Origin: Mytilus galloprovincialis
Taxonomy: Eukaryota > Mollusca > Bivalvia > Mytilida > Mytilidae
Reading direction: 5' to 3'
Assembly: GCF_965363235.1 (NCBI RefSeq)
Contig: NC_134850.1
Span: 29,662,102-29,726,101, forward strand
DNA: 64,000 bases
Shown here: one piece after another, positions 1 through 64,000 of the stretch
How positions within the stretch are numbered: the first letter of the stretch is position 1
Layout: every line of letters starts with the position of its first letter
Notes under the pieces: model-generated
Seen by the model: the letters and a program-made list of their open reading frames with translations, nothing else
Told to the model about the DNA's origin: nothing
Database searches by the model: none
Program-made: the position numbers and the translations under genes

Positions 1-193
1 TTGCTTTGTACATGTCTCACGTTTATGCATGTAGGTCTCATTTTTTATACATGTAGGTCTTATGCTGTATGCATGTAGGTCTCGTGCTTTATACATGTAG
101 GTCTTATGCTGTATGCATGTAGGTCTCGTGCTTTATACATGAAGGTCTGTTGCTTTGTACATGTAGGTCTGATGCTTTATACATATAGGTCTC
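1..193. repeat. 22-bp minisatellite (array copy 1, truncated by window edge)
   Basis: Degenerate repeats with consensus near catgtaggtctcatgcttta. Identical blocks recur at 4577-4884 and 9267-9574, one per 4.69 kb unit. Confidence 0.85.
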
Positions 194-797
194 GCGGGGC
201 TTGTGAAATGTCGATTTAACTCTTATACAACATATACGTTGCTTTTAAAGGGTTCGTGTTATTAAATCTATATATGGTTGTCTTCAAGAGATTTTTAATT
301 GAGTACACATTATCGCTCTTTGTATTTTGGGTGTTTTCTTCTAGCATTTGTTTTGATCATAGTACAAACTGTACTTCGACATCTTTTTTTATAGTCCCTT
401 AGTAACCGAAATGTTTTACTTATACTCAGGTTGTTGTCTCTTTGACACATCCCCCGTTTCAATCCACGTGCACCATTTTCTACATTTGAAAATGCCTGTA
501 CCAAGTCAGGAATATGACAGTTCTTGTCCATTCGTTTTTTGATGCGTTTTGTTATTTGATTTTGCCCTGTGATTATGGACTTTCCGAATTGATTTTCCTC
601 TGAGTTCAGTATTTTTGTGATTTTACTTTTCATTCTCAATTTTATCAGAGAGATACAACTATAGAGATTTCTCAAAATTAATGAAACATGATTGAAAACA
701 ACCTTTATTCCTTATGGTTATTATTATGTTTCTTAAAAAACTGTTTGTCAATCATAGATTCTATTTACTTTTACAGTAAATTTAGTAAATAGGTATA

Positions 798-926
798 GTG
801 TAGACTCGTTTCAGTATAGATTCATTAGATAGAAGATAAAGTGCAGAATCGTTTCAGTATAGATTCATTAGATAGAAGATAAAGTGTAGAATTGTTTTAG
901 TATAGATTCAGTAGATAGAAGATATA
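798..926. repeat. 43-bp tandem triplet inside the 4.69 kb unit
   Basis: Three adjacent 43-bp units (798-840, 841-883, 884-926), each containing gtttcagtatagattcatta or a close variant. Also present near 5489-5617 and 10179-10307. Confidence 0.85.
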
Positions 927-3699
927 AAATTAGGAAATTGAGACTCTACCAAAATCAGTGAAAATGATGAAAAATTAGATGATGACACCTTTAATCATAT
1001 GAGTGCCAATGAGACAACTCTCCATCCATGTCACAATTTACACTATAAGTACGGTCTTCAACATTAGAATGGCAATCACAGTCGTCTCATAATTGTTTTT
1101 TTTTTTTGTGACCTCGAGACCTTCTCGTTTAAATAAAAGAGCATTAATATAGTCTTTACTGTTATTAATTTCACATCAGTAAATCGCATATATCGAAGCT
1201 TAAGTAAATAAATAATACAAATCGTAATAGGTTTCCAAGCATGATAAACCATTAACTCCGGTTTAACCCTCAGTCAATGATTTTTTTTCTAGGATTATTT
1301 TTATGTTCCTAACCAAAAGGGTATCAACCTTAATAATTATCTAATATAATAGCGCCTTCTTAGGGTCAATTTTCTCAAGATTATTTATAATGGAGTGATT
1401 GTAGTGAGCAAAATATAACGACTGGATTATTCGGGTTATCTTAATAAATATCAAGGTTGATATCCTGAGATTGATGACTATTAATTGATATGATATTAAA
1501 ACTATTTCCCGCAGTTGTCTTAATGGGATATGGTAATATATCGGAACAAAAATAAGATCTCAACGGCTTTTCGATCACGGTTTAACCAATTTTCATTAGT
1601 TTTCTCAAGTGCGAAACATCTACATGTTAAATACGTCCGACAAAATCTAATTACGAAGAGAAAGTTGATAAATTGAATTGATTGCTTGACGTCAAGTAAC
1701 ATTTATTTTATCCATTTTCATGACGAGAACCATTTATAACAAATAGACATATTTAACCTTTAACCTGAATTGTCTAAGACTAACTGTAGATCCGTCATGC
1801 AACACACACTTTTGAATTCTGACGTCAAATATTATTGTGATGCAATATTTTATAGGAATTTGTGTGGTTTTAAGAAATGGTAGACATATTTGCATACAAG
1901 TGTAGATATGTCTATAAATGCAATAAGCCAGGTCTGGAAAATTTATCGATTAGGATGAATGTTTGGAAATTGATCTAGACTGATACTGACGAAAAAGGAC
2001 CGAAACAGTGATTTAATACAGGTCACCAGCGTATCCCCTAAGAATTGTCACAGTTTCGTTTATTCTTTTAACAAAACGAATTTGACTAGCAGGTCGAACA
2101 ATGGATGTTCTTAAACCCTGCTGACTGCCATTAGCGATTGCCAAATAAACGGATTACCAGATGTAACAAAATGGATCTTAATTATTAATTTAATACCAAA
2201 CAGTAATAATAAACTCAGTAACAATAAACTTGCGGAAAAGTTATATACCGCACACAAAAGTTGCAAAAATTTAAATATCTTGGCCTCGAGCTTCACTGAA
2301 GAGTCATTAATTGCTGAAATACGCATCGGGATTCTGGTGCAGTAAAATTGGTAGCGTTAATGTTTTTAAAATTGCAGGTCTCCATACGAACATGAAAATG
2401 AGTTAATTCCATAAGGTAGAGTAAGCCATTTAAGGCTCCAAGAAAACAAAATATGAAACATTAAGAACTCTCTTTACTCTTTTTCGTCTCATTTATTAAC
2501 CTAAATCTATCGTTAAGAGACGTTATAAACAGAATCTTAACAGCATGTCGAAGAGAAACAACATAATAGCGAATTAGCCAACTTGAATCAATTCCTTGTG
2601 TAGGATCCAAGAAAGTTTCCTATTTCATAGATCGTCGATACCCCTTTTCACTTTTTTCAGGAGGCTTGTTGATTACATTTTTTGAAACGCTTTTTCCGCC
2701 ATCAACATATATGGTATCATAATCAAGACGTTGTAGTCAATTTCGATCTCATTCTAATGTTTCAAGCATGCGTTTTGTCTATTTATCATATACTTAATTA
2801 GCATTGATATGATAGCGTTTGTATATGTGTAATGAGCGTCTCGACTCCGTCTCGGGCTGATATGGGGGTCTCGGGATGATACCCAGGCTGATATGGAAAA
2901 GGCCATGTATTAATCTCTATGTAATATGATTTTTGACAAACAATTACGTGTATACAGTTGTCACCATCAAAGGGAATATTGGTAATAATAATTTCAATAT
3001 ATTCAACGTTATATCGAAACCCTGTATTAAAATCTTTATTTTTGAGAAAATCCCATGTGTTTAAAATTGAAATCATATTATCAAGCAAAGAGAATGTTGT
3101 TTAGACAATCTTTGCCTATACTCCATGGAATACCTCACAAGGTGTCCGTTTAATGTCAGAGTAGTAGCTTGATTCTTTTTGGAATTGGAACCAATTTGAT
3201 TCCTACAGTTGAAATATATTTTCAAATTGCTACCTAGGTGGTCCTATCACGCCTGTTATTCCGTAGAACAACATGGGTTTTGTGAACATTGCATGGGTTC
3301 TGCTCATTGTTGCTAACCATTTGGTCTCTGATAGAAAGTTGTAATAGGCAATTAGACAATCTTCTTGTTTTATTTTCAAAAGTCATATCCTCCACACAAA
3401 CGTAGTATTGTACATAATTGACACAAGAACTGCGTTTGCTGGTAATGTTCTGTATGTCACTATATTGAAGGATTTCATACCTGAAATATATAACAGATTT
3501 TGTTGATCCTGTGTAACTATAATTGAAACGGAAAACGGAAATCTTAACAAGATCGGACAGACGGACGGACGAACAAGAAATTGACATAAACTCACAAATT
3601 TGGCAAACGCATTTCAAAATTGAATAGTTATTCAAAGTGAATAATTGTTGTTCATGGCGAATAATAACTGTTGAACTCAAAAAAGGTTTAAAAAATATT

Positions 3700-3965
3700 A
3701 AATGAAAAAGTTAGTGAGAGCATCAAACTATTTCAAATTTACGCAGGAGGTCGTTGGTTCGATTTTAGTCGGGTCAAACGCTAGGAATTTGCTGCTTCTC
3801 CACAAAGCATGAATGTTACATTTAGGTTGGCCCGAAGTCGGAATAATGTGCCCTAGAAGGGTGACATGTCGTCCTGCTGACAGTCACTTTGTGAACAAGC
3901 ACGTTAACATTCCGGCTTAGCGTGCTGGACTTCTTTTTAGCAGGGTTCATATTAGGTTATTTTAA
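3700..3965 (+). repeat. tRNA-derived SINE-like repeat (also 8390-8655)
   Basis: A tRNA-like head with an A-box-like gttagtgagagcatc and a B-box-like ggttcgatttt is followed by a body I recognise as a common bivalve SINE type (gctgcttctccacaaagcat, then cggcttagcgtgctggact). The copy in the next array unit is at 8390-8655. Family assignment is from memory. Confidence 0.6.
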
Positions 3966-4089
3966 GATGTTATAATGTCATGAATGGAATATGTATTCAA
4001 TTTGTCACTGGAAATTACATATCAAGCCACCATCATCATATTCCCTGAATATGCAAGTTAATAAGTGTTCATGATATTTCTCGTTTGTC

Positions 4090-4355
4090 GTTTTAATATA
4101 TAGATTAGACCGTTGGTTTTCCAGTTTGAATGGTTTTACACATATCATTTTTGGGGTCCTTTATAGCCTGCTGTTCGGTGTGAGCCAAGGCTCCGTGTTG
4201 AAGACCGTACTTTGACATATAATGGTTTACTTGTATAAATTGTGACTTGGAAGAAAAGTTGTATCATACATCTTCTTGTATTTAATGGTAACCTCTTCCG
4301 TTTACTCATAAAAATAAAATCATCTTGTTCAGCCCTGCTGCTACATGTACTCTGA
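4090..4355 (-). repeat. dispersed mussel repeat family A, reversed (also 8780-9045)
   Basis: Reverse complement of the family whose forward copies start with gatgtggtatgagtgccaat and carry gtacggtcttcaacacggag. Recognisable blocks are the ggtcctttatagcctgctgt, gtgttgaagaccgtactttg and ataatggtttacttgtataa segments. Confidence 0.7.
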
Positions 4356-4576
4356 CAGCTCACTATAGTCAATACTTTTGGTACTGATATAGTTCATAAG
4401 AATCCTTTCTAAAATTTTATTTCGGTCCTCTTTCATCATTGTCTTTCGAATATTTGGCTTTGAGCGTCCCTTATTAAGAAAACTCCAGATAACCTCTTCG
4501 GACGTATACATTTTTTAAAGTTTTGTCTCGATTTTTTTCTGACAAATTCACAAACAAATTCTATACGCGGTAAAAA

Positions 4577-4884
4577 TGCTTTATACATGTAGGTCTCAAG
4601 CCTTATGCATGTACATGTAGGTCTCATGCTTTATACATGTAGGTCTCATGTTTTATACATGAATGTCTCATGCTTTATACATGTAGGTCTGTTGCTTTGT
4701 ACATGTCTCACGTTTATGCATGTAGGTCTCATTTTTTATACATGTAGGTCTTATGCTGTATGCATGTAGGTCTCGTGCTTTATACATGTAGGTCTTATGC
4801 TGTATGCATGTAGGTCTCGTGCTTTATACATGAAGGTCTGTTGCTTTGTACATGTAGGTCTGATGCTTTATACATATAGGTCTC
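4577..4884. repeat. 22-bp minisatellite (array copy 2)
   Basis: About 14 units of the 22-bp motif, with variants (tgctttgtac, tgctgtatgc) in the same order as in the other copies. That shared order means the whole block was duplicated with the large unit. Confidence 0.87.
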
Positions 4885-7800
4885 GCGGGGCTTGTGAAAT
4901 GTCGATTTAACTCTTATACAACATATACGTTGCTTTTAAAGGGTTCGTGTTATTAAATCTATATATGGTTGTCTTCAAGAGATTTTTAATTGAGTACACA
5001 TTATCGCTCTTTGTATTTTGGGTGTTTTCTTCTAGCATTTGTTTTGATCATAGTACAAACTGTACTTCGACATCTTTTTTTATAGTCCCTTAGTAACCGA
5101 AATGTTTTACTTATACTCAGGTTGTTGTCTCTTTGACACATCCCCCGTTTCAATCCACGTGCACCATTTTCTACATTTGAAAATGCCTGTACCAAGTCAG
5201 GAATATGACAGTTCTTGTCCATTCGTTTTTTGATGCGTTTTGTTATTTGATTTTGCCCTGTGATTATGGACTTTCCGAATTGATTTTCCTCTGAGTTCAG
5301 TATTTTTGTGATTTTACTTTTCATTCTCAATTTTATCAGAGAGATACAACTATAGAGATTTCTCAAAATTAATGAAACATGATTGAAAACAACCTTTATT
5401 CCTTATGGTTATTATTATGTTTCTTAAAAAACTGTTTGTCAATCATAGATTCTATTTACTTTTACAGTAAATTTAGTAAATAGGTATAGTGTAGACTCGT
5501 TTCAGTATAGATTCATTAGATAGAAGATAAAGTGCAGAATCGTTTCAGTATAGATTCATTAGATAGAAGATAAAGTGTAGAATTGTTTTAGTATAGATTC
5601 AGTAGATAGAAGATATAAAATTAGGAAATTGAGACTCTACCAAAATCAGTGAAAATGATGAAAAATTAGATGATGACACCTTTAATCATATGAGTGCCAA
5701 TGAGACAACTCTCCATCCATGTCACAATTTACACTATAAGTACGGTCTTCAACATTAGAATGGCAATCACAGTCGTCTCATAATTGTTTTTTTTTTTGTG
5801 ACCTCGAGACCTTCTCGTTTAAATAAAAGAGCATTAATATAGTCTTTACTGTTATTAATTTCACATCAGTAAATCGCATATATCGAAGCTTAAGTAAATA
5901 AATAATACAAATCGTAATAGGTTTCCAAGCATGATAAACCATTAACTCCGGTTTAACCCTCAGTCAATGATTTTTTTTCTAGGATTATTTTTATGTTCCT
6001 AACCAAAAGGGTATCAACCTTAATAATTATCTAATATAATAGCGCCTTCTTAGGGTCAATTTTCTCAAGATTATTTATAATGGAGTGATTGTAGTGAGCA
6101 AAATATAACGACTGGATTATTCGGGTTATCTTAATAAATATCAAGGTTGATATCCTGAGATTGATGACTATTAATTGATATGATATTAAAACTATTTCCC
6201 GCAGTTGTCTTAATGGGATATGGTAATATATCGGAACAAAAATAAGATCTCAACGGCTTTTCGATCACGGTTTAACCAATTTTCATTAGTTTTCTCAAGT
6301 GCGAAACATCTACATGTTAAATACGTCCGACAAAATCTAATTACGAAGAGAAAGTTGATAAATTGAATTGATTGCTTGACGTCAAGTAACATTTATTTTA
6401 TCCATTTTCATGACGAGAACCATTTATAACAAATAGACATATTTAACCTTTAACCTGAATTGTCTAAGACTAACTGTAGATCCGTCATGCAACACACACT
6501 TTTGAATTCTGACGTCAAATATTATTGTGATGCAATATTTTATAGGAATTTGTGTGGTTTTAAGAAATGGTAGACATATTTGCATACAAGTGTAGATATG
6601 TCTATAAATGCAATAAGCCAGGTCTGGAAAATTTATCGATTAGGATGAATGTTTGGAAATTGATCTAGACTGATACTGACGAAAAAGGACCGAAACAGTG
6701 ATTTAATACAGGTCACCAGCGTATCCCCTAAGAATTGTCACAGTTTCGTTTATTCTTTTAACAAAACGAATTTGACTAGCAGGTCGAACAATGGATGTTC
6801 TTAAACCCTGCTGACTGCCATTAGCGATTGCCAAATAAACGGATTACCAGATGTAACAAAATGGATCTTAATTATTAATTTAATACCAAACAGTAATAAT
6901 AAACTCAGTAACAATAAACTTGCGGAAAAGTTATATACCGCACACAAAAGTTGCAAAAATTTAAATATCTTGGCCTCGAGCTTCACTGAAGAGTCATTAA
7001 TTGCTGAAATACGCATCGGGATTCTGGTGCAGTAAAATTGGTAGCGTTAATGTTTTTAAAATTGCAGGTCTCCATACGAACATGAAAATGAGTTAATTCC
7101 ATAAGGTAGAGTAAGCCATTTAAGGCTCCAAGAAAACAAAATATGAAACATTAAGAACTCTCTTTACTCTTTTTCGTCTCATTTATTAACCTAAATCTAT
7201 CGTTAAGAGACGTTATAAACAGAATCTTAACAGCATGTCGAAGAGAAACAACATAATAGCGAATTAGCCAACTTGAATCAATTCCTTGTGTAGGATCCAA
7301 GAAAGTTTCCTATTTCATAGATCGTCGATACCCCTTTTCACTTTTTTCAGGAGGCTTGTTGATTACATTTTTTGAAACGCTTTTTCCGCCATCAACATAT
7401 ATGGTATCATAATCAAGACGTTGTAGTCAATTTCGATCTCATTCTAATGTTTCAAGCATGCGTTTTGTCTATTTATCATATACTTAATTAGCATTGATAT
7501 GATAGCGTTTGTATATGTGTAATGAGCGTCTCGACTCCGTCTCGGGCTGATATGGGGGTCTCGGGATGATACCCAGGCTGATATGGAAAAGGCCATGTAT
7601 TAATCTCTATGTAATATGATTTTTGACAAACAATTACGTATATACAGTTGTCACCATCAAAGGGAATATTGGTAATAATAATTTCAATATATTCAACGTT
7701 ATATCGAAACCCTGTATTAAAATCTTTATTTTTGAGAAAATCCCATGTGTTTAAAATTGAAATCATATTATCAAGCAAAGAGAATGTTGTTTAGACAATC

Positions 7801-9266
7801 TTTGCCTATACTCCATGGAATACCTCACAAGGTGTCCGTTTAATGTCAGAGTAGTAGCTTGATTCTTTTTGGAATTGGAACCAATTTGATTCCTACAGTT
7901 GAAATATATTTTCAAATTGCTACCTAGGTGGTCCTATCACGCCTGTTATTCCGTAGAACAACATGGGTTTTGTGAACATTGCATGGGTTCTGCTCATTGT
8001 TGCTAACCATTTGGTCTCTGATAGAAAGTTGTAATAGGCAATTAGACAATCTTCTTGTTTTATTTTCAAAAGTCATATCCTCCACACAAACGTAGTATTG
8101 TACATAATTGACACAAGAACTGCGTTTGCTGGTAATATTCTGTATGTCACTATATTGAAGGATTTCATACCTGAAATATATAACAGATTTTGTTGATCCT
8201 GTGTAACTATAATTGAAACGGAAAACGGAAATCTTAACAAGATCGGACAGACGGACGGACGAACAAGAAATTGACATAAACTCACAAATTTGGCAAACGC
8301 ATTTCAAAATTGAATAGTTATTCAAAGTGAATAATTGTTGTTCATGGCGAATAATAACTGTTGAACTCAAAAAAGGTTTTAAAAATATTAAATGAAAAAG
8401 TTAGTGAGAGCATCAAACTATTTCAAATTTACGCAGGAGGTCGTTGGTTCGATTTTAGTCGGGTCAAACGCTAGGAATTTGCTGCTTCTCCACAAAGCAT
8501 GAATGTTACATTTAGGTTGGCCCGAAGTCGGAATAATGTGCCCTAGAAGGGTGACATGTCGTCCTGCTGACAGTCACTTTGTGAACAAGCACGTTAACAT
8601 TCCGGCTTAGCGTGCTGGACTTCTTTTTAGCAGGGTTCATATTAGGTTATTTTAAGATGTTATAATGTCATGAATGGAATATGTATTCAATTTGTCACTG
8701 GAAATTACATATCAAGCCACCATCATCATATTCCCTGAATATGCAAGTTAATAAGTGTTCATGATATTTCTCGTTTGTCGTTTTAATATATAGATTAGAC
8801 CGTTGGTTTTCCAGTTTGAATGGTTTTACACATATCATTTTTGGGGTCCTTTATAGCCTGCTGTTCGGTGTGAGCCAAGGCTCCGTGTTGAAGACCGTAC
8901 TTTGACATATAATGGTTTACTTGTATAAATTGTGACTTGGAAGAAAAGTTGTATCATACATCTTCTTGTATTTAATGGTAACCTCTTCCGTTTACTCATA
9001 AAAATAAAATCATCTTGTTCAGCCCTGCTGCTACATGTACTCTGACAGCTCACTATAGTCAATACTTTCGGTACTGATATAGTTCATAAGAATCCTTTCT
9101 AAAATTTTATTTCGGTCCTCTTTCATCATTGTCTTTCGAATATTTGGCTTTGAGCGTCCCTTATTAAGAAAACTCCAGATAACCTCTTCGGACGTATACA
9201 TTTTTTAAAGTTTTGTCTCGATTTTTTTCTGACAAATTCACAAACAAATTCTATACGCGGTAAAAA

Positions 9267-9574
9267 TGCTTTATACATGTAGGTCTCAAGCCTTATGCAT
9301 GTACATGTAGGTCTCATGCTTTATACATGTAGGTCTCATGTTTTATACATGAATGTCTCATGCTTTATACATGTAGGTCTGTTGCTTTGTACATGTCTCA
9401 CGTTTATGCATGTAGGTCTCATTTTTTATACATGTAGGTCTTATGCTGTATGCATGTAGGTCTCGTGCTTTATACATGTAGGTCTTATGCTGTATGCATG
9501 TAGGTCTCGTGCTTTATACATGAAGGTCTGTTGCTTTGTACATGTAGGTCTGATGCTTTATACATATAGGTCTC
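9267..9574. repeat. 22-bp minisatellite (array copy 3)
   Basis: Same block of variant 22-bp units as at 4577-4884. Confidence 0.87.
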
Positions 9575-10327
9575 GCGGGGCTTGTGAAATGTCGATTTAA
9601 CTCTTATACAACATATACGTTGCTTTTAAAGGGTTCGTGTTATTAAATCTATATATGGTTGTCTTCAAGAGATTTTTAATTGAGTACACATTATCGCTCT
9701 TTGTATTTTGGGTGTTTTCTTCTAGCATTTGTTTTGATCATAGTACAAACTGTACTTCGACATCTTTTTTTATAGTCCCTTAGTAACCGAAATGTTTTAC
9801 TTATACTCAGGTTGTTGTCTCTTTGACACATCCCCCGTTTCAATCCACGTGCACCATTTTCTACATTTGAAAATGCCTGTACCAAGTCAGGAATATGACA
9901 GTTCTTGTCCATTCGTTTTTTGATGCGTTTTGTTATTTGATTTTGCCCTGTGATTATGGACTTTCCGAATTGATTTTCCTCTGAGTTCAGTATTTTTGTG
10001 ATTTTACTTTTCATTCTCAATTTTATCAGAGAGATACAACTATAGAGATTTCTCAAAATTAATGAAACATGATTGAAAACAACCTTTATTCCTTATGGTT
10101 ATTATTATGTTTCTTAAAAAACTGTTTGTCAATCATAGATTCTATTTACTTTTACAGTAAATTTAGTAAATAGGTATAGTGTAGACTCGTTTCAGTATAG
10201 ATTCATTAGATAGAAGATAAAGTGCAGAATCGTTTCAGTATAGATTCATTAGATAGAAGATAAAGTGTAGAATTGTTTTAGTATAGATTCAGTAGATAGA
10301 AGATATAAAATTAGGAAATTGAGACTC

Positions 10328-13300
10328 GGCTGTAACTATTATTATTACACATTTGATTTGTATTCATAAAAATATTTAAATATAGAAAAGTAGGACACAT
10401 TGTTCACTTCCTCCCCCGTAATTCTTTATCAAAAATATTTATTTATTTTGGAATTTTGAAATGAAAAAGCTAAGAAATCTTAGTTTTGTTAGTGTTCTCT
10501 AGGTTATCTCGTCTTCATTCTCTGACATATTCTAGTCTGCCCTTTCATAAAATAGTGATTTTTTTGTAGTGTTCTATCGAACTTTCGAAAAAAAAAAATA
10601 CCTGATAACCGTTCAGACAAAAAAATTATGTTGAAAAAATCTTACAGATACAGCAAGTGATTCTTAATAGCTATAAGATACATTTTTCTTTTAAAATACA
10701 ACTTTTAAATCTTACGGGAAATTATTCCAAGCTTAAAACTTTCACTGTAACCTCGCTCTAACTTATCCCCCCCCCCCCCAAAAAAAAAACAAAAAACAAC
10801 CCAATACTATTGTCATTCTTATAGTCAGCACTAAATTGTTCACAAACAATTGTGTTTTAAGCTGCTAAAGACATATGATTCAAACGCTCAGAAAGTCCTT
10901 TGTTCTATATTTTTGCTCTCCATTTTTATGCAAAACCTTTTACATTTTTATTTTATGGGTTATTGTTGAAGGTCGTACGATGATGTATGGTTGTTAACAC
11001 ATACTTCCTTTGGTTTCTTATGGAAATTTGTCCATTGACAACAAACATACCACATCATCTACTTTATATAAGTATTGTATAAATTACAACGTATTTTGGT
11101 GATCTTGCAAAATGATCGTAATCCCGAAAATCGTAAACACATTTTCTTATCTGAAAAGGGGGCAAGAAGGTTTCCATTAACAGGCCAATAAATAAGATTA
11201 CAGTTAATTTAAAAAAAAATAAAAAAATAGGGGTATTTTTCTCTCATAATAACAGTAAACAGATTCACAACAAGTCAATTTCAAGAAAGCAGACAACAAT
11301 CAATTAGTCAATAACAGTACAGCATCAATGATCTTGAATATATGCCACTTTAACTAAAATATAAAGGCACAGAACCAGGACCGTTTTTCTTATCACCAGC
11401 ACAGCGTCAGGACAATTCCATTTAACGAACTTGCACGACTTTTGCAATATAATATTGTTGTAATATACTTTGCATGGTACTTATGACGCATCAGAGAAAA
11501 ATTAAGCAACAAAACAGTCGTTTTATTGCCGTTCTGATACAATGTAAACAAACCCACCAGCACAGAATCAGGACCCACCAGCACCTGACAGGACCAAATC
11601 ACCAGCACAGAACGTTCTCTCGCAGGACAACCATACCCACCGTGTAGTATGTTGTAACTTTTCTTCCCCGATAAGTGAAATAAAGTTGAGGGAAAATAGT
11701 CATACCAGCAAGAAAATTAACACTATCCATTTTCTAGACGATGATTTACTGTTTATTGCATACTGTCTATTGAAAAATATTTTGCCATGACGCACAGTAC
11801 TTGATAAACAATTAAACAAGATACACCAATCTCGTATAAAACAATTTCATAGTATTATTCATGTATTTGGAAACAATAAAATCGTCCTTTATAATCTGCG
11901 TATTTCTATTTCTATCTCTATGATTTTGATTTTTATATAACAAGCCATACCTTGACCTATAATGGTTTACTTTCATAAATTGTTACTTGGATGGAGAGTT
12001 GTCTAACGGCACTCATACCACATCTTCCTATATCTAATCAGAGTGGTATATAGCAACAACATAGCGTATGGTTTACCAGTAAAATGGTCTTCGGCACAAC
12101 CTAGCTGATAGCTCAAATATTACAAAAATAGATATCTCATGTAATTGACAAAATGTATAACAGTATGAGCAACCACAAACAGTTTTTTTGCGGAATTTAA
12201 ATTTGTATTTTTTGTTTTATAGAAATGAATACTTTTATTTTGCATAAATTGCGATTTTAAAATATAAGTTTTAATTATTATATGTGTCTCCGCTTGATTT
12301 TTTTTATTAAAAAAAAAAGAATCTAAATAAAGACAAATTTATTTTATAAGTCCACCTTGGATATTAGAGTATTTATTTATCAAAATAAAAAATATATTAA
12401 TATATACATGAAGATTTTTTTTTTCAATTCTCTGAATATACAAAAACACGGAATTGTAACGTCAAGACTTTTTATTCAAAGGTTCTAAATTTACAATTAT
12501 GGACAGATCGTTTAAATGTTTGATTAATAACAAGAATATAGACCGGTTTAGTGCGTTTATATGACACAGGTATCCATGAGAATATGTAAACAATCACATC
12601 ACCTGTAATTACAGGTAAACTTATTTCATTGTAATAATTAGACTTTTTATGGTTTTAGCGGTACGTATCTTCATAAATGATAATATATTTAATAGAATAA
12701 TTCTAATGAATAATGATATATGAATTGCATATCTCATTTCAATTTACCCATTGAACTTGATGACTGATAAATCAATTGCAGAAGCAAAATAACATATATA
12801 ATGCCAATAGATCAATACAATCTGTTTTTATAATTGTCGTGGACTGTGATCATTTTTTTTTAATTTTGATATAAAGTACATATGTTGTAGTCGTGTGATC
12901 AGTCAATATCTATATGGAATTCATATTGCAACACCACATAATTTCTTCGTCCGTAACATCGATAAAATATTTGCCACTGGACGTTGCTTTACCAACAATC
13001 AATCGTTGTATTTGTCACTTGGTGTTAAACAAAAATCCATCCATCCATGAAATGCTTTAAATGGATTTTGTTTATAGTCCTTACAAATCCTGAACTGAAT
13101 GTTAAGCAGTTTTCTTTTTTCTTTTTCATTCTTTATAGACTTCCTTTTATAACTAGGCGTGTCAGTATTTTCCACTAAAACTGGTCACTTCTGATGAATA
13201 AGTACTTATATATGCTGCTAAAAGTAATAACGTTTATCCTTCAAAATCACTGACAAAGTAGTTCCTGTATTGCTATATATATATTTTGGTATGATACTGT

Positions 13301-13422
13301 ACATTTCAGTATAATGGGGATATATGTCATATTGCCGTGTCCCCTACAGTTAAAGATTAAGAAGACCATTCCAAAATAGCTTAGTTCCCTTCCTGTTAGA
13401 CAGTGAAGATTGTCGTTCAAAG
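10328..13422. other. intergenic: array edge to NACHT-WD gene
   Basis: AT-rich sequence with no convincing gene. It holds a poly-C/poly-A tract near 10767-10798, a reversed family B fragment (about 10963-11085), short cac-cagcacag repeats (11394-11605), a reversed family A fragment (11941-12045) and a 16-bp palindrome (about 12601-12616). The promoter of the NACHT-WD gene must lie here, but I cannot place it. A cctacag just before 13349 could be an acceptor for an untranslated first intron. Confidence 0.6.
11941..12045 (-). repeat. family A fragment, reversed
   Basis: Contains the diagnostic order accttgacctataatggttt, then gagttgtctaacggcactca, then taccacatcttc. Confidence 0.65.
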
Positions 13423-13525
13423 ATGGACAACTCCAGAAAGATGTCTGTCCTGAGAGGATCTCTTGACAATCTTCCAGCGTTGAACTCAAGAGTTGTTAGA
13501 ATCTTCATCAGTTCCACTTTTACAG
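13423..13525 (+). CDS. NWD1-like: NACHT-WD gene coding exon 1
   Basis: Starts at ATG 13423 (MDNSRKMSVL...) and ends in FISSTFT plus one base before donor gtttgt. The split codon with exon 2 gives Asp, completing the family signature SSTFTD. An inverted-repeat MITE begins 7 bp past this donor. Confidence 0.85.
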
Positions 13526-16500
13526 GTTTGTAAATTCGCCGTTTCAGAATCTAATGCATCCTGGGTAATATTTTCAAAAGCGTACACCAAAGCGTTTTGA
13601 TTGGTTTAAAACGTTATAAACAATGGAAATTCAACCAATGACGTAACGTTATTCTCACTTTGGGGTACGAACAATGAAATTACCCATGATGCTTTAGATT
13701 CTGAAACGGCTAATTAAAACATACTTTAACATGGTAATATATCAATTAACTAAATAAATTATAAATGGAGATTTTATTGTCAATTAACACTGCAAGAGGG
13801 ACAATTTTCGGCTCTCCCTTGACACCATCTGCGAGTATGGTCTTGAGGAAACGATGATAGTCCGTCGGAAGGGGACGATAAATGGCTGACCCGTGTTAAG
13901 AGAGAGCCATATCTCTTGCACGTTAAATACACCCTTGTAGAATTCGAAAAAGAGTAGGCTAATGCCGCTACAAGGCAGCACTCGCACCCGCAAAGTGGAA
14001 AGGGATTAATATAAGTTGCAAAACTTATTTCCCAATCCACTCTAAATAAATATGTTTAAACTAAACTAAGAGGGACAAAACACGTACATTAATAGATGGG
14101 AGCCTTTAATTTTTTTTTAAATAGGACAACTGTCCTTAAATGTCGAACAATTCGTATGAATACTATACAATAGTAATTTATGTTAGATGACACAATTTCT
14201 CAAATGGCAAATTGTGAAATGCATAAACCATACGGTGGCGATGACATGATGTTGGTACATGTATTTATCTCGAGAGAAATTCACCGTGCGCATAAGAACT
14301 TTAGTTAAATTTATTAATTTGTCTTAAATATAACATTATTATTGACACTGGGAAACTCAGTTGAATCTGGGATGGTCAATATATTATGTCTTAGGTTAAA
14401 TGCAAAATGTCCCAGTTAGCCCATTAAATCTTTAATAGCTTCCACTTTAGCAATGACGATCAATGACAGACTTTCAAAGTATAAAAACATAATCTTGATA
14501 ATATTGCACTTAAATTCGTAAATGCACTGTTTTGTTGATATTTAGGATCTTTTGTCCTTTGAAAGAAATTAATGCACTTTATTACCAACTTCGTTCTGAT
14601 ATTGATTGAAATATTCGCCATTGGACGTTAAGCAAACAATCATATCAATCTACCAACTTCTTGCAAGCTGTTGTTAGTGTTATCTGGTATCGGTGCGTTG
14701 ATAATTCATACTTTTTAGGCAGTTCTTCAAACTTTATTTTGTGTGTGATTGACTTCTATCTCAATCGACTAGGATTGCCTTTTTTCTTAATAAATGTGGG
14801 TTGTTTCTTTCGGAGGGTCCGGCTTCCTCCACCATTAAAACCTACAGTCAGTGTTTAGCCAAAAGTGTTAAAAATAGCGGTATATACCAAACATCAATCA
14901 GTCAATTTCGGAGATTTAAAAAACCCGTCCTCAGCAAAACTTAATAACATTTGGATTTTATAGATATGTCACATAGTGTGTAGTTGTCGGTCATGATTTT
15001 CAAATTCTACCAGATATCATGGACGTATTTTCCCCCTTAAATTAAACATTCAAATTAAATTGGCCTACGTCTATTGTGGTCAAAACACATTAAATGTACA
15101 CGATAATATTCATGGGTTAAACTCAAAGACCAATTTGGAAAACAACATATAAAATCAAGAACTTAATAAAGGCGGAACAAGGAACTTTAAAAAAAAAAAA
15201 AGGAGAGGGGGATGTAATTCCATAACTGATTAGCGGATTAATGACCCAAATGTTTCGACGACTTCATGCAAAAAAATCATGTAAATAGTGTGGAAGATGA
15301 GATTTATTTTTGCACCAAAAATGGGAGCTTACTTCCTCAAAGCCATATCCCAAATCCGTTACTGCTACTATATGTTCCATATATGAATATATTTAGACAA
15401 TTAAATTTGCATTGCAGATACGTATGAAGAAAGGAATATGCTGATGGAAGATGTTTATCCAAAAATAAAGGCTCACTGTAAGGAAAAACATGGACTTGAA
15501 TTCCAGGTAATTACTTTTTCATGTACCTGGCAACTTTAAGCATCCTTTCATGATAGATAAGTTATGAAATTTCACATTTTGCATTAGATTAAATACTTTC
15601 ATGGCAATTTGTATCGTTTTATAATGATTTCTTTCTCTAGAATGAAGTTTGAATAAGAAAACATGTTCATGAAGGAATGAGGGAAAAGCGGAGTATACAC
15701 AATGCTTACACGAGTAGTTTTCCAATATTTATACAATTAAATGTGTGCATATAAAGTGGTAAGAATCTAAGCAATAATTTTCAGATCGAGTTTATTTTGT
15801 ACATTTCCTTTAGGTAATCGACATGAGATGGGGCGTACCAGAAGAGGCTTCAGATGATCACATGTCTTCTTTGCTTTGTTTACAAGAAATCTACAACTGT
15901 CAAAAGGTGTCAACTGGTCCAAGTTTTGTGGTAAGTAAGAAGGTGTTCTACTAATTTAGATTACTTCTTTCGTAAAGAAAAAACTGTCATTATTCGTAGT
16001 TTAGTATCCAGCAGGGTATATCGTCCAACCCAATGGGAATATGGTAATTTAGATTTATTCCATCTATGCTAAAAGAAGGGCGTCCGTTTGGATTTATATA
16101 GGTTGTTAAAGACACCGGTGTGTGACACTACACACGTCGATCTGGCGTGATAAGGGTTTGAGATACCATGCCGAACTCGTTAATGGTTGGCTTCATTTGA
16201 ATGTCAAATGTTGTGTTTTGTCTTTATAAAAATTTGTTGTCGGTTCGATAATTTTTAAAGTCGAAGTAAAATTTGTTTTATCTTTTCTATGGCCCACATG
16301 CAAAACACATTGCACACACAAATTGTCCATAACACTGTTACCATCCACATTTTTTTTTAATGATTTTTACCGTTATTTTATAGACCTTCTTAAACCAAAA
16401 GCATGGCTACCGACCACTACCACTTACTATCGTCAGTTCAGAATACAACTTATTAGTACAAACATTGATTGATTCTGGTGAAGACTCGGCGTTGCTTGTC

Positions 16501-19500
16501 AAATGGTACGAGGAAGACCTTAATGCAGTTCCACCTGTCCATGTTCTACAGCCAATCAGTGCAACGATACCAGACTATAAATCAAAGGTTAGTACTGATT
16601 CACCATCTATGCATTGCGGGTGGACGTTTCGTTCCCGAGTGTATCATCAGGGCAGTAGTCTACACTTTTGTTAATTTTCTATAAACTTGGCTTATAAAAA
16701 ATATTGTATTATTCAAAACACTTAGTAGATACAAGAAGATGTTGTATGAGTGCCAATAAGACAACTCTCGCATCCAAGTCACAATTTGTACAAGTAAACC
16801 ATTATAGGCTTGTTTATCCCCGATGCACAGATTGCCTTAGATGTATTTCTTATATGACAGACTCTTAAAGACAATTAATGAACTTAATTTAAGAAATATT
16901 TTTTTTCAAGAATTCAAATGCTCTTGGTAATTATGCAGGTATAAGCGGATTTGATGTTTAAATTATATATTTCTATATTTCTAGCTTAAACATTATAAAC
17001 AATTTAACATAGTGTTAATGAAGATAGTACGGTAATTGTTATGTAAAATTCTGGTTGCGTCTTTCTTGAAAAGTTTTTCAGCTATCTGCAGGAATCTATG
17101 ACTCATGAAACATTCTTTTTTCTTTTTTAAGACACCCGCTGAAAAATGGAAAGAATGGCAACCAATCTACAATACTCTAGGACAGAAGTTAAGATTGTCC
17201 AGTCAAATATGTTTTGAAAATAAGAAACTTAGCGAGGAAGACAAACTTAAATATTTCATGTCCGTAACAGAAGAAGAGATCATTGCAGGTTTACTCAAGT
17301 TACCCGGTAACGCCTCGGAACAGTGCCTCTGCTTCATCAGATTGTTTGAGGACATTGACCTCAATGATAAAGTTGCCCCGAGGTTCATCGACATGGTAGA
17401 AATTGGAAAAGATGATAAATCTGAAAAGCTAAGAATTATTGACGAAGAGGCACAAAAAATATTGGAGAAACTGCGAGATGAAAAAGTAGCCAACAAAATA
17501 AAGGATAAAAAAACAAGTTGGTCAAAGTAAATATTTTAAAGATTCTGCTTTAACCTTACTTTATTACACAGATTCTCCTGGTTTTGCAGTTTTTTACTCT
17601 CAATATAAAGCTGTTATCCTGATTCTAGTAAGTTAAAACTTTGGTTGAATTGCTTGCTTTGTTTGCATGGATGTTTGCACAATCATTGTAATTAAGATTG
17701 ACATATGTAATCAATAGATAGGCATGTATGAATTGCTTAGCTTCAAATGACAATGATAATTATAATATATACATGCTGAAGCCCTGCCTGTCTATTGATA
17801 GAAGATGTCAATTTTAATTACAATGCTTGCATTAACATGTATACAAACAGAGCAATCACGTCAAAACCAAACCTTTAACTTGCTAGGATAACAGTTTTAA
17901 AAAGACACGATTCTAACTGAACTACATTGTATTAAAGTTTGCAATCAAACATGTGCTTTGACTATAAACCAGTAATAACCATAAAAGTATCATGCAGCTA
18001 TGAAAACTGGAAAAAGTTAAGAATTAAAAAATCAATTTTAAATGTGAAGTGTGTAAGAACATGTATTAGCTTTTATATTGTAATATACATTATATGTCAT
18101 ACATGAGAGAAGTTAAGCTAGCTATAAAATCAGGTTTAACTAATCATTTCTACATAAGGAAATGACCGTACCAAGTTAGTATTTATGATATTTGTATTCC
18201 ATTTGTTCAATTGTTTGAGCTTTTGATTTTGCCATTTCCGTTTTCAATTTTCAAGTATGTTAAATTAAAAAAATAATAATAAAAGAACCTTTATCATGTT
18301 TACGCACAGCTGTAATAAATATCTTTATACGTATACATAGACCAGTTAATTTGAATTTAAAGCCATTTGATGTCAAAAAAATACACACAGGGGAGGTGTC
18401 TATGTTTATTTTCTCCAAAGAGCACAATACAGATGCACTCACAATCTAGTTTTAGTATCGTTTATAAAAAATGTTATTGAAGCCATGCTAGTGCAGACAT
18501 TTTGAAAGGACATGTGTCACGTAAAATGTATACTTTACATGTTGCTTTGTATTCTCGTCCTGAATATGCAACTGGGGTACAGCAAACTTCAATCAACCAA
18601 TAACATTATCACATTTAAGACAATATGTTCATACATATTGTTAAATGTTGTTATCAAATTCGCCGTTTCAGAATCTAATGCATCCTAGGTAATATTTTCA
18701 AAAGTGTACACCAAAACGTCGTGATTGGTTAAAAATGTCATAAACAATGGAAATTCAACCAATGACGTGACGTTATTTTCATTTTGGGGTACGAACAATG
18801 AAATTACCCATGATTTTTAGGATCTTAAACGGCCAATTGACTAAAATATTTTTTGTTACTTATGTCAGATCTCTTGTGAAGTGGGCTCCTGATACGGGAA
18901 TAAGAAAAGACTTCCATGAATCGTACCTTAAGGAATTTGGAGACAAGTTTTACAATAGTATGATCTCTTTGATTGACAAAGCTGTCACCAACAAACAAAT
19001 GTTATTACAAGATAGTTTGTATACTGAGGTATAATTGCATAGTATTATCAGATAATAAATAATTATACATTGCATCAATATTAAGTTGACAAAAGGTAAA
19101 AATATAAAATTCTTTATGTCGATGGTTATTTCAAAGACCTAGAAATATGGAGATGTGGTATGAGTGCCAATGAGTCAATACTCAACCCACGTCACAATTT
19201 GTAAAAGTTAACCCACGGGGGGGGGGAGTTAACTTCGATATTTTATTGGTAGGGGTGTGCCATTTTTGCCTCAAAAAACGTACCCATTTTAATATAACAT
19301 TCACTGAAATTCAGTACCTATAGTTATATAAATATTTAAGAAAGAATGACCTATATTTATATATTTCCGGGGGTTCATTTGGGAACTTATTTGAATGGTG
19401 AACTTTCAAATGAATTGATTTAATTTAATATAATAATTGACCATTAATAATGTAAGATTCGCAATAGCATATTTATAAATGATATGTAGATCATACCCCA

Positions 19501-22500
19501 AATCAATATACAGTTATCAAACGTAAATGCATTTTAATATAGGATGTCATTAAAAAGGAGGGTCATTTTTATATAAAATCTCGCAAAATTATGACCCATA
19601 TTTTTGGCACATCCCCGTATACCCAATAATAGGAAGTTACCCCCCCCCCCCCGTGAGTTAACCATTGTAGGTCAAAGTACGGTCTTCAACACGGAGCCTT
19701 GGCTCAGACCGAACAGCAAGCTATAAAGGGTCCCAAAATGACAAGTGTAAAACAATTGAAACAAGAAAACTAACGGTCTAATATATGTAATAAAAAAAAA
19801 CAGAAATGAATATAACACTTATCTTATGAACGACATCAACAAACGACAATAACCGAACATCAGACTGTATACACTTCAACAAAAAATGTTTTTTTTATTA
19901 GCAATCATACCTCCGAACTCCGAAACAGCGGTTACGTCCTCTTTACTACGCTACGTTCACTTTAACTAGTTTAGCGAAGCAACGTCACCACTGTTTCGGA
20001 GTTTGTCATACCTCATGTCTTTCTTATTCTATTCACTATTCATTACGAAGGTATTTTCAAATAAATCGAATCACTGGGTCACCTTTGATATGATAAATTA
20101 TTATATTGACACATTCCATATATGCTGTAGTGATTGTTAAAACACTTAACCCAAATCATTCCTTGGATATAAGAATATATATAAAATTACATATTTTCAT
20201 CTTTATCAAATTGATTCTTATTTTGTCTGAAATATAGATTAAGTACATTTATAAACTGTTGATACGTTTTAAATGTAGTCTATAGATGATTTTTAAACAT
20301 ACCAAATTTATTTTATATGTTATAGGTTTTACAACACGCAACAATGGCAAGGGAAAGATGTGCAATATTCCACGGTAGAGAGACAATCTTAGACAAGATT
20401 GCTGATTACTTACAGAGAAAAGACAAGTCGCCGCTTACTGTGTATGGTCCTTCTGGCAGTGGCAAAACCTCTATCATTGCAGAGGCGGCAAGAAAGGTAT
20501 CTAATATTTTACTGATCTATACATATTTTTACACTCTATACATATTTACACCCAAGGCTTTCAATTTGTTTTTGTATCCCAGATAAAGTTATTCCAGAAA
20601 AGCTTATGGGACGCACCAAATTTATAAATCTAAATGGTATCTTAAAGTAATTGCATTTGTTCTTCCAAATTCGTTAAAAGTTTTATGGGTGAAGGATCAA
20701 GTATTAAATTTGGAAAGAAAAGCAGCACAGGAGTTATGAGTTAATCAAAAGCCAGGATGAGAAATTTATCAAAAATATTTTTCCCCTGTCAATTCATCTA
20801 AATGCTCCCCTCGCTAGAAATCAAATGGTAGCTCTCTAAGGTAAAATTCTTTTGCTTTTACAGGTACAGTTTGTAAAACACAAGGATGCAATCACTATTT
20901 TCCGTTTTCTTGGAACTTCACCTGACAGTAGTAATGTCTACAGACTTTTACATAGTCTTTGTCAACAGATAATGTTGGTAACTACAGGGAAGGAGCCGAG
21001 TTTACCTCAGGATATTGATGATTTAACCCGTTTATTTCACAAACTAATCCGGGAGTATAAATCGAGTAAACCCTTGGTAATACTTCTCGATTCCTTAGAC
21101 CAATTGTCAAAAGAACACGCCGCTCACAAACTCCATTGGCTTCCTAAACAACTTCCCGAAGATGTTAAGATTGTAACTTCAACGTATATTGAATCCACCG
21201 ATATAATTGTATTGCTTAAATCTTTGTTCTCTCCAGACAGTTTTATTCTGGTTCCTAAGCTCGGGGAAGAATTAAGCTGTAAAATTCTTAAATCATGGTT
21301 GGATGTAAAAAACAGAACTTTAACACCTGAACAGTTCAATGTAATAGAAAATGCATTTACACAATGTAGTTTGCCAATTTACGTAAAACTCGTTTTTGAG
21401 AGTGTCCTGAACTGGCGATCGTATACGGTTGTCGATGATAACAGTCTTGCTTTTACTGTCAAGGAGAGTATTATTAAACTTTTTGAACATCTTGAACACA
21501 AACACGGAAAGATGTTTGTATCTAGGGCTTTTGCATACATCACTGCTTCCAATTCTGGTCTCAGCGAAACCGAACTGGAAGATATCCTTTCAATCGATGA
21601 CACGTTATTGACTGATGTGTTCCGAATCCACGTGCCACCAATAACAAGGATTCCTCCGTTATTATTTGTGCGCTTGCGCCATGATATATCATCTTATCTA
21701 GTCGATAGGGAAGTAGATGACACCACCGTATTTTACTGGTACCACAGACAATTTATAGAGGCAGCTCAATCAAGATACCTGTCCGATGAGACATTTGAAG
21801 ACCAAATCCAATCTACATTGGCAGATTATTTCATTGGAACTTGGTATAACAAACCAAAACCATTCACATACTCAGATTACCAGGTCAAAAGGTTAAAATT
21901 ATCCGCAAATACTATTGATACTGATAGGAAAACATCTCCACAGCCACTTACTTTCAAATACAAGGTTGAAAACAGAGAAAAAGTGAGATTTAATAAACGA
22001 AAATTAAATCGATTACCCTACCATCTAACTATGGCAGGACGCATAGACGAAGTGCGTTCTATGTGTCTATTTAATTATGATTTCTTGTCAGCGAAAATCA
22101 AAGCTGTGTCTGTTCAACAAGTTTTGGAAGATTTCACTTTGAGTAAGAATAACGGGAGTACATTGTTTAGTGTACTCAAACAGATTCAGTCGTCGCTGAT
22201 GGCGTTTCCAAAGACATTAGCAATTGAAATTTCTGGGCATTTGACCCCATTTCTAGCACAGAAAAAATCATCTTTAGAAAAAATGCTTGTTGAAAAATGT
22301 TTTAACGTCATCAAATCTGACGAGATGCCTGTACCTTATCAGACCTCTTTCACAATACCACACAACGCGTTGATGTACAAATTCGAACATGAAGCTGTTC
22401 CGTTTGGTTCAAAGGTAGCAATGATCTCTAAAGATTCAAAGCATCTACTGGCAATGACAGCTGATAATGACTTGGTTTCCTGGGACCTGACAACAGGAGA

Positions 22501-24631
22501 ACTAGAGAAAGAAATCCGCTTGTATGATCCTCTGCTGTTAAAGATGAATATTTTTACCGTTGACAAAGAAAAGGATGTTTGTTATTTGTGTTCCAGCTAT
22601 CAGAAGACATCTAATATTCTGATTGTCGTTAACATGGCCGCTTGTGAATTGATCAACACAATTTCACTTTCAAAGACCTACCCCGGTGTTGGTTTTGCCG
22701 ACAGTTTAAAATTCGCTGTCACGAGTGATAAAATTTTCTGTATGTATGTTGGACACAACATTGATGTTTTTGATAAGGCAACTGGAAAGCATTTGTTTGC
22801 TCTGGACCAAGTACCAGATAAGTTTCTGATGTTACCAGACGAAAAGAAGGCTTTGATACATGAGAAAAATTCAACAAAGTTTTTCATGTACAACATTCTG
22901 AACAATAATATTGAAAGTCAATTCAACATCAATGAAAAACCTAAAGATTTTATTTTAGCTCCTGTTGGAAAAGAGATCGTAGTATTGTATCGTGATTTGT
23001 CATTGGTGAAGGTGTTTAATATAGATGCGACCGAAGGAAACGTTGGCGAATTGGTCTGTGATGTAAAAACAACGGGTAATGAGAAAATTTTATCACTGGA
23101 ATTTTCAAGCAATGAAACATTTCTTATGTTGAAATATAATACCGGTGTGTATTTCTGGAACTACAAACTTAATAAAATGCAACACCATTTTCGAATTCCG
23201 GACGAGGTGAAACCGGTTCATAGGGTCACAGACTTTTTTGGACATTTAACGCCTGATGGTGAACTGTTTGTAGTTGCATACGAAGGGTTTCTTGTTATAT
23301 ACAGTATAAAAACCAATAAAGTAGCTAACATTATTGAAATCAACAGATCAAAGTCTGAAATATTTCTGATGGCCTCTAGTGGTGAATTTTTCGTCAACAC
23401 GTCATCCAGAGGAAACGCTATTTCAACATGGAGGACATCTGCGTTGACCATGAGTGATAATCAAATTCAACCAATGACGATGAAGACAGCACCAAGGTAC
23501 ATTGCAATCGCGAGGTCGGGTAAAGTGGCGGCAATAAGAGGTAATTTAGGAGGAGAACTTGCAGTTTTTGATTTGATAGCTGGAACTCAAAAATTTTATA
23601 TTCAAGGGGATATTGATGTGATGAAACCCACTGTAACATGGGATGGTAAATATGCTGTAGTCCGGGAATATCACTCAGACGAAGCTGTTAAAATATTTAA
23701 CACCACTTCCGGTGCTTTAGAGATGCCATTACCATTAACAAGCTTACAAGTTAAGGGAATCACTACGTGTACTACAATGGTGGCAGTATACGTCCAGGGC
23801 GATGATGATAAAGTTACTTATGTAAACTTGTATAGTGTACCAAATGGCAAACTCTTACATAAACTACATAGTGGCAGACCGTCCTTACATGATATGGTTT
23901 TTGTTTTCACCAGCAATGAAGAATTTTTAATCGTTTCATCTCCTCACCTAGAAGGTGACCCTACAGTAGCGGATATTACTGCGTATGATGTAAAAACTGG
24001 TGAAGAAACCTACTTCTTAGAAAATTGTAGGGTGAGGTTTACTACTATGATACTGAATGAACCAGCTTTATTCATAACGCAAAACGTGAGACAATCTGGT
24101 GACATTGTTGTTGTAGTAGATCTCCAGTCAAAAAAGATACTAAGGGAAGGGAAATTGGAGAACATGGACAATCAAAAAGACTGGTCGGCAAGTCCAGATG
24201 GACGTTTCTGTATTGACAGAGACCGCCAGCTTTATGACGTTATCAATTTTCAATTTAAGTGGAAATACGATGCCGATGAAGAGTATCGAAAGCAATCAAC
24301 ACAACAAACATATCCACGCTTTCTCTATGACAACCACACGGTTATATTTCCAAATATTACTGCAGGATTATTGAAACTTGCAACCATTGATTCGCCGGAA
24401 ATCAAGTTTGTTTGTCCGGTACACGGGATACCAGTATGCCTTGACGTGACATCTCTTGGTATGATTATAGTTGGTTGTGATGATGGTCGAGTCATGATGC
24501 TCCATAAATCTAATAAAAATGACATCGTTACATCAGCAGGTTTAGACGGTGTAGTTAAAAGGGAAGCAATCCGTATCAAGAAACAACCAAAACAGAAAAC
24601 AAATAAATCGTCCGTTTGTACAATTATTTGA
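13423..24631 (+). CDS. NWD1-like: NACHT and WD-repeat STAND protein (NWD1-like), 8 coding exons
   Basis: Predicted join 13423-13525, 15418-15506, 15814-15930, 16384-16587, 17132-17526, 18869-19028, 20326-20496, 20864-24631. Every junction is GT-AG and in phase, giving 5007 nt and 1668 residues. Order: short N terminus; DUF4062-like domain starting at VVRIFISSTFTD (residues 24-35), with MRWG and TGPSFV motifs, to about residue 160; linker helices; NACHT ATPase with Walker A GPSGSGKTS (397-405) and Walker B LVILLDSLDQLS (484-495); a winged-helix-like spacer; WD40 propellers from about 910 to 1645. The start is the first in-frame ATG after a stop at 13351. The family is of signal-transduction STAND NTPases, often expanded in bivalves and thought to sense stress or infection; the ligand is unknown. 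The C terminus is lysine-rich and ends in CTII, a CaaX-like box. No break or frameshift is seen. It could equally be named an NLR-like or TEP1/NPHP3-like paralogue. Confidence 0.88.
13533..13715. mobile_element. MITE family M1, copy 1 (intron 1 of NACHT-WD gene)
   Basis: Terminal inverted repeats of about 35 bp: gccgtttcagaatctaatgc at the left, and a right end reading ttagattctgaaacggc. Other copies are at 18657-18838 and 31148-31321. The interior carries ccaatgacgt. It is non-autonomous, about 180 bp, with no coding capacity. Confidence 0.85.
13780..14045. other. GC-richer island in intron 1, probable dispersed repeat
   Basis: Noticeably richer in G and C than its flanks. The minus strand has two overlapping open frames (86 and 69 codons) that look like no known protein. 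It is most likely an old repeat fragment. Confidence 0.4.
14046..15417. other. rest of intron 1, nothing coding seen
   Basis: AT-rich intronic sequence. The stretch attcgccattggacgttaag near 14613 recurs in variant form near 12971 and 28095, so it is a small dispersed repeat fragment. Nothing else was recognised. Confidence 0.5.
15418..15506 (+). CDS. NWD1-like: NACHT-WD gene exon 2
   Basis: Acceptor ttgcattgcag, donor caggtaatt. Encodes residues 35-64, including TYEERNMLMEDVYPK and HGLEFQ, typical of the DUF4062-like domain of NWD1/TEP1-type proteins. Confidence 0.9.
15814..15930 (+). CDS. NWD1-like: NACHT-WD gene exon 3
   Basis: Acceptor tcctttag, donor gtggtaagt. Encodes residues 65-103 with VIDMRWGVPEEASDDHM and CLQEIYNCQKVSTGPSFV, the most conserved block of the N-terminal domain. 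Confidence 0.92.
16384..16587 (+). CDS. NWD1-like: NACHT-WD gene exon 4
   Basis: Acceptor ttttatag, donor aaggttagt. Residues 104-171, including the HGYRPLPL motif and WYEEDLNAVPP, matching the end of the DUF4062-like domain in the family. Confidence 0.9.
16729..16805 (+). repeat. family A fragment (intron 4)
   Basis: Contains gtatgagtgccaataagaca and gtaaaccattatagg, the 5' part of dispersed family A. Confidence 0.65.
17132..17526 (+). CDS. NWD1-like: NACHT-WD gene exon 5
   Basis: Polypyrimidine-rich acceptor ending ttttttaag; donor aaagtaaat. Residues 172-302 plus two bases. Contains YFMSVTEEEII, the family's conserved xMSVTExE block, and FIDMVEIG. It would read into a stop if unspliced; the donor restores phase with exon 6. 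Confidence 0.88.
17611..17894. mobile_element. foldback/MITE in intron 5
   Basis: The arms are imperfect inverted repeats: ctgttatcctgattctagta at the left and tgctaggataacag at the right. Paired blocks follow inward (aattgcttgctttgtttg with caaacagagcaat; gtaattaagattgacat with atgtcaattttaattac). Confidence 0.7.
18657..18838. mobile_element. MITE family M1, copy 2 (just before exon 6)
   Basis: Same termini and interior as the copy at 13533. The right end has drifted (gatcttaaacggcc). It ends 30 bp before the exon 6 acceptor junction. Confidence 0.82.
18869..19028 (+). CDS. NWD1-like: NACHT-WD gene exon 6
   Basis: Acceptor cttatgtcag, donor gaggtataa. Residues 303-356, with FHESYLKEFGDKFYNSMISL, resembling the helical linker before the NACHT in this family. 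A MITE ends 30 bp upstream of the exon. Confidence 0.87.
19136..19795 (+). repeat. family A copy split by a nested element (intron 6)
   Basis: The head is at 19136-19213 (gatgtggtatgagtgccaat) and the remainder at 19656-19795 (gtacggtcttcaacacggag, ctaacggtctaatatatg). The two halves join at an 8-bp duplicated target around an insertion. Confidence 0.8.
19214..19655. mobile_element. hAT-like non-autonomous element nested in family A
   Basis: 442 bp with inverted ends cacgggggg...agttaactt and gaagttac...cccccgtg, flanked by the perfect 8-bp duplication AGTTAACC (19206-19213 and 19656-19663). An 8-bp duplication and a CA...TG terminus fit the hAT superfamily. No transposase is present. Confidence 0.75.
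19905..20010. repeat. short inverted repeat in intron 6
   Basis: cctccgaactccgaaacag pairs with ctgtttcggagtttg about 70 bp apart. Probably a remnant of a small foldback element. Confidence 0.5.
20326..20496 (+). CDS. NWD1-like: NACHT-WD gene exon 7 (Walker A)
   Basis: Acceptor tgttatag, donor aaggtatct. Residues 357-413: FHGRETILDKIADYL then GPSGSGKTS, the P-loop expected to bind the nucleotide phosphate. Confidence 0.93.
20864..24631 (+). CDS. NWD1-like: NACHT-WD gene exon 8, NACHT core, WD propellers and CaaX-like tail
   Basis: Acceptor gcttttacag; stop TGA 24629-24631. One 3768-bp exon encodes residues 414-1668. RFLGTSPDSS and SLCQQI follow the P-loop, then Walker B LVILLDSLDQLS and WLPKQLPEDVKIV. 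WD-like strands include LVSWDLTTGE, VYFWNY, KIFNTTSG and AYDVKTGEE. The tail has eight Lys/Arg within the last 23 residues, followed by CTII at 1665-1668. Confidence 0.92.
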   Translation, partial: VQFVKHKDAITIFRFLGTSPDSSNVYRLLHSLCQQIMLVTTGKEPSLPQDIDDLTRLFHKLIREYKSSKPLVILLDSLDQLSKEHAAHKLHWLPKQLPEDVKIVTSTYIESTDIIVLLKSLFSPDSFILVPKLGEELSCKILKSWLDVKNRTLTPEQFNVIENAFTQCSLPIYVKLVFESVLNWRSYTVVDDNSLAFTVKESIIKLFEHLEHKHGKMFVSRAFAYITASNSGLSETELEDILSIDDTLLTDVFRIHVPPITRIPPLLFVRLRHDISSYLVDREVDDTTVFYWYHRQFIEAAQSRYLSDETFEDQIQSTLADYFIGTWYNKPKPFTYSDYQVKRLKLSANTIDTDRKTSPQPLTFKYKVENREKVRFNKRKLNRLPYHLTMAGRIDEVRSMCLFNYDFLSAKIKAVSVQQVLEDFTLSKNNGSTLFSVLKQIQSSLMAFPKTLAIEISGHLTPFLAQKKSSLEKMLVEKCFNVIKSDEMPVPYQTSFTIPHNALMYKFEHEAVPFGSKVAMISKDSKHLLAMTADNDLVSWDLTTGELEKEIRLYDPLLLKMNIFTVDKEKDVCYLCSSYQKTSNILIVVNMAACELINTISLSKTYPGVGFADSLKFAVTSDKIFCMYVGHNIDVFDKATGKHLFALDQVPDKFLMLPDEKKALIHEKNSTKFFMYNILNNNIESQFNINEKPKDFILAPVGKEIVVLYRDLSLVKVFNIDATEGNVGELVCDVKTTGNEKILSLEFSSNETFLMLKYNTGVYFWNYKLNKMQHHFRIPDEVKPVHRVTDFFGHLTPDGELFVVAYEGFLVIYSIKTNKVANIIEINRSKSEIFLMASSGEFFVNTSSRGNAISTWRTSALTMSDNQIQPMTMKTAPRYIAIARSGKVAAIRGNLGGELAVFDLIAGTQKFYIQGDIDVMKPTVTWDGKYAVVREYHSDEAVKIFNTTSGALEMPLPLTSLQVKGITTCTTMVAVYVQGDDDKVTYVNLYSVPNGKLLHKLHSGRPSLHDMVFVFTSNEEFLIVSSPHLEGDPTVADITAYDVKTGEETYFLENCRVRFTTMILNEPALFITQNVRQSGDIVVVVDLQSKKILREGKLENMDNQKDWSASPDGRFCIDRDRQLYDVINFQFKWKYDADEEYRKQSTQQTYPRFLYDNHTVIFPNITAGLLKLATIDSPEIKFVCPVHGIPVCLDVTSLGMIIVGCDDGRVMMLHKSNKNDIVTSAGLDGVVKREAIRIKKQPKQKTNKSSVCTII

Positions 24632-25124
24632 ATACATGTGTCTGTGCAAGAGTAAGATTTGTCATCATCTGTGATAATCAGAAGAAGTGATATATAGTTT
24701 CACCATATAAATTAGAAAATGTTCCTGATAGTTTTATAAATTAGATAATTGCACTAGAACTAAAGTGACAACTCTAAATGACAAAGAAATCTTTGATGAT
24801 TTATCATATTATTTAGACCACTTTTGGGATGTTATCATTTTTTTTATTTAGTTGGCGTACTTAATTTTTTACACTTGATAGATAAAACCTATGTGTAGTC
24901 CACAAATATTTTTAGCATGCATTGATTATGGACTTTCCTTTTTGAATTTTCCTCGGAGTTCAGTATTTTTGTGATTTTACTAGTTAATACTTAACATACG
25001 TTAACAGAAGTTAAATTTGAAGGTTGTATCTGATTTGTTATAATATATTTTAATACATTTAGTGTAATTGGTACTTGAACATTGTATCCAACTATTGCGC
25101 TTATTTAAGGTAGCACAATACAAA
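24632..25124. other. 3' flank of NACHT-WD gene
   Basis: Presumed 3' UTR and intergenic sequence. I saw no clear AATAAA within 250 bp of the stop. 24925-24985 is a fragment of the dispersed repeat also found at 31587-32045 (reverse orientation). Confidence 0.45.
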
Positions 25125-25795
25125 GATTTTTCATCCCCAATCAGACATCTTTAAAGTGATGTTATTCCATTCATCCTTCTTTAAATTTTATAAATGAGGT
25201 ACCAAAAGAAAGAAGAAGGATTAATCTTTCGAATTGTGATAATTTCATTATGAAATAATTATTACATAATTAATTGTTATGTAATTAGTTGCTATATTGT
25301 GATGTCCATATTTGAATGAATTTAGCTTCTTTGTTATTCACAGCATCCCAAAATATTTTATAGATTCTTGCAGAACACAGTTTGACCTCCAAAACTGTGT
25401 CTCAGATTTTTCCTATTGTATTTAATTCTCTCATAAATCTTCAATGAAGTTTGCAACATCAATTCATAAGAGATCACTAAATTCAATTGGGTATAAAATT
25501 TGTTCTATTGATGTTTTTGGAAATCGGAGACACAGTTTTGGAGGTCAAGCTGTGTTCTACAAGAATCTATAAAATATTTTGGGATGCTATGAAAAATAAA
25601 GACACTAAATTCATTCAAGTATGGACATCACAATATAGCAACTAATTACATAACAATTAATTATGTAATAATCATGTCATAATGAAATTATCACAATTTG
25701 AAAGTTTAATCTTTCTTCTTTCTTTTGGTACCTCATTTATAAAATATAAAGAAGGATGAATTTATTTTATTTTTATTTAGATTTTGATTGGGACT
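25125..25795. mobile_element. large foldback element
   Basis: Two arms of about 290 bp in inverted orientation around a short loop near 25440-25490. Left-arm markers attcatccttctttaaattt, gtaccaaaagaaagaagaag and catcccaaaatattttatag recur in reverse complement in the right arm (25555-25760). No coding frame. Confidence 0.88.
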
Positions 25796-26526
25796 TTATT
25801 ATAATTATGCATATACATGTACTTATCTTCTCAGGTAATGAAATGATATTTTAAGACCTTCTTTGCTTTTTATTTATTATTTATTTTCATACTAGAATAA
25901 ATTAGCTGACTTATCCGGATATGAATAAATTTTAAATTAGGCCAAATAAAAATATGTGTGTGGTTCCAGTAGCAATACTCCCCTACTTTTAATAAGAGGC
26001 TACCCTTAAACAAGAACTATCTTTAAAAAAGATATCCCACGTATTTAAATTTGGGTATATGTTTAAAACTATCATTTCGATAACCCTCAGAAGCACAAAG
26101 ATACCATTTAAATAACGTTTTTAGGTGCGTTCTAAAAGTCATGTACGTTCGTACAACAAAGTTTACATTAAACATTATATAATTGTCTCGAATAAACAGC
26201 TGTCACGGATGAAAAGAGTTATTGGAGAAACAATTATTTTAATAAAAATATAAATCTTTGTAAAATCTAGTTCAAAGATTTATAGTTTTTCACTTGCTTT
26301 CCATCACGATATAATTGACGAGACGTTTTTTCAAACACAACCAAATCACCCACCATGACAGCATTTTGTCCAATCCCAGAAAGTCGAGCATGCGTATTCT
26401 GTTGCCATAGTTAAGCGTCCTTAAGTTCAAAGGGCACAAACCGAAACTATACCGACTACGTCGGAAAAAATGTAATTTTTCATTAAGCACTGTTAAAGTC
26501 AGAACGGTACTTCATAGACTCAATGT

Positions 26527-26528
<2 letters not shown>

Positions 26529-26562
<34 letters not shown>
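26529..26562. repeat. (TA)n microsatellite
   Basis: Uninterrupted TA dinucleotide run. Confidence 0.95.
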
Positions 26563-26565
<3 letters not shown>

Positions 26566-26856
26566 ATTAAATAAAAAAAGATCTCTACCTTCCTATCATT
26601 ACTTTTTTATTGAAACTGGAACCAAACATACTCTTTTATATGGCCTAAAAGAAAATAAGATAGGAATGATTTCAGTTACTGCGTACATATTTAGCAAATT
26701 ATAATAGATTAAAATACTTAGTCAGCGTATTCATATATTATTTATTTATGATATTTTGTATTTGTACATATGTAATATTTGAATGTAATTTCAAACTTTG
26801 TTGTACCTGAACTTTTAAATACTATATGTTGTTTTTTATTTATGAATATTATACAA

Positions 26857-26997
26857 TTACTGTCTTTTGATGAGGTAAATATGCGGTTTTATTGACTTTT
26901 GAAAAAATGATATTCACTGAGGCCGACGGCCGAAGTGAATATCAGTTTTTCAAAAGTCAATAAAACCCCATATTTACCGAAACAAAAGACAGTAACT
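26857..26997. mobile_element. foldback element with GC loop
   Basis: Arms of about 60 bp (actgtcttttgatgaggtaa, ttttattgacttttgaaaaa) invert around a GC-rich loop, gaggccgacggccga. The right arm reads ttttcaaaagtcaataaaac and ends acaaaagacagt. Confidence 0.85.
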
Positions 26998-27330
26998 GTT
27001 TTATTCCATAGTCCGAGAGAAGAAAATGTATCTAATGACAAACATATACCAATTTTTTTTTTTACATGAAACATTTTACCATAACGTTGCATGTAAAATC
27101 GCGTGACGTTTAGCGCGGTGAATAACACTTTCTCAGGTGAATATGCTTTTTTATTCAAAATCCAATTCATATAGAGAAACCTACTAAAATAATACCAATA
27201 TGGAATAAATTTTGTTATTCATCTTTAATTGTTAATTGTTAAAACAGTTATAAAAAACTAATAAAATGTTTTCATGAATATGATATTATTAGTAACCTTA
27301 GACATTTTGTTCCCCCCATATACATAGATA

Positions 27331-28145
27331 TAGGAAATTGTGGTATGAGTTCCAATGAGACAACTCTCCATTCAAGTAAACATTTATAAAAGTAAACCAT
27401 TATATGTCAAGGGTACGGCCTTCAACACGGAGCCTTGGCTCACACCAAACACCAAACAGCAAGCTATAAAGGGCCCCAAAAATTACTAGTGTAATACCAT
27501 TCAAACGAGAAACTAACAGTCTAATCTATATAAAAACGAGAAACACTTATGAACCACATAAACAGACGACAACCATACATGCATGTATAAAATGCAAAAG
27601 TTAAAATCGTACAATAGCAAGTTTAACAAATCAAAACGCTCTCTTGCATTTTTTAACACGAATAATTAACAATACATATTCAGAGCTTAAGTATTCATGC
27701 AAAAGCTGACCATTGCTGCTTGAGTACATTCGATGTTGCCTCATTTGTCTCGTGTTTAAAAAAAAATGAAGCATGATTGCCTCAATTGTGGGAGGTCATT
27801 GGGTCGATCATTGCTTTTGGTAAAACCAATTTGAAAGACTATTACAATTGGTATTTGATGCTTCTTTGCAAAGCTCTCATTTTTTAAGGTATAGGAACAA
27901 AGATAAGTCGAACCAGGAATCGGAGGCAGAAGTGTATTTAAGCATAAAGTACAATGATGTGTCTTCCTATTGACCTTTAACTTGCGACCTAGTACTTTAA
28001 AACAATCTTGCTAAGCAGGTTGGTGTTTTTAAAGTAGGATATCGTAAATTCATTTATATAAATGTTTCATTGTCCTGATTATTTATTCAAAATTCTCTGC
28101 TGGACGTTCAGCTGCAATTAGTCCAGCAACTAATGACTATTTGTG
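27331..28145 (+). repeat. composite repeat unit 1 (family A head plus SINE-like tail)
   Basis: Family A (27331-27560), a middle part, and a SINE-like tail from about 27780 (ggaggtcattgggtcgatca). A diverged second copy follows directly, in the same order, at 28179-28905. Confidence 0.8.
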
Positions 28146-28178
28146 ATTTGTGACTGTATTAAGCATACATCATTTCAG

Positions 28179-28905
28179 GGATATAAGAAGATGTGGTATG
28201 AGTACCTATGAGACAATTCTCCATTCAAGTAGCAATGTATAAAAGTAAACCATTATACGTCAAGGTACGGCCTTCAACATGGAGCCTTGGCTCAAACCGA
28301 ACAGAAAAGGCCCCAAAAATTACTAGTGTAAAACCATTCAAACGGGAAAACCAACGGTCTAATCTATATAAAAACGAGAATCGAGAAACACTTAATATGA
28401 ACCACATAGACAGTCGACAACCATACATGCATGTATAAAAATGCAAAGTTGAAAACGTACAATATCAAGTTTAACCAATCAAAACTCTCTCTTGCATTTT
28501 TTGAACACGAATTATTCACAATACATATTCAGAGCTTAGGTATTCATTCAAACGTGGACCATTGCTGCTTAAGTACATTCGATACTCTATCGTTTGTCTC
28601 GTGTTAGCATGATCGCATCAATTATATGGGAGGTCATTGGGACTATCCTTGCCTTTGGTAAAACCAAGGACTTTTACAATTGGTATTTTCTGCTTCTTCT
28701 CAAAGCTCAAGTGCAAAGATAAGTCGAATCAGAGGCAGAAAAGTATCTAGGCATAAAATACAATGATGTGTCTTCCTGTTGACCTTTACCTTGCGACCCT
28801 AATACTTTAAAAAAAATTCTTGCTTAGCATATTAGTGTTTTATAAAGTAGGAAAATTATATCTTGTTAATATAAATGCAGCAATTATTTGAGCAACCAAT
28901 GACTA
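28179..28905 (+). repeat. composite repeat unit 2
   Basis: Same order of blocks as unit 1: gtatgagtacctatgagaca, aacatggagccttggctcaa, tctcttgcattttttgaaca, gtgtcttcctgttgaccttt. Somewhat diverged, with deletions relative to unit 1. Confidence 0.8.
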
Positions 28906-28911
28906 CAATGT

Positions 28912-28917
<6 letters not shown>

Positions 28918-28950
<33 letters not shown>
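28918..28950. repeat. (TA)n microsatellite
   Basis: TA run immediately before the next family A copy. Confidence 0.9.
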
Positions 28951-28952
<2 letters not shown>

Positions 28953-29141
28953 GATATAAGAGGATCTGGTATGAGTGCCAATGAGAAAACTCTCCATCCA
29001 AGTCATAATTTGTATAAGTTAACCTTTATAGGTCAAATTACGGTCTTCATCGCAGAGCCTTTGCCCACACCGAACAGCAAGCTATAAAGGGCCCAAAAAT
29101 AAAGAGTGTAAAACCATCCAAACGGGAAACCATAAGTCTAA

Positions 29142-29878
29142 TCTATACTATTAAACGAGAAGACCTCATTTTGGGTGTCGCTTCTCTTCTTTCCACAATA
29201 AATTAATCAACACGCCTCTGTGTCCTATAGGTACAGTGCATAGTCGCATTTGTCATCCATTCATATGATTATTCAGATTGAGTTATTTTGGGAGAAAAAC
29301 GAGAAAAAGGGCATCCGGATATTGTCCCGTCATTGGACAAAATATTAAGTCAGATTATACTTCCGGTTTGCGTTTTTCTGTATACATACTACGAATAAAG
29401 TGTATTTTCAGAATTCTATCTGCTATCATTTTCAAGTTTACTATCCACGGTGGTCACAGAGTTTATTAAATAAAGAGGGTCTGTATACTATATCATAATC
29501 AATGACCACCATGTATCGATTAGAAAACTTAGAATTGAAAGTAAATACACGTTTAGAGTTTATTAAATAGAGAGGGTCTGTATACTATATCAATGACCAC
29601 CATGGATCGATTAGAAAACTTAGAATTGAAAGTAAATACACTTTATTTTATTCATATTGAAATTGATAGAAAACCACAAATTGGGAATTTTGGAAATAAA
29701 GGAGGAGGGATTAAAAAACTGAACATTTTCCTGTCCCCAATAACCTATGATTTATGATACTTTTGCTGAAATTCTCCAGTCATTCAATATTTCACAAAAT
29801 TCTTCCAACAACACTTTACATACCATGCATACTTTAAACTACGCTCTGAATGCCCGCGATTTCGCGGGTGTGTTCTAG
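29142..29878 (+). mobile_element. non-autonomous Helitron, copy 1
   Basis: Begins TCTATACTATTAAA and ends CTAG, with a GC hairpin (29853-29868, cccgcg...cgcggg) six bases before the end. It sits between A and T. These are the three hallmarks of Helitrons. It is 737 bp, with no Rep/helicase. It contains an internal tandem duplication of about 95 bp (about 29458-29645). A 63-codon frame inside is not protein-like. Confidence 0.88.
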
Positions 29879-29880
29879 TA

Positions 29881-30617
29881 TCTATACTATTAAACGAGAA
29901 GACCTCATTTTGGGTGTCGCTTCTCTTCTTTCCACAATAAATTAATCAACACGCCTCTGTGTCCTATAGGTACAGTGCATAGTCGCATTTGTCATCCATT
30001 CATATGATTATTCAGATTGAGTTATTTTGGGAGAAAAACGAGAAAAAGGGCATCCGGATATTGTCCCGTCATTGGACAAAATATTAAGTCAGATTATACT
30101 TCCGGTTTGCGTTTTTCTGTATACATACTACGAATAAAGTGTATTTTCAGAATTCTATCTGCTATCATTTTCAAGTTTACTATCCACGGTGGTCACAGAG
30201 TTTATTAAATAAAGAGGGTCTGTATACTATATCATAATCAATGACCACCATGTATCGATTAGAAAACTTAGAATTGAAAGTAAATACACGTTTAGAGTTT
30301 ATTAAATAGAGAGGGTCTGTATACTATATCAATGACCACCATGGATCGATTAGAAAACTTAGAATTGAAAGTAAATACACTTTATTTTATTCATATTGAA
30401 ATTGATAGAAAACCACAAATTGGGAATTTTGGAAATAAAGGAGGAGGGATTAAAAAACTGAACATTTTCCTGTCCCCAATAACCTATGATTTATGATACT
30501 TTTGCTGAAATTCTCCAGTCATTCAATATTTCACAAAATTCTTCCAACAACACTTTACATACCATGCATACTTTAAACTACGCTCTGAATGCCCGCGATT
30601 TCGCGGGTGTGTTCTAG
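29881..30617 (+). mobile_element. non-autonomous Helitron, copy 2, head-to-tail
   Basis: Essentially identical to copy 1 over 737 bp, separated from it only by the dinucleotide TA. Hairpin at 30592-30607 and CTAG at 30614-30617. Confidence 0.88.
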
Positions 30618-30760
30618 TATATATAAAAACGAGAAACACAAATAAACCACATCAACAAACAACAACTATTGAACATATAAGATTCCTGACTTAGAACATT
30701 TGCAAACAAATGCAGCGGGTTTAAACGTTTTAATAGGCACCAACAATTACCCTTATCTGA

Positions 30761-31147
30761 AACAACAGTGTAACATCACAACATAGAAAGACACACTATA
30801 ACATATCAATTGAAATGGCTTAACTCAATTAAAAGACATATTAACACTAGTGAACATACACTGAACATAAAAATTTGATCTAGGATAAATTGTACAATGT
30901 TTTATTTTCTAAATAAATGCCTAATGGCAACATGTTCCCGCGCTTGCAATTGTCAAAGATCACATGTTAATAAATAGAATGTCGGAATTCAATGTACAGA
31001 TGCAGCTGAATAAGTTATGTACAAAATGTTAATACACATCACCATACGGTAATGCAAGCGTTTCAAATAAAGATGCACTTAATGCATATTTTGATTTCTT
31101 CTAAAAAATAAATAAAGCTGGCAAGTACCACGAAATGTTATTGCTCC
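30761..31147. other. 3' flank of globin gene
   Basis: AT-rich. A minus-strand AATAAA (tttatt near 30900) could serve as the globin polyadenylation signal. Nothing else seen. Confidence 0.35.
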
Positions 31148-31321
31148 AATTCGCCGTTTCAGAATCTAATGCATTCTGGGTAATATTCTCAAAAGCGTAC
31201 ACCAAAACAATATATGATTGGTTTAAGACTTAGAAATTCAACCAATGACGTAATGTTATTTAATTTTAGTGTTCGAACAATGAGATTACCCAAAATCCTT
31301 TAGATTCTGAGAATGCGAATT
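31148..31321. mobile_element. MITE family M1, copy 3 (globin 3' UTR)
   Basis: Left end aattcgccgtttcagaatct, right end ttagattctgagaatgcgaatt. It lies 23 bp beyond the globin stop codon, so the MITE probably forms the start of the 3' UTR. Confidence 0.82.
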
Positions 31322-31344
31322 ACTCCCCATCGTGGATTCTGTTC

Positions 31345-31560
31345 TTAGAACCTTGGACTATTGTGAGGACTTCTCCATACACCAGTCATTTCAGGAATCT
31401 GAATTTTATCCAGAGACTCTTCTTTCAGTGTTTTCTGTACATCTGTCGCCACGACAACGAGAGCGTCCATGAGTTTGGTCCATGACGTTTTATGCAGTTC
31501 CTTTACGTGTGTACTCTTCATTGTTTCTTTGACCATTGACGTCATGACTGATCCCATCCA
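31345..31560 (-). CDS. globin exon 3
   Basis: Acceptor ttatatttcag, stop TAA at 31345-31347. Encodes residues 114-184: helices G and H, then a tail ending SPHNSPRF. Confidence 0.88.
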   Translation of the reverse strand, partial: WMGSVMTSMVKETMKSTHVKELHKTSWTKLMDALVVVATDVQKTLKEESLDKIQIPEMTGVWRSPHNSPRF

Positions 31561-34500
31561 CTGAAATATAAATCAAAGGTATACTGTATAAAGTAAAATC
31601 ACAAAAGTACTGAACTCCGAGGAAAATTCAATCGAAAAGTCCCTAATCAAATGGCAAAATCAAATGACAAAACACATCAAACGAATGGACAACAACTGTC
31701 ATATTTCCTGACTTGGTACAGGCATTTTCAAATGTATAAAATGGTGGTTGAACCTGGTTTTATAGTGCTAAACCTCTCAATTGTACAACAGTCTCATCAA
31801 ATTCCGTTATATTTAGAACGATGCGTGAACAAAACAGACATGATAAATAAAATAGTCAACATATGGGTACAGCAGTCATCACTGTGTTACAATCTTAAAA
31901 CAAACAATTTCACAAAAAAGCACAAAAACATCTATCAAATTAAAAATCATTTATTGCTTCGCGTGTCTGACGTAAGAAAATTTATACGTCACATAGGAAG
32001 AAGTTTTGTCGTTCAGTGTTTATGCAAAACATTGTGTCTGTTTCAAGTCCTGGACATGTAATTCAATGGTTGTTGATTTCTGTTTGTCTTGCTTTTTGTT
32101 TTTTGTTTGATTGATGTCTTATTCATACATCAGGCTGTTGATTTTCTCTATTGTATTGTTTCACCTTTTGTTTTACAGTTGCCTCTTATAGTTTACTATA
32201 CGTTATTGGTGTTGCTCATACACCTTATCGCTAATCCCGGCTGACCCGGCCGCTTGAACTTTTGACGCATATAACAATCACTTTTCCATTGTGGCGTCAG
32301 ATATTTTGTTTTGTGACGTCAAAAATTTACGGGAACCTGTGTGATATCTAGTAATAGCGGACAAATAGCGATAAGGTGTATTGTTGAAGGTCTTGTGATG
32401 ATTAAAATAAAGGATCACAAGAATTTGTCTAGTCACTATACAAATTCTTGTACTGTGTCCCCTTAAGGCTTACTTTACGGTTTGAGTGTAGCTCATTGTT
32501 GAAGGTCCTGTGTTGATTATAATTGCCACAGTATTTTGTTTCTGTAGTATTTTTCCTTGTTTAACACTTCGATATACCAAGTTTCCGAAACACATATAAA
32601 CCCTGTGATACAGATATATATCATAAAAGTTACGCATGAAGTTGAAAAAGAAAAGAGAAAAAATAAAAAATGTCTTTGGTTTTGAGTTGTAAGGACTACA
32701 CAAATTTTTCTAGACATTATATAGATCATAATATGTAAACACACGCACTTAACTTGTATCAGAAACAATTTTTTTTTCGACAAGTACCTGTGTGTAAATT
32801 TGGTCGCGGACTTACAATGTACATTTATTCAGATGTTGGGTTAAACGGTCAATCACATCAATAACCTCTAAACCTATACACTAGTACTCATAATAAAATA
32901 TTAACTTTTGCTAGAATTAAAGTACCTTAAAATGTTTTGGTCCTAATGCCCGTTTATGATGTGCTTTACATGTGGTGACCATCAGGTCCTCTAGAGTATC
33001 AGGATCATCAACAGCATCTATATACTCCGTTAGTTTGTACATGTATTGTAAAGCTAGACTTCGAAAGCGTTTATTTGCAGGCATATCTTGTTCTCGGAGG
33101 TCTTTGAATTCTTTATAGAAAGCTCTAGATTCTGGGTGCATTTTAAAAAGTCTGAAAAAAAAGATTTTTTGTTTGTTTGTTAGTTGATGCTTATGTTTTA
33201 AACACGTTTTGACCTCGACCGTACGCTCTGTTGGATGTAGCGTTATAGTTTGTCCGTCCGTTTGTCTATCCGTTAGATGAACTACAGTACTAGGAGACAG
33301 AAAGCTTTCATACTTTATCTCATTTTCTCATCAAATTCTCTTTAAATTACTATACTACCCGATCATTATGATATGACAATTTTGACATAAGTTATCACCA
33401 TTTCTTTTTCTTTTGTAAAACAATGACCCGTGTGGATACAACACCTTTGAGGGGAAAACTCTTATTGATTTTACAATTTCTACAGCAGTTATGGTACTTG
33501 GACCTTTTTTTCTTAATTCGTACCATAATGACACCACTTAAACGCAGCTTTAAACGACCTCAGTGGTCGAACCCTGAATAGTTTGGGCAAATTTGGTCAC
33601 AATATTCAAGCTTGATACTGTCTGAAATTGGATTGCGATCAAATTTTTGAAATAATATAGGTTTTTGTCACAAAATAAATGTGGTCAAAGATCTAACAAA
33701 TCTACTACACAATATTTTGAAAATTAAAGATTTCTTCTTAAAACTTTTCAAAATTTTGAGATTTGAAAAAATAAAAAACAAAAAGGAATCCCTTAAAAAA
33801 ATTGTAAACAAAAAAATCTCCCCCTCCCAATTTTTTTTACTGAAAACTTGGATCAATAACCCTTAAACTCAATCCCATCCTTTCCTTTGTAGTATGGAAC
33901 CTTGTAGTACAATTTCAGAGAGATCCATACGCTTAAACACAAGTTATTGTCTGGAAACTAGAAACATGCTTCTTTTTTACCCTTTTTTGGCCCCTAATAC
34001 CTACATATTTTGGGAAATTAACCAAACACTCAATCCTATCATCCCCTTTGTTATATAGAACAATGTGGTACAATTTCAGAGATATTCATACAACTACACA
34101 CAAGTTATTGTCTAGAAACTAGAAAAAGGCTTGTTTTTTGGCCCCTTTTTGGCCCCATAACCCCTAAAATGAATCCAAACCTTCTTTTTGTGGTTTTTAA
34201 CAGTGTGGTACAATTTCAGAGCAATAGAAATACTTATACACAAGTTATTATCCTGAAACTAGAAAAATGCTTGTTTTTGGGACCCTAATTCCTAAACGAT
34301 TGGGACCATCATCCCCAAAATCAATCCCAACTTTCCTTTTGTGGTATTGAACCTTCTGAAAAAAATCCATATAGATCTTTTCACTTAAACTAAAGTTATT
34401 GTCTGGAAACCAATGTGTCTTCGGACGACGCAGACGACGACGACGACATCATACCATTATACGATCCCAAAATTTGTTTTTGCGAAGGCCATGTAGTTAC

Positions 34501-37500
34501 TGCTGGTGGCTCTATTAACCATTTCTATTCATTTTGCTTCCTGTGTGACACGACAAACACCAGTAGTGTAAAATGAGACTTCATGAACAAATTAATATTA
34601 AAAGGGTATGTCAAAATGTACTTTAAATGTTGTTGCAGTAGAAATGCGTTTAAGATATTGCTTTTCTTACAAACTATGCTAACAGTTGGACCCAGTTTTT
34701 AATGGTGAAAGCAGGCGAGGTATTCGTAGCGTCAGGCCGGAAAACTGTCAATCCTTTTCAATTAAAAGCGGAGTCCGACAATTTGCAACTCGACATGAGC
34801 GGGCTTGTGTTATCTATATGGCATAATGTATAGGTATACACGAACCTTTTATAATTCCATTCTATTGAAAGTTGATAAATCACATTATAATGTCTCTGAA
34901 TGTAAATGTCAGGATGACTATTAAAAGCACTAAATTGGAGTAATAAATCGTTTACTTTTATTCTTTAACAGATTATTATCATCTCAATTTTTTTCCCATC
35001 ATGGAAGTCTGTTTATTGTAATCTTAATCGTAATGGATTTAATATCTAACCTTTCATCAATACATTAAATGTATTGTATAGAAATAAAATTACTTAAAGT
35101 TCAAACATTATAACATTTAATTTTCTCAAATAGTTCGTGTAATAGTAATTATGTTGTTGTGTTACTGATATAATATTATATTATGATTAAGATTCACTAA
35201 TAATTATAATCTTACTCAAAGAAAAGTTTTATTAATTGTATGCAGCAAAAGTCTCGTCAAAAATTTTAATAAACGTAAAATTAAATAATTAGCTGGTTTA
35301 AGTATGAAATTCCAATATATATTTTCAATTTGGATTCACACTGAATTCGCTTATATTTTTGAAATAAATGAATGGAGTGACCTTCGATCACTTGAAACTT
35401 ATTAACAAAACAATACCGCCTGGTGTTTACGTTCTTCTCCCGATAATCTATAAATATACGTACTTGGTATGAGGCAATGCATTTTCATATATATAATGAA
35501 ATTTGATACACAGAACCAAGCAAATATATATATACAGATTTTTGTTTTCTTCTCAAAACCATTGATTTAGACAAAAACTCAAAATCGTTTCTCCGAATTT
35601 TACTGATTACAAAAGTCCTTTTTCTCGCCAAAAAAAAAAAAAAAAAAAAAAAAACAACGATGTTAAAACTTAAAACATAAACATTGTCTGATAGATATTT
35701 TGAATGTCTGTGTAGATATTTGAATACTAAATTATCAAAACTTGTAGGATATAAATAAATGTAAAATTTCTTGTTCAATTGCTTTTGATTTTTCCTTTCT
35801 TATGCTGAGTTCACACGTAATTCGAATTCGATTCGCATTAACTAATTTGAATTAGTTTAATTCGCATTCGAAACGTTTGACGTCCTAACGTCAATTCTAA
35901 TTCGAATTACAATGCGCGTCAAATTCGCTTTACTGTCCTAAACTTTTAATTCGTATTAACAAAAACGTATTTCTAATGCGAATTGGTTAATTCGAATTAT
36001 CTAATTCGAATCAATTCGAATTAAAACAGAAGAGTGTGTGAACGCGATTAGCGAATTCGATTCGCATTCAATTCGAATTAAATGTACGTGTGAACGAGGC
36101 ATTAATCAAACATTGTTTGAAATATATGCCAAAATTTAATAGCAAAATCCGATTTTAATTCATTGAAATCTTTTCATAAGATAACATTATTTAAATATTT
36201 TTCACTTTTAACAAAAATTTCCAGCCGAGTGAATAAATTTTAGGAAGAGTAAGTTATCATGATATATATAAAGGCGACTTATCTGTACTCTATCAATGAA
36301 GTTCATTTCTTAAACATGGATATATCTACTGATATATTAACATAATATTGAATGAAAAAGTATAAAAATTATACAGTGAAAGTTATATAAAAATAGTATA
36401 AAAGATAAAGATAGATAGTGTGTTGAAAATAAAAATGTATTAAAAAGGATTTTAGGTTTTACACGTAACGAAAATAAAACAGTCACCTGACGACTAGAAA
36501 AAAAACTCATCATCATGATCATAGATACCAAAATTTTGTATTTGCACCAGACGCACGTTTCCTCTACAATTGACTCATCAGTGACACTCGAATCAAAAAA
36601 AGTTAAAAAGGCCAAAGAAACTACGAAGTTGAAGAGCACTGAGAACCAAAAATTCTAAAACGTTTTGCCAAATACAGCTAAAAATATCTAAAAATAAGAA
36701 TACCATCTTCAAGAATAGACAGGTTTTGTACAATATATCGAGTTCTAAACTTTATCGCCTAAGATGAAAAAGGTGGGAATGAATTTAGTCGAGATTATGA
36801 AATATATGTCATCAACACAACATTGCCAAAATGGCTACCCCCTCTCCCTAAACAAAATAAAAAAATATTCCCAAAAAAATAAACACACACATTGAAATGC
36901 AACGTAAACAAAAAGAACAAAAATTGAATATTCCTTATTTAGATTATGTTTAAGAATATGCGGTGAGGCAAAGGTATTGTTTTGAGATTTATATCACTTT
37001 TTCATCAAACAATGACATTACAAAATTTACATTTACAAAAGTACGATAAAAACATGACACAAGAGAAAAGCCTCAAACTGAATAAATCGTAAAAGATAGA
37101 TAATTGTTGGCAAATTAAATCAATAAGAACGCTTTCACAAAATTCAAATAACTATATATATATATATATATATACAAATGGCTTGATAAATTTTCGTTGA
37201 TACATACCCCCTCCCTTTTTCCTTATTTTACCCCCAAAAAGAAAACCTTCAAAAACAAAGCTGTGCAAACCTGCATGTCTGCCAAAAACTAGCAGATCTT
37301 ACATTTTTGGGAGAAATTCAGACCATGTAGAGAAACCTTATTATATAAACAATAAGCAAATATGGATGTCTCCGTACATAGAGAAAAACAGATACAAATG
37401 GCTTGTATTTTTATTTTGAGTTAAATTTTTCAGTAAAATCTATAAACGATCGTTTTAACCACACACATTTTAAGACGCAAAAATCTCTGTAAAAGAAAAT

Positions 37501-38059
37501 CCACGTTAAGTATATCATCTTGAAAAGACAAATGGTTTAACATTGCGTTTGCATTTCAATTACCGTACACAAAATATTCTCTGAAAGAAGAAATTTATTT
37601 TACAACGTACATGTAAGTCAATATTTCTTCTTTCCAACAATAACGCAAAACATTCTACTTTTATCATAGTAATTTAAATAAGTTTGTTTTCGTTTCATTA
37701 TTCACACATGACTATTTCCTCACGTTTTTAAAAATATCGCTCTTTTCTTCTATAATGGTATTAATCAGAAATCTTTGACCTGTAGTATAATGCAGTTGTG
37801 GATCCACAGAGAAAATGTATCCCCCTTTTGACGAACACTACATTTGAATAAGGACATATGGTTTGACCCCCGCCCCCTTACCTTGGTTTTGGAAACCCGT
37901 TTGAAAAATGGCTCGATCCGCTCCAATATTGAGTAGTTTTACTTACTTCATTAGCATTTTAATTCCATTATTCGTTTTGTCTCCCCACATAACATACCAA
38001 CTTTCTTTTAGTGCCCGGATTTCGTCTTTTGAAAACACTAAAGCTTTTCGTACTGACAT
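31345..38059 (-). CDS. globin, 3 exons
   Basis: Join on the minus strand 38059-37947, 33151-32926, 31560-31345; 184 residues; GT-AG junctions in phases 2 and 0, equal to the classical globin introns B12.2 and G7.0. Exon 1 (MSVRKALVFSKDEIRALKES) is helix A-B. Exon 2 has KLFKMHPE, the CD1 Phe in KEFKDL (residue 53), a helix E segment FRSLALQYMYKLTEYID, and the proximal His in AHHKRALGPKHF (His102 by alignment to H-x-K-R-G-V-G-P of other globins). Exon 3 holds helices G-H (WMGSVMTSMVKETM) and a 26-residue tail. The heme protein would be cytosolic, since no signal peptide is seen. The distal E7 position appears to be Leu70, not His. An upstream in-frame ATG would add 11 residues. It may be a neuroglobin-like or mollusc-specific globin; O2 storage, sensing or redox roles cannot be told apart from sequence. 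Confidence 0.88.
31587..32045 (+). repeat. dispersed mussel repeat (globin intron 2)
   Basis: Begins near cacaaaagtactgaactccg and contains gacaacaactgtcatatttc and ttggtacaggcattttcaaa. The reverse complement of the first part occurs in each 4.69 kb array unit (480-650). The 136-codon open frame within it is not protein-like. Confidence 0.65.
32219..32380. mobile_element. MITE family M2 (globin intron 2)
   Basis: Perfect 15-bp inverted ends, tacaccttatcgcta and tagcgataaggtgta, around 130 bp containing tccattgtggcgtcagatat and tgacgtcaaaaatttac. A diverged copy lies at 54638-54824. Confidence 0.82.
32926..33151 (-). CDS. globin exon 2 (heme pocket)
   Basis: Acceptor ttttttttcag, donor aaggtactt. 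Residues 38-113, with CD1 Phe53, helix E, and proximal His102 inside CKAHHKRALGP. Confidence 0.92.
33543..34495 (+). repeat. dispersed repeat family C (globin intron 1)
   Basis: Shares acaatattcaagcttgatac with the copy at 50735-52395, then repeated tttggcccc-type blocks with ccaaaatcaatcccaacttt, ending gtgtcttcggacgacgcaga and the tatacgatccca hairpin region. Confidence 0.7.
34496..35802. other. globin intron 1, middle part
   Basis: AT-rich sequence with a poly-A tract at about 35630-35654. No gene or recognised repeat seen. Confidence 0.5.
35803..36101. mobile_element. Harbinger-like MITE, 299 bp
   Basis: Inverted ends gttcacacgtaattcgaatt and aattaaatgtacgtgtgaac, flanked by TTA on both sides (35800-35802, 36102-36104). 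A 3-bp TTA duplication is typical of PIF/Harbinger. The interior is dense in attcgaatt palindromes. Confidence 0.78.
36515..36687 (+). repeat. dispersed mussel repeat family F
   Basis: Contains ttttgtatttgcaccagacg, caattgactcatcagtgaca and aaggccaaagaaactacgaa, which I recall as a frequent mussel repeat. Confidence 0.6.
36688..37946. other. globin intron 1, 5' part
   Basis: AT-rich, with an (AT)n run at about 37153-37174. No gene seen. Confidence 0.5.
37947..38059 (-). CDS. globin exon 1
   Basis: ATG 38059-38057; donor aagtaagta splits the Lys38 codon in phase 2. FSKDEIRALKESWYVMWGDK matches the globin A-helix pattern. Intron 1 is 4.8 kb. Confidence 0.87.
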
Positions 38060-39512
38060 GATCAATATCGGACTACAAATACAAAAGTTCATATTAAACA
38101 ATTGAGTATAAGAATGAGAAGATGTGGTATTATCGTCAATGAGAAAACTTTCTACCGAAAGACCATAGGTACTTGGGGACAAGACAATTTTTGTTTGCCC
38201 CCCCCCCTTTTTTTTCAAAATCCGTTATTTTTTGTTTTCCATTAATTTAAATAATTTTTGTCTTTAACAGTATACTTAATATATATAACATAAATATACT
38301 AGAAATAACGTGTGTTTGCTATTTACTATCAATTCCAAGTTTACTATCCACAGCGGTCAATTATGTCCTGTCCCAAAGTACCAATGCAAAATACAAAATG
38401 ACGTAGAATTTAACAATACGGAGTGAAGCCCATTTTATGAGTTAAAAAAAAACCCTGGTTCTAATGTGAAATATAAAATTGAATTTGTCCAATTCAATAC
38501 ATACATCATCATTTGATTATTTTGGTATTTCAAAAAATATCTAATTATCAAAAACAGTTGAACAAATGAACATATTATATACCTACATTAAATTTTCAAC
38601 GAACGATCCATGTCAAAATATGTTATAAAATAAGTACAAATGTATAAACTTAATCATGTCATTTCTAACGTTATCTAATGAAGTATGGAAGATTCTTTCA
38701 GATCGTTTTAACCAATTTTCTTTATGTATTTTAAATCAAAAGCGGATGAATGAAAATCAAATTCGTCGCACCGAGCTCGTTCATTTCACTATGAAAAGAC
38801 CTTTACAAAAGAGGAATAGTATTCTTTGTATGAATAAGTAAAGAAAATATCTTTTGATGATTTTTTTGGTGTTTAGATGTTATGCTAATAGAATGAAGCG
38901 TAAAATATCATAGGTAATGATACTTCTTGTGATTGCATGGCCTTTTTGTAAATATATTTACCTTGGTGATGTTCAGTTGAGCAGTGAAAATCTGTAATAT
39001 GTTATTGGTTCGTACTTACTGTTCATACTTTTTTATATATAAAAAAGAGTTATCGTTCCTTTTCTATTATGTCATGAAGATACTTGTATAAGATCGTATA
39101 ACTAATACCAGTTTTGATGTATTGAATATTTACCATACAAATATGTTAATATTTACCATACAAATATTGTTAAAATTTCTTTTCATAGGAACTGTTTTTG
39201 TTTGCAAACGATAATTTAAAAATCTTAAATTTTTGACTCTATATACATGTATGATAAATGAATTGATATTATATGTTTGTGCTAACTCATGTCTGATTCT
39301 GAATAAATTACTTTCTGTGTAACAAAAATAAATTTTGAAAGATGTAACACAATTTCAAAATAATGATAATAAACATATATGATAAATAAGATTGTTGTCT
39401 CTTTGACACATTCCCCATTTCCATTCTCTCAATTTTATTGATGTTATATGTTTGTGTTATTCATGATCAAAACATAAAACTCTGGATGAATGTAATGGAG
39501 TAACGAAAAAAA
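38060..39512. other. intergenic, upstream of globin
   Basis: Globin promoter region on the minus strand. 38105-38175 is a family A fragment, and 38195-38215 is a C/T homopolymer pair. About 25 bp near 38340 (aagtttactatccac) match the Helitron interior. Otherwise nothing recognised. Confidence 0.45.
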
Positions 39513-39738
39513 CGATGCACTTCTTTTGTTCGTCCTTTTCTTTACATTTGGACATCCACACTAGAGGTTCATCCTTTTATAGCTTCTAACAGCGACTCTC
39601 TTTTTTATCTAATAATTGTTTTGTTTTGTTTCTAACAATTATTAGACACAAAAGAGAGTCGCTGTTAGAAGCTAAGAAGGGTGAACCTCTAGTGTGGATG
39701 TGCAAATGTAAAGAAAAGGACGAACAAAGAAGTACACC
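39513..39738. mobile_element. foldback element with ~105-bp arms
   Basis: gttcgtccttttctttacat and cttctaacagcgactctctt in the left arm pair with aagagagtcgctgttagaag and aagaaaaggacgaac in the right arm, around a loop of about 15 bp. Confidence 0.9.
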
Positions 39739-40290
39739 GGGTTAAAAATTATTTCCAACAGAAAAAAGGAATACTAAATAACAACAAATGATCCAGTTTC
39801 TAACAGCTATTCAACCTAATTCATAGAAATATGAACTTCTTTTTATTGAGCTTGAATTTATTATTTATGTTCAGTTTCTTTGTAAACGATATAGTTTTCC
39901 CTCAAAACACAAACAATGAGTAAAAATCGACATTCAAGGGCAATGACTCCTGTCAGAAATGGTTTTTATTGATTGTTGGTTTTTTAATTTTTAGTTGCAA
40001 ATGTTTCGTGCATGTTCAGGACGAAATATCAGAAATGGACAATCAATTACTGCTGTAAAGATGCATAGTCATGTGTTGACTTATTTTTACATCATGTTTG
40101 TTGATTACTATTGTACTTGATCTTATATACTACATGTCAAAATCGGAAAAAAGGAAGGTTATGAATAGTTTTTTCAGGACAATAATTTCTATAAGGGGTT
40201 GGACTGACAATTCTACTAAATGTTTGATTTTGTCATTTATTATGCGTAATGTGATCACTATATTTTGTATGTGCGTACCTTGCAAGGCCG
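39739..40290. other. intergenic, no feature recognised
   Basis: AT-rich sequence between a foldback and a tandem repeat. A 70-codon frame at 40098-40310 has no recognisable content. Confidence 0.45.
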
Positions 40291-41305
40291 TCATGCCCGT
40301 CTTCACTTGACCACGACCTCATTTCATTGATCAGTAAAGAAGTTTTCATGGTTCAGTCTATATCTTAGATATTAATATAAGCAATTGATCTACTATATTT
40401 GGTGTATGGAATTATTGTAAGGTGTCCAGCTGGAAGGTGTTATTTGACCTAATTTTCATGGTTCAGTGGTTATAGTTAAGTTTTATATTTTGGTCTGTTT
40501 TCTAATACTGTATGCAATGTCTACTATATTTGGTGTATGGAATGGTTTTAATGTAGACATGTCCATCTGGCAGGTGTTAACTGGCCTTGACCTCATTTAA
40601 ACTGTTCATTGTTTAAGATTAAGATTTGTGTTTTGGTCTGTTGTTCTAAAACTGTATACAATAGACCAACTATATTTGGTGTTAAAAAATATTTTACGAC
40701 GAACATGTCAGTCGGCATATTTTATGTGGCCTTAACCTCCAATTTACGGTTCATTGACTAAATGTTTAATTTTTTGATCTGTTTTTTTCTCATACTAATT
40801 GCAAAAGGTCAACTACATTTAGTGTATGAAATGATTGTAAAGTGTATATGTTTGCCTGGCATTTATCATCTGATTCTTTTTTTGTGATTCATTGGTATTT
40901 TGAGTTTTTTCTGGTTAAGTTTGTTTCTAAGATACTATATACAATAGGTCAACTATATTCAAAGCATGTAATGATTTTTATGTGTACATGATTGTCTGGC
41001 AGGGTTCATTTGACCTTGACCTCATTTTCATGGTCCATTGAGGAATGTTAATGCAAGTATTCCTGGTTTTGTTAATTCTTAGATGTGCATTAGGTCAACT
41101 ATATTTAGAGTATATTTGGTGTATGGAATGAATGTAAGGCGTACAAGTATCTCCCGTTTGGTTTATATGACCTTGACCTCATATTCTTGGATCATGTTAA
41201 GGTTATGTTATAGTTGTAGTTAAGCTTCATATTTGGCAGTCAACATAAAATCAATAATCAGTAAAAAAGGCGAGACATTTCAGCGCAAGCACTCTTGTTT
41301 ATTTT
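40290..41305 (+). repeat. ~140-bp-period tandem repeat family D
   Basis: About six to seven diverged units, each with tgaccttgacctcatttt, a ttcatggttcagt block, tttggtctgtttt and ctatatttggtgtatggaat. The right boundary, gagacatttcagcgcaagca, closes the array. I recall this as a mussel repeat. Confidence 0.8.
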
Positions 41306-41424
41306 TTTGAAACAGAAGTGACATTTTTTTTATTGGATTTTGAATGTCTACATGGTACCTATAATTGCATATAAACTAAATGGTGTTTTTTTTTCTCATT
41401 GTTGAAGGTTGTTACATGACCTAC

Positions 41425-41750
41425 AATTGCATATAGCAAGTCTTTAAAATTTAGCTTTAAAATTAGAAAGTTTTTGGTCAAGGTAGTTTTTGATGAAGCT
41501 GAAGTCCAATCAATTTGAAACTTAGTACACATGTTCCTTATGATATGATCTATTTAATTTTAAAGCTAAATTAGACTTTGGACCCCAATTTCACGGTCCA
41601 TTGAACACAGAAAATGAAAGTGAAAGTTTTAGGTTAAAGTTTTTGGTCAATGTAGTTTTTGATGGAGCTGAAGTCCAATCAACTTGAAACTTAGTACACA
41701 TGTTCCTTATAATATGCCCCTCTACTATCGTAGGTGGGGCATAAAAATGC
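41425..41750 (+). repeat. dispersed repeat family E with 3' hairpin
   Basis: Two tandem units (tttttgatgaagctgaagtc and tttttgatggagctgaagtc, about 190 bp apart), followed by the hairpin gcccctctactatcgtaggtggggc region at 41717-41741. Confidence 0.7.
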
Positions 41751-42139
41751 AAGTCACTGAAGCACGACTTTGAAGGAAGATACTAAAATCTGATTGAACT
41801 TAAAATTCATAATTGCTATGAAGCAGCACATCATATATCAACTCATAATTTAAATTCAGAGCCATTTTGGGTACAGTTTATGCTGTATTTGTGTCACTTT
41901 TTGATTAAATTTCTTGTATACTTATGTGTAAGTATCTACTGGTGTTAGCATTTTACAGTTGTGCCAGGCCTAGGGCTTTAAAAGATAGTAAGATTAACTC
42001 CAAAAATTAAGGTGACAACTTTTGCACTCAGCGGAATTGCAAACTTGTCCCAGAGACTGTTTTATACTAGATGTTCAGTAAGCATGTTCAATGATGTCCA
42101 CACAAAAATCAGGAACAGATGAAAGCACAAAATTGGTCA
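41751..42139. other. intergenic, no feature recognised
   Basis: No gene or recognised repeat seen between family E and the reversed family A copy. Confidence 0.4.
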
Positions 42140-42318
42140 TTATTTTATGGTTTTACACTAGTCATTTTTTGGGACCCTTTATAATTTGTTTGGTGTAAGC
42201 CATGGCTTCGTGTTGAAGACCGTACTTTGACCTACATGTATAATGGTTTACTTTTACAAATTATGACCTGGATGAAGAGTTGTCTCATTGGCACTCATAC
42301 CATATCTTCTGATATCTA
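42140..42318 (-). repeat. family A copy, reversed
   Basis: Reverse complement of the full family A head: ggttttacactagtcatttt, gtgttgaagaccgtactttg, gagttgtctcattggcactc, taccatatcttct. Confidence 0.78.
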
Positions 42319-42694
42319 TAAACAATGGAATATATAGCAGACTTGAAAGCCTGATATATATATGTGAACTACAAACAAACACGACTCACAGAGATATTAT
42401 GCTTCAAAAGAAGCTGTCTAGGTATAATTATAATACATTTACACTAGACATCAATATACACATCAATTTGATTGACAAAAAAAATATTGAGGGTCCTTTC
42501 AAATAAGAGGATTGCAAGTTTGAATTTTACTGCATGCAAGCCAATGGATAAGTCTATGTGCACACGTCTAATTAACCCCACTTCAAAATGTCAGATTGGA
42601 ATTATTTTGTTTCAAGCTGTATCATTGATATGTTCATGTGATGAATTACTTTGTATATTTTAAATGCATTTACAAACTATATGTGTTTGATATA

Positions 42695-44290
42695 AAAAAG
42701 AAGATGTGGTATGATTGCCAATGAGACAACTGTCCACAAGAGACCAAAATGACACAGACATTAACAACTATAGGTCACCGTACGGTCTTGAACAATGAGC
42801 AAAGCCCATACCGCATAATCAGCAATAAAAGGCCCCGATATGACAATGTAAAACAATTCAAACAAGAAAACTAACGGCCTTATTTATAAAAACTAGAGGC
42901 TCTAAAGAGCCTGTGTCGCTCACCTTGGTCTATGTGAATATTAAACAAAGGAAGAAGATGGATTCATGAAAAAATTGTGTTTTGGTGATGATGATGTGTT
43001 TGTACATCTTACTTTACTGAACATTCTTACTGCTTACAATTATCTCTACCTATAATGAACTTGGCCCAGTAGTTTCAGTAAAAAATGTTAGTAAAAATTT
43101 ACAAATTTTATGAAAATTGTTAAAAATTGACTATAAAGGACAATAACTCCTAAGGGGGTCAATTGACCATTTTGGTCATGTTGACTTATTTTTAGGTCTT
43201 ATACAGTTTATCTCTATCTAAAATAATATTCAAGATAACAGAAAATGGCAAAATTTCCTTAAAATTACCAATTCAGGGGCAACAACCCAACAACAGGTTG
43301 TCTGATTCATCTGAAAATTTCAGGGCTGATAGATCTTGACCTGATAAACAATTTTACCCCACGTCCGATTTGCTCTAAATGCTTTGGTTTTTGAGTTATA
43401 AACCAAAAACTGCATTTTACCCCTATGTTCTATTTTTAGCCATGGTGGCCATCTTGGTTTGTTGGACGTGTCACCGGACACATTTTTTAAACAAGATACC
43501 CCAAAGATGATTGTGGCCAAGTTTGGATTAATTTGGACCAGTAGTTTCAGAGGAGAAGATTTTTGTAAAAGATTACTAAGATTTACGAAAAATGGTTAAA
43601 AATTTACTATAAAGGGCAATTACTCCTAAAGGGGTCATCTGACAATTTCGGTAATGTTGACTTATTTGTAAATCTTACTTTGCTGAACATTTTTGCTGTT
43701 TACAGTTTATCCCTATCTATAATAATATTCAAGATAATAACCAAAAACAGCAAACTTTCTTTAAAATTACCAATTCAGGGGCAGCAACCCAATAACGGGT
43801 TGTCCGATTCATCTGAAAATTTCAGGGCACATAGGTCTTGACCTGATAAACAATTTTACCATGTCAGATTTGCTCTAAATGCTTTGGTTTTTGAGTTATA
43901 AGCCAAAAACTGCATTTTAGCGCTATGTTCTATTTTTAGCCATGGCGGCCAACTTGGTTGGTTGGCCGGGTCACCGGACACATTTTTTAAACTAGATACC
44001 CCAATGATGATTGTGGCCAAGTTTGGAAAATTTGGCCCAGTAGTTTCAGAGGAGAAGATTTTTGTAAAAGTTAACGACGACAGACGACAGACGACGCAGG
44101 ACGACCCCACACGCCGGACGCCAAGTGATGAGAAAAGCTCACTTGGCCCTTTGGGCCAGGTGAGCTAAAAAATGAACGAAAAACAAATATTTAACACATA
44201 AACAAACAACAACCACTGAATTACAGGCTCCTGACTTGGGACAGGCACATACATAAATAATGTGGCAGGGTTAAACATGTTGTTTGACAT
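42695..44290 (+). repeat. family B copy interrupted by a 1.27 kb element
   Basis: The head, 42695-42892, has gtggtatgattgccaatgag and accgtacggtcttgaacaat; the remainder, 44167-44290, has aatgaacgaaaaacaaatat and ctcctgacttgggacaggca. The family shares its first 40 bases with family A. Confidence 0.75.
42893..44166 (+). mobile_element. 1.27 kb element with internal ~504-bp repeats, nested in family B
   Basis: Starts ctagaggctctaaagagcct and ends with the hairpin ctcacttggccctttgggcc...ggtgagct. Two tandem units of about 504 bp share gcaacccaa...gggttgtc, gatttgctctaaatgctttg and gtcaccggacacatttttta. No protein. A 3' hairpin close to the end is Helitron-like, but the 5' end is not diagnostic. 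Confidence 0.72.
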
Positions 44291-44611
44291 TGCTTTGACA
44301 TCTTTTATTCAGTGTATGTAGAATTGTTATTACAAGTTCAATACCCTATCATTCACTTTATAAACACCAATTTTACATTATTATCAAAATTATCTCCCCT
44401 TATGTTGTATGACAAATTATCTCCCTTTGCAGATCTGAATTTAATTTGCTTCTTTCACAATTTTAAATAGTTAATTCCTTCATGTAATTTTTCATTGAAC
44501 TCCGTGATTTTAAGTGCCATCTTTTAAAAGAAAAGTACCATTCTATGATAATTGAAATAAATACTTGTAAAAGAAAATTCGAAGGTTCTTCCCATTACAA
44601 TGTCAGATCAA

Positions 44612-44960
44612 CATAATAAATAACATTTGGTATGATTTCCAATAATACAACTATTCGCCTTAGACTAAATGCTGTTGATGTTTGCAACTATAGCCATATG
44701 TCACCATAAAACCTTCAATATTGAGCAAAATTCATATCCTATAGTAACCAATAAAAGTCAGAACATAAGATATAGTGTAAGATAAGATGTAAAACAAGAA
44801 AACTAGAAAACTAACAGCCTGATGTGTGCACAAAACAATTAATAAATTATAAATATGATAAGACAGCAATCAATGACTTGGGTATGCACATATCAAATGT
44901 GGCAGGGTTATGTTTGGAAGAGCTCAACCCTCCTCTCACTTAGGACAGTGCCGGAACACG
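44612..44960 (+). repeat. diverged family B copy
   Basis: Weak but ordered matches to family B: ttggtatgatttccaataat, ccttcaatattgagcaaaat, acaagaaaactagaaaacta, then acttgggtatgcacatatca and tgtggcagggtta. Confidence 0.6.
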
Positions 44961-45510
44961 GGGGCACAACAAAATCACAGTTTAGCATGAAGGGCATCTT
45001 TTTTCAGTGTGCAACTTCAACTCTTTGTTAAATCAATCCAAAATTCTTTCAATTGTTTTAAAATGAGACTGTGGTATTCATTGAATGATATCTATTTGCA
45101 TTATTATAAAGGTAAAAACGGCAAAATAACTCAAACAAAGCATGTATAAATATATTTAACAAATAAAAATCTAACATTTTGTTTATCACATTTAAGAAAT
45201 ACATACATTAAGTAAGCATAGAATTCAATATGCTATAAATATATTAAAAGCTTTAAATTCGGTGAAATGGTTACAAGATTCACATGGAAAAACAGGCAGA
45301 ATGGCACTCTTGTCATTTTCTTACTTTTATTATAGAATTTACAAAGCAAGTTTCCAAAGGCATATAAACAGTACATGTTGATATTTTCTTTGTCAAAATC
45401 TCATCAGATCTTTTTGTCAAAAATTTAAGACAAACTATTCTAATCTAATTGCCCCTTTATATTACTTCTCCTATTCAGTAAAAATATCTATTAAAATCTT
45501 CAATCATTTT
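44961..45510. other. 3' flank and presumed 3' UTR of fumarase
   Basis: A minus-strand AATAAA at 45326-45331, about 180 bp past the stop, is a plausible polyadenylation signal. No other feature. Confidence 0.4.
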
Positions 45511-45611
45511 TTATTCCACCTGCCACTCTTTAAAGAAGTCATTTCCTTTATTATCTACCACAATGAATGCTGGGAAATTCTCAACCTCTACTTTCCATAT
45601 TGCTTCCATAC
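45511..45611 (-). CDS. fumA-like: fumarase exon 12 and stop
   Basis: Residues 537-569, [20 protein letters not shown]...FFKEWQVE, stop TAA at 45511-45513. Matches the FumA C terminus. Confidence 0.95.
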
Positions 45612-48600
45612 CTATAACAAAAAAAAATATTTAGTATGAAATAGTTATTATTATTTTACCTTACATATATTACAAACAATCATGTTACATGCAATAATTC
45701 AGTTAATTTTCAATTCTAATTGCAAGGAAGGACGAATAACCTTTAAAGTTTACACAAGCAATGATTACCCTATTAAACACCGGCAAATAACCTTTTCAGC
45801 TTCTTGATTTGTACATGAGTTATCACCCATGAAAATTACATCACAGACGTAAATAAACAGAAAGGAAACGTTAACATTACAAGAAACCTGTTGAGAGACA
45901 GGAAACGTCTTGGACAAGCAACTCTTATAAATGGGCCTTTTCAGGGCAATCAAGATTTTACAAAAAAAATCTACCTTTGTTGTACATACAAGACATTCTA
46001 AGACCCAAATGTTTTTTCGAACGTCAACTTGTGTTTGTTATTTAAGTAATGTTAGTGCTTTTTCAATGATTCAAGAGGCCCTTCAACTGTTATTTCAGAG
46101 TTCTATTGTGAATTGTGGTCCCTTAGAAGTGATGAATATCCAAAAATGTCAACCCTTAAAAACTATTTCACTTCTGGTTGCACTCTCAGTGAAATAACCT
46201 TCTTGTGTTGACAATTTTGGATAATCACCTTTTCTATCTACGGGCCATAATTGTATATTAATCAATTGCGTCTTCTGTCAGGGCTTTAACAAATCAAATG
46301 TTTTTCTTAGATGCAAATCTTATTGTGGTTTAAAAAACTTTTGTCCTGTAAATAAACTTATCAAAATTGACATATTACAGGTCGAAATATTTTTTTAATA
46401 AAAAAAATATAATCATAATTTCTTTTCATACATTATTAACTAACTAAATTCTAATATAAAGCGTACTTGTATACAGTTTTTATATCAAACTTGATATTAA
46501 AATCCTTAAATATATGCAATCTGCTGGTGTAAACTTACCTAATTCTGGATATTCTAAAACTTCAACTTTTTTTATACAGTTTTGTGCTAGTATAGCAGCT
46601 GGACCTCCAATGGATCCAAGATAAAATCCACCATATGTTTTACAAGCCTTGGTTACCTGAAAAAAAAAAAAATTGTCAGTTACCCTGGATAAATTTACAT
46701 CAAAGTTTCTAAATTTCCTGGACAGTACTGGTGATCCATTATTATTCAATTTTTAACATTTCTAATGGTTTTGTATGCAATACTTTTTCAAAACCATGCA
46801 GACTTTGGCAAAAACATGAAACCCAATATCCATGAAAAAAATATTTTTTGGCATTACAATATATTGGTACCCCCAATAATAAAATTAATCCACAGTATTC
46901 TCCCAGTACAGCATCACTGAATTTTAAATTGCACAATTGCTAAAATTATAGAACACCTTTAAAATACATTCCATTATAAAATATTTTCAGGTGGAACTGT
47001 GGTACAAAATTATCGTAGCGAAAAAATAATGAGCCATAAATTCATGTTTTTTTTTATATATAATTACCATGATTCCTTTGTGATATTAATTGTACATTTT
47101 CTCAACAGTAACTAAGGGGTGATAAATGTGGCCGTTTATAGCTGACTATGTGGTATGGGCTTTGCTCATTGTTGAAGGCCGTACAGTGATCTATAGTTGT
47201 TTTAAAATTGCTGTGTCATTTTGGTCTCTTGTAGAGAGTTTTCTCATTAGCAATTATACCACATCTTCTTTTTTTATAAGGACTATCATACATACCTGTT
47301 TACTTCTGTTTCCTTTGGCTAACATGATCATACATACCTGTTTACTTCTGTTTCCTTTGGCTAACATGATCATACTACCTCCATTCTTTTGGAATTGTTC
47401 CACATAGGAATCCATTCTACCAGCAGTTGTTGGACCAAATGACCCACTGGCAAAGCCCTAAATAAAATCCATCATATCGTTAATTACATTAGGTAGCATA
47501 GCATTTCAATATAGTATGAATAGGTTTCCTATTTCTTAACCATTTCTTTTGACAGTAAATAAATGATTTCTAAGGTTTTGTGTTATTTCTCAGGGGGACC
47601 ACTTTCTACGTCCAAGGTGATAGGATTTGCCGCTGGAATGAGAAATGGTCATCATGTTCATACATACAACAATAACATAAGTGCAAAATGCAAAATCATC
47701 ATTTTATTTAATTTGATTAAAATCAATAATATTCACATGAGTTGCCAATATGTTTATCCACCTTAACAAATCTAATATCAAAGAATCTAAAAAAAATTGA
47801 ATGGGCTTTTTTCTTCTTTGAAACAATTTCTTGCAAATAGACAAATGTCATTATATAAAATTAAAAAACATAATTCCCAACCACTTATACCAACAACAAA
47901 AATGCATTAAGTTGAATTTCCCTCTATCCAAAGAGAAAATACTGATGTTAAAGAATTTAAGTGAATTAAATTGACTTCCACATCTACTTTTAATTTGAAA
48001 AGTTTTGTTCCAATTTACTGCGACAAATTTCTGATGTATCGATTGTTGATGCAGTTCATTATTGTTTCTTGTTTCATGTTTTTTAAATAGATAAGATTGT
48101 TGGTTTTCCTGTTTGATTGGTTTACACCTGTAATTTTTTGGGGTCCTTTGTAGCTTGCTATTTGTTGTGATTTAAGGCTCTGTGTTGGTGACCGTACTTT
48201 GAGCTATGATGGTTAATTTTACAAATTGTGAGTTGGATGGAGAGTTGTCTCATTGGCACTTATACCACATATTTGTATACCTACTGTAATTTCAGAATTA
48301 TTCATATTGCCTGCATTTATCATTGCGATTTAATCATTTTAGACAAAAATGGGATTTTATTTTTGGCAATATCTGAATGATATGAGAAAAATCCTGTTTC
48401 ATTCATATAAAAAAAAAATTCAAATTTAAAACGCCAGTTTGAATATTTCGATTATAACCCTGTCACATTTTTTGCAATAATAAAAACATCCCAATAATTT
48501 CTGAATTTACAGTAATTTTAATTTATTTAGTGACTAACCTCTGGTGTTTTAGCTGGACCAGCGTAATATATTGGATGATTTTTAACATATTCAGGTAATC

Positions 48601-51600
48601 CTTCCCCGTTGTCAATCCTCTCTTGTAATTTAGCATGAGCAATGTCTCTAGCAACAACCAATGTCCCATTCAAACTAACACGAGTTCTGATTGGATAATT
48701 ACTTAAAACCTTTAGAACTTCTGCCATTGGCTGATTCAAATTAACCTGAAAAAGTGAAATGTAAACAATAATCTGAAAATTTTATTTGTTCAGAACATTT
48801 ATTATTTTTACTTAACAACCAAAAGTGAAATGTAAACAATAATCTGAAAATTTTATTTGTTCAGAACATTTATTATTTTTACTTAACAACCAAATATTCA
48901 TGTAAACAATGAATGCAGAATACTATGTACTAATGTGAAAAAATATTTTGTAAATATAAAGCTATATTAGCTTTGTGTACAATTCAGAATTCTTAAAATA
49001 ATTAATTTCACATACTGTAGAATCACAATATTCAGGAAATTTGAAATTCCCTACCAACTAAATGAATATAAAAAATATTTTGCAGCCATCTTGTATCTGC
49101 ACTTATGTATACATAAAGAAACATTTCTTTTCTAATTGTTCAACAGCTAATAAATGAATAATGACGCTCAAGATTATCATCGCCATATGTATGAGTTTTA
49201 TGTCTACTTTTTTATATTCGTGTATAATTTGCTGCTATACAATATTCCATTAGTTCACACTTACTTGAACAACTTCTGAACTAAGGTCTTTACTTTCTAC
49301 TTCTGGTAAATATTTAGATACATTTGTTTCTAACTGTTCTAAAAACACTCCATCTTCTGTGATTTTACCTAATGCCTATAAAAATGTAAAATAAAAGGAC
49401 TATATAGAATCATGTCAATAGAAGTACCATTAAAAATAGTCTTCCTTGATATTTTTCTTGATATTTGTTTAAATCATTCTTACACATTTTGATTACTAAG
49501 CTGAGTGGTTAATTTGTTGTTCAGGCTCTTGACAAATTTCATTTTGTAGTTTTTGAAGAATCTACAGACCATTCTAATGCAACAACATTTGTAACGTTCA
49601 TTTTGATTGGATAACGTCACTTTTTTACATGGCATCAATTGACAATTGATGTTATGGGACGTACGCGCAAGCGCAGACGGCATATGACAGATTTTTATTA
49701 CATGTTTTAACGTTGTTTTCTGTCAGTTTCATTAGAATGGAGATGTATTATAAGCTCCGACGGCATCAATTGGGGATTTGATGGTCGCAAATACCCGTTT
49801 ACTGTCTCCGCTAACGCGTCACCATTAAATTTAATTTGCGACCATCAAATCCCCAATTGATGCCATCGGAGCTTAAAATACAATACAGTTATCTCCTAAT
49901 TTTATTGTGTACTTTTTTTTACAACATTTAAATAAAAGTACACAACAACATAAAAGAAAACTTCATGAGGTACAAATTATAAATGAAATGATTTCAAATC
50001 ACACAAAATTCCTTCCGCTGAACTTTGGTGATCACCAACTCAATGGCTAGCCATGTCAAAACCCACACTTAATAAGGTTGATACAATTAACCAGAAAACT
50101 TTTACTAATTTTTAACAGATAGCCATGCTCTGTGATATTGAGAGTAATAAAACCTTCTTTATCAATTCATTTTTCATCAATTCTTATATACTTGATCAGA
50201 TTATTTTTCATTCTAATACAATGTGCATGAGTCAAATAATCTTTTGCTGTTCATAATGCCCATTTTATGGCCTTTAACAATGCCTTTTACTGAACAGTGA
50301 AATTTACAGATATGGTAAATATTGTGGTGACATGTATTGTGCAAACATAAAGAAAATAAGACAAACACAAAATTTCTTGATATACAGTTCTTAAAAAAAT
50401 AAAACACTATGTCTTATACAAAACCAACCTACCTGTCGATCTGCAGAACACGAAACACCTATCCCTACAGGACAAGAGGCACCATGTCTTGGAAGTCGGA
50501 TGACCCTTACATCATGGCAAAAATATTTCCCACCAAACTGAGCACCTATTCCAGCTCTTTGTGTCAGTTTGTGGATTTCTTCTTCTAATTTTCTATCTCT
50601 GAATCCTCTTCCATGTTCATTTCCTAGGTAATATACACATACAAAATCAATTGAAGTAATAATTATAAATATATTTTTGGGAATATGTGAATTTTTTAAA
50701 GTATTTTTATGTTTTTTCTTGTTTTCAGTGTCAAACCAGATGCTCCGTAGGGTGCAGCTTTATATGACCGCAGAGTTAAACCCTGTACAGTTGGGGCAAG
50801 TATGGACACAACATTCAAGCTTGATACAGCTCTGAATTTGGATTGTGATTAAATAGTTGACACAACATAGGTTTCTAACACAGAATAAATGTGGTCTAAG
50901 AACTTAAACTTAAAAACTTAAAAATTTTAAATTGGACATTTACCTATTATGGTCCAATATCCAAAATCTAAATACATGGTTAGATTTAGCATATCAAAGA
51001 ACCCCAAGGATTCAATTTTTGTTGATATCAAACAAAGTTTAATTTTGGACCACGATTTGGACCAACTTGAAAACTGGCCCCATAAGCATAAATCTTAATA
51101 CATGTTTAGATTCAGCATATCAAAGAACCTCAAGCATTCAATTTTTGTTGAAATCAAACAAAGTTTAATTTTGGACCAACTTGAAAACTGGGCCCATTAT
51201 CAAAAATCTAATTACATGTTTAGATTCAACATAGCGAAGAACCCCAAGAATTCAATTTTTGTTGAAATCAAACAAAGTTAATTTTGGACCCTGCTTTGGA
51301 CCAAGTTGAAAACTGGGACCATCATCAAAAATCTAAGTACATGTTTAGATTCAGCAAATCAAAGAATTCAATTTTTGTTAAAATCAAACTAAGTTTAATT
51401 TTGGACCCTTTGCAGTGATATTGTTTGCCTCAAATAACAGCCGAAATTCGGCCTTTTCCCCTAGAGAAAATTCCCAATTACTAAATAAAATGGCTTAAAA
51501 TTCCTCCCAAAAAGTTTGAAATTTTCCCCAAACAGTGATGGCATTGGTAGAAACGTTTGTAAATATCGTATTCATGTTATTATTTTGATATTAGAAAGCT

Positions 51601-54600
51601 CTTTTGAGATCCGGTTTTCTGATAAGAATCATCATTGTGTTTGAAACACATGTAGTTTTAATTTCAATGCATTAAGTACCATCATTGCTTCTGTTTCTTT
51701 CCCCTCTCCGAAAAGTACCTTTCAGGTTGAAAATGTCTGACAACCAAAATATACATGAAAAAAACAGTGCAAAAAAGACAGCAAAGGTCAGCAAAAAATT
51801 GGAGATGTGTTTAGAAAAATATATAAAAATTTCCCAATTTCAATTAAAAATATGCATTTTTCCCAATAAAAAACGGTAGAGGTAGTTTTGAAAAAAGACA
51901 ACAATATCACTGCTTTGGACTTTAATGTAAACCAATTTGAAAACGGGACTAAATATTAAGAATCTACATACACAGTTAGATTCGGCATATCAAAGAACCC
52001 AATTATTATTAATTTTTGATGAAATCAAACAAAGTTTAATTTTGGACCCTAATTCCTTAACTGTTGGGACTAAAACTCCCAAAATCAATCCCAACCTTCC
52101 TTTTGTGTGCATAAACCTTGTGTTTAAGTTATGGTGCAACAACCAAGAAAAATGCTTATTTGGGCCCCTTTTTGACCCCTAATTCCTTAACTGTTGGGAC
52201 CAAAACTCCAAAAATCAATCCCAACCTTCCTTTTGTGGTCATAAACCTTGTGTTTAAATTTCATAGATTTCTATTTACCTAAACTAAAGTTATAGTGCGA
52301 AAAGTGATGTGTCTTCGGACGACGATGACATCGACGACTACACCAACGTCATACCAATATACGACCGCAAATTTTTTTGCGGTCATATAAAAACTACCTT
52401 ATTTGGTACATGTATATTGGTAGATATTTAGCAAAGACAATTTTGACATACTGTTGATTCATCTATTTTTGTGGGTATCAATTTTCTTGCATTGAGGAAA
52501 AACTAGTGTTTTTGTGTATATATGATTTCATACAAAGCCTATAGAAAATATGTTAGTTGTTGAACGTTTGAATTTGTAGTTCACCTGTACAGTGAAACCC
52601 ACAAGAATTGATATTCAATGAATAATATGGAATACACAGTACACTATTTTTGATACAACCAAGAAAATAGGCAACTTCACAGTTAGTTATTCTATATTGA
52701 ATATATAGGGGCAGATTTTTTGGGATAGAGGTGAAAACAGTATGAAAATACGGGAAATCCTATGCATGTTTTAAGCAATTGTTTTGTAATTTTTAAACCA
52801 TTTTTACCACTATTATGACAATCCGCCGCCTATTCAACATGACTGGATTAATCCTGAAGGGGTCTATTATCAAAACATTTAGCAGAAGCAATTTTCACAT
52901 ACAATTTCTACAAACCTTCACAGGGTAAATTATCTAAATATTTAGCCGAGGCAAGTTTGACTGTCTTCAGATTAAATTCTGCTGATGTTCCTCCAATAAC
53001 AACAGCCAAATGGTATGGTGGGCAAGCAGCAGTACCAAGGGTCTGAAAACAGGAAGTTTAGAGCAATCAAAATTTATAGGATATAGTAAATGATAAGGCA
53101 GTGAAGCTCCAGTTTAAAGGGTCTGAAAATTGGGAGTTTCTAACAACCACAAATTGTAAGGTAAAGTTCAGATGATGTTTCCTGAAGAAGAAAAAAATCT
53201 ATAGTCAACCTAGAAACAACCACAAATTGTTAGGTAAAGTTCAGATGATGTTTCCTGAAGAAGAAAAAAATCTATAGTCAACCTAGAAACAACCACAAAT
53301 TGTAAGGTAAAGTTCAGATGATGTTTCCTGAAGAAGAAAAAAATCTATAGTCAACCTATCAATAATATTTAAATGAAATGCTTGTAATTTAGTGGTTGTC
53401 ATTGGTTCATGCTTGTCATATTTGTTTATATAAACTGTTTTGTAATAAATTAGGCTGTAAGTTTTTCTCAATTCAATTGTTTCATTATTTTCATGAATTG
53501 ACCTTTCATAGCTGACTATACAGTATGGGTCTTTCTAATTGTTAAAAGATGTTCAGTTGCCTATAATTGATAACATCTACTCCATTTGAACTTTGGTGGA
53601 TTTCTGTCTCATTGGCAGTCATACCACATCTCCTTATTTTTATGTAGTGACTAACCGCCAATCTTTTAGCAGCCCCAGCATATGTAGAATTAGCATTTTT
53701 TATAATTATTTTTTGCAAGGGAATAAGGCCAATGACCTCCTATTTTTATTTGATATTTAAGAAGTTTTATGAAAAGCGATTATAAATATCAATAACTTTT
53801 ATCTTAATCTATCATTTAATGTTCCCTACAAAAAAAAGGTTTTCCCTTTATTGCCAAGTAGTTCTGTTGAAAATTTGGTTAAAAATGATTTTTAATGACC
53901 ACTGTTTTGTAGAATTTGTTTCTCCCCTCAGGACAGGTATATTGTCCTATTTTACAGTAAAGAGGTCTTCACCCTGTAATTAATTCTATCATCTTTGCTT
54001 TCTCATCCTGACTTATGGAACAAAAACTTTTAGAAATAAAGGCTATTAAGGAGGTAGACCCAGGTTAAGGGAAATAACTCTTAAAATCATCAGTACGTTT
54101 GTGTGAGCGTTTTTCATAAATATATTCTAACCTTCTTGGATACATAGATTATTTCCAATCTGTTTCAGGTAAATGCTTAAAATTCATTGACGAAACTTGA
54201 CTTTTACAAGCGCATAACTGATTTAAAGAGTTATCTCCCTGAACCAAGGTCTACCCCCTTAAAACAAGTGTTTGGGAGAAAAAAACTTTAAAGAAATGGT
54301 ATGCTGGTATTTTAAACAGTAATGAGGCATCATTCTCTAAATAAAATCTATCACCTTTGCTTTCTCATCCACAAATTTCAGAAGTTTCTCTGGATTCAGT
54401 AAAGCTTTAGTCTGTTGATACAGAAATGTTTTATTGGCAGACCCGCCTCCTTTTGCTATAAACAGGAAGTCATACTGACTAGAATCTGTCGAATAGATTT
54501 CAATCTGTGCAGGGAGATTTGTCTTTGTGTTAACTTCTGTGTACATATCCAAGGGCGCAACCTGAAAAATAAATTGCAAGTTCAAAAGTATGTTATGGGC

Positions 54601-57600
54601 ATGACAGTTATACATACACTAATAGGCTTAATCCATATACCCGACGGCTATTTGCAAATCTGTGCCGCTTGACCTAATAAACCATTGCTTCTTAAACTTT
54701 AAATGTCATACAACAATACTTTTCCATTGTGGCATCAGTTATTTTTTATTATGACGTCCAAATTTTATGGGAACCTTTATGATGTCCAGTAATTGTGGAC
54801 AAGTAGCTATAGGCAATATGGTGTATGACATAATGGATTCTCCAGACCTACACTATGAATAGAAAGAAAGGCTAAAAGTACTCAAAGATATGTTCCACAA
54901 TTAGGACTATTTTGTTTTTACAAAAGATAATAATATTTGAAATGTGAAAAAAATATTGGTGTGAAACCCAATGACTAGACAGACAAATAATAATGTCACA
55001 TTTTAAACCTGTTTGTGATTGCTTAACCACCACCTTACACCACCTCAGTAAACCTGACACAGTGGCGTAACAGCACAGCATTTAAACCTATAGTAAATGT
55101 CAGTTGTTTAGGTCTTGGCCAATCAGAATTCTAGAGGCACGACGCACAAAAACATTAAGAAACATATACGTGCCACCATCAGTTTAATTTAGCAATATAG
55201 TATACTGTGAAAGTACTTTTATTCGTTTTATATTGAATATTGCTAAATCAGTGAATACTATAATTCTAGTCACAGGGCAAACGCACCATGAACGTCAACT
55301 GCAGGCCGGATTAAACCCTTTAATCTTTAAAAACCTAAACTGTACAACTTTTGATCTTATAATTCTCATAAAAAAATTATTTTTGATCGATGAAAGTCAG
55401 ATTCCCCGTATTGGTATGCTATGATAGAGTGTTCATTTTATATCCTCATAATTCTCGTATGGGAAATAATAATTTCATGGTAGGCTTGCTTTTGATGAGA
55501 ATTATTTTACCATTCAAGATAGGTTTATGTGTTTATAGAATTTGTTTATGTAACTGTTTACTTAAACAGATAGTAGCTACGATTTTCATTAAAATTATTT
55601 TTTTAATCTATATGCCAGATTTTGTATAAAAAGTTTAATAAGTATGATTGAAACAATTACTTGTTACTTTCCATTTAGCATGTGGAAGCTTTTTACCATT
55701 TTAACACCTTAATTTATTTCTTGTCTGTAGATAATAATCGATGTTAAGCCAACCCTTATTCATATGACCTAAGTTGATCTATGTCGACTTTAACTCGATG
55801 CGCAATTGCACATTGTGCCTCGAAGGGAAAATTGTCCAACAGGGGAATGTTATCACGAAAATGGCATGTGAATTTACAGTTTTTGCAAGTAAAGAAACAA
55901 AAAAGAGATGCAGACAAGTTATTGTAAATTAAAAATAAAAAACGGCTATGAAATCAGTCATTAAAATCATACAAAAAACCTGTGACGCAGGCAAAGTCAA
56001 ACAGAAGAAGACGACGGTATGCTTATATTTTATGTTTACGTTTCGTTTCTTAATTATTCCAGATCACATGAAAATAAATCGCAACGTGTTCATTTTTGTC
56101 AAAACTATGTTTATAAATTTACAGGCAGTGATCTCCCACCTTAGAAGAAATTAGAAAATAACTTCCTACAATTTAGTATTATTCTTCCAGTGTATCCTTC
56201 ATGGAGGCCCCGATCCAACACACAAACACGTATATACATTATCGGCATGGTTTGGTCATACAAATTTAATAACAAGTGTACAATATTGCCATTGTTGGAG
56301 AATCTTGCATTGGAATAATGTGAGGGTTTTTGTTATATTTTTTATTTAAATGGCGTCAAATATGTACGTTAATATGAAGTAATTATCAAATACGTAAGAA
56401 AACAAAAAGTACATGTTCATATCTATTTATATCTTAGTTAGCTCACTCGCTATGTTGGCAAAGTTCGGGAAGTAAATCCGATGCATAATTAATGAGATGA
56501 ATAGGCACGCAACACGATATGAATTATCAATTATTAACACTTCTGCAGTTTATGAAAACATTCTAGCGATCTTATTGCTTATTTTTAGTACATATCTTTG
56601 ATTTTTGCAGCTTTAAAAATGGTTCACAATTTTGTCAAAATCGTAGCTACTATCCCTTTAAGGTGACATGTTTATGGCGTAATCAAGACCTTAGATGGTC
56701 TTTTATCTGTTGATCAGTTTATCTTGGGTTGATAAGTGTGATCACTACGATTTACACGGGTCAATGTTTACTTTGCAATTTCCTTCATCCAGACAATTTG
56801 TAAACTTCGATTCTAATGGCTCAATTTTATGGATTTCTTTTTAGAAAACTTTAAATCCACGAATTTAAAAACCCACGAACACGTTAATGTTGCTCAAACC
56901 ACGAAAATCGATACCCACGAATTAAAGTACTTTCACAGTATAACTGTGTATAAGAAAAAATAAATTCATGAATCAAATTTCTGCCCTTTAATTTAAAGAG
57001 CTTAAATTTAGCTTTTCATGTTAAATTCTACAAATCAAAGCTATGTAAACTACATAATGTGGAGTTGATATGTAATTATATAATTATATATTTTAAAAAG
57101 GTAGCTGAAGCTTGCCTGTGGGTGCAGGATTTTATCGCTGTGTTAAAGACCCATTGGTGGCCTTTGGCTGTTTTCTGCTTTTGGTTGGGCTGTTGTCTTT
57201 TTGACACATTCCCTGTTTCCATTTTCAATTTTACATTTACAAATATACTCAGTAAATTACCTGTGAATACCTCAGATTTTTCTGTGTATAAGTGTTATAA
57301 ACACCTTTGGATAAAGCTGCAGCATCGTTGCCCTCTGTCCATACATACTGACCCTTCTTTCCTGAAAAATATCAAATTATTTTGAGATGTATGTGTCTAC
57401 AGTCAATGGAAACGTTGATTTTTCATCGGTTTCAGTTTTCACATATTGAGGAAAATATGTATTTCTTTTGGATATTTGATGTTTTGGTTTTGCCTAAGTT
57501 TGCATACAAGTCTATAGAAAATGTGTACTTCATTTAGCATTTGAATTCATGTTTTACCTATACACATGCAATCAAGGCCTGATTTCTGACAGAAAAATTA

Positions 57601-60600
57601 CTGTTTTTAAATATTATTTATCTGAATGTTTTTACTTTATTTTTTAATAATATCTCTGAGCTGCGTCCATACACCTTGAAAAATTGATATTAAAGTCTCC
57701 AAAAACTCAGTCAGTAAGTTATGCAGTTGAATCCAGTTTAAATTTGAAGGGCAATGGGGTCTGTACTACTGTAGAAAACTTTTCGGTTCATTCTTAAAAG
57801 ATCCAATGTAAAACTTGAATTTACAAAGTAAAACAAGCATTTAACATGTTTAACACTATATTTACATAATGTGGATCCATTTATTTTCATGGATACCAAT
57901 TTTTGTGGTTTGAGAAAAATGTGCATATTCAGGGATATTTAATTTCCTGGTTTTGGCAAAGACTGCATACATTCCTTTATAAAATTTGCAATTCGTTGAA
58001 CATTTTAATTTGCAGTATTTATCATTTAACCTACCCATACAAATAGCAGTTCCTGTATCTTGACATCCTGGCAGAACCATGGCTGATGCTATATTGGCAT
58101 TCTTCAGAAGTTCTAATGCTACAAACTTGTCGTTCTCTGAAGACTCTGGGTCCTTAAGGATATTTGACAGTTGCTGTAAGATAAAAAAGAATCAGGTTAA
58201 TTCTACATTTAGTGGTATATTTTATAGGTGAGGAAATAGATAGAGGGCACAAAACACCTCTTTTCATCAGATCTTTTTGTTAAATATTCATAAAAACAGG
58301 TCCCTCCCTACACTCGGTGGTATTTTTACCTTGACAAAAAAAAACCGACAATCATGCACCCTTTTCTTGAATCCTTAATCTGTACCTGAATGATCCTTTG
58401 TGGCAGCCATACAATATCAGTATTATCCCCCCAGTATGGATAGAATATTATTAAATGAAATGGTTCATGCAAGATGTTTTCTATCAAACATAACTGACAT
58501 AAGTTGCTGTGTGGCATACTCATGATACTGTATTGAATGTGCTGGCTGTGCCATGAACATTTTTGTTTAAACAATAACCAATTCTATGTCATACCTGTCA
58601 ACTGACCCGTATTTTGCGGGTGTGACCCGAGATTTTCACAATTCTGAGGGATCACCCGGAACACCCGCCGGGTCACTGAATAACCCGGGAATTTCGAAAA
58701 TGACCCGTTTTCACCTGGATTTCTAACCCTAGAGAATGATTTCATAAGTGATTTTTCTTTGAAATACCGGCAAATTCGTAATTATTCCATCAATAGAAGT
58801 TCAGCCAACTGTGTACTGTGTAGACTGTCAAATTAAGTAATCCATCAAGTGCATGGCTTCACTTGACAGCTTTGGTGTCAAACACACTGTTAATTAACAC
58901 CAATTACCTTACGGCCTAGCCAAGATCAGATGTGCATTTCATATTGGGTCTATGTTATAGGCTTGTAAAGACAAGAAGATAAACTTTACATAAGTAATAC
59001 ATCTTTGAACTGAAGAAGAGAATGTAGGGTTTCACAATGAATATCAAATATTATGTATAGGTGTTACCGTTTTGAAAAAAAAACACTAAAATACACGCTG
59101 AAAATGGGCAAAATTACACGTTATGTTGTTTCATTTGAAATTTACCTGTTTTTATCAATTGATAGTTAATAAGTGAACTTAATTTGAACTACATTATTGG
59201 TTCACTGTTATAGACAATTTATTCTTCTTTCTTTTACTGGTTGTTGCAACAAAAAATCTTCAGTGGTTACAAAGTTATGATAAAAAGTTGAATACTATGC
59301 GCTTGTTATGAAATTTTGTACTTTTGTTTTTAGCTTGCTCAGTGTAGTGATAAAAGAGAAAAATAAATCAAATTTATGCTGTTATGTGTTTTGTTTTCTC
59401 TTCTAGTATATACATTATCAAAAACTACCTCATTTATCAAAATTGCAGTACCCTAGCTGGAGATATATGCCATCAAAGTTGGATATACAAATAAAGTGAA
59501 AAAATGTCTTGTCCGTAGACATGCTTTCCCTAGTAAACTGGAAGCATAATTACATTAATGTTGCATTGCTAAGTTCCTGTTCTTTTGTAGATATGAAAAC
59601 ACTACTAACATTTTTTTCTACCATCTATTAATAGAGGAAAAAATTCAAAAATATGTCAGAATGTCTTGTCCGTAGACACATGTCTTGTCCGTAGACATGA
59701 CTTTTTATCAATATTGCTTGGCTTTATGGGTCTTAATTAGTCCTATGTGTTGTTTAAACTTAGAAATATCTTATTTTTAATAAATAAATGGTAATTTAAG
59801 TGTTCTCAATTTTTGTAAAATTACTTTACAGGAGTGGATTTTAAAAAGTGTCAGATTATTAGTCATAAAAAGCATACCTTATTTTACTTCAATATTGTTT
59901 ATTCCAGTTGATGCATACCTTAAAAGATTAAACTAAATCAAATGAAGAAAAAGTATTTCTCTCTCTCTAACTTTATCTTTTGCATTTCAGTATTAACAGC
60001 AGATGAGGAAGTGTCTACGGACAAGACACTTGTACATAACAAGTATTAAATTCAATTATTTGTCTGCTATGGAACTTAAATCTTATTTATAGGTGATGAA
60101 AGTTATCTATTCAAATTAAAACTCAGTATTTTCAACATGAATATAGTCACAATTAATTCTAACAGTTTTTTTTTAACTGAAATTGTCTTGTCCGTAGACA
60201 TTACCACAATATATTTGTATCCAATTTCCTTGATTTCAGCCTAATTTGATAGGTAAAATGTATGTTATTTTTTCAAGAGAACACATTCAACTATGTCAAA
60301 ATTGAGTTTTAATAATAGTTTGATTGTTTTAAGCAGTCAGATATATGGATTTCAGTTAAAAGAATGTGTCTTCAGTTTGGCTTAATCAATAAATTATTGA
60401 GATATGTAAAGAATTATGGGTACATTTTTATATTTTCCAAAATTTAAAAAACACAGCTTAAAATTTAATTAGTATCTTTTAATCTTAACTTTAACAATCA
60501 TCTTTGAAAGCATTTGATTGAATATCAATAAAATGTCTTGTCCGTAGACATTATCAAAATGTATTTGTTTCCATTGTTCTCGAAGTTAAGCATCATTTGA

Positions 60601-62661
60601 TAGATAAACCTGATAAAATGTATGTTTTTTTTTTTTCAAGAGAACACTTTCAGCTATATCAAAATTAGGTTTTAATAATGCATTTCATTAAATATGAATA
60701 CAATGTCTTGTCCGTAGACAAAACATATAAATTGTATTGCTAAGTTTGATTCTTTATTGTAAGAATATGCATCAAGTTATTTTAATGTTCTATACACCAA
60801 AAGAAAGGTTTTTTTTGGAAGTTTTGTTATTTATAGATAATTTTAGATACAGTTTTATCAGATAAGATTAATGATCAAAGAAAGCTACTGTTGTTTGAAA
60901 TAACTGTGAGTTAAACATGTTCTTGTCATTTTTTTTTTCAATTAAAATGTTTGATATTCAATAATTCTAAACATATTTTGTTGTCTTTGTCATTGACTAA
61001 AAATTTGACACTGGTGACCATGTCTTGAAGCCAACCATTAAAGAAAATAATACAGTTTTTAAACACCATTTATTTAATAAAAATATTAAATATTTCTTCC
61101 AAAAACTGCATGTAATTATAGTGTTAGCCTAACGATAGCAATTTTTCATAATTTAAACCATTTTTGAACCAAAATATCAAGAGTTTTTCCCTGAGGTGAT
61201 ACTCATTTTTGACTTCATGTGAAACACAAAATGCACATCTGATCTTGGCTAGGCCGTTAGCTTTAGGTCGTAAATAAATTTCACTGTTGTCACGTTTTAC
61301 AAAGATTTGTCAACTGAGTTACTTCCCCTTTTTTGTCACCATTCAAAATTGTTCCTTATATTTACGTTTTTTGGGGTAAAAAAGATCAAATCTACTACAA
61401 ATAGAATTTAAATACATATTAAAATATAACTTTTCATTAAATTCATACCTTAATACAATTATAAAAAAAAGTTGAAAATTATTTTTTATCTATACTTCCT
61501 TTAACTGTTTAACTTTATTTTACTATACTCTAATTATGAAAGAGAGTTCAAATAGCTGATAAGCAAAGACTATATAGCCAGTCACAACTTTCTAAAATTA
61601 ATAAAAAATAGCCAGTCACAACTTGAGGGTGAAATACTATACATATAGATCAATGTAGAAGTGTCAATAATAACATTAACCAAAAGAAGAGGAGAAAGTG
61701 TCACAAAGTTATCAAAAGCTTTTCAAAGTGCAATGAAATAATGATTAATAAAGTGAACATGTTCTGGAAACTAATATTTAAATTATAAAAAAAATGTCCC
61801 TTAATTACTGAAATTCAGCTTGAAAAAGTTTGTACGCGTTATGACCTGAGATTCCATTCTTCAATGCAGGTCATGACCTGCATTTTCATCGTCACAGGTT
61901 GACAGGTATGTCTATGTACATGTACATATCAAGACTATAGATTAGACCATGATGCATGTATATCACCAATAACTAGTTTGAAAAAAATTCAAAATTCAAT
62001 TGATGTTCCATAATTTAATGAACATTACCTGCAAGTGTCCAGGTCTAAGAAGATGTGCAATATCTATCATTGCCTGTTCAGCCAGCAATGTTAAAGCTTG
62101 TGGTTCTACTTTCAGAACTTTCTTCCCCATAACATCAAAAGTTGACACATAGTCACCTGCAAAATACATATACACTGCCAATAACATCAAATGTTGACAC
62201 ATATTCACCTGTAAAATACATGATATACATGTACACATAACATAATATTTCTGACCAGTTTTAATTCCTTTTAGCCTTGCTCAATTTATCACTACATGTA
62301 GATCTAGTATTTAGGATCTTTTATCAGAATTTAAGTATCATGTGTATTGCATGTTTCAATTTTGCTAGGCAAATAAATAAATCAACTGTGTAACCCTTCA
62401 ATGAGTGCCAAGGGAAATAACTCGAATTCAAATCATTTCTGACAGGAGAAATCCTCTTCAAGGAGGAATGGAATGATTACCTTCATTGTTACAGTACATA
62501 CCAGTTAGTTTTTTCCATGGTGTGTCCAATGGTTTTTCTGATTCCAGTATATCCTGGAAATAAAACGGTTTGATGGCAGCTGCTGCTTGTGCACTTTGGT
62601 GTCTTGTACTGACTGAGTAGATCTTAGCACAGATTCTTCTTACACATTTAGATGACTGCAT
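45511..62661 (-). CDS. fumA-like: class I (iron-sulfur) fumarate hydratase, 12 exons
   Basis: Join on the minus strand 62661-62502, 62156-62029, 58173-58035, 57361-57261, 54561-54355, 53042-52916, 50623-50433, 49375-49265, 48745-48539, 47457-47338, 46656-46539, 45611-45511; all junctions in phase, 569 residues (E. coli FumA about 548). It catalyses reversible hydration of fumarate to malate in the TCA cycle. The [4Fe-4S] ligand cysteines are Cys133 (PGCQDTGTA), Cys252 (GTAACPPYH) and Cys346 (GVSCSADR). Active-site candidates are Arg173, His334, Arg421, Thr467, Arg471 and Lys491. The numbers coincide with those I recall for the Leishmania class I enzyme. The N terminus ([20 protein letters not shown]) is basic and Ser/Ala-rich, as in mitochondrial presequences. 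An acceptor-like tctctag 9 bases upstream of the ATG suggests an untranslated first exon. Most animals use the unrelated class II enzyme. Introns are 0.3-3.9 kb and repeat-laden. Confidence 0.95.
45612..46538. other. fumarase intron 11
   Basis: Holds a small imperfect inverted repeat at about 46093-46198 (ttatttcagag with ctcagtgaaataa). The 88-codon plus-strand frame here has no protein-like features. Confidence 0.4.
46539..46656 (-). CDS. fumA-like: fumarase exon 11
   Basis: Residues 498-536 ([20 protein letters not shown]...LEYPEL). Acceptor with a long T tract, donor ttaggtaagt. Confidence 0.96.
46657..47285. other. fumarase intron 10
   Basis: AT-rich. 47140-47275 is a reversed family B fragment (see its own entry). 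Confidence 0.5.
47138..47276 (-). repeat. family B fragment, reversed (fumarase intron 10)
   Basis: atagctgactatgtggtatg, gctttgctcattgttgaagg, tttggtctcttgtagagagt and taccacatcttctt, in the order of the reversed family B head. Confidence 0.72.
47287..47370. repeat. perfect 42-bp tandem duplication across an exon-intron border
   Basis: Units 47287-47328 and 47329-47370 are identical. On the minus strand each unit carries the coding segment [10 protein letters not shown] and the donor cag/gtatgt. Confidence 0.95.
47338..47457 (-). CDS. fumA-like: fumarase exon 10, catalytic lysine, duplicated donor
   Basis: Residues 458-497: [18 protein letters not shown] and [12 protein letters not shown], with Thr467, Arg471 and Lys491. 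The 3' 42 bp are tandemly duplicated into the intron, so an identical second donor lies at 47295. Using it would add 14 in-frame codons. Confidence 0.94.
48085..48285 (-). repeat. family A copy, reversed (fumarase intron 9)
   Basis: aagattgttggttttcctgt, ttggggtcctttgtagcttg, ggtgaccgtactttgagcta, gagagttgtctcattggcac, in order. Confidence 0.75.
48539..48745 (-). CDS. fumA-like: fumarase exon 9
   Basis: Residues 389-457: [20 protein letters not shown] and [13 protein letters not shown], the class I C-terminal domain, with Arg421. Confidence 0.97.
48751..48892. repeat. 71-bp tandem duplication next to exon 9
   Basis: aaagtgaaatgtaaacaata begins both units (48751 and 48822). It starts 5 bp beyond the exon 9 acceptor junction on the minus strand, so it covers the acceptor's upstream region. 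Confidence 0.9.
49265..49375 (-). CDS. fumA-like: fumarase exon 8
   Basis: Residues 352-388 ([18 protein letters not shown]...SSEVVQ), the hinge to the C-terminal half. Donor caagtaagt. Confidence 0.93.
49735..49878. mobile_element. inverted-repeat MITE (fumarase intron 7)
   Basis: taagctccgacggcatcaat...gatttgatggtcgcaaat pairs with atttgcgaccatcaaatc...gatgccatcggagctta. Arms of about 48 bp around a GC-richer loop with acgcgt. Confidence 0.88.
49879..50432. other. fumarase intron 7, remainder
   Basis: AT-rich, no recognised feature. Confidence 0.45.
50433..50623 (-). CDS. fumA-like: fumarase exon 7, third Fe-S ligand
   Basis: Residues 288-351: [20 protein letters not shown], then [14 protein letters not shown] with Cys346 and His334. 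Confidence 0.97.
50735..52395 (+). repeat. dispersed repeat family C, long copy (fumarase intron 6)
   Basis: Inverted ends tttatatgaccgca (about 50759) and tgcggtcatataaa (about 52391). The interior has four ~105-bp repeats around gaattcaatttttgttgaaatc and two of ccaaaatcaatcccaacctt. The left end also contains gctccgtagggtgcagcttt. The shorter copy is in the globin intron. No coding frame is credible. Confidence 0.75.
52430..52625 (+). repeat. dispersed repeat fragment, also at 57395-57560 and 57860-58030
   Basis: Shared order of tttttgtgggtatcaatttt, a tgaggaaaa block, tcatacaaagcctatagaaa and gttgaacgtttgaatttg. Diverged copies lie in fumarase intron 3; one abuts the exon 3 donor. Confidence 0.6.
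52916..53042 (-). CDS. fumA-like: fumarase exon 6, second Fe-S ligand
   Basis: Residues 246-287, [20 protein letters not shown], with Cys252. Acceptor gttttcag, donor gaaggtttgt. Confidence 0.96.
53143..53361. repeat. 73-bp tandem triplet (fumarase intron 5)
   Basis: Three near-identical units starting acaaccacaaattgt at 53143, 53216 and 53289. They lie upstream of the exon 6 acceptor. A partial copy of the acceptor region (agggtctgaaaat at 53118-53130) precedes them. Confidence 0.92.
53504..53645 (-). repeat. family B fragment, reversed (fumarase intron 5)
   Basis: tcatagctgactatacagta, ttctaattgttaaaagatgt, gtctcattggcagtcatacc, in reversed family B order. Confidence 0.65.
54047..54262. 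mobile_element. MITE with TTAA ends (fumarase intron 5)
   Basis: TTAAggaggtagacc...gggaaataactc and gagttatctccct...ggtctaccccctTAA are inverted. TTAA at both ends suggests a piggyBac-type target, although the terminal bases are not the classical CCC. Confidence 0.72.
54355..54561 (-). CDS. fumA-like: fumarase exon 5
   Basis: Residues 177-245: [20 protein letters not shown], then [20 protein letters not shown], nearly invariant in class I fumarases. Confidence 0.97.
54638..54824. mobile_element. MITE family M2, diverged copy (fumarase intron 4)
   Basis: Shares acttttccattgtggcatca and tgacgtccaaattttatggg with the copy at 32219-32380; the inverted ends are degraded. Confidence 0.6.
55203..56940. 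mobile_element. 1.74 kb TIR DNA element with TA target (fumarase intron 4)
   Basis: tactgtgaaagtacttt at the left and its inverse aaagtactttcacagta at the right, each bordered by TA (55201-55202, 56941-56942). The TIR is about 23 bp with one mismatch. No transposase frame survives. TA duplication fits the Tc1/mariner-like group, but the class is uncertain. Confidence 0.78.
57261..57361 (-). CDS. fumA-like: fumarase exon 4
   Basis: Residues 143-176, [11 protein letters not shown] through [15 protein letters not shown], with Arg173. Acceptor atttttcag, donor caggtaatt. Found by reading splice sites, since it is only 101 bp. Confidence 0.95.
58035..58173 (-). CDS. fumA-like: fumarase exon 3, first Fe-S ligand
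   Basis: Residues 97-142. [18 protein letters not shown] contains Cys133 and Asp135. Donor atgggtaggt. The intron after it begins in a dispersed repeat. Confidence 0.95.
58912..61256. mobile_element. nested Harbinger-like element, 2.35 kb
   Basis: 28-bp inverted ends starting cggcctagccaagatcagat, flanked by TTA on both sides (58909-58911, 61257-61259), as in PIF/Harbinger. It encodes nothing evident. It carries seven exact copies of TGTCTTGTCCGTAGACA between 59505 and 60720 and an internal diverged duplication of about 350 bp. Confidence 0.85.
59505..60720. repeat. seven copies of a 17-bp near-palindrome
   Basis: TGTCTTGTCCGTAGACA at 59505-59521, 59662-59678, 59681-59697, 60184-60200, 60534-60550 and 60704-60720 (+), and 60012-60028 (reverse). 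All are exact, while the surrounding sequence is diverged and AT-rich. The outer five bases, TGTCT/AGACA, are inverted. Confidence 0.93.
62029..62156 (-). CDS. fumA-like: fumarase exon 2
   Basis: Residues 54-96, [20 protein letters not shown] and LLRPGHLQ, match the FumA N-terminal block. Acceptor tattttgcag, donor caggtaatg. Confidence 0.95.
62502..62661 (-). CDS. fumA-like: fumarase exon 1, mitochondrial presequence
   Basis: ATG at 62661-62659. Residues 1-53: no acidic residue before Asp37, several Arg/Lys, an Ala-rich stretch, then [11 protein letters not shown]. Donor ctggtatgt. Confidence 0.88.
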
Positions 62662-63586
62662 TATACCTAGAGACAGAAAACACAAAATATTGAAAGCTGT
62701 AAACAATTATACACCATTATCCAGAATTGATGAACTATAATATGATAATAATATATCAACATGAACATGCATGATGAAGGTGAAACAAACCCAATACACA
62801 AAGTAACACATTGTCTTGGCTTTCAACATTGATCTGTTTGTTTCTATTTTTCTAAATAAACATGAATAAAGTAAAAGAATATTTTGTCATAGCAAAAAAA
62901 TAAAGAGCCTTTCAAGACGCCATAATTATACCAATTATAAAATTGATTTTTTTGAATTGTGGACAAAAGTGCTGTTTTAAAATTTCCAATTGAGAGTCTC
63001 CATGGGGGACCCCTCCCCCCCTTTTCTAAATAGTGACAGATGGAAACTCCACTATGCCTTGCATCCTTTGAAAGAGGGAATTCCTTATACAGATACAGAT
63101 ACATGGTAAGGCTGTTGCAAATGTTTTCCCAAATAGACTTGATAGAGCTTGATAAGGGATTCTGAACCGGCCAAATCAGACAGTCGCTCCAGACTCAGAA
63201 CCCTAAAAGAAATTAGTGTATTGATAAAAATCAGAATCTGAGGAAATATCATGAGCCCCGACTTCAATCAAAATACGTTGAAAATGTATTTAGAACATAA
63301 TCTAGATTGCTATAGATTGTAATGTTTTGCAGCCATTCATTAACTCTACAGAGGACCTGAAACCCAATGTTTTTCTAACGATCAAATAACCTTCTGAAAC
63401 AGAATCCTGTTCCAATAAATGCGTCAAAGAGGTTCCGAAAATAAAAGTACTCTGTCTCGTAAAGACGCTTAGAAGTAATATTTCCACCGATTATCTAAAC
63501 GCTCAGGTGACGTTTGTTACTTTCACTTTCATAATTCGACCAACAAAACGAGGAAGCTAACTATCTTAAAAAAAGATTTTATCAAT
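62662..63586. other. intergenic region between divergent fumarase and next gene
   Basis: Head-to-head spacing of 925 bp between the two start codons. It probably holds the fumarase promoter and any untranslated first exon (an acceptor-like tttcttttag on the minus strand near 63211), plus the promoter of the right-hand gene. No TATA box is obvious. Confidence 0.45.
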
Positions 63587-63682
63587 ATGTCTAAAGAAAT
63601 AGATAATCAAGATGCCCCAATAACATTTGCGGATATTGGAATAACTAAAACACCACAGCTTGCCGATACTCGTTTAGGCAAG
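63587..63682 (+). CDS. putative first coding exon of an unidentified gene (partial)
   Basis: ATG at 63587 opens a 32-codon frame (MSKEIDNQDAPITFADIGIT...RLGK) ending at donor aaggtataa; the remaining exons lie beyond the window. ITFADIGI distantly resembles the TFxDLG segment before the Q motif of DEAD-box RNA helicases such as DDX47, but 32 residues are too few to assign it. The next 318 bases show only AT-rich intron-like sequence. Confidence 0.4.
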
Positions 63683-64000
63683 GTATAACTATGCTTTAAA
63701 ACAAAGGAAAATGCTATCATATGTTGATTATTGATTCTTCCTACTTCTGTTTACATGGTTAAAAACATGATATTTTCTATTTTGATAAATAAAGTATATA
63801 ACAATCTGATGAACAAAATCAAAGGCCTTTCCGCCTTATCAAAAATCAAAATTCAATCATATTTTTTTTCTTGATGAATGCCGCCATGCAGCCTTATGTT
63901 TGAAATTTATTTGAAAAATTACAGAGCACGCAAAATAAGCATTTGAAAATCACGATGCATGTTAAATTAAATAAGCAGAACACGTTGAATGAAGCACTTG

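Follow-up and report, generated by a model that had tools for sequence, protein, structure and literature searches.

A 42-bp tandem duplication doubles the exon 10 splice donor of a predicted class I fumarase gene in Mytilus galloprovincialis

Background

When a tandem duplication copies the end of an exon together with its splice donor, does the gene gain a new product, or does it go on making the old one? The question is raised by a locus in Mytilus galloprovincialis, which we analysed within a window of 64,000 nucleotides; coordinates below are positions in that window, and all features of the gene lie on its minus strand. A first-pass annotation of the window had proposed that a recent, in-frame duplication of 42 bp, located where exon 10 of a fumarase gene ends, creates a tandem-donor isoform, possibly with altered catalysis. 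We asked what the duplication consists of, what it would do to the protein, and which of the two donors is likely to be used.

Results

The duplicated segment

In the minus-strand reading, an exact doubling takes in the final 36 nt of exon 10 and the opening 6 nt of intron 10, and the exon end runs ...AGTAAACAG / GTATGTATGATCATGTTAGCCAAAGGAAACAGAAGTAAACAG / GTATGTATGATAGTCC. The two units, each of 42 bp, occupy 47285-47326 and 47327-47368 and are 100% identical to each other, which bears out the earlier description of two perfect units at the end of exon 10, each carrying CAG/GTATGT. Both donors stand in the context AAACAG/GTATGT, with the GT of donor 1 at 47336..47337 and that of donor 2 at 47294..47295 (beginning, in the direction of transcription, at 47337 and 47295). 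They are 42 nt apart, and their surroundings are the same from well within the exon to 11 nt of the intron. The 42-nt extension that separates them (47296..47337) encodes 14 residues if donor 2 is used.

The self-match at a period of 42 is itself 49 nt long, so that the full extent of the duplication is 91 bp (47285..47375), made up of two complete copies and a further 7 nt, GTATGAT. This heptamer is found at both ends of the duplication, first in the exon (47369..47375) and last in the intron (47285..47291), and again at the middle junction. That is the pattern expected of a duplication between short direct repeats, and we infer from it an origin via slippage or microhomology-mediated repair. 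A dispersed repeat (TGTGGTATAATTGC...; 47234-47267) starts about 30 nt beyond donor 2; if up to 6 mismatches are allowed, it has 13 matches in the window, and 32 when another 200 kb is searched with it. We considered whether the doubled segment could be the target-site duplication of this element and rejected the idea, as the two copies abut with nothing between them.

The gene and its product

The coding part of the gene was modelled as 12 exons running from 62661 to 45511 (45511..62661), with GT-AG introns and a single open frame that yields 569 aa by way of donor 1; the start codon of the model is our choice. If it ends at donor 1, exon 10 is 120 nt long and in phase 0 (47338..47457). The acceptor of exon 11 (46539..46656) is common to both donors and in frame with either of them, so that the locus has the two donors and single acceptor by which a tandem alternative donor is defined. 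Splicing from donor 2 would add 14 residues without a stop and with the frame kept, for a protein of 583 aa. Under the 12-exon model, the first-pass annotation is correct in its exon number, its donor positions 47337 and 47295 and its 14 added residues, and also in its statement that donor 1 gives the standard protein and donor 2 one with 14 extra codons; a second copy of the Lys491 motif in an unshifted frame is likewise supported, provided that donor 2 is used.

Both domains of a class I (Fe-S) fumarase were detected in the product, with Fumerase (PF05681) scoring 271.7 bits against a cut-off of 25 and Fumerase_C (PF05683) 294.2 bits against a cut-off of 22.2. Homology to the class I fumarase of Leishmania major (PDB 5l2r and 6mso) extends across query residues 26-564. 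The lysine of the AKGNRS motif is residue 491 of the 569-aa model; in chain 5l2r_A its aligned counterpart is, by manual count, position 527, which is likewise 491 after a construct offset of 36 residues. This offset fits the T467A variant 6up9, in which the change is at chain position 503, and PDB titles that name T467A and R471A variants support the same residue numbering. The positions corresponding to Thr467, Arg471 and Lys491 are all present and aligned with 5l2r, and the cysteines of CQDTGTA, AACPPYH and GASCPVG align with that structure residue by residue. By its domains, key positions and cysteines, the gene is identified from its sequence as one for a class I fumarase. We take Thr467, Arg471 and Lys491 to be functional positions of the class, Lys491 to be a catalytic residue, and the cysteines of the three motifs to be presumably the ligands of the Fe-S cluster.

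Copy number, frequency and age

The assembly that we searched comprises 1.385 Gb in 331 contigs, of which C1-C14, at 73-133 Mb each, sum to approximately 98.8%. The exon region has one DNA match in it, and all 12 matches listed from a search with the fumarase protein (14 candidates scored) fall in this gene. Neither a haplotype copy nor a paralogue bearing only one unit was seen among that one DNA match and those 12 listed protein matches; the duplication is a single locus in the assembly. On another contig, the C-terminal signature of class II fumarase (PF10415) scored 88.2 bits, above its cut-off (L014, C3:70442005-70442163), and therefore the animal probably holds two unrelated classes of fumarase.

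Counting exact tandem duplications with a unit of 25-200 nt, we found 13 in 200 kb, distributed over 7 of the 20 10-kb stretches sampled, and many of them within longer arrays. Under a less strict definition the same 200 kb yielded 41 rows, in which long arrays are counted as several pieces. Tandem duplications are frequent in this genome, and some are therefore expected to hit splice sites by chance. Letter-by-letter shuffles of 10 of the 20 stretches (100 kb) contained no exact tandem duplication, and an exact match of 49 nt at a single offset has a random probability of about 3e-30; chance is therefore excluded as the source of the match. The duplication is a genuine feature of the assembled sequence and ordinary in kind: a tandem duplication with short repeats at its ends, by which a donor happens to be doubled.

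The window itself contains five exact tandem duplications. Three of them, at its left end, are mutual copies; the others are the 42-bp pair of exon 10 and, at a distance of 1.4 kb within the gene, a 71-bp pair. This 71-bp pair (48750-48894) ends about 5 nt from exon 9, which starts at 48745, and doubles a stretch upstream of the exon 9 acceptor that includes ATTTTCAG. Elsewhere in the gene, an older and diverged 52-bp tandem duplication (62124-62220; 40/45 nt alike) doubles the acceptor region of exon 2, where the upstream acceptor would be followed by 18 residues and then a stop, so that only the downstream one is productive. A 73-bp unit is present three times upstream of exon 6 (53142-53358, 98% matches), with an acceptor-like TTTTTTTCTTCTTCAG in each copy. 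Outside these, tandem copies of about 4.69 kb occupy 1-10305, as seen from like minisatellite rows at 797, 5488 and 10178, and one 91-bp tandem pair occurs twice, 739 bp apart, at 29458-30384.

The claim of recent origin had been drawn from the identity of the units. They are identical, yet identity over so short a stretch is weak evidence of age: with 0 differences at 42 sites, neutral divergence is below 6.9% (95% bound), and with 49 sites below 5.9%. A report on the species (PMC11183127) gives a nucleotide heterozygosity of 3.27%. Set against that figure, the two bounds mean that the duplication may be a polymorphism in the population, and that identity alone is no proof of recency.

Consequences for the protein

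To judge the insertion we compared the closest relatives found, the best 80 of at least 595 confirmed matches, all of them bacterial; the residues were placed by regular expression in 70 and after alignment in 10 (for L081, via its matched coordinates). T467, R471 and K491 are unchanged in 80/80 of these best matches, and the distance from T467 up to the GGFYLG motif is 39 residues in every one. A search of the same 80 for an insertion or length change at the junction returned 0/80.

A structural model was made for one bacterial relative from an alignment that included 27 of the 80; its mean pLDDT is 83.2. It matches the Leishmania major structures with TM scores of 0.93-0.96 at about 62% identity. 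In this model the lysine is residue 464, directly after the strand 460-463, and the splice junction maps between residues 470 and 471, inside the helix 469-478 that lies behind the lysine loop; the block 461-470 has a pLDDT of about 73. The long form, in which Pfam detects the C-terminal domain as two stretches, would thus be predicted to repeat the strand and the lysine loop ahead of the helix. Presumably only one loop fits the active site, which makes lost or reduced activity the likeliest outcome for the long form, and the constancy of length in 80/80 of the best bacterial matches points the same way. On the alignments and the model, the 583-aa protein is probably inactive or unstable. Of the suggestion that the isoform is possibly altered in catalysis, the second lysine motif stands if donor 2 is used, while the unchanged length in all 80 of these relatives (best 80 of at least 595) speaks against it.

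Choice between the donors

Pairing with the 5' end of U1 has the same computed energy at both donors, -11.4 kcal/mol, and neither the 7-nt repeats nor the identity of the donors carries information on which is used. Rules of donor choice from human cells may not hold in this animal. With that reservation, a human reporter library in which both tandem donors were set to consensus showed predominant use of the first (PMC6783452), and the normal protein is therefore predicted here. A second human study (PMC5585400) describes SRSF1 bound just upstream suppressing the upstream one of two donors; context can therefore reverse the order.

One such context is suggested by the duplication itself. The unit contains ATGATCAT, a sequence identical to its reverse complement, and pairing between the copies can enclose donor 1 in a hairpin (47310..47385) with a predicted energy of -14.8 kcal/mol for that stretch alone. 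The G/GU of donor 1 has a predicted unpaired probability of at most 0.05 in 5/5 sequence contexts. Donor 1 has a predicted opening cost of 4.8-4.9 kcal/mol, where donor 2 requires 2.1-2.5 and a control with one copy 2.4-2.9, and the difference between donors 1 and 2 is 2.4-2.7 kcal/mol across the five contexts.

Controls reduce the weight of these figures. Among duplications of shuffled units, the difference was as large in 10/200, and donor 1 was at least as hard to open in 24% (mean 3.98, sd 1.78 kcal/mol). Donor 1 is therefore not unusually closed, and an unusually open donor 2 is part of the difference. Overall, the fold does not stand out (z -1.51, with 13/200 shuffles equally stable), and 3/10 other donors of the gene are predicted to be harder to open, at up to 9.3 kcal/mol. 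The predicted hairpin may favour donor 2, and we regard it as a lead rather than a result.

Discussion

The reading that we favour, at a probability of about 0.62, is that of a spontaneous 42-bp duplication bounded by microhomology, after which donor 1 still makes the normal enzyme, donor 2 is minor, the long form is probably inactive and the allele is nearly neutral. In this scheme the duplication would have arisen between two GTATGAT repeats, one in exon 10 and the other at the start of intron 10, and the exon end would have been copied together with its donor. The upstream copy would retain a complete exon end and donor, from which splicing would give the normal enzyme, and the second copy would then be merely extra intron. 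Use of donor 2, if any, would probably be minor and would lead to a protein of 583 aa in which the strand and the lysine loop occur twice. Because donor 1 would still work, we infer that the allele is nearly neutral; the preference for donor 1 and the inactivity of the long form are likewise our deductions. As a variant of fumarase, the duplication is probably harmless and of little consequence.

The opposite outcome, in which donor 1 is masked by the hairpin, splicing runs mainly from donor 2, most of the protein carries the insertion and a partial loss of class I fumarase is tolerated through the second fumarase, seems to us unlikely. It draws on the predicted pairing of the G, G and U of donor 1 (probability at least 0.95), on the additional 2.4-2.7 kcal/mol that opening donor 1, relative to donor 2, is predicted to cost in five contexts, and on the class II signature in the genome. 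The same folding calculations tell against it, given that 10/200 shuffled-unit duplications match the difference and 24% have donor 1 at least as hard to open, that the whole fold is unremarkable (z -1.51, 13/200 shuffles) and that 3/10 other donors of the gene are predicted to be harder to open; the human data (PMC6783452) point to the first donor. We would give only a slim chance to an extension of this idea, by which the duplication is a new isoform with its own switch: the copies pair, the hairpin over donor 1 pushes splicing to donor 2, and the ratio of normal to Lys491-doubled protein is set by RNA folding, for example by temperature, in a probably intertidal animal. An assembly artefact, with one copy in the animal and the second made by the assembler, is improbable as well. 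Further exact tandem repeats in the window speak for it; a 7-nt end repeat, however, is presumably too short to mislead a long-read assembler, and the diverged 52-bp duplication in exon 2 of the same gene indicates that such events occur and persist here.

Could the added segment instead be useful? A functional, regulated tandem-donor isoform, whose 14-residue repeat usefully alters activity or stability, is suggested by a length that is a multiple of three, the freedom from stops and the identical strong donors. One in three duplications keeps the frame by chance, however, the insertion is predicted to break the helix behind the active-site lysine, and an insertion here is found in 0/80 bacterial relatives (best 80 of at least 595); we consider this very unlikely. 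The proposal of a new tandem-donor isoform accordingly survives in part, in the identical, in-frame donor pair, and is weakened by the predominance of the upstream donor in the human data (PMC6783452) and by the unchanged length in 80/80 of those bacterial relatives. Least probable of all, in our estimate, is a nascent intron or recursive splice point, in which the 42 nt, bounded by GT...AG, are removed as a tiny intron and the CAG/GTATGT left behind is spliced again. The duplicated AGGT fits the intron-gain model of Rogers, as set out in PMC4974935; an AGGT tandem duplication is indeed found at this locus, whereas acceptor-side signals and a workable length are not. The segment would be an intron of 42 nt, where the shortest other intron of the gene has 345 nt, and its end is purine-rich (GGAAACAGAAGTAAACAG) and without a pyrimidine tract. 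The final mRNA would be the same as the donor-1 form, and hence hard to distinguish from it.

The value of the locus lies in the clean natural test of donor choice that it offers, with two equal donors in a gene that is intact in all other respects. Should the allele prove polymorphic, its carriers would reveal which of two equal donors the spliceosome prefers, and whether hairpins formed by tandem duplications matter.

The arrangement resembles the tandem competing 5' splice sites of animal genes described in PMC2423196 and PMC6783452, in that two donors compete for one acceptor and the exon is extended by a short segment. It differs from the entries of TassDB2, which according to PMC2878309 are 2-12 nt apart, in that the mussel fumarase donors are 42 nt apart and identical through duplication of the whole exon end. 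With the AGGT model of Rogers and the duplication in potato RdRp (PMC4974935) it shares a tandem duplication that copies splice signals, and the potato one also spans an exon-intron boundary. The potato duplication, as presented there, includes the acceptor side and gave rise to an intron; that of the mussel carries the donor side, and therefore an alternative donor is expected rather than a new intron. To the class I fumarase of Leishmania major (5l2r, 6mso) the mussel protein is homologous, and the mussel gene can additionally encode a second copy, 14 residues long, of the Lys491 segment.
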